Part shown: positions 1 to 64,000 of the stretch, piece by piece
Position numbering within the stretch: the stretch's first letter is position 1
How the letters are laid out: each line of letters starts with the position of its first letter
Translations under genes and position numbers: made by a program
Notes under the pieces: generated by a model
What the model was told of the DNA's origin: nothing
The model's database searches: none
The model's input: only the letters and a program-made list of their open reading frames with translations
DNA from: Liquidambar formosana
Taxonomy: Eukaryota > Streptophyta > Magnoliopsida > Saxifragales > Altingiaceae
Assembly: GCA_039720395.1 (NCBI GenBank)
Contig: CM077829.1
Location: 21,178,685-21,242,684, forward strand
Reading direction: 5' to 3'
Length of the DNA: 64,000 bases

Positions 1-792
1 ATCTGTGAGTTGATTCCTCTCCTTGCCAAGGGCCATAACCTGATTCCCATGGTACTAGCTGAAACCCTGAATAGCTTGGATGAAGTCCATGAGGACCCGA
101 AAATTCCTTTAGGAGGTAGCCCCATTCTGTTGCAGATGTGGTTTCTTGAAAGATTGAATTTCTTGTCACCTACTGCCATTACACCATACAAGCCCCAGCA
201 TTGCTGCCTTCGCTGCATTGAATTGCCTGGAGAATTTTCTTTAAGGGATTGGCTAGGTTACTTCCAAACCCTTTCATGGAGGAATATAAAGTGGTTTGTC
301 CTCATATGGGGCTGTAGTGAACAGGTGCTTCTGCGCACTTCCGGATGTGCCATGGTGAGACTCATTGGACTGAGGTCTACTTCTTTCTATTGGCCTTCAC
401 GGGTTCTTCGTCAGATGGGTTCCATGCAAACCATACCCACTTCTTTGATAGGTGACTATCTCGTGGTGCCTGCGAGTCTTTCTGTAGTGACTTGGGCGAA
501 GGATCGATGGCCTAGCAAGCTGACACTAACCCAAGTTACGAATACTGATGGTCCATATATAATGAGCCCTGAGTACAAGGAATGGTTGAAAAGCAATTTG
601 GGTGAGAGAGAGACTACTCGAAGAGAAAGGATTTTTGGATTTATCAAGAATAATGAACTTGGACCTTGCAGAGAAGATATTATGGATGCAGTGACAGCAG
701 CTTATGAACATGACTTGAGGAAGAAAAGAAGACACGAAAGAGAGAAGAAGAAAGCTGAAAAGCGAGCTACAAAGAAGCTTAAGAAAAACTGA
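1..792 (+). CDS. Antisense ORF of the gypsy element: plant mobile domain (DUF7745-like) protein, 5' end outside window
   Basis: The frame is open from the first base to the TGA at 790-792 (263 codons), so the true start lies left of the window. Visible stretches such as LLQMWFLERL, LSWRNIKWFVLIWG and RVLRQMG..QTIP resemble the plant mobile domain/aminotransferase-like family that retroelements often carry. The last 35 or so residues are strongly basic (runs of K, R and E), like a nuclear localisation tail or short coiled coil. It is transcribed opposite to pol and sits between the pol stop at 1130 and the missing 3' LTR, where Tat-lineage elements are known to carry extra antisense ORFs. It has no stop although the neighbouring pol has several. 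Its function in transposition is unknown. The family call rests on motif resemblance only. Confidence 0.7.
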   Translation: MCELIPLLAKGHNLIPMVLAETLNSLDEVHEDPKIPLGGSPILLQMWFLERLNFLSPTAITPYKPQHCCLRCIELPGEFSLRDWLGYFQTLSWRNIKWFVLIWGCSEQVLLRTSGCAMVRLIGLRSTSFYWPSRVLRQMGSMQTIPTSLIGDYLVVPASLSVVTWAKDRWPSKLTLTQVTNTDGPYIMSPEYKEWLKSNLGERETTRRERIFGFIKNNELGPCREDIMDAVTAAYEHDLRKKRRHEREKKKAEKRATKKLKKN

Positions 793-1129
793 GGACTCAA
801 TAGAATAGGACATTTATGGCATATTTATAGTTCTTTTACTTAATACCAATGAATTGCTATGTCAATCAATTTTAGTTTTGAATAAATTGCCAATAATAGA
901 TTAAATTTGGGATTTTGTTGTTTGATTTGGACCACACCCAAGGTAACTTTATGGGTTGCCTACGTATCTCCATGACTTTTTCTTTTTTGCTTTTGTTTTC
1001 TTTTGTTTTTTGTTTGTTTTTTTTTCGTTTTTTCTTTCTTCTTTTTTGAATGAAGAATCAGGTCTTATGTAATTCTTATGCCTTAACTTTTGCCTAGGCT
1101 GCCCTTACGGGTTTTCAACCTAGTAGGCT
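793..1129 (-). other. Gypsy 3' noncoding module between pol stop and antisense ORF
   Basis: No gene is seen here. Read on the minus strand it holds, in order, a small hairpin (1094-1123), a stretch matching element G ('agaatcaggtc...'), an A/G-rich tract (the T-rich run 967-1052 on plus), and a block containing GGAGATACGTAGGCAACC (955-972). The same blocks occur in the same order in element G at 44706-44735 and 44518-44552, so this is a shared 3' module of the family rather than random sequence. Confidence 0.7.
1094..1123 (-). other. Conserved 30-nt hairpin with GNRA-type tetraloop after the pol stop
   Basis: On the minus strand the outer stem CTAGGTTG pairs with CAGCCTAG (8 pairs, one G-U). 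After an AAAA bulge the inner stem CCC/GGG closes on the tetraloop GTAA. Three related copies lie in element G (43697-43726, 43747-43776, 44706-44735), where the inner stem changes to CCT/AGG with GTAA or GAAA loops. Paired positions change together, which suggests an RNA structure. It starts 7 nt after the pol stop codon. Confidence 0.6.
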
Positions 1130-3531
1130 TCAAACACGATATTTCTTCAATTGACCCAAATTAGTTGGACGAGCGAACTCAATTCCATCTAAATCCATGA
1201 GGCGAACAGCCCCTGCTGGCAATATCTCTTTGATAATGTATGGTCCACCCCAACTTGGCTTGAATTTCCCTCGCGGATCGAACACTGGAGCTCTGATTTC
1301 CTTCAGCACTATATCCCCTTTCTTTAGACCTCAATCTTTGACATGCTTGTTGAATCCTCTGGCAACTCTCCGTTGATACCCCTGCACATGATACAGCGCC
1401 CTTAAACGCCTTTCATCGAGTAAAGCTAACTCGTCATAACGGCTCTTAACCCAGTCCACTTCTATTATCTAGCTCTCCACGGCAACCCTTAATGAAGGAA
1501 CCTCTAACTCGACTGGCAACATGGCCTCTATTCCATAAACTAGAGAGTAAGGGGTAGCCCCTGTTAACGACCTTATTAATGTTCTGTAACCCCATAGAGC
1601 TAGCCGTAACTTCTCATGCCAGTCTGTGTGCGAGTCTGTAGTCTTCTGTAGTATCTTCTTGATGTTCTTGTTAGCGCTTCCACTGCTCCATTAGTCTGAG
1701 GACGGTATGGTGACGATAGATGGTGAACTATGCCGTATTTTTGCAAGAGCTCATGGGTTTCTTTCTGAAAGTGCTGGCCATTGTCTGAGATAACTTCATG
1801 CGGTACCCCATATCGATAGATAATGTTGTGCTGTATGAACTGTACTACCTTCTTGGAATTCAAGGTCTTGAAGGACGCCTCTTCCACCCACTTAGTGAAA
1901 TAGTCGATAGCAACCAGAATGTATTCATGCCCATTTGACGCCTTTGGCTTGATCTGTCCGATGATATCTATCCCCTATACTGCGAACGGCCATGGTAACG
2001 ACATACTTGTTAAAGGCATAGAAGGCAAATGTTGTCCACTAGCGAACAGTTGGCATTTGTGGCACTTCTTGACATGTGCGTGGCAATCCCTTTCCATGGT
2101 AGACCAATAATAGCCTAGCCTCATGATTTTCTTAGCTAACATATAGCCATTCATATGCGGAGCCCCTGTCCCTTCATGGATTTCTTTAATCAGATGCTCA
2201 GCTTCCTCCTCGGTGACACATAGCAGGTGGATCCCATCGTATGATCTCCGATATAGCTTTCCTTCACAAAGTACATAGTGACTTGCTAGCCGTCTTAAGG
2301 TTTTTCTGTCAATGCGAGATGCTCCTTCTGGGTACTCCCTTTCTTCAATGAACTTCTTTATGTCATGGAACCACGGATGGCCATCATTCACTTCCCCTCC
2401 TTGGATTGCACAACAGTACACAGGCTTGTCTCAGCATTCTATCACCAACGGCTTCACATTTCCCCCTTCAAGTATCTCCACTATGGACGCTAGGGTTGCC
2501 AAGGTGTCGGCAAACTGGTTCTTGTTTCTTGAAAGGTAGTTGAACTCTATTTCTGAGAACTCCTTGGTTAGAGCTTCCAGATAGGCATGGTAGGGCAACA
2601 ACTTCTCATCTCGAGTTTTCCATTCTCCTTTTATCTGACAAATGATTAGCGCCGAGTCCCCGAACACTTCCAATTCTTTGATCCCCAATTCAAGTGCCAC
2701 TTCCAATGCTAGGATACAAGCCTCATACTCAGCAATGTTGTTGGTAGCTTCAAACCCCAACTTGACCGCCAACGGTGTAAATGCCTCTTCAAGAAACTAG
2801 CTGGACTCCTATTCCATAACCTTTCTTATTGGCTGCCCCATCGAAATAAACTCTCCAAGTCTTTCTACCAATCTCTAGCACGTCCTCGTCTGGGAACTGA
2901 TCCTTGAATGGAGCGGATAATGGCACAGGACAGCTAGCTAGGTAGTCTGCGATGACGCTCCCCTTGATAGACTTCTGATTCACGTACTTGATGTCAAATT
3001 CGTTGAGGAGAATTGACCATCGAGCAGTTCTGTATGACAATACTGGCCTCTCTATCAAGTACTTCAACGGGTCCATACGACTTATCAAGAACACTTCAAA
3101 GGACATCATGTAGTGCCGGAGTTTCTGCGTCGCCCATACTAGTGCCACACAAGCCTTTTCAATTGCATTGTACTTTACTTCATAGTCTGTCATTTTCTTG
3201 CTTAAGTAATAGATGGCATTCTCCTTTGTAGACCCTTCGAGATATTGAGCTAACATAGCTCCCGTCGCGGTTTCAGTGACAGTCAAGTATAACAAGAGCG
3301 GTGCACCTTGCCGTGGGGGAACTAAGATTGGAGAATTGCTCAAGTATCTCTTAATGGTCTCAAAGGCCTTTTGGCATCCTTCGTTCCATATTTTTGGCAC
3401 ACCTTTCTTAAGCAATTTGAAGATTGGTTCGCAAACCAAGGTCAAGTTGGCAATGAATCGGCTTATGTATTGAACTCTTCCCAGAAAACCCCGGATCTGC
3501 TTCTCAGTGCTAGGCAGCTCCATCTCCACAA
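1130..3531 (-). pseudogene. pol: Gypsy pol, 3' part: RNase H, archaeal-type RNase H, integrase (broken)
   Basis: This piece continues the reverse transcriptase ORF of 13126-14104 across copia C. In order it encodes the end of RT (PSTEKQIRGFLGRVQYISRF near 3500), a first RNase H, a second archaeal-type RNase H (YFDGA near 2840, AEYEA near 2735, FGDS near 2660, FADTLA near 2508), the integrase HHCC zinc-binding region (2060-2190), the catalytic core with GID, SDNG and NGAVEA as the DDE residues, and a C-terminal end (DPRGKFKPSWGGPYIIK) stopping at 1130-1132. Damage: a 2-bp deletion near 2787, a stop at 2431-2433 (CGA to TGA), a stop at 1975-1977 (TGG to TAG), a 1-bp deletion near 1675 just after the catalytic E, and a stop at 1469-1471 (CAG to TAG). 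It cannot give a working integrase. Confidence 0.92.
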
Positions 3532-5225
3532 TGTTAGGATTATGCCCTAGAGCCAATCATGGAGATAATTGTTTAGGAATTAGGAACAATCAATTGATTT
3601 CATTTATATATGTCACAATTATTATTGATTTAATAAAAGGGCTTATTCTATTATGTTTATATGCATCATTTATATTTACATAATATGTCCATGGAGTTAG
3701 AGTTGAGAATATGAAATTACAAAGGGTTGTAATTTTGAGACTGTAAATATATCTCTGTACTAAACTCCTAAATCATTCCTAGTTGAAGGTTCACTATGAT
3801 GGACAGTAATGAACCATAGGACTAGCACTTGTTAGGTTGACTCCATAGGAGGATAGCTAGTCTCAAGCTATTTGTGTGGAGACACTACAACCAACAAGTG
3901 GGTGCCTATTATAAGAATAGGTACACTGAATGTGACCAAAGATATGAGATAAACTGAATGGAGTTTTAACCTGCCTGTCAATCAGTTTCTCATTGTTATA
4001 GTGGTACAAGTAATCCTTAGACCTGAGACACCATGGTTGTCTTATACATGTAGCTTTAGAAGTTTGATAACACTAAGTGCAGATCCTATTCAGGGGTCTG
4101 TAAGGGTGTTCATTGGCCCTACTACTATGTGTGTGAAGGCATGTGAGTGATCAACAAGGAATCCATCACTCTCAGGAAAAAGAGAGTGAATGTCTCATAC
4201 AGCATTCATTGAATATAACTCATTAAATCTATGGGCCCATGGTAGAATGAATATGGAAAGGAGTTTCCATAAGTTCATCATTGAGTTGATATTAACGAAT
4301 GAGTATAAAGTAATTGAACTAGAGACTTGACAGACTTCCATGTCCTATTAGTTCAATTGGAGACATTGTGTTGATGGAAGGATGGAATTGTAACCTGTAA
4401 ACTATAACAGAAGGGTTCTTTGCAAATGACTATTCACCTCATTAAAGACCACACCATGAGCCATATGCTAGGTGTTACTCATGGTTAGTAGAAGCCCTAA
4501 TTGATATAAATGAGTTATAATCAATTAGGGAATTGAAAAGAGTTTCAATTAGACCCTTAATGGAAAGTGTTCCATTGTGCACAACTTGTACTGTTCCTAC
4601 TACTTGATGATGTGAACCCAATGGGTCACACACTGATCATGCTAAGAGAGCTTGATTGTCTATGAGAGAAAGGGTATAAGTGATTAAAGAAAAGTTCTTT
4701 AAGGGGCTAATTTGTATTTGATGCAAACTAGTGGGCTAATTGTGTAATTAAGAGTAATTACACAAATTAGATTAGGGTTTGGAATCCCCCCTTGGCCGGC
4801 CCTATTAGTGGGCTATATAATGCCCACTATAAGGTGATGACATCATCACAATCACTCCTCCCCAAGGGCTGGCTGAAAATTACAGCTCTCCCTCTCTCTC
4901 TCTCTCTTTCTTCTCCACCTCTAGCAACAACAAGGAAGAAGAAGGAAAGGACTTCAAGCTCAAGCTAGGTGTGGATACCGTTGGAGGCAGCACACTTGGG
5001 CTGCTCATTCACCGCTGTCCGGAGACAAAGCTTGGAGCAAAAAGGAGAAGACAAAGTTTGGAGCATAAAGGAGAAGACATTAATCAACCGTAAGTAATCC
5101 CAACTCTCTTGGTAGTTAGGGTTTATCTTTTTGTATTATGCATAATCGGATTCATGGGCTTGGGAATCATAGGAAAATTTTAATTCCGCCCTTTGTAGTT
5201 TTCCTCCCTAGTTAGATTCCCAACA
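3532..5225 (+). repeat. Copia C 5' LTR
   Basis: It starts TGTTAGGATTATGCCC and ends GATTCCCAACA. A TATA box CTATATAA lies at 4813-4820, followed by a CT microsatellite (4890-4910) and a CAACAACAA leader, so transcription should start near 4840. A GTAAGT splice-donor match is at 5090. It is about 40 bp longer than the LTRs of A and B, and is closer to solo LTR F. Confidence 0.95.
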
Positions 5226-5226
5226 A

Positions 5227-5239
5227 TGGTATCAGAGCC
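5227..5239 (+). promoter_or_regulatory. Copia C primer binding site
   Basis: TGGTATCAGAGCC lies one base after the LTR end. This is the standard plant copia match to the 3' end of initiator methionine tRNA, where minus-strand DNA synthesis begins. Confidence 0.93.
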
Positions 5240-8200
5240 ATGGTTATGCCTAATACAAACTGCATATGGGCTGTAATTCATGGTAAATTGATTGGTTAAT
5301 AAATCTGGAATTTATGTTCATGCATTAGAATGGTTTCCCTCTCATGGCAAAACCTAGGGTTATTGAACCCTAGGATAATTCTCCTTCTACTCCTCTTCTA
5401 AAATAGTTTTAGGGCTGCTGGTTATTCAAAAGTTGAATGGGGATTGAGTTTGGAGAAGATGATGAACAGTTTTTATGATAGTCATAAAAAATCGTCATCT
5501 TGTTTTGCATGCCGAAATCAGAGTTCTTCTCCAAAATTTTCGAGCCATATATGGTTAGAAAGCTCTTCGAATCAGCTTTACAACCCGACAAATGGTTCGT
5601 CGATTCGAGTTTTGTAGTGAAAGTTATGAATTTTTTACTACAGGCTGTCAGGGAAGACAGTTTTGCTCGGGAATGATGTAACAGCCACAATTGTGAGTTT
5701 TTGATGGAGATCAAAAGCATGGCAATGGTTGCCACCACTTGGGTTATGTTCTAGACATGGTAGGAAAGGGTTCCCAAGCATTCGGATGTATCATAATTGG
5801 ATTATGAGTCTAGAACAAAAGGAAGAAGGAGAAGACCACCATGTTTGAATCTGGGTTTTAGAACCCTAGGGTTCTTGCTACTGTTATGATCAGATACTTC
5901 TGTAAAATTGATGAATAATCATTATAGGATGATGATATATGATGTATAGATCATATTCTTTAATAATCAAAGGAGTCTTGATGCATAAAGAATCAAAAAG
6001 TTTGATTTCTTGGAAGAACACAGCAGGCTGTTTTTCTGCAGAAACTCATCAATGGAGTTTTGTTCATATCTTGAGCTAGGGAACTCCAAATTGCATGAAA
6101 CCAATTTTATTAGTTTCCTAAGACATGTAGGATGCTTGGAAAAATATTTTGGTAGCCTGAATTAATCATCTTGCTGGGTTTTAAATCAATTTGTGATCAT
6201 GGACAGCATGCTGTCAAATTCTGGACAGCATGCTGTCAAATTCTGGACAGCCTACTGTTCTTGAATTGTTTAGAACAATTGGGGATGATTTGATCATCCA
6301 AACCACTTCAATTAGCTTAGTAATTCATGTAGGGACATGATACAAAAGCTGGTTTTGATGGTGGAGTTGAATTGATTAAGTTTTAGAAACTTTTGTGACC
6401 TTAGAGGTCCTCCAATGGTGGTGCCAGCACTGGGTTCAGGAAACCCTAATGTTCTTTGAAGAAGACAGCCCTCTTGGCCACTCCACACATGTCCATGGGC
6501 TTGGCCCACACCCTGGCTTGAGTCCCCCTTTGCTGGCCATGGCCTCCCATGGCCTGGCCAAGCCATGGCAGCCTTGCTAAGCCATGGCAGCCCACTAATG
6601 TGGTGGCAGCCTTAGGGTTTATGATGAAACCCTAATTCCCATTAATGATGAAACCCTAATTCATTAATTGCATTAATTAAAAACCCTAATTGACTATTAA
6701 TTACCTTAATTAAAATGTTTAATGATTGGTCATTAATTGACCAATCATGGTTATTAATCATTAGGGTATAATTAATTGCATTTATGATGTCTAGGGTTTA
6801 GGGTTTAGGAAACCCTAATTCATATTAATTAAACCCTAATTCTATTAATGCATTAATTAATAACTAAACCTAGTAATTAATGTGTCTAACCTAGGGTTAA
6901 ATGATTGGTCATTAATGACCAATCATGATCATTAATGGTTTAGTAATTAATCATTGGCATTTAATAGGTTTAAGGTTTAGGGTTTTAGAAACCCTAATTA
7001 GTGCATATTAATTAGGTGTAATTAATATCCTAGGTGGCATTAATTAAACCCTAATCCTGATCATTAATACCGTATAAACCTAGGGTTTAAATGATTGGTC
7101 ATTAATTGACCAATCATAAGGCATTTAATGCATTAGGGTTACACTTAGGGTTTAGAGTTAATGCATTTAGGGTTTAGGGTTTTAGGAAACCCTAATGCAC
7201 TAATTAATTAATAAAATGATTTTATTTAATTCCAAAATTGATTATTTAATTAATGGTGATTAATTTTATAATGTTTTAAATGGTTTAAAACACAATTTAG
7301 GATTAAAATAAAATCTGGAATTTTTTAATTAAATGAAATTGTTTTGTTTAATTAAAGAGACCCTAATATTTGATATTAGAGTTTTATTAGGGGACTTTAA
7401 ATGTTTCAATTGATTTGATTAATTGAAATTAAATGTCTTAAATGTTAAGACTTAATTAATTCAGGAACTTATGCATATCCTAATAAGATTAGGACACATT
7501 AATGAGATTAATGAAAACCAATCAATAGAGTTACCATAAATGCCCATATGTTTATTGCTTACAGTTATTTCCTTTATTATGCAATGTGATTGTATGGTTA
7601 TGGATGGATGATGATTATGGACTATACCCTTAAACCAATTGTGATTGGCCGTCTTATGAATGGGTTGTATAATTTTTCAAGAGTTGTCAATTTTTGGTGA
7701 TGTATTATTTATTTGGGGCTTGCATGCCACCTCCTTCTTCTCTCTCTCTATCATTCTCTTATGTACCCCACATTCCCCTTATGTATCCCTTTCTTTAAAA
7801 TTATGTAAATGTTATGTAATCGAGAGTGCACTAAGGAGCATGGTGGACCTAAAAGAGCATGGTGGAGCCCAACAAGCCTATGGTGGAGACCATGAAGCCA
7901 ATGGAGGAGATTGAAGGACTTGAAAGCTTGGAGAAGATTTTCAAGAGTGCATGCTATGTTTCAAATGAATGTTTTACGATCACCTACACCCACCTTAGAC
8001 CAAGGATTCAATTCATTGGCTTGGATTGAATCCTCTTAAAGTCCATAATCATCATAGTGGGAGCTTTTAATGAGATTAATAGAGATAGCTCCAAATCCAA
8101 AGATCATTATATGTCACCTTATAGGGACTAATATCGATAAGTGGATTATATATATATAATGTTGTTATATATTTCTTATTTAAATGCATGTGATGTATGT

Positions 8201-8816
8201 TAGATTAGTTAATTTGATGAGACCCTTAAAACCCCTCTTTTTTTTTTAATATTAAGTTGGAAATGGAGAATACATTAGGGAATGGATTCTTCATTGCCTT
8301 CCATCATTATAGGATCATCTAACGTCCCTTAATGTGGGTACCTGGCTGCAGACATGTAGGAGCTACCCATATTAAAGACATTACTTGAAACTATCACATA
8401 TGTAGATATCATGGGGTGCCTAAGCTGGTATATACCAAGAAACTAACATGTGAGGTATATATTTGGTGAAACATACCTGTGTGAATGATGGGTTTAACTT
8501 AACTAGGGAAGTATTCCAAGAAACTAACATGTGAGGAGTATGTACCCTAGAGGCAAAATGATTGGAACTTGCTTATGAAGCAATAGACAAAGAGTTGTCT
8601 TCTTACTGTGGGTTAGAAGTCAAGAAACTAACATGTGAGGCTTCTAGGTCATAGTGGGACCCCAATCCCCATTAGGAATAAGATTCCTGAATTCCATTAG
8701 AGGGTGTATGGAATTTGATAAAATAGTGGGAGGTACCATATGATTAAAGACCCGATCATTATGAATTAAAAATGAAATCTAATTCTCTATTTAATTTTTA
8801 TATGTAGTTCATAGAA
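5240..8816 (+). other. Copia C untranslated leader (3.6 kb)
   Basis: No gene is seen. It holds a tandem pair of GACAGCATGCTGTC palindromes (6202-6215, 6224-6237). An AT-rich block (6610-7200) follows with three diverged units, each carrying an inverted repeat ATGATTGGTCA/TGACCAATCAT (6722-6748, 6901-6926, 7091-7117) and AAACCCTAA/TTAGGGTTT motifs. The hairpin array comes last, at 8335-8647. A and B have only two of the palindrome units. Confidence 0.8.
8335..8647 (+). promoter_or_regulatory. Copia C leader hairpin array (candidate dimerisation/packaging signal)
   Basis: There are four hairpins. H0 (8335-8369): stem TGGGTA/TACCCA. H1 (8427-8463): TATATACC/GGTATATA. H2 (8506-8547): GTATTCC/GGAGTAT plus GGG/CCC. 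H3 (8613-8647): TAGAAGTC/GGCTTCTA. H1-H3 share the 17-nt loop AAGAAACTAACATGTGA exactly, while their stems are unrelated in sequence. All four loops contain the self-complementary hexamer ACATGT. Confidence 0.6.
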
Positions 8817-11419
8817 ATGGCTCACCTCAACCCGTTATCCAAAATATTGGACATCAACCGTTTGACTGGACCAAATTGTCTTGATTGGCTTAGGAATCTA
8901 AAAATTGTTTTGGATTCCAAGAATCTTACCTATGCACTTCATAATCCACTTCCCATTGCTCTTGCTGAGGCTACAACTCAGCAAGAGAAAGACGCTTACC
9001 AGAAGCGCATGGACGACGATCTCATGGCAAGGTGCTATATGATGGTATTTATGAGTCTCGAGCTTAAGAAGCAACATGAGTCCATGGGAAGTGCTTACGA
9101 GATTTTTATCAACATACAAGAATTGTATGGGAAAGAATTCTTGCTTGAATTTAATGAAGCTGCTACTTCCAAGTCTAAGCTCAAGCCCAAGGGCAAGAGC
9201 ATAGGCAAGGGCAAGAGTACCCGAAGGAAGAAGAAAGGTAACAACAAAGCCAAAGGAACTTGTTTTCACTGCGGCAAAGATGGGCACTAGAAACGTAACT
9301 GCCAAGAGTATCTGGATACTCTAAAGAAGCAACCTTTGGAAGGTTTGGATCATGCTCTAAACTAAATGTTAGTTCTGCTTCCACTTGGGTACTTAATTCT
9401 GATGTGAATTTTGAATTCCATGCAGAATCTAGTGGGAAGCAGAAGGCAGAGTAAAGGCGGATCAATCCTACAAGTGGGGAATGGAGCAAACGTTGCTGCA
9501 TTAGCTGTGGGGCTTATTGCTTGACTCTACCTAATGGAGTAGTTTAGAAATAATAGTTAGCTATCTTTACATTCCAGAAGTTATTAGAAACATTAATTTT
9601 ATTTCATTTTTATCTAAACGAGGTTTTAGTTTGATTTAATAAATGTTTTCTATTAAATGAAGAGTTCATTACTTCTGGAGTTTATATAGATGGCCTTTAT
9701 TTTCTAAACTTTATTGCAAATATGAATTGCAATGGAGCATGGTAGTTCTAAATTGAATGCTAATAAACCTAAGAGAACAAGATATACATAATGATGTATG
9801 TAGAAGTTTCTCTTACTTTACAACCTTTACCGATGATTCATTCTAGGTTTGGGTGTGTATACTTAATGAAGTACAAGTCTGAAACATTTGAAAGGTTCAA
9901 AGAATTCAGATATGAAGTAGAGAAACAAACTAGTAAAAGTATCAAGCTCTTCGATTGGATCGAGGAGGCGAATATTTAACTGGTGATCTTTTAGATCAAC
10001 TTGTTCAAACAGGCATTCTATTCTAATGGACACCTCTTAGAACACCATAACTAAATTGTGTGTCAGAAAGGAGGAAGAGGACCTTATTGGATATGGTCTA
10101 ATCCATGATAAGTTACAACAACCTAATATTATCCTTGTTAGGATATGCCCTAGAAATTGCCACGTACTTGTGAAACAGAGTTCAAACCAAGGCTATCCCT
10201 TAAGACCCATATGAGATATAAAAAGGGAAGCACCAAACCTTAAGCATGTTAAGGTATGGGGTTGCACTACATATGTGGAGACGTATAATGCAACCAAATT
10301 GGAAATCAAGATAACTTAAATGTAGGTTTGTGGATTACCCTAAAAGGAGTTTAGGATATCATATCTATCATCCTGATGAACAAAAGTGTTTGTTAATAAG
10401 TTTGCAATCTTTCTTGAAAAAGAGTCTATTCAAGAAGGAGGCAATAACAGGAAAATAGAACTCAAAGAGTTGTCTAATGAGACACAAACCAAAATTGATG
10501 CAACCCCTGTCCCTGTTGAGATAGAACCCGTTATTGTACCATGATTGTACAAAGGGTTAGTGGGAGTGCTATCACATTTATGGTCCTATGAGTGGATGAC
10601 ATTCTACTTATTTGAAATAATGTAGAGATGTTGTCAAAAGTGAAAAATTGGTTTTTCACAAAGTTTCTCCATAAAAGATTTGGAAGAAGCATCCTATATT
10701 CTGGGAATAGAGGTCTATAGAGATAGATATTAAAGGATGCTAAGTCTCTCTCAATCGAAGTACATAGACAAGATTTTGAAAGAGTTCAAAATGCATGATT
10801 CCAAAAGGAGGTCTAATTCCTGTCAGACATGGAATCAAGTTGTCTATAACTAAAAGACCAGATATCAGTTTTGCTGTAAATGTTACGAGCAGATATCAAG
10901 CAAACCCAGATAAGGAACACTGGAAAGCAGTCAAGGCTATCCTTAAGTTCTTGAGAAGAACTAAAGGACCTATCCCTTGCCTATGGAGAAAGAAACTTGA
11001 AATGGTTGGTAGAACGGATACAGATTTTCAATCTGATGATGATGATAGGAGATCAACATCAAGGTATGTTCTCACCTTAAATGGTGGAGCTGTAAATTTG
11101 AGCGCATTGTTGCATGTTTGGATGAGTAAGTTCATTACAGAACTAGGAGTGGTTCCTAACATTGAGAAGCCTTTACTATTGTTTTTGTGACAACAATAAG
11201 GCTAGTGCTCAAGACAAGGATCCATGGTCTCATCAAAAGTCCAAACTTTAAGCGGCAATTCCAAGTGATTAGAGAGATCATTGGAAGAGATGACATATAC
11301 ATATAAAAGTTTAAAAGAACAGAGAATAAAGAAGACCCCTTTACTAAAGCTATGACCCAAGTGTGTTGGATCACCACCGACAGGATATGAGTATGAGATG
11401 CATGGTGGATTGGCTATAG
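8817..11419 (+). pseudogene. gag-pol: Copia C gag-pol relic
   Basis: The gag start (MAHLNPLSKILDINRLTG) is recognisable and runs to a TAG at 9288-9290 that replaces the Trp of the zinc knuckle (CFHCGKDGH then stop). Against copia A, the protease motif LDSG has become LNSD. A deletion of roughly 250 bp near 9785 removes the integrase zinc-binding domain, and one of nearly 700 bp near 10542 removes most of the reverse transcriptase. Further stops and small indels break the integrase (9790-10330). The RNase H end is readable at 10795-11190. The last codons match the A and B stop (TAG at 11417-11419). Gag protein identity to A is about three quarters by eye, far lower than the identity of its own two LTRs. 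Confidence 0.9.
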
Positions 11420-11420
11420 T

Positions 11421-11433
11421 GCAAGTGGGAGAT
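11421..11433 (+). promoter_or_regulatory. Copia C polypurine tract
   Basis: GCAAGTGGGAGAT directly precedes the 3' LTR. It is identical in A, B and E, and is the expected primer for plus-strand DNA synthesis. Confidence 0.85.
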
Positions 11434-13125
11434 TGTTAGGATTATGCCCTAGAGCCAATCATGGAGATGATTGTTTAGGGATTAGGAACAATCAATTGAT
11501 TTCATTTATATATGTCACAATTATTATTGATTTAATAAAAGGGCTTATTCTATTATGTTTATATGCATCATTTATATTTACATAATATGTCCATGGAGTT
11601 AGAGTTGAGAATATGAAATTACAAAGGGTTGTAATTTTGAGACTGTAAATATATCTCTGTACTAAACTCCTAAATCATTCCTAGTTGAAGGTTCACTATG
11701 ATGGACAGTAATGAACCATAGGACTAGCACTTGTTAGGTTGACTCTATAGGAGGATAGCTAGTCTCAAGCTATTTGTGTGGAGACACTACAACCAACAAG
11801 TGGGTGCCTATTATAAGAATAGGTACACTGAATGTGACCAAAGATATGAGATAAACTGAATAGAGTTTTAACCTGCCTGTCAATCAGTTTCTCATTGTTA
11901 TAGTGGTACAAGTAATCCTTAGACCTGAGACACCATGGTTGTCTTATACATGTAGCTTTAGAAGTTTGATAACACTAAGTGCAGATCCTATTCAGGGGTC
12001 TGTAAGGGAGTTCATTGGCCCTACTGCTATGTGTGTGAAGGCATGTGAGTGATCAACAAGGAATCCATCACTCTCAAGAAAAAGAGAGTGAATGTCTCAT
12101 ACAGCATTCATTGAATATAACTCATTAAATCCATGGGCCCATGGTAGAATGAATATGGAAAGGAGTTTCCATAAGTTCATCATTGAGTTGATATTAATGA
12201 ATGAGTATAAAGTAATTGAACTAGGGACTTGACAGACTTCCATGTCCTATTAGTTCAATTGGAGACATTGTGTTGATGGAAGGATGGAATTGTAACCTGT
12301 AAACTATAACAGAAGGGTTCTTTGTAAATGACTATTCACCTCATTAAGGACCACACCATGAGCCATATGCTAGGTGTTACTCATGGTTAGTAGAAGCCCT
12401 AATTGATATAAATGAGTTATAATCAATTAGGGAATTGATAAGAGTTTCAATTAGACCCTTAATGGAAAGTGTTCCATTGTGCACAACTTGTGCTGTTCCT
12501 ACTACTTGATGATGTGAACCCAATGGGTCACACACTGATCATGCTAAGAGAGCTTGATTGTCTATGAGAGAAAGGGTATAAGTGATTAAAGAAAAGTTCT
12601 TTAAGGGGCTAATTTGTATTTGATGCAAACTAGTGGGCTAATTGTGTAATTAAGAGTAATTACACAAATTAGATTAGGGTTTGGAATCCCCCCTTGGCCG
12701 GCCCTATTAGTGGGCTATATAATGCCCACTATAAGGTGATGACATCATCACAATCACTCCTCCCCAAGGGCTGGCTGAAAATTACAGCTCTCCCTCTCTC
12801 TCTCTCTTTCTTCTCCACCTCTAGCAACAACAAGGAAGAAGGAGGAAAGGACTTCAAGCTCAAGCTAGGTGTGGATACCGTTGGAGGCAGCACACTTGGG
12901 CTGCTCATTCACCGCTGTCCGGAGACAAAGCTTGGAGCAAAAAGGAGAAGACAAAGTTTGGAGCATAAAGGAGAAGACATTAATCAACTGTAAGTAATCC
13001 CAACTCTCTTGGTAGTTAGGGTTTATGTTTTTGTATTATGCATAATTGGATTCATGGGTTTGGGAATCGTAAGAAAATTTTAATTCCGTCCTTTGTAGTT
13101 TTCCTCCCTAGTTAGATTCCCAACA
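11434..13125 (+). repeat. Copia C 3' LTR
   Basis: It matches the 5' LTR at 3532-5225 along its full length, with about twenty substitutions and a 2-bp change in the CT microsatellite. It is followed by the target duplication CACAA. The small open frame at 12694-12993 is LTR sequence and has no coding support. Confidence 0.95.
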
Positions 13126-14104
13126 CACAATAGCTTTTATCTTCCCTGGGTCCACTTCAATTCTCCTCTGAGTGATCATGAACCCCAATAGCTTGCCTGC
13201 AGTGACACCAAAAGCACACTTCTGTGGGTTTAAACGGAGATTGTACTTCTTTGCTCGCTCTAGGAATTTCTGTAGTGCCTTGAAATGCCCTTCCCTATCC
13301 ATGGACTTCACGATCATATCATCGACATAAACCTCGACTTCTTTATGGATCATATCATGCAATAAGGTCGTAGCTGCTCTTTGGTAAGTAGCCCCAGCGT
13401 TTCTTAAGCCAAAAGGCATTACCTTGTAACAGTACATCCCCCATTGCATGATAAAAGCTGTTTTCTCCATGTCTTGAGGCGCCATCTTTATTTGGTTATA
13501 CCCGGAGAATCCGTCCATGAAGGAGAGCAGTGCATGTCCCACTGTACTATCCACCAACATGTCGATATGGGGTAAAGGAAAGTCATCCTTAGGGCTCGCG
13601 GCGTTGAGATCTCGGAAATCGACACACATCCTCACTTTCCCATCTTTTTTAGGCACAGGAACTATGTTTGACAACCACTCAGGATACTCCACAACTTGGA
13701 GGAACCCCGCGTCTAGTTGTTTAGTTACCTCTTCTTTTACTTTTAGAGCCCATTCTGGTTTTAATCTTCTGAGTTTCTGTTTTACTGGCTTCTTTAGGGA
13801 ATTAGTGGGGATATAGTGTTGCACAATGTCGGGGTCAATGCCAGGCATGTCTTCATAAGACCATGCAAAAGCCATGATGTTGGCTTTTAAGAGAGAGATC
13901 ATCTTTTCTTTTTCAACGGGGGAGAGGGTTTTCCCAATTTTAACTATTCTTGGCAATTCATTCGTCCCTAAGTTGATTGATTCAAATTCATCCATATTAG
14001 GTTCGATGACGCCCCTTTTCCTTTGCCCAATGAGCTCCGGGGGGACATCGTTCCTAAGATCTATATCCATGCCATAAATATCCATAGAGGAGAGAAAAGA
14101 GACA
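13126..14104 (-). pseudogene. pol: Gypsy pol, RT exon (this piece intact, gene broken)
   Basis: The reverse transcriptase piece is open from the predicted splice acceptor to the copia C junction. Motifs in order: RMCVDFRDLNAASPKDDFPL, FMDGFSGYNQIKM, MPFGLRNAGATYQR, the catalytic YVDDM (13315-13329), and NLRLNPQKCAFGVTAGKLLGF. The reading frame continues at 3531 once copia C and one target copy are removed. There is an ATG at 14085, but the frame is also open upstream to the intron acceptor at 14105, so translation of a spliced gag-pro-pol message is the better explanation. The protein would make DNA from element RNA in virus-like particles. This segment is the best preserved of the outer element. 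Confidence 0.92.
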
Positions 14105-14266
14105 CTGCATATATAGAGAAAGAAAGCACACTTTATTGACTAGGAATAACACACAAAAGACGAAAGGGAAACAAACAAATCTGCATCAACACTTTGACTC
14201 CACAAAGTGAGTTAAGTAGATACATCTTATTGAATTAGGGAAATATTACAAAACTAAGACACCTAC
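14105..14266 (-). other. Predicted 162-bp intron between protease and RT regions of the gypsy element
   Basis: On the minus strand the donor TC/GTAGGT (intron starts 14266) and acceptor TATATATGCAG/TG (intron ends 14105) flank an AT-rich segment with stops in frame. Joining 14267 to 14104 keeps the frame open from the gag-pro side (DLGLPDSSS) into the RT side (MDIYGMDIDL). Ogre/Tat elements are known to carry an intron at just this place. Alternative acceptors exist inside, for example TTCCTAG. Confidence 0.75.
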
Positions 14267-15093
14267 GAGCTGCTATCAGGTAGGCCAAGGTCTTCTTCTT
14301 CATGGATCCCCGTAATGACATCACTTTCAAGGTACCAATTAAAGAGTGGCATGGTAGCATGGCTAATGGACGAACCCTGGAGTTCTTCAATAGTCGAGTC
14401 TTCCATGGTAAAGATCATGTCTTGAAACATCTCAGTCATAGCCCCTGCATCAAGGTTCTCTGCCCAGTCCTCTTCTTTCTTTTCCTAGAACTCATCATTG
14501 ATGGCTTCATCATTCACCATTTTAGCTGTGATTAGATACCATTTGGTGAAGAAGATTTCAAAACCCAGAACTCAGATCTTGGTAGCTTGGTCAAAGGTGG
14601 GTTCTGGAAACCCGCAATATAGAAAATCATCCCCTTCTTTGACGAAGTAACCATTCAAAGTAGGTCGATATGGCGAGATCCTCAAGTTTGGCACCCTTCC
14701 CTCGGCTTTGGCTCTTACTTTTTCTTTATTCCTCTTTAACATTTCCGCATGATCATTTCTAGAGGGCTCATATCCTAGTCCAAAGGTGTATGAGGTGACA
14801 CGGCTCTGAATAGACTTAGGGATCCCTTGTTGGCGACGCCCTAGCCCCATGCCAGGAAAGAAGCTCATTCTTCTCATGATTTCACCAACGTGCAAATTGC
14901 CGTGGAGGCAAAAGTCCAAGGGTATTAACTCACCCTTTTCAAGCTCTTTCTCAATGCATTGGACATAGTCAAACCCAGATAGTGGTACTGCCACTAACTC
15001 TGGTTGTATCTCACATATAAGCACGTCTGCGAGTTTCAATTTATAGTCCCCTTGAAGTGTTACTATGACTCCTTCATAAGGAAACTTAACCTT
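14267..15093 (-). pseudogene. Gypsy gag-pro 3' part with G-patch-like region
   Basis: Read leftward from the copia A junction, the frame encodes the tail after the protease (LADVLICEIQPELVAVPLSG), a G-patch-like segment (MSFFPGMGLGRRQQG), and an acidic end (HEEEDLGLPDSSS) at the predicted splice donor. Two in-frame stops break it: TGA at 14572-14574 and TAG at 14485-14487, each one transition away from a sense codon (CGA, CAG). The G-patch is an RNA-binding glycine motif also found in some retroviral proteases. The piece continues 26771-27087 once copia A is removed. Confidence 0.85.
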
Positions 15094-16747
15094 TGTTAGA
15101 GTTATGCCCTAGAGCCAATCATAGAGATGATTGTTTAGGGATAAAGGAACAATCATTTGATTTCATTTATGTATGTCACATTTATTATTGATTTAATAAA
15201 AGGGCTTATTCTATTATGTTTGTATGCATCATTTATATTTACATAATATGTCCAAGGAGTTAGAGTTGAGAATATTGAATTACAAAGAGTTGTAATTATG
15301 AGACTGTAAATATATCTCTGTACTAAACTCCTAAATCATTCCTAGTTGAAGGTTCACTATGATGGACAGTAATGAACCATAGGACTAGCACTTGTTAGGT
15401 TGACTCTATAGGAGGATAGCTGGTCTCAAGCTATTTGTGTGGAGACACTACAACCAACAGGTGGGTGCCTATTAATAGAATAGGTACACTGAATGTGACC
15501 AAAGATTTGAGATAAACTGAATGGAGTTTTAACCTGCCTGTCAATCAGTTTCTCAATGTTATAGTGGTACAAGTAATCCTTAGACCTGAGACACCATAGT
15601 TACCTTATGCATGTAGCTTTAGAAGTTTGATAACACTAAGTGCAGATTCTATTCATGGGTCTGTAAAGGTGTTCATTGGCCCTATTGCTATATGTATGAA
15701 GGCATATGAGTGATCGACAAGGAATCCATTACTCTCAGGAAAAAGAGAGAGAATGTCTCATATATCATTCATAATATAACTCATTCAGTCCATGGCCATG
15801 GCAGTGTGAATATGGAAAGGAGTTTCCATAAGTTCATCATTGAGTTGATATTTATGAATGAGTATAAAGTAATTGAACTAGGGACTTGACAGACTTCCAT
15901 GTCCTATTAGTTCAATTGGAGACATTGTGTAAATGGAAGGATGCAATTGTAACCTATAAACTATAACAGAAGGGTTCTTTGATAGATACATATTCACTTC
16001 ATTAAGGACGACACCATGAACCATATGCTAGGTGTTATTCATGGTTAGTAGAAGCCCTAATTGATATAAGTGAGTTATAATCAATTAGGGAATTGGAAGG
16101 AGTTCCAATTAGACCCTAAATGGAAAGAGTTCCATTGTGCACACCTCGTGCTATTCCTACTACTTGATGATGTGAACCCAATGGGTCACACACTGATCAT
16201 GCAAGATGAGCTTTAAAGTCTATGAGAGAAAGGGTATGAGTGCATAAAGAATAGTTCTTTGAGGCCTATTTATATTTGATATAATTTATAGGGGTTATTG
16301 TGCAATTTAGAGAAATTGCATCACACCCTAATAGGGTTTCCCCCTAGGGCCGGCCCCCTTAGTGTGGACTATATAAGTCACACTATGATGTGTGACATCA
16401 TCACAAGTTGAAATCCCAAGGGGCTGTCCAGATTTTCCAGCCTCCCTCTCTCTCTCTCCTCTCTTCTCCTTCACTAGCAACAACAAGGAAAAGGTGGAAA
16501 GGACTTGAAGCTCTAGCTAGGTGTGGATACTGTTGGAGGCAGCACACTTGGGCTGCTCATTCACCGCTGTCCGGAATCAAAGCTTGGAGCAAAAAGGAGA
16601 AGACAAAAATTCTGTAAGTGTTCTAACCCTCTTCATAGTTAGGGTTTGATTTTGTATATGCATAGTTAGATTCATGGGCTGTGGAATCAAAGGGAAAAAT
16701 TTTTATATTCCGCACTTCTATTCTTCCCTCTTGTATGATTCCCAACA
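15094..16747 (+). repeat. Copia A 5' LTR
   Basis: It runs from TGTTAGAGTTATGCCC to GATTCCCAACA. The palindrome GGGCCGGCCC lies just upstream of a TATA box CTATATAAG (16369-16377), followed by the CT-rich start region. The splice-donor match TCT/GTAAGTG is at 16614. Confidence 0.96.
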
Positions 16748-16748
16748 G

Positions 16749-16761
16749 TGGTATCAGAGCC
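16749..16761 (+). promoter_or_regulatory. Copia A primer binding site
   Basis: TGGTATCAGAGCC begins two bases after the LTR end, a match to the initiator methionine tRNA 3' end. Confidence 0.93.
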
Positions 16762-19700
16762 ATGATTATGCATAATACAAAATACATATGGGCTGGAATT
16801 TATGGTGTAGTTGAATGATTCAAAAATCTGGAGAATTTTTACTGCAGAATTGTTCTTCTCTCTGGCCGAACCTAGGGTTTGGAACCCTAGGTCTATTCTT
16901 CTTCTACTCCTCTTCTAAATCATGGTTAAGGGTAACCATTGATGCAAAGGTTGTATAGGGTTTGAATTGGAAGAAGAAGAAAAAGGAAAACTGGGTTTTC
17001 TGTAGAGGGTCGAATCTGGGTTTTAGAACCCAGAGGTTCTTGCAATTAAATTCAATCAAAGCTTCTGTATTTATGATGCAAATCCATTGTAGGATCATTA
17101 TATATCATGTATATATGATTTTCTTTAAGTTTCAAAAAGGTTTTGATGGAAAAAGATTCAAAAAGTTTGAAAATTTTTCATGAACAGCATAGCAGATTTT
17201 CTCTGCAGAAAAGTCATCAATGGAGTTTTGATTAGAACTTGAGTTAGGGAACTCCAAATTGCATGAAACCAATTGCATTAGTTTCCTAAGACATGTAGGA
17301 TACTGGGAAAATTCGTTTGGTAGCCTAATTCATTCATCTTGCTGGGTTTTAAATCAATTTCTGACCATGGACAGTATGCTGTCAAATTCTGGGCAGCATA
17401 CTGTTGTTTTAATTGTTTAGAACAATTGGTGATGATTCGATCATCCAAACCTCTTCTAGAAGCTTAGTATTTCATGTAGGGACATGATACAAAAGCTGGT
17501 TTCAATGGAGGAGTCGAATTGATAAGGATTTAGAAGCTATTGTGACCTTCAAGGTCTGCAACAATGGCTCCAGCAGTGGGTTTTGGAAACCCTGATTGTT
17601 TTTGATGATGGCAGCCACTTCCACCACTCCTCATGTGTCCAGAGGCTTGTCCCACACTCCTAGGATGTTCTCCCATGGCTGGTGATGGCCTTCCCCAGTC
17701 GTTGGTGGCCATGACAGCCTAGCCAAGCTCAGGCAGCCCCCTGGTTGTGACGGCTGCATAGAGTTAAGGATGAAACCCTAATTTTGAGTTAATGATGAAA
17801 CCCTAATTTCATTATGGCATTAATTAAAACCCTAATTGGAATATTAATTACCTTTATTAAGAGTTAATGATTGGTCATTAAATGACCAATCATGGTTATT
17901 AATTGTTAGGGCATAATTAATACCATAAATGATGTCTAGGGTTAGGGTTTTGGAAACCCTAATTAGTATAATTAATTAAGGGTAATTAATACCCTATTTG
18001 GCATTAATTAAACCCTAATCCCTTTTATTAAATACCATATGAACCTAGGGTTTTAATGATTGGACATTAAATGACCAATCATAAGGAATTTAATGATTAG
18101 GGCTTGCATTTAGGGTTTAGGGTTATGCGTTTAGGGTTTAGGGTTTTAGGAAACCCTAATACACTAATTCATCATTTAAATGATTTTATTTAATTCCCAT
18201 GTTAATTATTTAATTAATATTGATTAATTTTATAATGTTTTAAATGGTTTAAAATACAATTGGGGATTAAATTAAAATCTGGAAATTCTTAATTAAATGA
18301 AATTGATTTGTTTAATTAAGGAAACCCTAATATTGGATATTAGAGTTATTTTAGGAAACTTTATATGTTTAAATTAATTTGATTAATTGAAACTAAAATG
18401 TCTTAAATGTTAAGACTTTATTTAATTCTGGATATTTTTGTTAATACCTAATAAGATTAGGATGCATTAATGAGATTAATGTAAATCATTCAAGAGAATT
18501 ACCATAATGCCCATATGTTTTAATGCTTACAGTTTTTCTTTACATTATGCAATGAGATTGTATGTATGTGTTTGGATGATGATTATGGACTATACCCTTT
18601 AAACCAATTGTGATTGGCCGTCTTATGAATGGGATGTTATTATTTACAAGAGTTGTAATTTTATTAAGGTGATGTAATTTATTTGGGGCTTGCATGCCAC
18701 CTTCCCTCTCCCTCTCTCTCTATCATTCTCTTATGTACCCTACATTCCCCTTATGTATCCCTTTCTTTAAATTATGTAAATGTTATGTAATCGAGAGCGC
18801 ACTAAGGAGCATGGTGGACCCAAAGGAGCATGATAGAGCCCAACAAGCCAATGGTGGAGACCATCAAGCCAAGGGAGCAGATTGAAGGACTTGAAAGCTT
18901 AGAGAAGTGTTTCAAGACAGCATGCATGTTTCGAATGTGTTATTTTACGATCACCTACACCCACCTTAGACCTTGGATTCAATCTATTGGCTTGGATTGA
19001 ATCCTCTCAAAGTCCATAATCATCATAGTGGGAGCTTTTAATGAGATTAATAGTGATAGCTCCAAATCCATAGATCGTTATATGTCTCTTCTTAGGGACT
19101 AATATCGATAAGTGGATTATTATTATTTTATGCTGTTCAATTTTTTTTTATTTATATGCATGAGATGTATGTTAATTTGATGAGACCCTTAAAAACCCCT
19201 CTATTTTAATATTAAGTTGGAAATGGAGAATACATTAGGGAATGGATTCTTCATTGCCTTCCATCATTATAGGATCATCTAACGTCCCTTAATGTGGGTA
19301 CCTGGCTGCAGACATGTAGGAGCTACCCATATTAAAGACATTACTTGAAACTATCACATATGTAGATATCATGGGGTGCCTAAGCTGGTATATACCAAGA
19401 AACTAACATGTGAGGTATATATTTGGTGAAACATACCTGTGTGAATGATGGGCTTAACTTAACTAGGGAAGTATTCCAAGAAACTAACATGTGAGGAGTA
19501 TGTACCCTAGAGGCAAAACGATTGGAATTTGCTTATGAAGCAATAGACAAAGAGTTGTCTTCTTACTGTGGGTTAGAAGTCAAGAAACTAACATGTGAGG
19601 CTTCTAGGTCACAGTGGGACCCCAATCCCCATTAGGAATGAGATTCCCGAATTCCATTAGAGGGTGTATGGAATTTGATAAAATAGTGGGAGGTACCATA

Positions 19701-19777
19701 TGATTAAAGACCCGATCATTATGGATTAAAAATGAAATCTAATTTTCTGTTTAATTTTCTGTATGTAGATCACCGTA
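16762..19777 (+). other. Copia A untranslated leader (3.0 kb)
   Basis: No gene is seen. An AT-rich part (17750-18180) has two units with the inverted repeat ATGATTGGTCAT...ATGACCAATCAT (17867-17893, and 18056-18082 with one mismatch) and TTTAGGG-like motifs. The hairpin array is at 19295-19607. The small open frame at 18694-18885 is repeated in B and E and has no recognisable product. Confidence 0.8.
19295..19607 (+). promoter_or_regulatory. Copia A leader hairpin array (candidate dimerisation/packaging signal)
   Basis: H0 19295-19329, H1 19387-19423, H2 19466-19507, H3 19573-19607, ending about 170 bp before the gag ATG. H1-H3 have different stems but the same loop AAGAAACTAACATGTGA. ACATGT in each loop could pair with the same loop on a second RNA. 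Confidence 0.62.
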
Positions 19778-22700
19778 ATGGCTCACCGCAACCCGTTATC
19801 CAACATTTTGGAAACCAACCGTTTAACTGGACCTAATTATCTTGATTGGTTAAGGAATTTAAAAATCGTTTTGAATTCTGAAAATATTACCTATGCACTT
19901 CAAAGTCCACTTCCCAATGCTCCTACTGAGGCTGCAACTCGGCAAGAGAAAGACGCTTATCAGAAGCGCATGGATGATGATCTTATGACGAGATGCTATA
20001 TGATGGTGTCTCTAAGTCCTGAGCTTAAGAAGCAATACGAGTCCATGGGAAGTGCACCCGAGACATTTATCCACATACAAGAGTTGTATGGCAAAGAGTT
20101 CTTGCTTGAATGTGATGAATGGGTTGAAGTTCCTGCTTCCAATTCTATACTCAAGCCTAAAGGCAAGGGAATAAGAAAGGGTAAGAGTACCCAAAGGAAG
20201 AGGAAAGGTAAAGGGATCTGTTTTTACTGCGGCAAAGATGGGCATTGGAAATGTAACTGCCAAGAGTATCTAGATACTCTGAAGAACCAACCTTCGGAAG
20301 GTATGGATTATGCTCTTATACTTGAGACTAACATGAGTGTTAGCTCTGCTTCCACTTGGGTACTAGATTCTGGTGCGAGTTCTCATATTTGTAATTCTAT
20401 GCAGGACCTAGTGGGAAGCAGAAGGCTGAGTAAAGGAGAAGTAACCCTACGAGTGGGAAATGGAGCAAACGTTGCTGCATTAGCCGTGGGGACTTGCTGC
20501 TTGACTTTGCCTAGTGGGAGTAGTTTAGAATTATCAGGCTGTCTTTATATTCCAGAAGTTATAAGAAACATTATTTCTATTTCAGTATTATCTAAACAAG
20601 GATTTAGGTTTGTTTTTGAGGAGAATAAATGTTCTTTATTTAAAAATGAAGAGTTCATTACTTCTGGAGTTTATGTAAATGGCCTTTATTTTCTAAACTT
20701 TATTGCAAATGTTAATTGCATAGAGCATGATAGTTCTAAATTGAATGCAAACAAACCCAAGAGAACAAGAGATGAAGAAAACTCCGCATATGACTGGCAC
20801 TTGAGACTAGGTCATATCAGTGAGAATAGGATTAACAAGATGTGTAAGGATGGACAATTGGGTCCATTGGTTTCTATGCCCTTTCCAACTTGTGAATCTT
20901 GTTTACTAGGTAAAATGACCAAGTCACCTTTCACCGGTCACGGTGAGAGAGCTGCAGACATATTAGGATTGATACATAGTGATGTATGTGGTCCTATGAG
21001 CATACATGCTCGTGGAGGTTTCTCTTACTTTATAACCTTTACCGATGATTATTCTAGGTACGGGTATGTGTACTTAATGAAGTACAAATCTGAAGCATTT
21101 GAAAAGTTTAAAGAATTCAGATATGAAGTAGAGAAACAAACTGGTAAAAGTATTAAAGCTCTTCGATCGGATCGAGGAGGAGAATATTTAACTGGTGAGT
21201 TTTTAGATCATCTTGTTCAAGCGGGCATTCTATCTCAATGGACACCTCCTGGAACACCACAGCTTAATGGTGTGTCAGAAAGGAGGAATAGAACCTTATT
21301 GGATATGGTTAGGTCCATGATGAGTTACATTGATTTACCATTGTCCTTCTGGGGACATGCCCTGGAAACTGCCGCGTACTTGTTGAACAGAGTCCCAACT
21401 AAATCTGTCCCTAAGACACCGTATGAGATATGGAAAGGGAGAGCACCAAGCCTTAAACATATTAAGGTATGGGGTTGCACTGCATATGTAAAGACACATG
21501 ATGCAACCAAGTTAAAATCAAGATCAATTAAATGTAGGTTTGTGGGATATCCTAAAGAGAGTTTAGGATATTATTTCTATTATCCTGATGAACAAAAGGT
21601 GTTTGTTAGTAAGTTTGCAGTCTTTCTTGAAAAAGAGTTTATTCAAGAAGGAGGCAATAACAGGAAAATAGAACTCAAAGAATTGTCTGATGAGACACAA
21701 ACCGACAGTGATCCCACCCCTGTCCCTGATGAGACAGAACCCACTAATGTACCACAACCTCTCCGTAGATCGAGTAGGGTATCTGTTGCACCTGAGAGAT
21801 ATGGATTTCTCAACCATAATGCAGAGGAATTGTTCCTTGGTGATAGAGAACACCCAGATGACCCTACTACTTATGGACAGGCGATTTCGGATATTGATTT
21901 GAACAAATGGCTGGAAGCTATGAAATCTGAAATGGACTCGATGTATTCCAACAAAGTCTGGACTTTAGTTTATCCACCAGAAGGTATAGTACCTATTGGC
22001 TGCAAATGGATTTTCAAAAAGAAGATAGGCTCAGATGGAAAGGTAGAGACCTACAAGGCTAGGCTAGTGGCAAAAGGTTACCGACAAAGACATGGTATTG
22101 ACTATGAGGAAACCTTCTCGCCAGTGGCTATGCTTAAGTCCATTAGGATCTTGTTAGCTATAGCTGCGCACTACGATTATGAGATATGGCAAATGGATGT
22201 AAAGACCGCTTTCCTTAATGGAAACATTGAGGAAGACCTTTATATGCAGCAACCTGAGGGTTTTACATCCAGTGGTGAGGACCACAAAATGTGCAAGCTA
22301 CAGCGGTCCATTTATGGACTCAAACAAGCTTCTAGAAGCTGGAACATCCGATTCGATGAGGCAATCAAATCGTTTGGTTTCCTACAGAATATGGATGAAC
22401 CATGTGTGTACAAGAAAGTTAGTGGGAGTGCGATTACCTTCCTGGTCCTATATGTTGATGACATTCTACTTATCGGGAATAAAGTAGAAACGTTATCAAA
22501 AGTGAAAGAGTGGCTTTCATAGAATTTCTCCATGAAAGATTTGGGAGAAGCATCCTATATTCTGGGAATAAAGGTCTATAGAGATAGATCTAAAAGGATG
22601 CTAGGTCTCTCCCAATCATTGTACATAGACAAAATATTGAAAAGGTTCAATTTAGAAGATTCCAAAAGAGGTCTAATTCCTGTTAGGCATGGAATCAAGT

Positions 22701-23437
22701 TGTCTAAAAATATGGCACCTAAAACTCCAGGGGAGATTGCGTACATGAGGACGATTCCCTATGCTTCTGCAGTAGGGAGTCTAATGTATGCCATGTTGTG
22801 TACAAGACCAGATATCACTTTTGGTGTAAGTGTTACAAGCAGATTTCAGGCAGACCCAGGTGTGAAACACTGGGAAGCAGTCAAGGCTGTCCTTAAGTAC
22901 TTAAGAAGAACTAAGGAACTATTCCTTGTCTATGGAGGAAGAAATTTAGAAATGGTTGGTTATACGGATTCAGATTTTCAATCTGACGATGATGATAGGA
23001 AATCAACATCGGGGTATGTTTTCACCTTGAATGGTGGAGCTGTAAGTTGGAGGAGCTGTAAACAGGATGTTACAGCGGACTCCACTACAGAGGCTGAGTA
23101 CATTGCTGCATCAGAGGCTGCAAAGGAAGCTGTTTGGATAAAGAAGTTCATTACTGAACTGGGAGTAGTTCCTACCATTGAGAAGCCCTTGCCATTGTTT
23201 TGTGACAACAACGGGGCTATTGCTCAAGCTAAGGAACCACGGTCTCATCAAAAGTCCAAACACATTGAGCGTCGATTCCATGTGATTAGAGAGATCATTG
23301 GAAGAGGTGATATTAGCATACAGAAGATTCACACAACAGAAAATGTAGCAGATCCCTTCACTAAAGCTATGACCCAAGAGCAGTTGGATCACCACAGACA
23401 GGAAATGGGTATTAGATACATTGTGGATTGGCTATAG
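19778..23437 (+). pseudogene. gag-pol: Copia A gag-pol polyprotein with one internal stop
   Basis: The frame is the same length as that of B (1219 codons) and is broken only by TAG at 22520-22522, codon 915, where B has CAG (Gln). The stop falls in the reverse transcriptase, 20 residues after YVDD. Before it are gag, the zinc knuckle [14 protein letters not shown], protease LDSGA, the integrase HHCC and DDE, and most of RT. After it come the RT end and RNase H (YTDSDF, STTEAEY, FCDNNGA). Without readthrough the product lacks RNase H, so reverse transcription would fail unless helped in trans. In the zinc knuckle, Cys replaces the Arg of B at residue 159. The start ATG is nine bases after the putative splice acceptor. 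Confidence 0.95.
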
Positions 23438-23438
23438 T

Positions 23439-23451
23439 GCAAGTGGGAGAT
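23439..23451 (+). promoter_or_regulatory. Copia A polypurine tract
   Basis: GCAAGTGGGAGAT lies between the gag-pol stop and the 3' LTR, identical to the other copies. Confidence 0.85.
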
Positions 23452-26400
23452 TGTTAGAGTTATGCCCTAGAGCCAATCATAGAGATGATTGTTTAAGGAT
23501 AAAGGAACAATCATTTGATTTCATTTATGTATGTCACATTTATTATTGATTTAATAAAAGGGCTTATTCTATTATGTTTGTATGCATCATTTATATTTAC
23601 ATAATATGTCCAAGGAGTTAGAGTTGAGAATATTGAATTACAAAGAGTTGTAATTATGAGACTGTAAATATATCTCTGTACTAAACTCCTAAATCATTCC
23701 TAGTTGAAGGTTCACTATGATGGACAGTAATGAACCATAGGACTAGCACTTGTTAGGTTGACTCTATAGGAGGATAGCTGGTCTCAAGCTATTTGTGTGG
23801 AGACACTACAACCAACAGGTGGGTGCCTATTAATAGAATAGGTACACTGAATGTGACCAAAGATTTGAGATAAACTGAATGGAGTTTTAACCTGCCTGTC
23901 AATCAGTTTCTCAATGTTATAGTGGTACAAGTAATCCTTAGACCTGAGACACCATAGTTACCTTATGCATGTAGCTTTAGAAGTTTGATAACACTAAGTG
24001 CAGATTCTATTCATGGGTCTGTAAAGGTGTTCATTGGCCCTATTGCTATATGTATGAAGGCATATGAGTGATCGACAAGGAATCCATTACTCTCAGGAAA
24101 AAGAGAGAGAATGTCTCATATATCATTCATAATATAACTCATTCAGTCCATGGCCATGGCAGTGTGAATATGGAAAGGAGTTTCCATAAGTTCATCATTG
24201 AGTTGATATTTATGAATGAGTATAAAGTAATTGAACTAGGGACTTGACAGACTTCCATGTCCTATTAGTTCAATTGGAGACATTGTGTAAATGGAAGGAT
24301 GCAATTGTAACCTATAAACTATAACAGAAGGGTTCTTTGATAGATACATATTCACTTCATTAAGGACGACACCATGAACCATATGCTAGGTGTTATTCAT
24401 GGTTAGTAGAAGCCCTAATTGATATAAGTGAGTTATAATCAATTAGGGAATTGGAAGGAGTTCCAATTGTTGGGAATCGAACAAGAGGGAAAAATAGAAG
24501 TGCGGAATATAAAAAATTTTTTCCTACGATTCCCAATCCCATGAATCTAACTATGCATAACACAAAATCAAACCCTAACTACGAAGAGGGTTAGAACACT
24601 TACAGGATTTTTGTCTTCTCCGTTTTGCTCCAAGCTTCTACTCCGGACGGCGGTGAATGAGCAGCCCAAGTGTGCTGCCTCCAACGATATCCACACCTAG
24701 CTAGAGCTTCAAGCCTTTTCTTTCTTCTTCCTTGTTGTTGCTAGAGGTGGAGAAGAGAGAGAGAGAGAAGAGAGCCTCCAAAGGGCTGGACGGCTAGGGT
24801 TTATTGTGCAAGCCTCTTATGCCATGTCACACATAAGTGTGACTTATATAGGCATCCCACTAAAAGGGGCTGGCCATGGGGAAGAAACCCTAATAGGGTT
24901 ATGTATAATTACACTTAATTGCACATTAACCCCTATTATTTGTATCAAATACAAATAGGCCTATAAAGAACTATTCTTTATTCACTAAAACCCTTTCTCT
25001 CATAGACTTTAAAGCCCTTCTTGCATGATCAGTGTGTGACCCATTGGGTTCACATCATTAAGTAGTAGGAATAGCACGAGGTGTGCACAATGGAACTCTT
25101 TCCATTTAGGGTCTAATTGGAACTCCTTCCAATTCCCTAATTGATTATAACTCACTTATATCAATTAGGGCTTCTACTAACCATGAGTAACACCTAGCAT
25201 ATGGCTCATGGTGTGGTCCTTAATGAGGTGAATAGTCATTTACAAAGAACCCTTCTGTTATAGTTTATAGGTTACAATTGCATCCTTCCTTCAACACAAT
25301 GTCTCCAATTGAACTAATAGGACATGGAAGTCTGTCAAGTCCCTAGTTCAATTACTTTATACACATTCATAGATATCAACTCATAGATGAACTCATGAAA
25401 CTCTTTTCATATTCATCCTACCATGGCCATGGATTTAATGAGTTATATTATGAATGCTATATGAGACATTCTCTCTCTTTTTCCTAAGAGTGATGGATCC
25501 CTTGTTGATCACTCACATGCCTTCATACACATAGCAGTAGGGCCAATGAACACCTTTGCAGACCCCTGAATAGGATTTGCACTTAGTGTTATCAAACTTC
25601 TAAAGCTACATGCATAAGGCAACTATAGTATCTCAGGTCTAAGGATTACTTGTACCACTATAACAATGAGAAACTGATTGACAGGCAGGATAAAACTCCA
25701 TTCAGTTTATCTCATATCTTTGGTCACATTCAGTGTACCTATTCTTATAATAGGCACCCACTTGTTGGTTGTAGTGTCTCCACACAAATAGCTTGAGACT
25801 AGCTATCCTCCTATAGAGTCAACCTAACAAGTGCTAGTCCTATGGTTCATTACTATCCATCATAGTGAACCTTCAACTAGGAATGCTTAAGGAGTTTAGT
25901 ACAGAGATATATCTATAGTCTCAAAATTACAACTCTTTGTAATTCCATATTCTCAATTCTAACTCCATGGACATATTATGTAAATATAAATGATGCATAT
26001 AAACATAATAGAATAAGCCCTTTTATTAAATCAATAATAAATGTGACATACATAAATGAAATCAAATGATTGTTCCTAATCGCTAAACAATCATCTCTAT
26101 GATTGGCTCTAGGGCATAATCCTAACACCAATTAGACCCTAAATGGAAAGAGTTCCATTGTGCACACCTCGTGCTATTCCTACTACTTGATGATGTGAAC
26201 CCAATGGGTCACACACTGATCATGCAAGATGAGCTTTAAAGTCTATGAGAGAAAGGGTATGAGTGCATAAAGAATAGTTCTTTGAGGCCTATTTATATTT
26301 GATATAATTTATAGGGGTTATTGTGCAATTTAGAGAAATTGCATCACACCCTAATAGGGTTTCCCCCTAGGGCCGGCCCCCTTAGTGTGGACTATATAAG

Positions 26401-26770
26401 TCACACTATGATGTGTGACATCATCACAAGTTGAAATCCCAAGGGGCTGTCCAGATTTTCCAGCCTCCCTCTCTCTCTCTCCTCTCTTCTCCTTCACTAG
26501 CAACAACAAGGAAAAGGTGGAAAGGACTTGAAGCTCTAGCTAGGTGTGGATACCGTTGGAGGCAGCACACTTGGGCTGCTCATTCACCGCTGTCCGGAAT
26601 CAAAGCTTGGAGCAAAATGGAGAAGACAAAAATTCTGTAAGTGTTCTAACCCTCTTCATAGTTAGGGTTTGATTTTGTATATGCATAGTTAGATTCATGG
26701 GCTGTGGAATCAAAGGGAAAATTTTTTATATTCCGCACTTCTATTCTTCCCTCTTGTATGATTCCCAACA
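23452..26770 (+). repeat. Copia A 3' LTR, interrupted by solo LTR D
   Basis: Two parts, 23452-24467 and 26128-26770, join into 1654 bp after removal of D and one CCAAT target copy. Only about four differences from the 5' LTR are visible. Confidence 0.95.
24468..26127 (-). mobile_element. Solo LTR D, copia, inserted in the 3' LTR of A
   Basis: It reads TGTTGGGAATC...ATAATCCTAACA on plus, so it is reversed, with target duplication CCAAT (24463-24467 and 26128-26132). At 1660 bp it is nearly identical to the LTRs of copia E. There is no internal sequence, so it is the product of recombination between the two LTRs of an inserted element. It must be younger than A. Confidence 0.95.
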
Positions 26771-27087
26771 ACCTTTTGATGGAGTGAAGATGGCACAGCC
26801 CCAATAGGATGGATCCAAGGTTGGCCCAATAGCAAGTTGAAACATGATGGCATATCCAACACTTGGAATATTCTCAGATTCTAGGTGGGGAGGCTTGAAA
26901 TGACAACCCCCTCTGGTTATATGGTCTAACTCATCATCACTAGCCCATATGTCATGGACTTCCCCAGAGTCATTCATTAAGTCATCCCATTCTATCATGT
27001 CAATGCTCTCCATTTCCGTCGGCAAGTCATCCCAACCTGTAGGGATTATCGGCTCATCTGTCACTGGACTTGGGCTTGAGTACATCA
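26771..27087 (-). pseudogene. Gypsy gag-pro middle part with protease core deleted
   Basis: Leftward it encodes an acidic spacer (GWDDLPTEMESIDMIEWDDL, DIWASDDELDHITRGG, HFKPPHLESEN). It then jumps, out of frame, to the protease C-terminal end (FNLLLGQPWIHPIGAVPSSL), which lies one frame away and continues into 15093. The D(T/S/N)G active-site region expected between these parts is missing, so several hundred bases were deleted at about 26868-26872. The piece connects to the gag part at 28778 once solo LTR F is removed. Confidence 0.82.
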
Positions 27088-28777
27088 TGTTGGGAATCTT
27101 ACTAGAGAGGAAAAACTACAAAGGCGGAATTAAAATTTTCCTACGATTCCCAAAACCATGAATCTTAATTATGCTTAAATCAAAACAAAAACCCTAACTA
27201 GAAGAGGGTAGAGTTACTTACAGTTGATTAGGTCTTCTCTTTTATGCTCCAAGCTTTTTCTTCTCCTTTTTGCTCCAAGCTTTGTCTCCGGACAGTGGTG
27301 AATGAGCAGCCCAAGTGTGCTGCCTCGAACGGTATCCACACCTAGCTAGAGCTTGTTGTCCTTTCCTTCTTCTTCCTTATGGTTGCTAGAGGTGGAGAAA
27401 AGGGGGAGAGAGAGAGGGAGAGCTGTAATTTTTCTAGCTAGCCCTTGGGAGAATGAATTGTCCTTATGTGATCCCCACATAACGGGCATTATATAGCCCA
27501 TTAATAGGGCCGGCCATAGGGGGATTCCTAACCCTAGTGGAATTTGTGTAATTACTCTTAATTACACAATTGGCCCACTAGTTTGCATCAAATACAAATT
27601 AGCTCCTTAAAGAACTTTTCTTTAATCACTTATACCCTTTCTCTCATAGACAATCAAGCTCTCTTAGCATGATCAGTGTGTGACCCATTGGGTTCACATC
27701 ATTAAGTAGTAGGAACAGCACAAGTTGTGCATAATGGAACACTTTCCATTAAGGGTCTAATTGAAACTCGTTTCAATTCCCTAATTGATTATAACTCATT
27801 TATATCAATTAGGGCTTCTACTAACCATGAGTAACACCTAGCATATGGCTCATGGTGTGGTCCTTAATGAGGTGAATAGTCATTTACAAAGAACCCTTCT
27901 GTTATAGTTTATAGGTTACAATTCCATCCTTCCATCAACACAATGTCTCCAATTGAACTAATAGGATATGGAAGTCTGTCAAGTCCCTAGTTCAATTACT
28001 TTATACTCATTCATTAATATCCACTCAATGATGAACTTATGGAAACTCCTTTCCATATTTATTATACCACGGGCCCATGGATTTAATGAGTTATATTCAA
28101 TGAATGCTATATGAGACATTCACTCCCTTTTTCCTGAGAGTGATGGATTCCTTGTTGATCACTCACATGCCTTCACACACATAGCAGAAGGGCCAATGAA
28201 CAGCCTTACAGACCCCTGAATAGGATCTGCACTTAGTGTTATCAAACTTCTAAAGCTACATGCATAAGACAACCATGGTGTCTCAGGTCTAAGGATTACT
28301 TGTACCACTATAACAATGAGAAACTGATTGACAGGCAGGTTAAAACTCCATTCAGTTTATCTCATATCTTTAGTCACATTCAGTGTACCTATTCTTATAA
28401 CAGGCACCCACTTGTTGGTTGTAGTGTCTTCACACAAATAGCTTGAGACTAGCTATCCTCCTATAGAGTCAACCTAACAAGTGCTAGTCCTATGGTTCAT
28501 TACTGTCCATCATAGTGAACCTTCAACTAGGTATGATTTAGGAGTTTAGTACAGAGATATATTTAGAGTCTCAAAATTACAACCCTTTGTAATTTCATAT
28601 TCTCAACTCTAACTCCATGGACATATTATGTAAATATAAATGATGCATATAAACATAATAGAATAAGCCCTTTTATTAAATCAATAATAAATGTGACATA
28701 TATAAATAAAATCAATTGATTGTTCCTAATCCCTAAACAATCATCTCTATGATTGGCTCTAGGGCATAATCCTAACA
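27088..28777 (-). mobile_element. Solo LTR F, copia
   Basis: A single reversed LTR of 1690 bp with target duplication CATCA (27083-27087 and 28778-28782). Its length and text are closest to the C-type LTR (about 1.69 kb). It is visibly more diverged from the others than D, so it is an older event. Confidence 0.95.
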
Positions 28778-29699
28778 CATCACATAGTAATCAAATTTCC
28801 CCGAAGACTCACCCAATAGGCCAACTTGAGGATCCCCTGCTTCATATCTTTCTTTCAGCTCTTGTTGGATGGATTTTCTGGGCAACAACAAAACCTTTTG
28901 GTCAATAAGGTCTTGAATGATCTTCTTTAGTATAGAACAAGCCTCGGTGTCATGGCCGGGTGCACGTTGGTATTGGCAATATTGGTGAGGGGTTGATGGC
29001 CTTGGCTTTGGTGGGAGTGGCATGATAAGGCTGTTATTGCGGCAAATGGTGAAAAGACGGGTTAAGGTCATGGGGAGTGGAGTGTATTGTCTTATGGGCC
29101 GGCGAGGGCGAGAGGATTCAACCCCAATGGCATTTATGGTGTTAGGTAGGGGTGTGTTGTTGTGAAATGGGAGAGGATTACGGGTGACATTTGGACGGGT
29201 TGGTGGTGAAATGACTTGCTTGTCAATGAGGTCTTGGACTTGGTGGCGAAAGCGAATACAACGGTTGGTGGCATGGCTTTTGGATTGGTGGTACTTGCAG
29301 TACTCATTCTCGTTGTAGTTCTTGGGTAAGAGATTTGGTGGGGGTCTTGGGTTGAGTGGCTTCAATAGGTCACGGCCTACAAGCTTTTCAAGGACTTTTT
29401 CGAGTGGCATGAAAAGGTCAGTGAATTGGCGAGGTGGGTTGACATCATTGAGAGAGAAAGGTTGAATGGGTTGAGTTATGGTGTTGACCTCGACATTGTT
29501 CTTCCCAGTAAAATTTGTCTTGCGACTCCTCACTTCCTCAATTTTGATTGTCCCATCATTAATAGCATCCTCAACCTGTGTGCCAGCCCCAATGAGAGCT
29601 TTGAAATTTGGGAAATAGTGGGCAAATAAGTGCTTGTGATACACGGGCAGCAAGTTCTTAACCACCAGTTGAATTTGGTCCTCCTCATTTGGTCTATCC
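28778..29699 (-). pseudogene. gag: Gypsy gag, nucleocapsid-side part
   Basis: This piece is an open frame of about 307 codons. It has the end of the gag capsid region (NLLPVYHKHLFAHYFPNFKA), the spacer PPRQFTDLFMPLEKVLEKL, a zinc knuckle of the unusual type C-x2-H-x4-H-x4-C (CKYHQSKSHATNRC), and a second knuckle-like motif lacking one ligand (CQYQRAPGHDTEAC). Gag packages the element RNA. The spacer and first knuckle are closely matched by the short gag of element G (45585-46244). The piece has no stop codon of its own and is interrupted only by E and F. Confidence 0.88.
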
Positions 29700-31358
29700 T
29701 GTTGGGAATCGAACAAGAGGGAAAAATAGAAGTGCGGAATATAAAAAATTTTTCCTACGATTCCCAATCCCATGAATCTAACTATGCATAACACAAAATC
29801 AAACCCTAACTACGAAGAGGGTTAGAACACTTACAGGATTTTTGTCTTCTCCGTTTTGCTCCAAGCTTCTACTCCAGACAGCGGTGAATGAGCAGCCCAA
29901 GTGTGCTGCCTCCAACGGTATCCACACCTAGCTAGAGCTTCAAGCCTTTTCTTTCTTCGTCCTTGTTGTTGCTAGAGGTGGAGAAGAAAGAGAGAGAGAA
30001 GAGAGCCTCCAAGGGGCTGGACGGCTAGGGTTTATTGTGCAAGCCTCTTATGCCATGTCACACATAAGTGTGACTTATATAGGCAGCCCACTAAAGGGGG
30101 CTGGCTATGGGGAAGAAACCCTAATAGGGTTATGTGTAATTACACTTAATTGCACATTAACCCCTATTATTTGTAACAAATACAAATAGGCCTATAAAGA
30201 ACTATTCTTTATTCACTAAAACCCTTTCTCTCATAGACTTTAAAGCCCTTCTTGCATGATCAGTGTGTGACCCATTGGGTTCACATCATTAAGTAGTAGG
30301 AATAGCACAAGGTGTGCACAATGGAACTCTTTCCATTTAGGGTCTAATTGGAACTCCTTCCAATTCCCTAATTGATTATAACTCACTTATATCAATTAGG
30401 GCTTCTACTAACCATGAGTAACACCTAGCATATGGCTCATGGTGTGGTCCTTAATGAGGTGAATAGTCATTTACAAAGAACCCTTCTATTATAGTTTATA
30501 GGTTACAATTGCATCCTTCCTTCAACACAATGTCTCCAATGGAACTAATAGGACATGGAAGTCTGTCAAGTCCCTAGTTCAATTACTTTATACTCATTCA
30601 TAGATATCAACTCATAGATGAACTCATGAAACTCTTTTCATATTCATCCTACCATGGCCATGGATTTAATGAGTTATATTATGAATGCTATATGAGACAT
30701 TCTCTCTCTTTTTCCTAAGAGTGATGGATCCCTTGTTGATCACTCACATGCCTTCATACACATAGCATTAGGGCCAATGAACACCTTTGCAGACCCCTGA
30801 ATAGGATTTGCACTTAGTGTTATCAAACTTCTAAAGCTACATGCATAAGGCAACTATGGTGTCTCAGGTCTAAGGATTACTTGTACCACTACAACAATGA
30901 GAAACTGATTGACAGGCAGGATAAAACTCCATTCAGTTTATCTCATATCTTTGGTCACATTCAGTGTACCTATTCTCGCAATAGGCACCCACTTGTTGGT
31001 TGTAGTGTCTCCACACAAATAGCTTGAGACTAGCTATCCTCCTATAGAGTCAACCTAACAAGTGCTAGTCCTATGGTTCATTACTGTCCATCATAGTGAA
31101 CCTTCAACTAGGAATGCTTTAGGAGTTTAGTACAGAGATATATCTATAGTCTCAAAATTACAACTCTTTGTAATTCCATATTCTCAACTCTAACTCCATG
31201 GACATATTATGTAAATATAAATGATGCATATAAACATAATAGAATAAGCCCTTTTATTAAATCAATAATAAATGTGACATACATAAATGAAATCAAATGA
31301 TTGTTCCTAATCCCTAAACAATCATCTCCATGATTGGCTCTAGGGCATAATCCTAACA
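29700..31358 (-). repeat. Copia E 3' LTR (reversed)
   Basis: TGTTGGGAATC to CCTAACA on plus. Nearly identical to solo LTR D and to the partner LTR at 37743-39395. Confidence 0.95.
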
Positions 31359-31371
31359 ATCTCCCACTTGC
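31359..31371 (-). promoter_or_regulatory. Copia E polypurine tract
   Basis: GCAAGTGGGAGAT on the minus strand, directly before the 3' LTR. It is unchanged although the adjacent coding region is decayed. Confidence 0.82.
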
Positions 31372-34275
31372 ACTAAAGCCAATCGACCATGTATCGCATA
31401 CCTATCTTCTCAAGATGTTGGTCTTAGACATAACCAATTATGTTTTAAAGCTTTAGTCAGTAGGTCTACAAAAACTTATGTAGATAATATCTTCTGTAAT
31501 GTATCTATTACCTCTTCCAATGATTCCTCTAATCACTTGGAATTGTCACTCTATGAGTTTGGACTTTTGATGAGACCGTGATTCCTATACTTGAGATATA
31601 GACCCATTGTTGTCACAAAACAAGGTGTGGGCAACTCAATGGAAGGAACAACTCTAAGTTCTAAATGAACTTATAGATCCAAACAGTCTCCTAGACAATG
31701 CGACAATTAATTCACCCTTAATAATGGAATCCACTGTATCTTTCATACAGTTCTTCCATTTAGTATTTCACGAACTAAAGTGAATATAAAATATACCCCA
31801 TATGGATTATATCCAAATCCATATACCCATCTACTATGAGTTTACAATTTCCATATACAATCCAATATTCCAAATTTGAATTGACTGATAACTATTTGTA
31901 ACAATTACAACATAATAGATATCAGGTTCAATACATAGTGTAGAATAAGGCTTCTTAACACTTTAAGAATCTTACTTGTGTTATCCTAGGGCACATACCC
32001 TTGAATAATGAATTCTTATCTGAAGTAAATCAGACCTCCCTTAGAATTCTCCATGTTGAACTCCTTCAACATTTCAACTATGTTTAATGACTTGGAGATA
32101 CTTAGCAATCTATATTATCTATCTCTATAGATCTTGTTGGATGCTTCTACCAAATCTTTCATGAAGAAGTTTTTTTTTTTTTTTCAAAAACTAAAACTTC
32201 ACATTAGATAACATTCATATATCATTCATAATGATTATGATGTCATCCATACTTAGGATAAAGAAAAACGATCGCACTCCCACTAACCTTTTATACACTC
32301 ATGGTCCATCTATACAATGAGAGAAATCAAACAATTTGATTACTTCAACTTTATAGATGTTCTAATTATGAGAACCTTGTAGTCTATTAATAGACTTCTA
32401 TAACTTACACACTTTTATGGTTTTTCACCATTTGATATAACATCTTTATATCCTTTTTGACATATCTTATATTCAAAATGTGTGTTTATAGATAACAAGA
32501 TCCAAATGGATTTCAGCATAACTATTATCAAACAAGTTTCTTTATAGACAACTTTTTGCCTATGTTGAAAACATTCTTAAATAGCCAAGCCTTTTAGGTC
32601 TCTACCTATCCATATTGGATTTAATGACTCTTAGTCATTTCTCGAGTTGATGTGAAACATCGTCTAGTCAATAATCAATAGGATTATCTTGGTGATCTTT
32701 ATTACCAAAGAACAATTCTTTCACATTCTAATAGAGATACAATATCTCTCTTATGTTAAGAAATATCCAATTTGATCTATGAAAAGATTGTAGTGTAGTT
32801 AAGGGTTTTGTCTCAATAGAGACAAGGGTTGGATCTTTGTTCGTTTGTGGCTTTACAGACAATTCTATAAATTCTATCTACTTTTGCATCTTTCTTGAAT
32901 GAACTCTTTCTCAAGAAAATCCAGCAAACATCCTAATGGACAACTTTTGTTCATTAGGGTAATAGAAATACTATCCCAACCACTTTTGGGATACACCACA
33001 ATTCAACACTTACTTGACCGTATTTCCAGATTGTCTACATTATGTTTCCAGACATACGTAGCACAAGCCCAAGCCTTAACTTCTTTAAGTTGGGTTTCTT
33101 CCCATATTATATCTGATATAATTGGGACAAAACTGGAGTGAACCCTAAATTATCAATATGTAGCAATTTTAAGGTATATCCTAGATGGATACATTAGTAA
33201 AACTCATCATGGATCAAACCATATCTTAATAGGGTTCAATTCGTTCTCTTAGATTCACCATTGAGCTATGGTATTCTAAGATGAGTCTACTGTAATTGAA
33301 TGCATGCTCTACATGACTATATACATCACAATGTATTAGTCAAATTATAAATGTAACTCTTTCACTTCACCAAGTAAAAGATGGGTTTGGTCATCTCATA
33401 ACCAAGTCATAATCGTTACATTTAAATGAGAGTCTCTACATCTCTTGTATTCTCGGAATACGTTGCATTCGCTCTAATTAGTCATTTAAATTCAGAAATC
33501 AAATTTCTAGAATGTCTTAAATGGCCTAGTTAAGAAATAAGTTCCCAAAATTAATCTAGCAACTCTTGCTCTATTAAAATTTTTAAAGGTAACTTATTAT
33601 CTACTTAACTTTCTGCTTCGATTTAGATTACACTAGAATCCAAAAACCAAGAAGCAGAACTAACCAACAATTTAGTTTAGAGCATGAACCAAAACTTCAA
33701 AAGTTTGGTTCTTCTAGGAAGACTGATACTTTATCAATTTCCCTTTACGATACTTTATGTTTACTACAAAATAATTATATTTCTTTGTCTTTGACTTTTC
33801 AAGGCTTGCTTTCCTCTATGCTTCCATTTTAAATCACATCTAGCTTCTCAAGCTATTCTATGTGATTAATCATTTTTCAAAAGAATGATTATTAATAAAC
33901 AACTTTTATTACATCCTAGTCCAGAAGAAGTCCTTTACAAGTACTATACTTTATAGTATTATTTTACTCACAATACAACCTTTGTATGTGATGTAGGACA
34001 TCAAAGGCACTTGCATTGACTAATTTTGCTTCTGAAACTCGTTAGTCATCAATACTATCATATAGCATGGCAACAAGATGCCAATTGCGCATAGTGTCTT
34101 TTTCTTCTTAGGATGTTTTATGGAGGGCCTTTAAGAAAAGGCCTAATAACATATGAACAATCTTTTGAAATTAAGAACAATTCTCAATTTCCTAAGTCAA
34201 TCAAAGAAATCGGGTTTAGTCAAACTATCAATATCCTATATATTAGGAAATAGGGGTTTTGAGGTGAGTAATTAG
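31372..34275 (-). pseudogene. Copia E gag-pol relic
   Basis: No long frame survives. Aligned by eye to copia A on the minus strand, the gag start lies near 34270, where the ATG has become ATT. Gag text such as 'GATTGACTTAGGAAATTG' is still matchable, the YVDD region is near 32250 (Tyr lost), and the pol end is near 31400 (ACTAAAGC). The region is about 2.9 kb against 3.66 kb in A, so parts are deleted. Substitution is roughly a quarter of positions, with many stops. The small plus-strand frame at 32899-33141 is chance. Confidence 0.8.
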
Positions 34276-37200
34276 GTAATCTACATAAACAGAGAATTAG
34301 ATTTCATTTTTATCCATAATGATTGGGTCTTTAATCATATGGTACCTCCCACTATTTTATCAAATTCCATACACCCTCTAATGGAATTCGGGAATCTCAT
34401 TCCTAATGGGGATTGGGGTCCCACTGTGACTTAGAAGCCTCACATGTTAGTTTCTTGGCTTCTAACCCACAATAAGAAGACAACTCTTTGTCTATTGCTT
34501 CATAAGCAAGTTCCAATCGTTTTGCCTCTAGGGAACATACACCTCACATGTTAGTTTCTTGGAATACTTCCCTAGTTAAGTTAAACCCATCATTCACACA
34601 GGTATGTTTCGCCAAATATATACCTCACATGTTAGTTTCTTGGTATATACCAGTTTAGGCACCCCATGATATCTCATATGTGATAGTTTCAAGTAATGTC
34701 TTTAACATGGGTAGCTCCTACATGTCTGCAGCCAGGTACCCACATTAAGGGACGTTAGATGATCCTATAATGATGGAAGGCAATGAAGAATTCATTCCCC
34801 AATGACTTCTCCATTTTCAACTTAATATTAAATAAGAGGGGTTTTAAAGGGTCTCATCAAATTAACATGCATCCTATGTATCAAAATTTAAACATATAAA
34901 TTATGCTATTTATAATCATACATCTCATGCTATTATAAATCATACATCGCATGCTATTATATATCAACATATATAAAGTACCATATTTTGATATTAGTCC
35001 CTAAGTAAATAGGTAACATATACCAAACTATGGTATTGGAGCTAATACAATTATCTCATAAATTAAAGCTCCCACTATGATGATTATGGACTTTGAGAGG
35101 ATTCAATCTAAGCCAATAGATTGAATCCAAGGTCTAAGGTGGGTGTAGGTGATCGTAAAATAACACATTCGAAACATGCATGCTGTCTTGAAACACTTCT
35201 CTAAGCTTTCAAGTCCTTCAATCTGCTCCCTTGGCTTGATGGTCTCCACCATTGGCTTGTTGGGCTCTATCATGCTCCTTTGGGTCCACCATGCTCCTTA
35301 GCGCGCTCTCGATTACATAACATTTACATAATTTAAAGAAAGGGATACATAAGGGGAATGTGGGGTACATAAGAGAATGATAGAGAGAGAGGGAGAGGGA
35401 AGGTGGCATGCAAGCCCCAAATAAATTACATCACCTTAATAAAATTACAACTCTTGTAAATAATAACATCCCATTCATAAGACGGCCAATCACAATTGGT
35501 TTAAATGGTATAGTCCATAATCATCATCCAAACACGTACATACAATCTCATTGCATAATGTAAAGAAAAACTGTAAGCATTAAAACATATGGGCAGTATG
35601 GTAATTCTCTTGAATGATTTACATTAATCTCATTAATGCATCCTAATCTTATTAGGTTTTAACAAAAATATCCAGAATTAAATAAAGTCTTAACATTTAA
35701 GACATTACAGTTTCAATTAATTAAATTAATTTAAAACATGCAAAGTTTCCTAAAATAACTCTAATATCCAATATTAGGGTTTCCTTAATTAAACAAAACA
35801 ATTTCATTTAATTAAGAATTTCCAGATTTTAATTTAATCCCTAATTGTGTTTTAAACCATTTAAAACATTATAAAATTAATCAATATTAATTAAATAATT
35901 AATATAGGAATTAAATAAAATCATTAAAATGATGAATTAGTGTATTAGGGTTTCCTAAAACCCTAAACCCTAAATGCATAACCCTAAACCCTAAATGCAA
36001 GCCCTAATCATTAAATGCCTTATGATTGGTCATTTAATGTCCAATCATTAAAACCCTAGGTTCATATGGTATTTAATAAAAGGGATTAGGGTTTAATTAA
36101 TGCCAAATAGGGTATTAATTACCCTTAATTAATTACACTAATTAGGGTTTCCAAAACCCTAACCCTAGACATCATTTATGGTATTAATTATGCCCTAACA
36201 ATTAATAACCATGATTGGTCATTTAATGACCAATCATTAACTCTTAATAAAGGTAATCAATATTCCAATTAGGGTTTTAATTAATGCCATAATGAAATTA
36301 GGGTTTCATCATTAACTCAAAATTAGGGTTTCATCCTTAACTCTATGCAGCCGTCACTACCAGGGGCTGCCTGAGCTTGGTTAGGCTGCCATGGCCGCCA
36401 ACGACTGTGGGAGGCCATGGCCAGTCATGGGAGAACATCCTAGGGGTGTGGGACAAGCCTCTGGACACGTGAGAAGTGGTGGAAGTGGCTGCCATCATCA
36501 AGAACAATCAGGGTTTCCAAAACCCATTGCTGGAGCCATTGTTGCAGACCTTGAAGGTCACAATAGCTTCTAAAACCTTATCAATTCGACTCCTCCATTG
36601 AAACCAGCTTTTGTATCATGTCCCCACATGAAATACTAAGCTAATAGAAGAGGTTTGGATGATCAAATCATCATCAATTGTTCTAAACAATTAAAACAAC
36701 AGTAGGCTGCCCAGAAATTTACAGCATACTGTCCATTGTCAGAAATTGATTTAAAACCCAGCAAGATGAATGAATTAGGCTACCAAACGAATTTTCCCAG
36801 TATCCTACATGTCTTAGGAAACTAATGCAATTGGTTTCATGCAATTTGGAGTTCCCTAACTCAAGTTCTAATCAAAACTCCATTGATGACTTTTCTGCAG
36901 AAAAATTCTGCTATGCTGTTCATGAAAAATTTTCAAACTTTTTGAATCTTTTTCCATCAAAACCTTTTTGAAACTTAAAGAAAATCATATACACATGATA
37001 TATAATGATCCTACAATGATCTTCCATCATAAATACAGCAGCTTTAATTAGAATTAATTGCAAGAACCTTTGGGTTCTAAAACCCAGATTCAGCCTCCAT
37101 GGTGTTCTTCTCCTTCTTCCTTCTGTTCTAGCATCTTAATCCAATTATGATGCATCTAAATGCTTGGGAACCTTTCCCTACCATGTCTAGAACATAACCC

Positions 37201-37728
37201 AAGTGGTGGCAACCATTGCCATGCCTTTGATCTCCATCAACAACTCAAAGTTGTGGTTATTGCATCATTCCCGAGCAAAACTGTCTTTCCAGACAGCCTG
37301 TAGTAAAAAATTCATAACTTTCACTACAGAACTCGGATTGATGCACCGTTTGTTGGGTTGGAAAGCTTATTCGAAGAGCTTTCTAACCATATATGGCTCG
37401 AAAATTTTGGAGAAGAACTCTGAATTCGGCATGCAAAACAAGATGACGGTTTTTCATGGCTACCATGAAAACTGTTCATAACAGTTTTATAAAACCCTAG
37501 TTTCCTTATTCTTCTTCTCCAAACTCAAACCCTATGCAACCTATTGCATCCATGGCTACACTTAACCATCAATAAGAAGAGGAGTAGAAGAGAATTGACC
37601 TAGGGTTCCAAACCCTAGGTTCAGCCATGGAGGAAAACCAATTATGCAGAAAACTTTTCCAGATTTTTGAATCATTCAACTACACCATAATTACCAACCC
37701 ATATGTATTTTGTATTATGCATAATCAT
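34276..37728 (-). other. Copia E untranslated leader
   Basis: No gene is seen. It matches the leaders of A and B well along its length, including two inverted repeats (36022-36048, 36211-36237) and the hairpin array. This contrasts with the poor match of the neighbouring coding region. Confidence 0.8.
34432..34742 (-). promoter_or_regulatory. Copia E leader hairpin array
   Basis: Minus strand: H0 34742-34708, H1 34651-34615, H2 34572-34531, H3 34464-34432. The 17-nt loop is unchanged three times. In H3 the stem is perfect (TAGAAGCC/GGCTTCTA), where A, B and C have a G-U pair. In H2 the lower stem GGGAA/TTCCC is longer than in A. Confidence 0.6.
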
Positions 37729-37741
37729 GGCTCTGATACCA
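37729..37741 (-). promoter_or_regulatory. Copia E primer binding site
   Basis: TGGTATCAGAGCC on the minus strand, one base inside the LTR at 37743. Confidence 0.92.
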
Positions 37742-37742
37742 C

Positions 37743-39395
37743 TGTTGGGAATCGAACAAGAGGGAAAAATAGAAGTGCGGAATATAAAAAATTTTTCCTA
37801 CGATTCCCAATCCCATGAATCTAACTATGCATAACACAAAATCAAACCCTAACTACGAAGAGGGTTAGAACACTTACAGGATTTTTGTCTTCTCCGTTTT
37901 GCTCCAAGCTTCTACTCCAGACAGCGGTGAATGAGCAGCCCAAGTGTGCTGCCTCCAACGGTATCCACACCTAGCTAGAGCTTCAAGCCTTTTCTTTCTT
38001 CTTCCTTGTTGTTGCTAGAGGTGGAGAAGAGAGAGAGAGAGAAGAGAGCCTCCAAGGGGCTGGACGGCTAGGGTTTATTGTGAAAGCCTCTTATGCCATG
38101 TCACACATAAGTGTGACTTATATAGGCAGCCCACTAAAGGGGGCTGGCCATGGGGAAGAAACCCTAATAGGGTTATGTGTAATTACACTTAATTGCACAT
38201 TAACCCCTATTATTTGTATCAAATACAAATAGGCCTATAAAGAACTATTCTTTATTCACTAAAACCCTTTCTCTCATAGACTTTAAAGCCCTTCTTGCAT
38301 GATCAGTGTGTGACGCATTGGGTTCACATCATTAAGTAGTAGGAATAGCACAAGGTGTGCACAATGGAACTCTTTCCATTTAGGGTCTAATTGGAACTCC
38401 TTCCAATTCCCTAATTGATTATAACTCACTTATATCAATTAGGGCTTCTACTAACCATGAGTAACACCTAGCATATGGCTCATGGTGTGGTCCTTAATGA
38501 GGTGAATAGTCATTTACAAAGAACCCTTCTGTTATAGTTTATAGGTTACAATTGCATCCTTCCTTCAACACAATGTCTCCAATTGAACTAATAGGACATG
38601 GAAGTCTGTCAAGTCCCTAGTTCAATTACTTTATACTCATTCATAGATATCAACTCATAGATGAACTCATGAAACTCTTTTCATATTCATCCTACCATGG
38701 CCATGGATTTAATGAGTTATATTATGAATGCTATATGAGACATTCTCTCTCTTTTTCCTAAGAGTGATGGATCCCTTGTTGATCACTCACATGCCTTCAT
38801 ACACATGTTGATCACTCACATGCCTTCAGACCCCTGAATAGGATTTGCACTTAGTGTTATCAAACTTCTAAAGCTACATGCATAAGGCAACTATGGTGTC
38901 TCAGGTCTAAGGATTACTTGTACCACTATAACAATGAGAAACTGATTGACAGGCAGGATAAAACTCCATTCAGTTTATCTCATATCTTTGGTCACATTCA
39001 GTGTACCTATTCTCGCAATAGGCACCCACTTGTTGGTTGTAGTGTCTCTACACAAATAGCTTGAGACCAGCTATCCTCCTATAGAGTCAACCTAACAAGT
39101 GCTAGTCCTATGGTTCATTATTGTCCATCATAGTGAACCTTCAACTAGGAATGCTTTACGAGTTTAGTACAGAGATATATCTATAGTCTCAAAATTACAA
39201 CTCTTTGTAATTCCATATTCTCAACTCTAACTCCATGGACATATTATGTACATATATATGATGCATATAAACATAATAGAATAAGCCCTTTTATTAAATC
39301 AATAATAAATGTGACATACATAAATGAAATCAAATGATTGTTCCTAATCCCTAAACAATCATCTCCATGATTGGCTCTAGGGCATAATCCTAACA
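37743..39395 (-). repeat. Copia E 5' LTR (reversed)
   Basis: It matches 29700-31358 with about seventeen substitutions. Near 38806-38835 a short direct duplication (GATCACTCACATGCCTTCA) replaces some 25 bp present in the partner. Confidence 0.94.
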
Positions 39396-39614
39396 TATCC
39401 GTCATTCTTGATGCCTTTTGTCTCCACCTTGTAATGTAAGCGGAGAAAGTTTCATGAGCCCCTTGCTTGGTAGTTTCCAGGTCTTTCCGGGTAACATCCA
39501 CCTCTGTGTTGTACTTGTAGTGCTCCGAGAACTCATTGCATATGTCTTCCCAAGTCCGAGTTCTGTTCTCATCCAAGGATAAGAACCATTTCAAAGTAGA
39601 AGTAGCCAAGGTTT
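39396..39614 (-). pseudogene. gag: Gypsy gag, capsid core part
   Basis: This piece encodes LATSTLKWFLSLDENRTRTW, DICNEFSEHYKYNTEVDVTR and QGAHETFSAYITRWRQKA, the classical plant Retrotrans_gag core, in one open frame. It joins 50058 upstream after removal of element G, and 29699 downstream (RMTD to RPNEED) after removal of copia E. Confidence 0.9.
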
Positions 39615-42246
39615 TGTGAACCCACGAAAAAGCGCGGAGCCCACAAGGGTTTGGCAAAAAATATAGAGGTGAAAGACAACAAACAAAAAGGAGTCACCAC
39701 CTCATTTTTTAAGGAAAGGAGGAAAACCATAAAAATGTTTTATTTCTAAAACCACATGACTCCATTTTAAAAGGAAAGGCGATGTCTTTAAAACTAGAAA
39801 ATTGGATTCGGGGGCTAAGTTACGATGTGGGAAGGTTCTGAGCAAAGCCCATAGGCACCCACATCGCCCGAGTTGGTCTCTTAATTTGATTGGGCTAATT
39901 TAATAACTTAATCACATGCAAAACAGTATCAATCAATAAAATACAGCATGCATAACATATATTCCATCCATCCATTTCATCCCGCATAATCAAACAAAGA
40001 AAATAAAATAAAACAAAAAAAAGATAAGATAAGAAAAACCTAGGATACTTGGATCCTAGAATGGACTTGCGCCTCAAAACGAGTGCCTACGTACCATGCA
40101 GCGAAATACATGGATCAAAGTCCACGTAGTTCGAAAAGAATAGGGTTAAATCCTAATAGAGAGTTATGGTAAACCATAGGTTTCCTTCCATAGTGATTTT
40201 CAAAGATAAATGATTCTTAATAAGATTTTAATGAAAGATATAGACTTTTGAAAAGGGGTGGAAAGAAACCCTAGAATTCACCATGTCCCTCTATTAGAAA
40301 ATAACCCTAGGAGGGAGAAGAGAGAAGAAAGGTTAGGAAAAGTGAATTGGGGCACTTCATACCCTACTTACCTTGTGCAATTTACTCCAAGCAATATCAA
40401 GTTTAAGCCATAGCGACCTTATTTGCAATAAGGCAACTACTGCACCTGTTCGCACCCTTACACATGCTCAAAGCATATCAAAAAGGATAACATAACAATC
40501 TGGACAGAATAGTATTAAGGCTCAAAGTCATCCACTAATCATGTTATCAACAAAAACAGTGAATAAATAGAGACCTTAATGCAACCCTAATCTCATGTCA
40601 TGCATAAAACCCTAAAAATCCACTACATGCATGCAAAAACTATCATAGTTATTCTATATATATCATATATATAATAACCATGAAGAAAAATAGAAAACAA
40701 AACCTATTCTATCATGCTATAGGAAACTTGTGTGAATTTAGGGTTATCGAAACCGTAATTTCACAACTATGCATTAAAACATATGAAACAACCCTAACAC
40801 ATGCTCAAATCATCATGAATATCATTCATATCATATGTATTAAATAACAGGAGCGTCAACTCATGATAACAATCACAGCGAATAGACTATATGAACTATG
40901 CATGATTTAAGAAGACAAAAAGAGTAACGCTTTCAAATCCTTAGTAAACTAAAGATTATCAAGCACATAGAACCATGAATCATCTTAAAATCATTCATAT
41001 CATATCACAAAAGCATGGAATTAACCTAATATGTGGAGTTACAACATGCACTAGAACTATCATAGAAGAAGAAGGAGAAGGAGAAGGAGAAGACCTATAT
41101 TCAGCATTCAAAAAGAGTGCTTACCTCTTGTAGAACCTCCCTTGCCTTCAAAGTCCTTGTTCTCTTGCTTGCTTAGGGTTGAAAAGCCTTCTCTTGATGT
41201 CCTTCTAGCTCTCCAAACTCGTAGCTCCCTCTCTCTCTAAGTGTAAAGTGCACTTGTGGCCCCTCTATGTGCTGAATATCATGTTCTTTATATAGAGAAC
41301 TGACCCCATGAACCAATGGCTAAGATTAATTCATTAAACAATGATCCTAGGGCTATTAGAGACTCTCTTGGTGCTCAAACAACTCAAACTTACACACTCC
41401 TAAGAGAAAACAAGTTGTAATTGCGGAGGAAACCGTCAAAAGAGGGAGAGAAGAGTCAGAATTTCACTTAAAGACGGATTCCCTCGGGTGACCGTCTGGG
41501 CTTGGACGGCTGACTGTCTAGCCCCAGATGGTCACCCGAGGGCTCCCATCAGCATTCCTCGGTTAGACTCCTTCGCCTTCTAGAAGTCTTTCGGGGGTCA
41601 AATTAAGTCCGATTTTGACGAAATAAAAGCCAAAACGACCGTGTTTCGAAGGGGAACACATTTTTAAGCATTTTAGGACAAAAATCCTTAACCATGGGTG
41701 CATGGTTAGGTTTTACAAAGGTGGTTAACCATGGTGCCTCATCGTCGCTAATCTGGGTTTGTACACAAGGTCGAACCGAATGCTTTCCCAATCAAAATTC
41801 GATCTTTCTAAACACACCTAGGATGTAAATAAAGCCCAATTGAGGTTAAATGAGAGAAAATTGGTTGGGTCTTATGAGTCGATTTGAGCAAACCAAGAAA
41901 GGGTCTTTTAGCCAACCTGAACTACTATGAGCCGAATTGATCTTAAACCAGTAATTCACGAAATTGAACCTATATATAGACTCTATGTACTCATATGAAC
42001 TCAAAGGAATGACTCGAGATTCATTTCAAGGTCAAATGGAAAATATACGACTTAAAAGACGATTATGCCCTTAAAGTCGCAAAAGTTCTTATTAACTATC
42101 GAAATGAACTCCAAATCACTTCAAAATTTATACACATGATATTTAATGCGATAGAAACTCAGTGAAAAAGACTAGACTCAAAAATAAAATAAAAACCTAC
42201 ATGAAATGATGGCCTCAAACTTGGGTGACAAAAATGGGGTGTGACA
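39615..42246 (-). repeat. Element G 3' LTR
   Basis: It is 2632 bp. The minus-strand TATA box CTATATAAAG is at 41288-41297, and a U3 inverted repeat (41481-41542) lies about 200 bp upstream of it. It has a GAA/GGAGAA microsatellite near 41069-41092, one unit shorter than in the partner LTR, and a CCTACGTACCATGCAG block near 40086. Confidence 0.93.
41481..41542 (-). repeat. U3 inverted repeat in element G 3' LTR
   Basis: CCCTCGGGTGACC (41481-41493) pairs perfectly with GGTCACCCGAGGG (41530-41542). The stem extends to about 20 pairs with one G-U, and the loop is 22 nt. The same structure is at 49292-49353 and, much longer, in the outer LTR at 63334-63427. Confidence 0.75.
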
Positions 42247-42256
42247 GAAGCCCCTC
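42247..42256 (-). promoter_or_regulatory. Element G polypurine tract
   Basis: GAGGGGCTTC on the minus strand abuts the 3' LTR. It is purine-rich in its first part and fits the leftward orientation. Confidence 0.6.
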
Positions 42257-42557
42257 ATTGGTGAACAAGTTTCACTTGTGAACCAATGATAGAAGAACAG
42301 CCCATTTTTGTTTGGTAAAATCAATTCCATTAATACCCACCGGGGAAACACATGAAAAGAAGGTGACCATGTCACTGAATTCTATAGGTTGGAAGCCACC
42401 TACCCATAGAACTCATCACACACAAACTAGCTTCCACACACAATCATACTCTTTATGAGTTCCACAGAACTCCTCACAAACAAAGGTACTCCTTAGAACT
42501 CCTCACACACAAAGGTACTCCTCATGAGTTCCATAGAACTCTTCACACATATTTCTC

Positions 42558-43063
42558 ATATTGTTCACTAGTTGCACCAATGAACAATATGAGGCATCCA
42601 TAGCTTACATCGAACTACGTTTGATAAAGGTCTTCCCATATTACACCAGTTGCACTGGTGAATAATATGAGGTATCCATAACTTACACTGAACTGCGTTC
42701 GATGAAAGGTCTTCCCATATTACACCAGTTGCACCGGTGAATAATATGAGGTATCCATAACTTACACCGAACTGCGTTCGATGAAGGTCTTCCCATATTA
42801 CACCAGTTGCACCGGTGAATAATATGAGGTATCTATAGCTTACACCGAATTGCGTTCGATGCAGGTCTTCACATACTACACCAGTTACACCAGTGGATAA
42901 TATGTGGTATCCATAACTTACACCGAACTGCGTTCGATGAAGGTCTTCCCATATTACACCAGTTGCACCGGTGAATAATATGAGGTACCTATAGCTTACA
43001 CTGAACTGCGTTCGATGAAGGTCTTCACATACTACACCAGTTACACCAGTGGATAATATGTGG
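42558..43063 (-). repeat. 78-bp tandem repeat array, about 6.5 copies
   Basis: The unit begins ATATTACACCAGTTGCACC and is 78 bp, except the first two copies (80 and 79 bp). Later copies alternate between two variants (TACACCAGTTGCACC...GAGG and TACACCAGTTACACC...GTGG), so the true recent unit is a 156-bp dimer. Because 78 is a multiple of three, the minus strand is open for 175 codons with a 26-residue repeat, but this is probably incidental. The array lies between the pol remnant and the 3' LTR of G. Confidence 0.92.
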
Positions 43064-43696
43064 GGAAAACTATTCAAACAAATCACAAATGTCATAAATC
43101 AAACGCTATCAAACAACTCAATACCAATATCATAAAAAATCCGAAGGTCGAATGTTATCAACCTATGCACAAATCACAAAGCTTAACCCTTTCATATTTT
43201 CATTTTATCAAAGCTTTTCTAGCATGCAACAAAATCAACAATCATACCCCTTCTGGGTGAAAACTTCTCTTTAAATCTCGTTCCTTTTCAAAGAAAACAA
43301 TTTCAATTTCTCACATCACTTTGGTGACTTCACACTTTTGAAAATTTATCTTTTCATTGTCCTTGAAATGATTGGGGAAAGTTCCTATTGATTATTTCGT
43401 AAATATGTTATGGCTTAGCTAAAAGACATGCAACTCACATAAGAAAACACATTGAAACAATCATCATTTTCATTAAATTTTTCTCATAAAGCTTTTTAGG
43501 TCACTTATCCGGACTTAGCACAGTCATGCAATTTTTCTTTCAGAAATTGTGATCAAGCCTTTTTAGGAAACAATGCATTTCAAGAGGATTTGATTAAACC
43601 CATAGATCCTTCTTCAAGGTATAAAAATAGAATGGAAAATCATCTTTCCTTCTTCTTTCTTCACTTCTCTTTTTCTTTTAAAACCCTAACTTTTGC

Positions 43697-43776
43697 CTAG
43701 GTCACCTTTACAGGTTTTCAACCTAGCGGGTTGCCCTAATTTTTGCCTAGGTTGCCCTTTCAGGTTTTCAACCTAG
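43697..43776 (-). other. Two tandem GNRA hairpins in element G
   Basis: 43697-43726: outer stem CTAGGTTG/TGACCTAG, inner CCT/AGG, loop GTAA. 43747-43776: outer stem CTAGGTTG/CAACCTAG, inner CCT/GGG, loop GAAA. They are copies of the structure at 1094-1123, in a 50-bp tandem unit. Confidence 0.6.
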
Positions 43777-44705
43777 TGGGCTCTTCTTCTCTTCTTTTCT
43801 TTTCTTTTCTTTTTCTTTTTCTTTTCTCCTTAGTGCAAAGGAATTCAACTCATGAAGCCTCAGCCCCTTTTCTTCATTAATTTATTCAGGTTCTCTTATT
43901 AAACAAACTAGCCCCAGCACACATTTCATTTCTTCTTCTATGAGTAGAATCAACCCCCAAGTTCGTAGAGTATCATGTTTGATCAAGCTCTTTGGCTAAA
44001 CAAGACAAATTAGCCCCAGGTTCACATAAAGCAACACCCATTCTCCCAAGTTCATAAAGTCTCATGCCTATAACTAGGGCAAATTGTTCCTTAGTAGTTA
44101 CTGCTACCCCTTTTCCATCATTAAATCCATGACAAGAGTCTAAGTCTAAATTAAGATATGATAGGACAAAATCTAATGGACTTTACAAATGGATTGTAGT
44201 GAATGAGTGCTTTTAAAGGACAAGGTCGATGACCATTGGAGACACATAAGACTCAAAGGATGAAAATGGAAGGACACACGAAGTAATTGAGAAAGACAAA
44301 CAAGAACAGATTGAAAAAGAAGAATAATCAAATTAACTTTCTCAGTGGCATGTAGTATTTTAAGCTCACTAATTCAATCAATGAAATTGCTTCTTCTTAA
44401 CTTAGTCACAAAGAATTGCCTTTAATGGTTGGTTATATGCAAAGACCCTTTCTTTCTCTTCTTTTTTTCTTTTTTCTCTTTTTTTTTTTTTTTTTTTCAA
44501 TGAATTGGACCGTACCCAAAGTAACTTTATGGGTTGCCTACGTATCTCCACTTTGATCTTCCCAAGACATTAATCAAACAAACTAACATTTCTTTTGTGG
44601 AGAATCAGGTCCTCGTAGTTCAAGAGATTCACTTTTCTTTTTTCATCAATTTTTTTTTCTTCTTCTTTTTTTTTTTTAAATTTTTTTTAAAGCCCTAACT
44701 TTTGC

Positions 44706-44735
44706 CTAGGTTGCCTTTTCAGGTTTTCAACCTAG
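44706..44735 (-). other. Third GNRA hairpin in element G
   Basis: Outer stem CTAGGTTG/CAACCTAG and inner CCT/AGG are both perfect, with loop GAAA. It is placed next to the pol-end remnant, as in the outer element. Confidence 0.6.
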
Positions 44736-45584
44736 CGAGCTTAGGCTCTACACATAACCATATAGGGACCACCCTACCTTGGCTTGAACTCTTATTTGCA
44801 TTCCTCGAACGGATGATCCAGTCTTCTTAATCACAAAGTCTTCTTTTGATTGTTGTTAATCTTCTTTCTTAGTGCTCCTAGATATATGTTGATCCTTTCC
44901 CTCTCCTTTCCTTTTGTACTTTTCAAATTTTTCTTTTGATTTTTTTTCTTTTGAGGGAAAGGGAAGTAGACATCTCTGAAAGCTCAAGCTACGCTAGTTG
45001 ATTTCTTCACTCAATCTTTGAATTGCTTCTTGCAAGGGCTTTGAGACCTTCTTTAATTATTTGACCAATGTCTTCATGCAGTATGGTGGGTGGGTGGTCC
45101 TTTATGTTTACCACTTTTAAGCTTTCCCATGTTTCCTAGTCAATTAATCGCAATTCATTAATCATTTGCTCCTTTAGTGGAATGAGCTTTTGAGCCTCTT
45201 AGGAAATATTTTCATGCCACTTTGATTGTCAATTGATTAATAAGAAGAGAAATTGAGAGACAACGGAATTCTTGAAAGCAAAATATCTTATTAAAGGAAT
45301 GAAGAAAAACACATTAAAAATCTTGACTCGACAATAACTAGGACTCAAAAGACTCAAAGGACATTTGACTTGGAGGATGAAAACAATCAAATAACTAGAA
45401 AAAAAAAAAAAAAACCTAAACTCCTTATCATGGATAGTCATGATAGAATTAGTGTGGCAGTAAGCACCAAGAAAAAAAAAACTCATTATCTTTCCCAAAA
45501 ACCTCAAGGCATCAACTTCTTCTTTTCTTCATCTTGACTTGTGCAGCCGACATTATCCAAATCCCCATGAGCATTAAAGGTTCC

Positions 45585-46244
45585 TTAAGCCTCATAAAGT
45601 CCCTCAAAATCAAGAACCCCCATGGTAGCAAGAGTTTGAGTGTCCTCTGAATGATATGGGCCATGAATTGGAAATTCTTGTTTAATTGTAACAAGAGATC
45701 TCGGTGGATTGGCATTTGGTTGGGCTAGAGAGATTGGGTTTACAGTAGCCAAAAATGGGTTCATGGAAGAGCTTTGAAGAGTATTTGGATTATTGGTTGG
45801 TTTGGGAAAATTGATTACTCCACGGTCAATGAGGTCTTGGATCTCATGCCTAAGGCGGAAGCAGAAGTTGGTTTGGTGGCCCTTGCTTTGGTGGAACTTG
45901 CAGTATTCATTTTCATTGTAGTTCTTGGGCAAAGGGCTAGGTGGTGGCCTTGGGTCAAGAGGTTTCAATAGGCCTCGGTTCTTTAGCTTTTCAAGCACTT
46001 TCTCAAGTGGCATATATAACTCAGTGAATTGGCGAGGCTTCTTCTTGATAGTTTGGACTTTCAAATCTGCTATATTGATTCTCTGGGACTTGGTAGCCCC
46101 TGAATTAGGCTCATGATGATTCACAGGCTCGAATCGGGCTTGAGGAATAACTTGAACAATCACCAAGATATCATTCGACTTTTGCATGATCTCACAAAGC
46201 ATTCCCCTGATTTCTTCCAATGTTGCATTGCCAACTCCACCCAT
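45585..46244 (-). CDS. gag: Short gag-like ORF of element G
   Basis: This is an uninterrupted 219-codon ORF starting MGGVGNATLEEIRGMLCEI. Its middle matches the outer gag closely (PRQFTELYMPLEKVLEKLKN, then PLPKNYNENEYCKFHQSKGH) and keeps the C-x2-H-x4-H-x4-C knuckle. The capsid core seen at 39396-39614 and 50058-50184 is absent, and the N-terminal 70 or so residues are unlike the outer gag. It ends MGVLDFEGLYEA. A protein with only an assembly spacer and an RNA-binding knuckle could bind element RNA, or could be unselected residue of a deletion. The intact frame in an element without pol is notable. Whether it is translated is unknown. Confidence 0.65.
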   Translation of the reverse strand: MGGVGNATLEEIRGMLCEIMQKSNDILVIVQVIPQARFEPVNHHEPNSGATKSQRINIADLKVQTIKKKPRQFTELYMPLEKVLEKLKNRGLLKPLDPRPPPSPLPKNYNENEYCKFHQSKGHQTNFCFRLRHEIQDLIDRGVINFPKPTNNPNTLQSSSMNPFLATVNPISLAQPNANPPRSLVTIKQEFPIHGPYHSEDTQTLATMGVLDFEGLYEA

Positions 46245-47400
46245 GAAGTGATAATGGGTTCCGCTCTAATCTTTAACCTCTAGAAGATACCACGGGTTTA
46301 ATCCAACCCTCCTCTAAGAACAAAATCCCCTTTTTAGGCAATGACCAAAAATATTTTAACAAGATTTCCATGACTGCACTAAATTTGATAAGTGTGGTCT
46401 TATAAAGCATGCCCTTAGTTAGACATCTCATCCTCAAGGGTACCTTGAAGTGTAAGGCGACATACTAAAGGCATGAAGGTGAGTCACTTATCTTTAGGTT
46501 CTAGCCATTAACCATTTTTAAAACAATCAACAATTTTATTTCCCCAAACATGACAATGCAATATGTGCAAGCAAACTATGGGCCAGGTCCAAACATGATA
46601 TCTCCTTAGTTGGACACCTCATGCTTAAAAGTGTCCCTTAAGACGAAGGGTGAGGTGACATACTAAGGACATAAAGATAAATGAGCCCCTACTTCCTAAC
46701 CTTTGATCAAACTTTTCATTCCAGACAAGCCCCTATTATTTTACTTTAAAGCCCATGATTTAAATGGTCTCAACTCATACACCTTTAATTAGTCACTCCC
46801 CTCCTTCCTCTAGGGAGCCCCTTAGGTGAATAGTGGAGGTACTTGTTAAAGGTATGCAGGTGAGGCCACATAATATTAATTCTTGATCATTACCCATGGT
46901 TAAAGCAAACACAAACACTTATCACATCTCACAAAAATTTGGCAGCATATCATTACAACAAAGTGTGTGCATAAGGGTGATTCAATGATGTCCTAGAAGG
47001 CCCATTACATGTATTTCTTTCTTTTAAGAGGGTAGGCTAGGGTCCTCAACTTTGCTTGTACCAATCCTTATACCTAACCACATGTGACATCAAGAATGCC
47101 GCGTGGGTCCAGCAGTACGTGATTGGTCCATTCAATATACCCAAGGGCAAGCCCAAGGGTACTAGGCAAGAGAGGTTTGATAGCTTCGCCCAACACATGG
47201 AATCATGAAAACCAAGGTTGAACTAGGCCATTAGTTGGCAAGGATACATCGAGGGACAATCGAATTAATCATGCAATAATTGCGCACACAATGCAATAAA
47301 TGAAAACACACAATCAAGCGGATGCAAGTGATTGATTTTATTAAACAATAAGAAATTAACTTAGCCCAATCAAATTAACTGAGTCTACCCCTCGATATCC
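46245..47400 (-). other. Element G leader with diverged direct repeats
   Basis: No gene is seen. Three diverged segments about 190 bp apart (near 46410, 46600 and 46790) share text like CTTAGTTGGACACCTCAT and GACATACTAAGGACAT. The right part (47075-47270) matches the outer gypsy leader at 61080-61265 (ACCACATGTG.CATCA, GCAGTACGTGATT). Confidence 0.65.
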
Positions 47401-47415
47401 CCAGTAGAGTTGCCA
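47401..47415 (-). promoter_or_regulatory. Element G primer binding site
   Basis: TGGCAACTCTACTGG on the minus strand, three bases inside the 5' LTR. The same place in the outer element has TGGCGACTCCACTG. Tat-lineage elements usually prime from an arginine tRNA; the exact tRNA is not checked here. Confidence 0.65.
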
Positions 47416-47418
47416 AAC

Positions 47419-50057
47419 TGTGAACCCACGAAAAAGCGCGGAGCCCACAAGGGTTTGGAAAAAAATACAAAGGTGAAAGACAACAAACAAAAAGGAATCG
47501 CCACCTCATTTTTTAAGGAAAGGAGGAAAACCATAAAAATGTTTTATTTCCAAAACCACATGACTCCATTTTAAAAGGAAAGGCGATGTCTTTAAAACCA
47601 GAAAATTGGATTGGGGGGCTAAGTTACGATGTGGGAAGGTTCTGGGCAAAGCCCATAGGCACCCACATTGCCCGAGTTGGTCTCTTAATTTGATTAGGCT
47701 AATTTAATAACTTAATCACATGCAAAACAGTATCAATCAATAAAATACAGCATGCATAACATATATCCCATCCATCCATTTCATCCACGCATAATCAAAC
47801 AAAGAAAATAAAATAAAACAAAAAAAAGATAAGATAAGAAAAACCTAGGATACTTGGATCCTAGAATGGACTTGAGCCTCAAAACGAGCGCCTACGTACC
47901 ATGCAGCGAAATACACGGATCAAAGTCCACGTAGTTCGAAAAGAATAGAGTTAAATCCTAATAGAGAGTTATGGTAAACCATAGGTTTCCTTCCATAGTG
48001 ATTTTCAAAGATAAATGATTCTTAATAAGATTTTAATGAAAGATATAGACTTTTGAAAAGGGGTGGAAAGAAACCCTAGAATTCACCATATCCCTCTATT
48101 AGAAAATAACCCTAGGAGGGAGAAGAGAGAAGAAAGGTTAGGAAAAGTGAATTGGGGCACTTCATACCCTACTTACCTTGTGCAATTTACTCCAAGCAAT
48201 ATCAAGTTTAAGCCATAGCGACCTTATTTGCAATAAGGCAACTACTGCACCTGTTCGCACCCCTACACGTGCTCAAAGCATATCAAAAAGGATAACATAA
48301 CAATCTGGACAGAATAGTATTAAGGCTCAAAGTCATCCACTAATCATGTTATCAACAAAAACAGTGAATAAATAAAGACTTTAATGCAACCCTAATCTCA
48401 TGCCATGCATAAAACCCTAAAAATCCACTACATGCATGCAAAAACTATCATAGTTATTCTATATATATCATATATATAATAACCATGAAGAAAAACAGAA
48501 AACAAAACCTATTCTATCATGCTATAGGAAACTTGTGTGAATTTAGGGTTATTGGAACCCTAATTTCACAACTATGCATTAAAACATATGAAACAACCCT
48601 AACACATGCTCAAATCATCATGAATATCATTCATATCATATGTATTAAATAACAGGAGTGTCAACTCATGACAACAATCACAGCGAATAGACTATATGAA
48701 CTATGCATGATTTAAGAAGACAAAAAGAGTAACGCTTTCAAATCCTTAGTAAACTAAAGATTATCAAGCACATAGAACCATGAATCATCTTAAAATCATT
48801 CATATCATATCACAAAAGCATGGAATTAACCTAACATGTGGAGTTACAACATGCACTAGAACTATCATAGAAGAAGAAGGAGAAGGAGAAGGAGAAGGAG
48901 AAGACCTATATTCAGCATTCAAAAAGAGTGCTTACCTCTTGTAGAACCTCCCTTGCCTTCAAAGTCCTTGTTCTCTTGCTTGCTTAGGGTTGAAAAGCCT
49001 TCTCTTGATGTCCTTCTAGCTCTCCAAACTCGTAGCTCCCTCTCTCTCTAAGTGTAAAGTGCACTTGTGGCCCCCCTATATGCTGAATATCATGTTCTTT
49101 ATATAGAGAACTAACCCCATGAACCAATGGCTAAGATTAATTCATCAAACAATGATCCTAGGGCTATTAAAGACTCTCTTGGTGCGCAAACAACTCAAAC
49201 TTACACACTCCTAAGAGAAAACAAGTTGTAATGGCGGAGGAAACCGTCAAAAGAGGGAGAGAAGTGTCAGAATTTCACTTAAAGACGGATTCCCTCGGGT
49301 GACCGTCTGGGCTTGGATGGCTGACCGTCTGGCCCCAGATGGTCACCCGAGGGCTCCCATCAGCATTCCTCGGTTAGACTCCTTCGCCTTCTGGAAGTCT
49401 TTCGGGGGTCAAATTAAGTCCGATTTTGACGAAATAAAAGCCAAAACGACCGTGTTTCGAAGGGGAACACATTTTTAAGCATTTCAGGACAAAAATCATT
49501 AACCATGGGTGCATGGTTAGGTTTTACAAAGGTGGTTAACCATGGTGCCTCATCGTCGCTAATCTGGGTTTGTACACAAGGTTGAACCGAATGCTTTCCC
49601 AATCGAAATTCGATCTTTCTAAACACACCTAGGATGTAAATAAAGCCCAATTGAGGTTAAATGAGAGAAAATTGGTTGGGTCTTATGAGTCGATTTGAGC
49701 AAACCAAGAAAGGGTCTTTTAGCCAACCTGAACCACTATGAGCCGAATTGATCTTAAACCATTAATTCATGAAATTGAACCTATATATAGACTCTATGTA
49801 CTCATATGAACTCAAAGGAATGACTCGAGATTCATTTCAAGGTCAAATGGAAAATATACGGCTTAAAAGACGATTATGCCCTTAAAGTCGCAAAAGTTCT
49901 TATTAACTATCGAAATGAACTCCAAATCACTTCAAAATTCATACACATGATATTTAATGCGATAGAAACTCAATGCAAAATACTAGACTTGAAAATAAAA
50001 TAAAAACCTACATTAAATGATGGCCTCAAACTAGGGTGACAAAAATGGGGTGTGACA
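47419..50057 (-). repeat. Element G 5' LTR
   Basis: It is 2639 bp and matches 39615-42246 over its full length. It differs by scattered substitutions and one extra GGAGAA unit near 48880. Its U3 inverted repeat is at 49292-49353, with the TATA region near 49100. Confidence 0.93.
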
Positions 50058-50184
50058 GGTTTCATGGAACATTTGAGCTAAAACCTCGTCAGTGGCCCCT
50101 CGAGGGTGCATGGCTCGCACATACATCTTCAAATGAGTCTTAGGGCAACCCGTCCCATCGAATTTCTCTAAGTCTGGCATCTTA
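50058..50184 (-). pseudogene. gag: Gypsy gag, capsid N-side part
   Basis: This 127-bp open piece encodes MPDLEKFDGTGCPKTHLKMY then VRAMHPRGATDEVLAQMFHE, typical of the start of the plant gypsy capsid domain. It connects 60207 (upstream, after removal of copia B) to 39614 (downstream, after removal of element G). Confidence 0.9.
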
Positions 50185-51842
50185 TGTTAGAGTTATGCCC
50201 TAGAGCCAATCATAGAGATGATTGTTTAGGGATAAAGGAACAATCATTTGATTTCATTTATGTATGTCACATTTATTATTGATTTAATAAAAGGGCTTAT
50301 TCTATTATGTTTGTATGCATCATTTATATTTACATAATATGTCCAAGGAGTTAGAGTTGAGAATATTGAATTACAAAGAGTTGTAATTATGAGACTGTAA
50401 ATATATCTCTGTACTAAACTCCTAAATCATTCCTAGTTGAAGGTTCACTATGATGGACAGTAATGAACCATAGGACTAGCACTTGTTAGGTTGACTCTAT
50501 AGGAGGATAGCTGGTCTCAAGCTATTTGTGTGGAGACACTACAACCAACAGGTGGGTGCCTGTTAATAGAATAGGTACACTGAATGTGACCAAAGATTTG
50601 AGATAAACTGAATGGAGTTTTAACCTGCCTGTCAATCAGTTTCTCAATGTTATAGTGGTACAAGTAATCCTTAGACCTGAGACACCATAGTTACCTTATG
50701 CATGTAGCTTTAGAAGTTTGATAACACTAAGTGCAGATTCTATTCATGGGTCTGTAAAGGTGTTCATTGGCCCTATTGCTATATGTATGAAGGCATGTGA
50801 GTGATCAACAAGGAATCCATTACTCTCAGGAAAAAGAGAGAGAATGTCTCATATAGCATTCATAATATAACTCATTCAGTCCATGGCCATGGCAGTGTGA
50901 ATATGGAAAGGAGTTTCCATAAGTTCATCATTGAGTTGATATTTATGAATGAGTATAAAGTAATTGAACTAGGGACTTGACAGACTTCCATGTCCTATTA
51001 GTTCAATTGGAGACATTGTGTAAATGGAAGGATGCAATTGTAACCTATAAACTATAACAGAAGGGTTCTTTGATAGATACATATTCACTTCATTAAGGAC
51101 GACACCATGAACCATATGCTAGGTGTTATTCATGGTTAGTAGAAGCCCTAATTGATATAAGTGAGTTATAATCAATTAGGGAATTGGAAGGAGTTCCAAT
51201 TAGACCCTAAATGGAAAGAGTTCCATTGTGCACACCTCGTGCTATTCCTACTACTTGATGATGTGAACCCAATGGGTCACACACTGATCATGCAAGATGA
51301 GCTTTAAAGTCTATGAGAGAAAGGGTATGAGTGCATAAAGAATAGTTCTTTGAGGCCTATTTATATTTGATATAATTTATAGGGGTTATTGTGCAATTTA
51401 GAGAAATTGCATAACACCCTAATAGGGTTTCCCCCTAGGGCCGGCCCCCTTGAGTGTGGACTATATAAGTCACACTTTGAAGTGATGACATCATCACAAG
51501 AAGAAATCCCAAGGGGCTGTCCAGATTTTCCAGCCTCCCTCTCTCTCTCTCCTCTCTTCTCCTTCACTAGCAACAACAAGGGAAAAGAAGGAAAAGACTT
51601 GAAGCTCTAGCTAGGTGTGGATACCGTTGGAGGCAGCACACTTGGGCTGCTCATTCACCGCTGTCCGGAATCAAAGCTTGGAGCAAAAAGGAGAAGACAA
51701 AAAAATTCTGTAAGTGTTCTAACCCTCTTTATAGCTAGGGTTTGATTTTGTATATGCATAGTTAGATTCATGGGCTGTGGAATCAAAGGGAAAATTTTTA
51801 TATTCCGCACTTCTATTTTTCCCTCTTGTATGATTCCCAACA
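50185..51842 (+). repeat. Copia B 5' LTR
   Basis: TGTTAGAGTTATGCCC to GATTCCCAACA. The GGGCCGGCCC palindrome precedes a TATA box CTATATAAG at 51461-51469, and the splice-donor match is at 51710. Confidence 0.96.
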
Positions 51843-51843
51843 G

Positions 51844-51856
51844 TGGTATCAGAGCC
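51844..51856 (+). promoter_or_regulatory. Copia B primer binding site
   Basis: TGGTATCAGAGCC, two bases after the LTR. Confidence 0.93.
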
Positions 51857-54800
51857 ATGGCTATGCATAATACAAAATACATATGGGCTGGAATTTATGG
51901 TGTAGTTGAATGATTCAAAAATCTGGAGAATTTTTACTGCAGAATTGTTCTTCTCTCTGGCCGAACCTAGGGTTTGGAACCCTAGGTCTATTCTTCTTCT
52001 ACTCCTCTTCTAAATCATGGTTAAGGGTAACCATTGATGCAAAGGTTGTATAGGGTTTGAATTGGAAGAAGAAGAAAAAGGAAAACTGGGTTTTCTGAAG
52101 AGGGTCGAATCTGGGTTTTAGAACCCAGAGGTTCTTGCAATTAAATTCAATCAAAGCTTATGTATTTTTGATGCAAATCCATTGTAGGATCATTATATAT
52201 CATGTATATATGATTTTCTTTAAGTTTCAAAAAGGTTTTGATGGAAAAAGATTCAAAAAGTTTGAAAATTTTTCATGAACAGCATAGCAGATTTTCTCTG
52301 CAGAAAAGTCATCAATGGAGTTTTGATTAGAACTTGAGTTAGGGAACTCCAAATTGCATGAAACCAATTGCATTAGTTTCCTAAGACATGTAGGATACTG
52401 GGAAAATTCGTTTGGTAGCCTAATTCATTCATCTTGCTGGGTTTTAAATCAATTTCTGACCATGGACAGTATGCTGTCAAATTCTGGGCAGCATACTGTT
52501 GTTTTAATTGTTTAGAACAATTGGTGATGATTCGATCATCCAAACCTCTTCTAGAAGCTTAGTATTTCATGTAGGGACATGATACAAAAGCTGGTTTCAA
52601 TGGAGGAGTCGAATTGATAAGGTTTTAGAAGCTATTGTGACCTTCAAGGTCTGCAACAATGGCTCCAGCAATGGGTTTTGGAAACCCTGATTGTTTTTGA
52701 TGATGGCAGCCACTTCCACCACTCCTCACGTGTCCAGAGGCTTGTCCCACACCCCTAGGATGTTCTCCCATGGCTGCCCATGGCCTCCCACAGTCGTTGG
52801 TGGCCATGGCAGCCTAGCCAAGCTCAGGCAGCCGTCTTGGTAGTGACGGCTGCATAGAGTTAAGGATGAAACCCTAATTTTGAGTTAATGATGAAACCCT
52901 AATTTCATTATGGCATTAATTAAAACCCTAATTGGAATATTAATTACCTTTATTAAGAGTTAATGATTGGTCATTAAATGACCAATCATGGTTATTAATT
53001 GTTAGGACATAATTAATACCATAAATGATGTCTAGGGTTAGGGTTTTGGAAACCCTAATTAGTGTAATTAATTAAGGGTAATTAATACCCTATTTGGCAT
53101 TAATTAAACCCTAATCCCTTTTATTAAATACCGTATGAACCTAGGGTTTTAATGATTGGACATTAAATGACCAATCATAAGGAATTTAATGATTAGGGCT
53201 TGCATTTAGGGTTTAGGGTTATGCGTTTAGGGTTTAGGGTTTTAGGAAACCCTAATACACTAATTCATCATTTAAATGATTTTATTTAATTCCCATGTTA
53301 ATTATTTAATTAATATTGATTAATTTTATAATGTTTTAAATGGTTTAAAATACAATTGGGGATTAAATTAAAATCTGGAAATTCTTAATTAAATGAAATT
53401 GATTTGTTTAATTAAGGAAACCCTAATATTGGATATTAGAGTTATTTTAGGAAACTTTATATGTTTAAATTAATTTGGTTAATTGAAACTAAAATGTCTT
53501 AAATGTTAAGACTTTATTTAATTCTGGATATTTTTGTTAATACCTAATAAGATTAGGATGCATTAATGAGATTAATGTAAATCATTCAAGAGAATTACCA
53601 TAATGCCCATATGTTTTAATGCTTACAGTTTTTCTTTACATTATGCAATGAGATTGTATGTATGTGTTTGGATGATGATTATGGACTATACCCTTTAAAC
53701 CAATTGTGATTGGCCGTCTTATGAATGGGATGTTATTATTTACAAGAGTTGTAATTTTATTAAGGTGATGTAATTTATTTGGGGCTTGCATGCCACCTTC
53801 CCTCTCCCTCTCTCTCTATCATTCTCTTATGTACCCCACATTCCCCTTATGTATCCCTTTCTTTAAATTATGTAAATGTTATGTAATCGAGAGCGCACTA
53901 AGGAGCATGGTGGACCCAAAGGAGCATGATAGAGCCCAACAAGCCAATGGTGGAGACCATCAAGCCAAGGGAGCAGATTGAAGGACTTGAAAGCTTAGAG
54001 AAGTGTTTCAAGACAGCATGCATGTTTCGAATGTGTTATTTTACGATCACCTACACCCACCTTAGACCTTGGATTCAATCTATTGGCTTGGATTGAATTC
54101 TCTCAAAGTCCATAATCATCATAGTGGGAGCTTTTAATGAGATTAATAGTGATAGCTCCAAATCCATAGATCGTTATATGTCTCTTCTTAGGGACTAATA
54201 TCGATAAGTGGATTATTATTATTTTATGCTGTTCAATTTTTATTTATATGCATGAGATGTATGTTAATTTTATGAGACCCTTAAAAACCCCTCTTTTTTA
54301 ATATTAAGTTGGAAATGGAGAATACATTAGGGAATGGATTCTTCATTGCCTTCCATCATTATAGGATCATCTAACGTCCCTTAATGTGGGTACCTGGCTG
54401 TAGACATGTAGGAGCTACCCATATTAAAGACATTACTTGAAACTGTCACATATATAGATATCATGGGGTGCCTAAGCTGGTATATACCAAGAAACTAACA
54501 TGTGAGGTATATATTTGGTGAAACATACCTGTGTGAATGATGGGCTTAACTTAACTAGGGAAGTATTCCAAGAAACTAACATGTGAGGAGTATGTACCCT
54601 AGAGGCAAAACGATTGGAATTTGCTTATGAAGCAATAGACAAAGAGTTGTCTTCTTACTGTGGGTTAGAAGTCAAGAAACTAACATGTGAGGCTTCTAGG
54701 TCACAGTGGGACCCCAATCCCCATTAGGAATGAGATTCCCGAATTCCATTAGAGGGTGTATGGAATTTGATAAAATAGTGGGAGGTACCATATGATTAAA

Positions 54801-54870
54801 GACCCGATCATTATGGATTAAAAATGAAATCTGATTTTCTGTTTTAATTTTCTGTATGTAGATCACCGTA
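51857..54870 (+). other. Copia B untranslated leader (3.0 kb)
   Basis: No gene is seen. It is nearly identical to the copia A leader: inverted repeats from 52963-52989 onward, an AT-rich block with TTTAGGG-like motifs (52860-53260), and the hairpin array at 54387-54699. Confidence 0.8.
54387..54699 (+). promoter_or_regulatory. Copia B leader hairpin array
   Basis: H0 54387-54421, H1 54479-54515, H2 54558-54599, H3 54665-54699. Stems and the repeated 17-nt loop are as in copia A. The gag ATG is at 54871. Confidence 0.62.
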
Positions 54871-57800
54871 ATGGCTCACCGCAACCCGTTATCCAACATT
54901 TTGGAAACCAACTGTTTAACTGGACCTAATTATCTTGATTGGTTAAGGAATTTAAAAATCGTTTTGAATTCTGAAAATATTACCTATGCACTTCAAAGTC
55001 CACTTCCCAATGCTCCTACTGAGGCTGCAACTCGGCAAGAGAAAGACGCTTATCAGAAGCGCATGGATGATGATCTTATGACGAGATGCTATATGATGGT
55101 GTCTCTAAGTCCTGAGCTTAAGAAGCAATACGAGTCCATGGGAAGTGCACCCGAGATATTTATCCACATACAAGAGTTGTATGGCAAAGAGTTTTTGCTT
55201 GAATGTGATGAATGGGTTGAAGTTCCTGCTTCCAATTCTATACTCAAGCCTAAAGGCAAGGGAATAAGAAAGGGTAAGAGTACCCAAAGGAAGAGGAAAG
55301 GTAAAGGGATCTGTTTTTACTGCGGCAAAGATGGGCATTGGAAACGTAACTGCCAAGAGTATCTAGATACTCTGAAGAACCAACCTTCGGAAGGTATGGA
55401 TTATGCTCTTATACTTGAGACTAACATGAGTGTTAGCTCTGCTTCCACTTGGGTACTAGATTCTGGTGCGAGTTCTCATATTTGTAATTCCATGCAGGAC
55501 CTAGTGGGAAGCAGAAGGCTGAGTAAAGGAGAAGTAACCCTACGAGTGGGAAATGGAGCAAACGTTGCTGCATTAGCCGTGGGGACTTGCTGCTTGACTT
55601 TGCCTAGTGGGAGTAGTTTAGAATTATCAGGCTGTCTTTATATTCCAGAAGTTATAAGAAACATTATTTCTATTTCAGTATTATCTAAACAAGGATTTAG
55701 GTTTGTTTTTGAGGAGAATAAATGTTCTTTATTTAAAAATGAAGAGTTCATTACTTCTGGAGTTTATGTGAATGGCCTTTATTTTCTAAACTTTATTGCA
55801 AATGTTAATTGCATAGAGCATGATAGTTCTAAATTGAATGCAAACAAACCCAAGAGAACAAGAGATGAAGAAAACTCCGCATATGACTGGCACTTGAGAC
55901 TAGGTCATATCAGTGAGAATAGGATTAACAAGATGTGTAAGGATGGACAATTGGGTCCATTGGTTTCTATGCCCTTTCCAACTTGTGAATCTTGTTTACT
56001 AGGTAAAATGACCAAGTCACCTTTCACCGGTCACGGTGAGAGAGCAGCAGACATATTAGGATTAATACATAGTGATGTATGTGGTCCTATGAGCATACAT
56101 GCTCGTGGAGGTTTCTCTTACTTTATAACCTTTACCGATGATCATTCTAGGTACAGGTATGTGTACTTAATGAAGTACAAATCTGAAGCATTTGAAAAGT
56201 TCAAAGAATTCATATATGAAGTAGAGAAACAAACTGGTAAAAGTATTAAAGCTCTTCGATCGGATCGAGGAGGAGAATATTTAACTGGTGAGTTTTTAGA
56301 TCATCTTGTTCAAGCGGGCATTCTATCTCAATGGACACCTCCTGGAACACCACAGCTTAATGGTGTGTCAGAAAGGAGGAATAGTACCTTATTGGATATG
56401 GTTAGGTCCATGATGAGTTACACTGATTTACCATTGTCCTTCTGGGGACATGCCCTGGAAACTGCAGCGTATTTGTTGAACAGAGTCCCAACCAAATCTG
56501 TCCCTAAGACACCGTATGAGATATGGAAAGGGAGAGCACCAAGCCTTAAACATATTAAGGTATGGGGTTGCACTGCATATGTAAAGACACATGATGCAAC
56601 CAAGTTAGAATCAAGATCAATTAAATGTAGGTTTGTGGGATATCCTAAAGAGAGTTTAGGATATTATTTCTATTATCCTGATGAACAAAAGGTGTTTGTT
56701 AGTAAGTTTGCAGTCTTTCTTGAAAAAGAGTTTATTCAAGAAGGAGGCAATAACAGGAAAATAGAACTCAAAGAATTGTCTGATGAGACACAAACCGACA
56801 GTGATCCCACCCCTGTCCCTGATGAGACAGAACCCACTAATGTACCACAACCTCTCCGTAGATCGAGTAGGGTATCTGTTGCACCTGAGAGATATGGATT
56901 TCTCAACCATAATGCAGAGGAATTGTTCCTTGGTGATAGAGAACACCCAGATGACCCTACTACTTATGGACAGGCGATTTCGGATATTGATTCGAACAAA
57001 TGGCTGGAAGCTATGAAATCTGAAATGGACTCGATGTATTCCAACAAAGTCTGGACTTTAGTTGATCCACCAGAAGGTATAGTACCTATTGGCTGCAAAT
57101 GGATCTTCAAAAGGAAGATAGGTTCAGATGGAAAGGTAGAGACCTACAAGGCTAGGCTAGTGGCAAAAGGTTACCGACAAAGACATGGTATTGACTATGA
57201 GGAAACCTTCTCGCCAGTGGCTATTCTTAAGTCCATTAGGATCTTGTTAGCTATAGCTGCGCACTACGATTATGAGATATGGCAAATGGATGTAAAGACC
57301 GCTTTCCTTAATGGAAACATTGAGGAAGACCTTTATATGCAGCAACCTGAGGGTTTTACATCCAGTGGTGAGGACCACAAAGTGTGCAAGCTACAGCGGT
57401 CCATTTATGGACTTAAACAAGCTTCTAGAAGCTGGAACATCCGATTCGATGAGGCAATCAAATCGTTTGGTTTCCTACAGAATATGAATGAACCATGTGT
57501 GTACAAGAAAGTTAGTGGGAGTGCGATTACCTTCCTAGTCCTATATGTTGATGACATTCTACTTATCGGGAATAAAGTAGAAACGTTATCAAAAGTGAAA
57601 GAGTGGCTTTCACAGAATTTCTCCATGAAAGATTTGGGAGAAGCATCCTATATTCTGGGAATAAAGGTCTATAGAGATAGATCTAAAAGGATGCTAGGTC
57701 TCTCCCAATCATTGTACATAGACAAAATATTGAAAAGGTTCAATTTAGAAGATTCCAAAAGAGGTCTAATTCCTGTTAGGCATGGAATCAAGTTGTCTAA

Positions 57801-58530
57801 AAACATGGCACCTAAAACTCCAGATGAGATTGCGTACATGAGGACGATTCCCTATGCTTCTGCAGTAGGGAGTCTAATGTATGCCATGTTGTGTACAAGA
57901 CCAGATATCGCTTTTGGTGTAAGTGTTACAAGCAGATATCAGGCAGACCCAGGTGTGAAACACTGGGAAGCAGTCAAGGCTGTCCTTAAGTACTTAAGAA
58001 GAACTAAGGAACTATTCCTTGTCTATGGAGGAAGAAATTTAGAAATGGTTGGTTATACGGATTCAGATTTTCAATCTGACGATGATGATAGGAAATCAAC
58101 ATCGGGGTATGTTTTCACCTTGAATGGTGGAGCTGTAAGTTGGAGGAGCTGTAAACAGGATGTTACAGCGGACTCCACTACAGAGGCTGAGTACATTGCT
58201 GCATCAGAGGCTGCAAAGGAAGCTGTTTGGATAAAGAAGTTCATTACTGAACTGGGAGTAGTTCCTGCCATTGAGAAGCCCTTGCCATTGTTTTGTGACA
58301 ACAACGGGGCTATTGCTCAAACTAAGGAACCACGGTCTCATCAAAAGTCCAAACACATTGAGCGTCGATTCCATGTGATTAGAGAGATCATTGGAAGAGG
58401 TGATATTAGCATACAGAAGATTCACACAACAGAGAATGTAGCAGATCCCTTCACTAAAGCTATGACCCAAGAGCAGTTGGATCACCACAGACAGGAAATG
58501 GGTATTAGATACATTGTGGATTGGCTATAG
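54871..58530 (+). CDS. gag-pol: Copia B gag-pol polyprotein, intact
   Basis: This 1219-codon ORF contains, in order: gag with zinc knuckle C148-C151-H156-C161; aspartic protease D197-S198-G199; the GAG-pre-integrase zinc site H341, H346, C372, C375; integrase catalytic D402, D465 and E501 (35-residue spacing between the last two, as expected); the RT region from about 725 with YVDD at 892-895; and RNase H with D1064, E1107 and D1143. Gag, protease, integrase, RT-RNase H is the Ty1/copia order. One frame encodes everything, so the gag to pol ratio must be set after or outside translation; a separate spliced RNA is one option. No stop or frameshift is seen. The protein would form particles in the cytoplasm and integrate a DNA copy in the nucleus. 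It differs from A at scattered residues, including Arg159 and Gln915. Confidence 0.97.
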
Positions 58531-58531
58531 T

Positions 58532-58544
58532 GCAAGTGGGAGAT
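58532..58544 (+). promoter_or_regulatory. Copia B polypurine tract
   Basis: GCAAGTGGGAGAT between the gag-pol stop and the 3' LTR. Confidence 0.86.
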
Positions 58545-60201
58545 TGTTAGAGTTATGCCCTAGAGCCAATCATAGAGATGATTGTTTAGGGATAAAGGAA
58601 CAATCATTTGATTTCATTTATGTATGTCACATTTATTATTGATTTAATAAAAGGGCTTATTCTATTATGTTTGTATGCATCATTTATATTTACATAATAT
58701 GTCCAAGGAGTTAGAGTTGAGAATATTGAATTACAAAGAGTTGTAATTATGAGACTGTAAATATATCTCTGTACTAAACTCCTAAATCATTCCTAGTTGA
58801 AGGTTCACTATGATGGACAGTAATGAACCATAGGACTAGCACTTGTTAGGTTGACTCTATAGGAGGATAGCTGGTCTCAAGCTATTTGTGTGGAGACACT
58901 ACAACCAACAGGTGGGTGCCTGTTAATAGAATAGGTACACTGAATGTGACCAAAGATTTGAGATAAACTGAATGGAGTTTTAACCTGCCTGTCAATCAGT
59001 TTCTCAATGTTATAGTGGTACAAGTAATCCTTAGACCTGAGACACCATAGTTACCTTATGCATGTAGCTTTAGAAGTTTGATAACACTAAGTGCAGATTC
59101 TATTCATGGGTCTGTAAAGGTGTTCATTGGCCCTATTACTATATGTATGAAGGCATGTGAGTGATCAACAAGGAATCCATTACTCTCAGGAAAAAGAGAG
59201 AGAATGTCTCATATAGCATTCATAATATAACTCATTCAGTCCATGGCCATGGCAGTGTGAATATGGAAAGGAGTTTCCATAAGTTCATCATTGAGTTGAT
59301 ATTTATGAATGAGTATAAAGTAATTGAACTAGGGACTTGACAGACTTCCATGTCCTATTAGTTCAATTGGAGACATTGTGTAAATGGAAGGATGCAATTG
59401 TAACCTATAAACTATAACAGAAGGGTTCTTTGATAGATACATATTCACTTCATTAAGGACGACACCATGAACCATATGCTAGGTGTTATTCATGGTTAGT
59501 AGAAGCCCTAATTGATATAAGTGAGTTATAATCAATTAGGGAATTGGAAGGAGTTCCAATTAGACCCTAAATGGAAAGAGTTCCATTGTGCACACCTCGT
59601 GCTATTCCTACTACTTGATGATGTGAACCCAATGGGTCACACACTGATCATGCAAGATGAGCTTTAAAGTCTATGAGAGAAAGGGTATGAGTGCATAAAG
59701 AATAGTTCTTTGAGGCCTATTTATATTTGATATAATTTATAGGGGTTATTGTGCAATTTAGAGAAATTGCATAACACCCTAATAGGGTTTCCCCCTAGGG
59801 CCAGCCCCCTTGAGTGTGGACTATATAAGTCACACTTTGAAGTGATGACATCATCACAAGAAGAAATCCCAAGGGGCTGTCCAGATTTTCCAGCCTCCCT
59901 CTCTCTCTCTCCTCTCTTCTCCTTCACTAGCAACAACAAGGGAAAAGAAGGAAAAGACTTGAAGCTCTAGCTAGGTGTGGATACCGTTGGAGGCAGCACA
60001 CTTGGGCTGCTCATTCACCGCTGTCCGGAATCAAAGCTTGGAGCAAAAAGGAGAAGACAAAAAATTCTGTAAGTGTTCTAACCCTCTTCATAGCTAGGGT
60101 TTGATTTTGTATATGCATAGTTAGATTCATGGGCTGTGGAATCAAAGGGAAAATTTTTATATTCCGCACTTCTATTTTTCCCTCTTGTATGATTCCCAAC
60201 A
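58545..60201 (+). repeat. Copia B 3' LTR
   Basis: It matches 50185-51842 with about four differences, including one in the GGGCCGGCCC palindrome (GGGCCAGCCC) and one A-run length change. Confidence 0.96.
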
Positions 60202-60703
60202 TCTTAAATTGCAACGGAATACGAGCCGTTGGAAACAGAGATAAAGTTCGCACATCGACCATGTCATCGGCCCTACGAATCCCTTTTATAGTTCTCTCCA
60301 ATGATTCTACCTTACTAGCTAACACGGAATCACTGCTAGAACCTTTCCCTTTGGTTTCCCCTTCTAGGTTGATGACCACAGGCTTCGAACTACTTTCCCC
60401 CCTTGTCTTGGTGTTCTCATTGGATTGAGGTCCCTCTTCGGTGCCAGCCCCATGAGGTATACCTGTGGAATGGGCCTTAGAACCATTTTGTTCAAGATCC
60501 ACCATCTTCTATTGGTTCTCTTGAGCCATTTTCAATGCCGTGTCAGAGGTCTCGGCGGTATGGTCAAGCTTGGTCATGATGGCTTTCAGTCAAGCCTCGA
60601 GGTCAAAGTGCCCCTCATTAGTTCTTTCATCGGCCATGTCTGTCTGATGGGTAGACTCAACACTCACTAGACGCCCTTGCGGATTGCGGATCCAAGCCAG
60701 CAT
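60202..60703 (-). pseudogene. gag: Gypsy gag, N-terminal part
   Basis: The likely start is the ATG at 60703 (MLAWIRNPQGRLVSVES), the first in a frame that runs into the capsid part at 50184. The region is a coiled-coil-like, Glu/Lys-rich leader domain typical of this family (LASKVESLERTIKGIRRADD). Two stops break it: TGA at 60590-60592 and TAG at 60509-60511. Both are explained by single C-to-T changes in CGA and CAG codons. Confidence 0.82.
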
Positions 60704-61401
60704 GTCTATGGATAGAAAAGTTTTAACCTTTAGCCTAAGGACTTGTCCTAAACCTCCATATTTTCCTTAATGAATCCGGTTTTTACACTATATTCAATTA
60801 ATTCATGCTTTTTATCCAATTATCTTTACAAGGGTCATGGATTAAGGGTATGTTTAAAAGAATAGGGTATAGAGTCCTTCAATTAGGTTTAATTATTCCC
60901 CTAGGACTAGCACATCACAAACATAGCTTTACATCCTATTTCCTTAACTTATTCCTCCTAACCCATGGCCTTAACAAAAGTTAGGGTTTAAAGGTATATG
61001 TTAAGGGCATAAGATATAAAGCCTCACACCACAAACACGGCATAGCATCATTACAAACAATTGTGGGTGCATAAGCAATCCTTATACCTAACCACATGTG
61101 GCATCAGGAACGCCGCATGGGTCTAGCAGTACGTGATTAACTCATTTAATATACCCAAGGGTACTTGGCAAGAGAGGTTGATAGCTTTCACCCCAACACT
61201 TGGAATCAGGAAAACCAAGGTTGAAACTAGGCCCATCGTTGGCAAGGATACATCGAGGGACATCGATCCTAGCATGCAAGAGTTTGCGCACACAATGCAA
61301 TAAATGAAAGCATACAATCAAACGGATTCATGTGATTGATTTTAATTAAACTTAAGAAATTAACTTAGCCCAATTAAACTTTATAGAGTCTAGCCCACAA
61401 A
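60704..61401 (-). other. Outer gypsy leader (about 0.7 kb)
   Basis: No gene is seen. The part 61080-61265 matches the leader of element G at 47075-47270, which supports common ancestry of the two elements. Confidence 0.7.
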
Positions 61402-61419
61402 TCCGCAGTGGAGTCGCCA
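61402..61419 (-). promoter_or_regulatory. Outer gypsy primer binding site
   Basis: TGGCGACTCCACTGCGGA on the minus strand, three bases inside the LTR boundary at 61423. This is the Tat-lineage type; an arginine tRNA is the primer reported for that lineage, not verified here. Confidence 0.65.
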
Positions 61420-61422
61420 AAC

Positions 61423-64000
61423 TGTAAACCCCGGAAATTGGGCCCACAAGATTGAAAAGAAAATAAAATTGGTTTTGAAAAAAAAGAAAAGGAGTCGCCA
61501 CCTTATTTTTTAAAGGAAACAAGGAAAACCCTAAAAACAGTTTGTTTTAAGAAAACAATTGAATGACTCCATGTTTTAAAAAGGAAAGGCAAAAACAGTC
61601 TTTTGGAAACCAAAGAAATCGGGGATTCGGAGGCTAAGTTATGACATGGGAAAGTTCTAGGCAAAGCCTATAGGCACCCATGTCACCCTTTCGGTCTCTC
61701 AGTTCATTTGGGCTAAATTAAGATCTTTCCATACAAAAATCAGCAAGTATATCATCACAAGAATTGCATGCATATCATATATTTCATTCATCCATCCATG
61801 CATAAGAAGCACATAAAAACAAAAAATAAAGAAAACAAAAATAAACCTAGGATACTTGGATCCTAGAACGGACTTGAGCCTCCCGAAGAGCGCCTACGTA
61901 CCATGCAACGAAATACATGGATCAAAGTCCACGTAGTTGGATTAGAAATAGGGTTAAGTCCTAATATAAACCTATGGTAAAAACCCTAGGTTTCCTTATT
62001 TGATCAAAAGAGTTGAATAAACAAAGTTTGATTTTAGGAAAATTCGACAAAATGGAAAACTTGATAAAAACCAGAATTTTATTTATGAAGGAAATCTTTG
62101 ATTAAGACCATAGACTTGTATTAAAAATTAACCCTACAAATGGAGAAGGGAAAGAGTTAGGAAGAGAGGTGAATTGGGGCACCTTTGCACCCACTTACCT
62201 GAGCGCAATAACTCCAAGCATTAGCCATTTCAAGCATTGGCAGCCCTATTTGCCATGGGACAATTACCACACTTATTTGCACCCTTACACGTGCTCAAAA
62301 CCATGCAAAACACTAACATGCAAATCTGGACAGAATAGTGTTATGGCCTAAAATCATCCACTAGACATGCTAACAGCAAAAACAGCAAACTTTCATAAGC
62401 CCTAACACAATCCTAGAACCATATTATGCATAAAAACCCTAGAATGAACTATCATGCATGGAAAAATATCATATTTACTCCATATGCAAAACATATACAG
62501 CAACTATGAAGAAAAACCAATAAAAAGACCTACTTTAACATGCTGTATGAAACTAACTTAAAACAAGGACACTAAAACCCTAAACTCACAAATATGCTTA
62601 AAAACACGCAAAACCAACTCTAAACATGCTAAAATAAAAATAAACAGAACCTAAATCATGCATACTAACCTACTAGAGCAATAAAACATGATAAAAATCC
62701 TAACTCTAACATGCGATAACACTACTCTAAAACAAGGACAACGGGAGCACAAGAATCACAACTATGCTTAAAAACACATAGGACTGCCCTAAAGCATGCT
62801 AAACTTATGATAAACAGTAGATATTCCATGTATATTAACTAGCTAGAGTGTTAATACATGATAAAAAAGCTGCCTTTAACATGCAATAAGCCTATCCTAT
62901 ATGAAAACCCATATTCAGCATAAAGAAGGAGTGAGGAATACCTTAAGAAGAAGCTTCCTTGCTGCTGTAGAGACTCTCTCTTCCTCTTATGGATGACTTG
63001 AACCAATGTTCTTCAAGGCTACAGCAAGAACTCCAGCTCTTCTTCAAGTCTCTCTCTCTTATTCTCTCTCAAACACTTAGGTTTTTAGGCATAAAGTGGC
63101 TCCCTTTTGTGCTGAAGCATAGGGGGGTATTTATAGAGTTCAGTTAGGATTAACCAATGGCTGGGATTAAAACCCTAAAAATTAATCCAAGGGCTATTAG
63201 AGATCCCCTTGGGGCTTAAGTAACTCATAAGTTACCAAAAATTAGAAGAAAACTCGTCCAAAAGAGCCCAAATACGTCAAAATAGGAAGAAGTCCGCTTC
63301 AGCAAAGAGTTGGAGTGCAATTAGGAAAGTGGCCTCGGGTGACCACCCAAGCCTAGGCGGCTAGCCACCTGGGCCCAGGTGGGCGGCTCCAGGTGGCTAG
63401 CCGCCCAGGCTTGGGTGGTCACCCGAGCCCACATCAGTTTTTTGCTTTTTTTGGACTCTCTTACCTTCTAGGAGTGTTTCAGGGGGCAAATTAACTCCGA
63501 TTTTGATGAAACAAAAGCCAAAACGACCATGTTTCAATGAGGAATACATTTTTGAACATTTTAGGGTGAAAACCACTAACCATGGGGGCATGGTTTGGTT
63601 TGACAAAGGCGGTTAACCACTATGCTCTACCTTCGCTAAGCATAGGTATGCACATAGGATCAAACCAAATGCTTTCCATATCAAAATTAACCTTTCTAAA
63701 ACACTTTTGGGGATAAAATGATGACTAATGAAAGTCAATTTGAAAAGATTTGGTTGATAATTGTGAGTCAATTAGAGCAAACCCAAAGAAGGGTTAATTA
63801 ACCAACTTGAACTCCATTGAGCCATTTTAATCCCGAGCCATTGATTCATCAAATTGAACTTAGAAATACCTCATATGCATTCATATGAACTCCAATTGAC
63901 AATCTGGAGATCATTTCAAGGTCAAATGAAAAGTTTGGGACTTAAAAGACGATTATGCCCCTCAAGTCACAAAAGCTCTTATTATCCCTCAAGATCAACT
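61423..64000 (-). repeat. Outer gypsy 5' LTR, truncated by window edge
   Basis: It begins TGTAAACCCCGG on plus and aligns in blocks with the LTRs of element G (GGAGTCGCCACCT, AGCGCCTACGTACCATGCA, GGACTTAAAAGACGATTATG). By that alignment about 150 bp are missing past 64000. A minus-strand TATA box CTATAAATA lies near 63129, and a long U3 inverted repeat is at 63334-63427. Confidence 0.88.
63334..63427 (-). repeat. GC-rich U3 inverted repeat, 39-bp arms
   Basis: Arms 63334-63372 and 63389-63427 pair over 39 bases with a single mismatch (G-T type), around a 16-nt loop. The ends are CTCGGGTGACC and GGTCACCCGAG. It stands out from the AT-rich surroundings and lies about 200 bp upstream of the LTR TATA box. 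Element G has a shorter version at the same place. Confidence 0.85.

Follow-up and report, generated by a model that had tools for sequence, protein, structure and literature searches.

Four copia elements and their leaders

The window, that is, the whole 64,000-nt stretch of DNA that was analysed, contains four related copia elements, denoted A, B, D and E. They are listed here together with the main features of element B.

3532-13125, + strand: element A
15093-about 26770, + strand: element B
39399-29700, - strand: element D
50184-60201, + strand: element E
16749..19777, + strand: leader of element B, 3,029 nt, from the primer-binding site TGGTATCAGAGC to the gag ATG
19778..22519, + strand: first part of the gag-pol open frame of element B; the frame is interrupted afterwards

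An LTR pair, an iMet-type primer site and a gag-pol frame with copia domains place the elements among the Ty1/copia LTR retrotransposons; copia is named in 2 of the 54 protein matches. The primer-binding site TGGTATCAGAGC, which we take to fit tRNA-iMet, is found directly after each 5' LTR. The LTR pairs of A, D and E are 98.25-99.76% identical (0.24 to 1.75% difference), while LTRs differ by up to 12% between families; B and E form a single family (LTR identity 99%), with A and D representing two further ones. The first 300 aa of the gag-pol frame of element B include a Pol_BBD domain, and its 3,029-nt leader contains 108 ATGs. No stop-to-stop frame reaches 180 aa inside A or D, and one of 1,222 aa is present in E. 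The 3' LTR of element B is interrupted by a D-type LTR on the - strand (24468-26127). The window also holds a tandem repeat with a unit of about 79 bp (42553-43063), seen in a self-comparison, and direct repeats of about 2.6 kb that are 97.6% identical (39615-42247 and 47419-50058) and are perhaps the LTRs of another element.

Element D (29700-39399, - strand) is a mosaic, with LTRs about 90%, a leader about 96% and a gag-pol remnant 67-76% like B; the last figure was obtained for the pol remnant from eight aligned pieces. Stop-to-stop frames in its internal part do not exceed 53 aa.

A triplicated loop upstream of gag

An array of hairpins (H1 to H4) is located at the end of the leader, about 160-490 nt upstream of the gag ATG (19778 in B).

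19289..19335, + strand: H1 of element B, a 12-bp stem with the apical stem-loop GGCTGCAGACATGTAGG
19387..19423, + strand: H2 of element B, stem GGTATATACC/GGTATATATT, loop AAGAAACTAACATGTGA at 19397-19413
19463..19510, + strand: H3 of element B, inner stem GTATTCC/GGAGTAT, outer stem CTAGGG/CCCTAG, loop AAGAAACTAACATGTGA at 19478-19494
19565..19615, + strand: H4 of element B, inner stem TTAGAAGTC/GGCTTCTAG, outer stem ACTGTG/CACAGT, loop AAGAAACTAACATGTGA at 19582-19598
8329..8655, + strand: array in element A, the coding part of which is degenerate; loops at 8437, 8518 and 8622
34423..34748, - strand: array in element D, which belongs to a multi-copy family lacking coding capacity; loops at 34625, 34544 and 34440
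54381..54707, + strand: array in element E; loops at 54489, 54570 and 54674

The original prediction placed three identical 17-nt loops on complementary stems in all four copies, and this is exact in sequence and position: AAGAAACTAACATGTGA occurs 12 times in the window, three times in each of the four arrays, with no further match in the window at up to 3 mismatches (0.42 expected). In copy B the loops are flanked by complementary runs 10, 7 and 9 deep (H2, H3 and H4, respectively); runs no shorter than 8, 7 and 8 would arise by chance with a probability of about 3.5e-9, as estimated from all window positions. Compared with dinucleotide shuffles, the array has the better fold (z -4.45, 0 of 100). 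The three stems, which had been described as unrelated, are indeed complementary, but the first two are partly alike (TATACC in H2, TATTCC in H3). The wobble-pair change of the original prediction is a U-G to C-G change in the last hairpin of the reversed copy D, which also breaks one inner pair of its middle hairpin.

H1 differs from the other three hairpins, and its kin are present in the other window copies and in most of the arrays fetched from the genome. It does carry ACATGT, as had been proposed, but not in a free loop: for A, B and D, the prediction pairs the last three bases of the motif within the apical stem; E, in which a neighbouring C is changed, has a different predicted pairing pattern. 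H2 accounts for only 20-33% of the predicted ensemble, because its loop can, by the same prediction, pair with an upstream CACATATG. This pairing was considered as a conserved switch and discarded, the CACATATG stretch being altered in the TT and the diverged TC arrays described below. A kink-turn was set aside, since the bulge would be one base short of the consensus. Rfam families gave 0 matches in the window at the gathering score.

A comparison of hairpins and flanks within the window gave a mixed result. Elements A and B are 97-100% identical over 19220-19720 (100-column steps), a block of about 500 nt that reaches beyond the hairpins, as against 65-95%, mostly 82-92%, elsewhere in the leader and the start of gag. 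The site patterns change as well. Of 1,080 sites in the upstream leader (17850-18950), A stands alone against B, D and E at 128 and D is the odd one out at 8; of 386 in the array region (19221-19607), this holds for A at 1 and for D at 12. A groups with B in the array and lies outside B, D and E in the upstream leader. Judged from these patterns, the near-identity of the A and B arrays is better explained by recombination into A than by selection alone, and selection as the sole cause was rejected on account of the change in site pattern. Since the A array appears to be recombined, conservation within the window is weak evidence.

Variation of loops and stems among genome copies

Diverged copies were sought in the host genome (718 Mb, 370 contigs). 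Fifteen of the 17 positions of the loop hardly vary. The two others, at 10-11, form a dinucleotide, referred to here as the tip, which depends on the subfamily (AC, TA, TT or TC) and as a rule agrees among the three loops of an array. AC is the most abundant type, with 7,672 exact loop 20-mers, followed by TA with 716 exact matches; a pattern accepting TT, TC and others gave 108 matches, and the control was 0 in each case. At least 40 exact genome copies exist of the D array, and likewise at least 40 of the B array. The H2 stem with any 17-nt loop was found at 2,867 places (control 3), and among the 50 of these that were listed, 47 have the AC loop, 1 has TA and 2 have single changes.

An independent view of the loops is provided by 39 loci that were fetched by an upstream leader fragment and not by the array. 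Complete arrays are present in 36, of which 34 are AC/AC/AC and 2 are TA/TA/TA (L097 and L105), so that the tips agree within 36 of 36; the remaining loci comprise one cut to two AC loops and two without loops. Over the 37 loop-bearing loci, the 15 non-tip sites show 5 changes in 1,650 cells. At 11 sites within about 530 nt, L097 and L105 both depart from the letter that predominates in the other 35 arrays; 6 of the 11 make up the tip dinucleotide in the three loops. A further 24 arrays were fetched by loop pattern. Loops that had not been used to find their own array match the dinucleotide of their siblings in 17 of 18 cases, with 10 of 270 non-tip sites changed. The patterns with which the TT and TC arrays, and all but two of the TA arrays, were found prescribe the 15 non-tip sites, and the fixity of these sites in the TT and TC families rests mainly on arrays found in this way.

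Tips are mixed in L114 (AC, TA, TA), which is perhaps a recombinant, in L127 (TC, TT, TT) and in L134 (AT, TT, AC), and the A family has both TA and AC arrays behind the same leader type. In a tree of the arrays calculated with the loops masked, the TT arrays are grouped (support 0.81), the TC arrays fall into more than one group, and the AC arrays of D lie apart from those of A/B, with TA arrays between them on short branches. The tips must therefore have changed at least three times, each time in all three loops, or arrays have been exchanged.

Stem pairing was counted in 18 arrays, with all rows included, also that of L129, which has a foreign 5' arm; the distinct rows number 15, 17 and 16 for H2, H3 and H4. 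Standard pairs make up 90.4% of H2, 82.4% of H3 and 77.8% of H4, compared with at most 66.7, 58.2 and 61.8% when the partners are slid. The observed paired percentage is reached by 0, 0 and 7 of 500 shuffles, and the covariation score by 3, 0 and 40 of 500, respectively, so that covariation is clear in H2 and H3 and weak in H4; in the TT arrays, H4 contains a bulge of 1-2 nt, and the gapless count treats this as unpaired. The number of doubly changed pairs is not above that of shuffles (139, 308 and 451 of 500 reach the observed value), and in H3 a slide by +1 yields numbers of doubly changed pairs and cells equal to those of the real structure. The RNAalifold consensus of 11 arrays contains 110 pairs, H1 included, of which 26 are changed on both sides. 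Within one element, H2-H4 covary with one another (95.2% paired; covariation 0.656, the maximum for slid partners being 0.243).

When folded free of any alignment, 24 of 24 hairpins from 8 arrays lie below their own shuffled mean, and p is 0.02 or less in 18 of the 24, although the hairpins are not independent, the stems of B, D and L113 being near-equal. The six that miss this threshold are H4 of TT1, all three hairpins of TT2, which are weakly paired (p 0.11-0.23), and H2 of both L131 and L134. Together, the pair counts, the RNAalifold consensus and the alignment-free folding uphold the proposal that both loop sequence and stem pairing are under selection: the loops do vary at their tips, and the stems covary to the degrees given above.

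TT1 and TT2 are two TT subfamilies with new stems and spacers. Between TT1 and B, 36.0% of stem sites and 33.5% of other (spacer) sites differ; in the loop, 6 of 51 sites differ, all six in the tip, a figure that the search pattern favours. The difference between the loop and the rest has a Fisher p of 0.0014 for TT1 and 0.066 for TT2. The gag of TT1 (L132) is open for 125 codons and 56% identical to that of B over 107 aa, which indicates that this pair of families is old.

A more distant array is found in a record titled Solirubrobacter (L134; NZ_QPKJ02000018.1, 1-4783). The element is of plant type, with 35% GC and with copia LTR-like, leader, array and protease pieces; the bacterial contig is likely a case of assembly contamination. 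The array identity is 73% and that of the protease 74% aa over 58 residues. Its best match in the host genome, among 40 scored, is 76%, so it belongs to another family, and the source is probably another plant. On new stems, the loops keep 44 of 45 non-tip letters, with two of the three loops pattern-found; the middle hairpin pairs at 14 of 16 positions and pairing is mostly kept overall. The frame from the ATG at the gag position (4499-4783) enters the protease within about 45 codons, and the capsid part seems to be missing, as in an element needing the Gag of another. A search of viral_contigs gave no match to the AC 19-mer, the gag piece or the NN 20-mer, and one of genome_contigs gave no match to the AC 20-mer and one match to the NN 20-mer.

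The array had also been described as persisting in copies with decayed coding regions, and it is indeed retained in copies unable to make Gag, which fits a role in packaging. All 30 D-type loci that were chosen by the array and fetched share the non-coding downstream part of D, one of them (L055) being cut upstream. D seems to be a successful family unable to make Gag, its copy number being judged from the array and flanks of these 30 loci only. A different arrangement is seen in L034 (543-4230), of which one copy is known: the leader and array are followed by a short gag remnant and then by an LTR, without gag-pol.

Possible roles of the array

The array is a structured, conserved RNA between the primer site and gag, and it is kept in a mobile family lacking gag (D), both features being those of a packaging signal. 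Its retention in an abundant non-coding family favours a cis-acting role of the RNA. A loop preserved almost letter by letter on interchangeable stems, three times over, further suggests a sequence-specific RNA-binding partner. With moderate confidence, based on sequence comparison, we propose that the array is a cis-acting element of three equivalent hairpins, most likely encapsidation sites bound by Gag, with a family-specific tip. Self-pairing is probably not the chief function of the hairpins; a protein, most likely the element's own Gag, would take hold of the RNA through them. The sequences themselves show the array, its covarying stems, its nearly invariant loops with mostly matching tips, its retention in a non-coding family and its occurrence in a different family; we infer three things, namely that the partner is a protein, that this protein is Gag and that the step concerned is packaging.

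In the proposed mechanism, each hairpin would present a 17-nt loop, AAGAAACUA-NN-AUGUGA, on a stem for which C-G is the usual closing pair, the stems merely holding the loop out, and the different hairpin H1 would accompany the three equivalent ones. The loops would all be read by one trans-acting partner, which is most likely the Gag of the element and would bring the full-length RNA into virus-like particles; the three copies would give avidity, and the variable dinucleotide at the tip may tune recognition between families. Families without Gag may keep the array because they need packaging by the Gag of another element. The selection of RNA for packaging is poorly mapped in plant LTR retrotransposons, which make up a large part of many plant genomes. 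The array offers a short, copy-rich and testable motif with natural variants of loop (AC, TA, TT, TC) and stem. These variants would permit a direct measurement of specificity, and one might tell from sequence which family serves another as helper and which is the parasite.

In MLV, the GACG tetraloop stands on two neighbouring hairpins. GACG loops of alpha- and gammaretroviruses are a 4-nt motif linked to viral RNA packaging (PMC516450, in the part of the text available), whereas the loop described here is 17 nt long, is present in three copies and has a variable tip. The coronavirus hairpins SL5a and SL5b likewise carry identical loops (UUUCGU) on different stems in a 5' UTR, with a suggested role in packaging, but they belong to an unrelated virus, the loop has 6 nt, and the portion of PMC7822759 at hand describes no matched loop changes. 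Among copia elements, barley BARE2 cannot make Gag, is packaged by BARE1 and is said to have conserved dimerisation and packaging signals (PMC3735527, excerpts). The relation of a Gag-less subfamily to its partner is thus shared with BARE1/BARE2, while no triplicate loop is described in those excerpts (PMC3735527). It is the analogy with BARE2 and with the retroviral packaging signals that makes Gag the likeliest partner. Among titles and beginnings of abstracts, mostly of open papers, no description of a triplicate loop in a plant retrotransposon was found, and the accessible part of a grapevine copia paper (PMC2576258) does not mention hairpins or packaging.

A bolder form of the Gag-binding proposal, which we consider speculative and on the whole unlikely, is that the tip is a packaging code, the same two letters being read by Gag in all three loops, and that non-autonomous parasites adapt to whichever Gag is active at the time by altering or swapping their entire array. 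If so, the A family, with TA and AC arrays behind the same leader type, would have been caught in a switch. No Gag with a change matching the TA arrays was found, the two TA elements that were read downstream being degenerate. Matched tips could also be obtained by common descent and exchange between arrays, without any partner.

The partner may not be Gag. A host RNA-binding protein acting in export, stability or localisation, or an RNA of the host or element, might read the loops instead; loop conservation and matched tips require only some common partner, but a fixed host partner is hard to square with four tips in one genome, and we regard this alternative as rather unlikely. STAR proteins, for which the site is ACUAAY, were considered and rejected, this site being matched by the AC loops only.

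The original prediction took the self-complementary ACATGT to be the working part, by which the loops of two RNAs would kiss and start the genome dimer. The motif is present in all 12 window loops and in the most abundant loop type, and Ty1 and retroviruses are thought to dimerise via loops (PMC5454406 and PMC516450, each in part). Ty1 itself has loops near the 5' end of its RNA, in SL1a and SL3a, for which a role in dimerisation and packaging is proposed; these are, however, two different and complementary loops, according to the available text of PMC5454406, whereas here three loops are equal and self-complementarity is not conserved. ACATGT is confined to the AC type: TA, TT, TC and AT loops have no 6-nt palindrome, and only one of the three loops of L134 retains it. 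The palindrome was therefore rejected as a conserved feature, and self-complementary kissing is not the conserved function. Moreover, loop bases outside the palindrome are conserved at least as well as those within it, half of the ACATGT of H1 is predicted to be paired, and this motif becomes ATATGT in the TT arrays and in L134. Kissing-loop dimerisation hence appears improbable.

Translation control appears similarly improbable. Each loop reads A-NN-AUG-UGA: the start codon has A at -3 and a stop directly after it, an arrangement conserved as in an AUG-stop upstream ORF, and degenerate -2 and -1 positions would explain the free dinucleotide. In the 5' UTR of plant NIP5;1, AUGUAA stalls ribosomes (PMC11915504, as excerpted). 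In every loop type the group consensus of H2-H4 preserves ATGTGA and the A at -3, although single copies differ and the search pattern behind the TT and TC arrays already prescribes ATGTGA. With 108 ATGs in the leader, however, scanning ribosomes would probably miss the array unless the leader is spliced, and the agreement of the three tips and the nearly fixed first eight bases of the loop are left unexplained. The retention of the array in D, which has no gag frame, also argues against a role in translating gag.

Finally, the triplicate could be a functionless relic of duplication, its sameness due to recent spread and recombination; the A array does look borrowed (the A-specific sites given above), but this is very improbable in view of the covarying stems and nearly fixed loops, which are maintained across up to about 35% non-loop divergence and also in the different family of L134.
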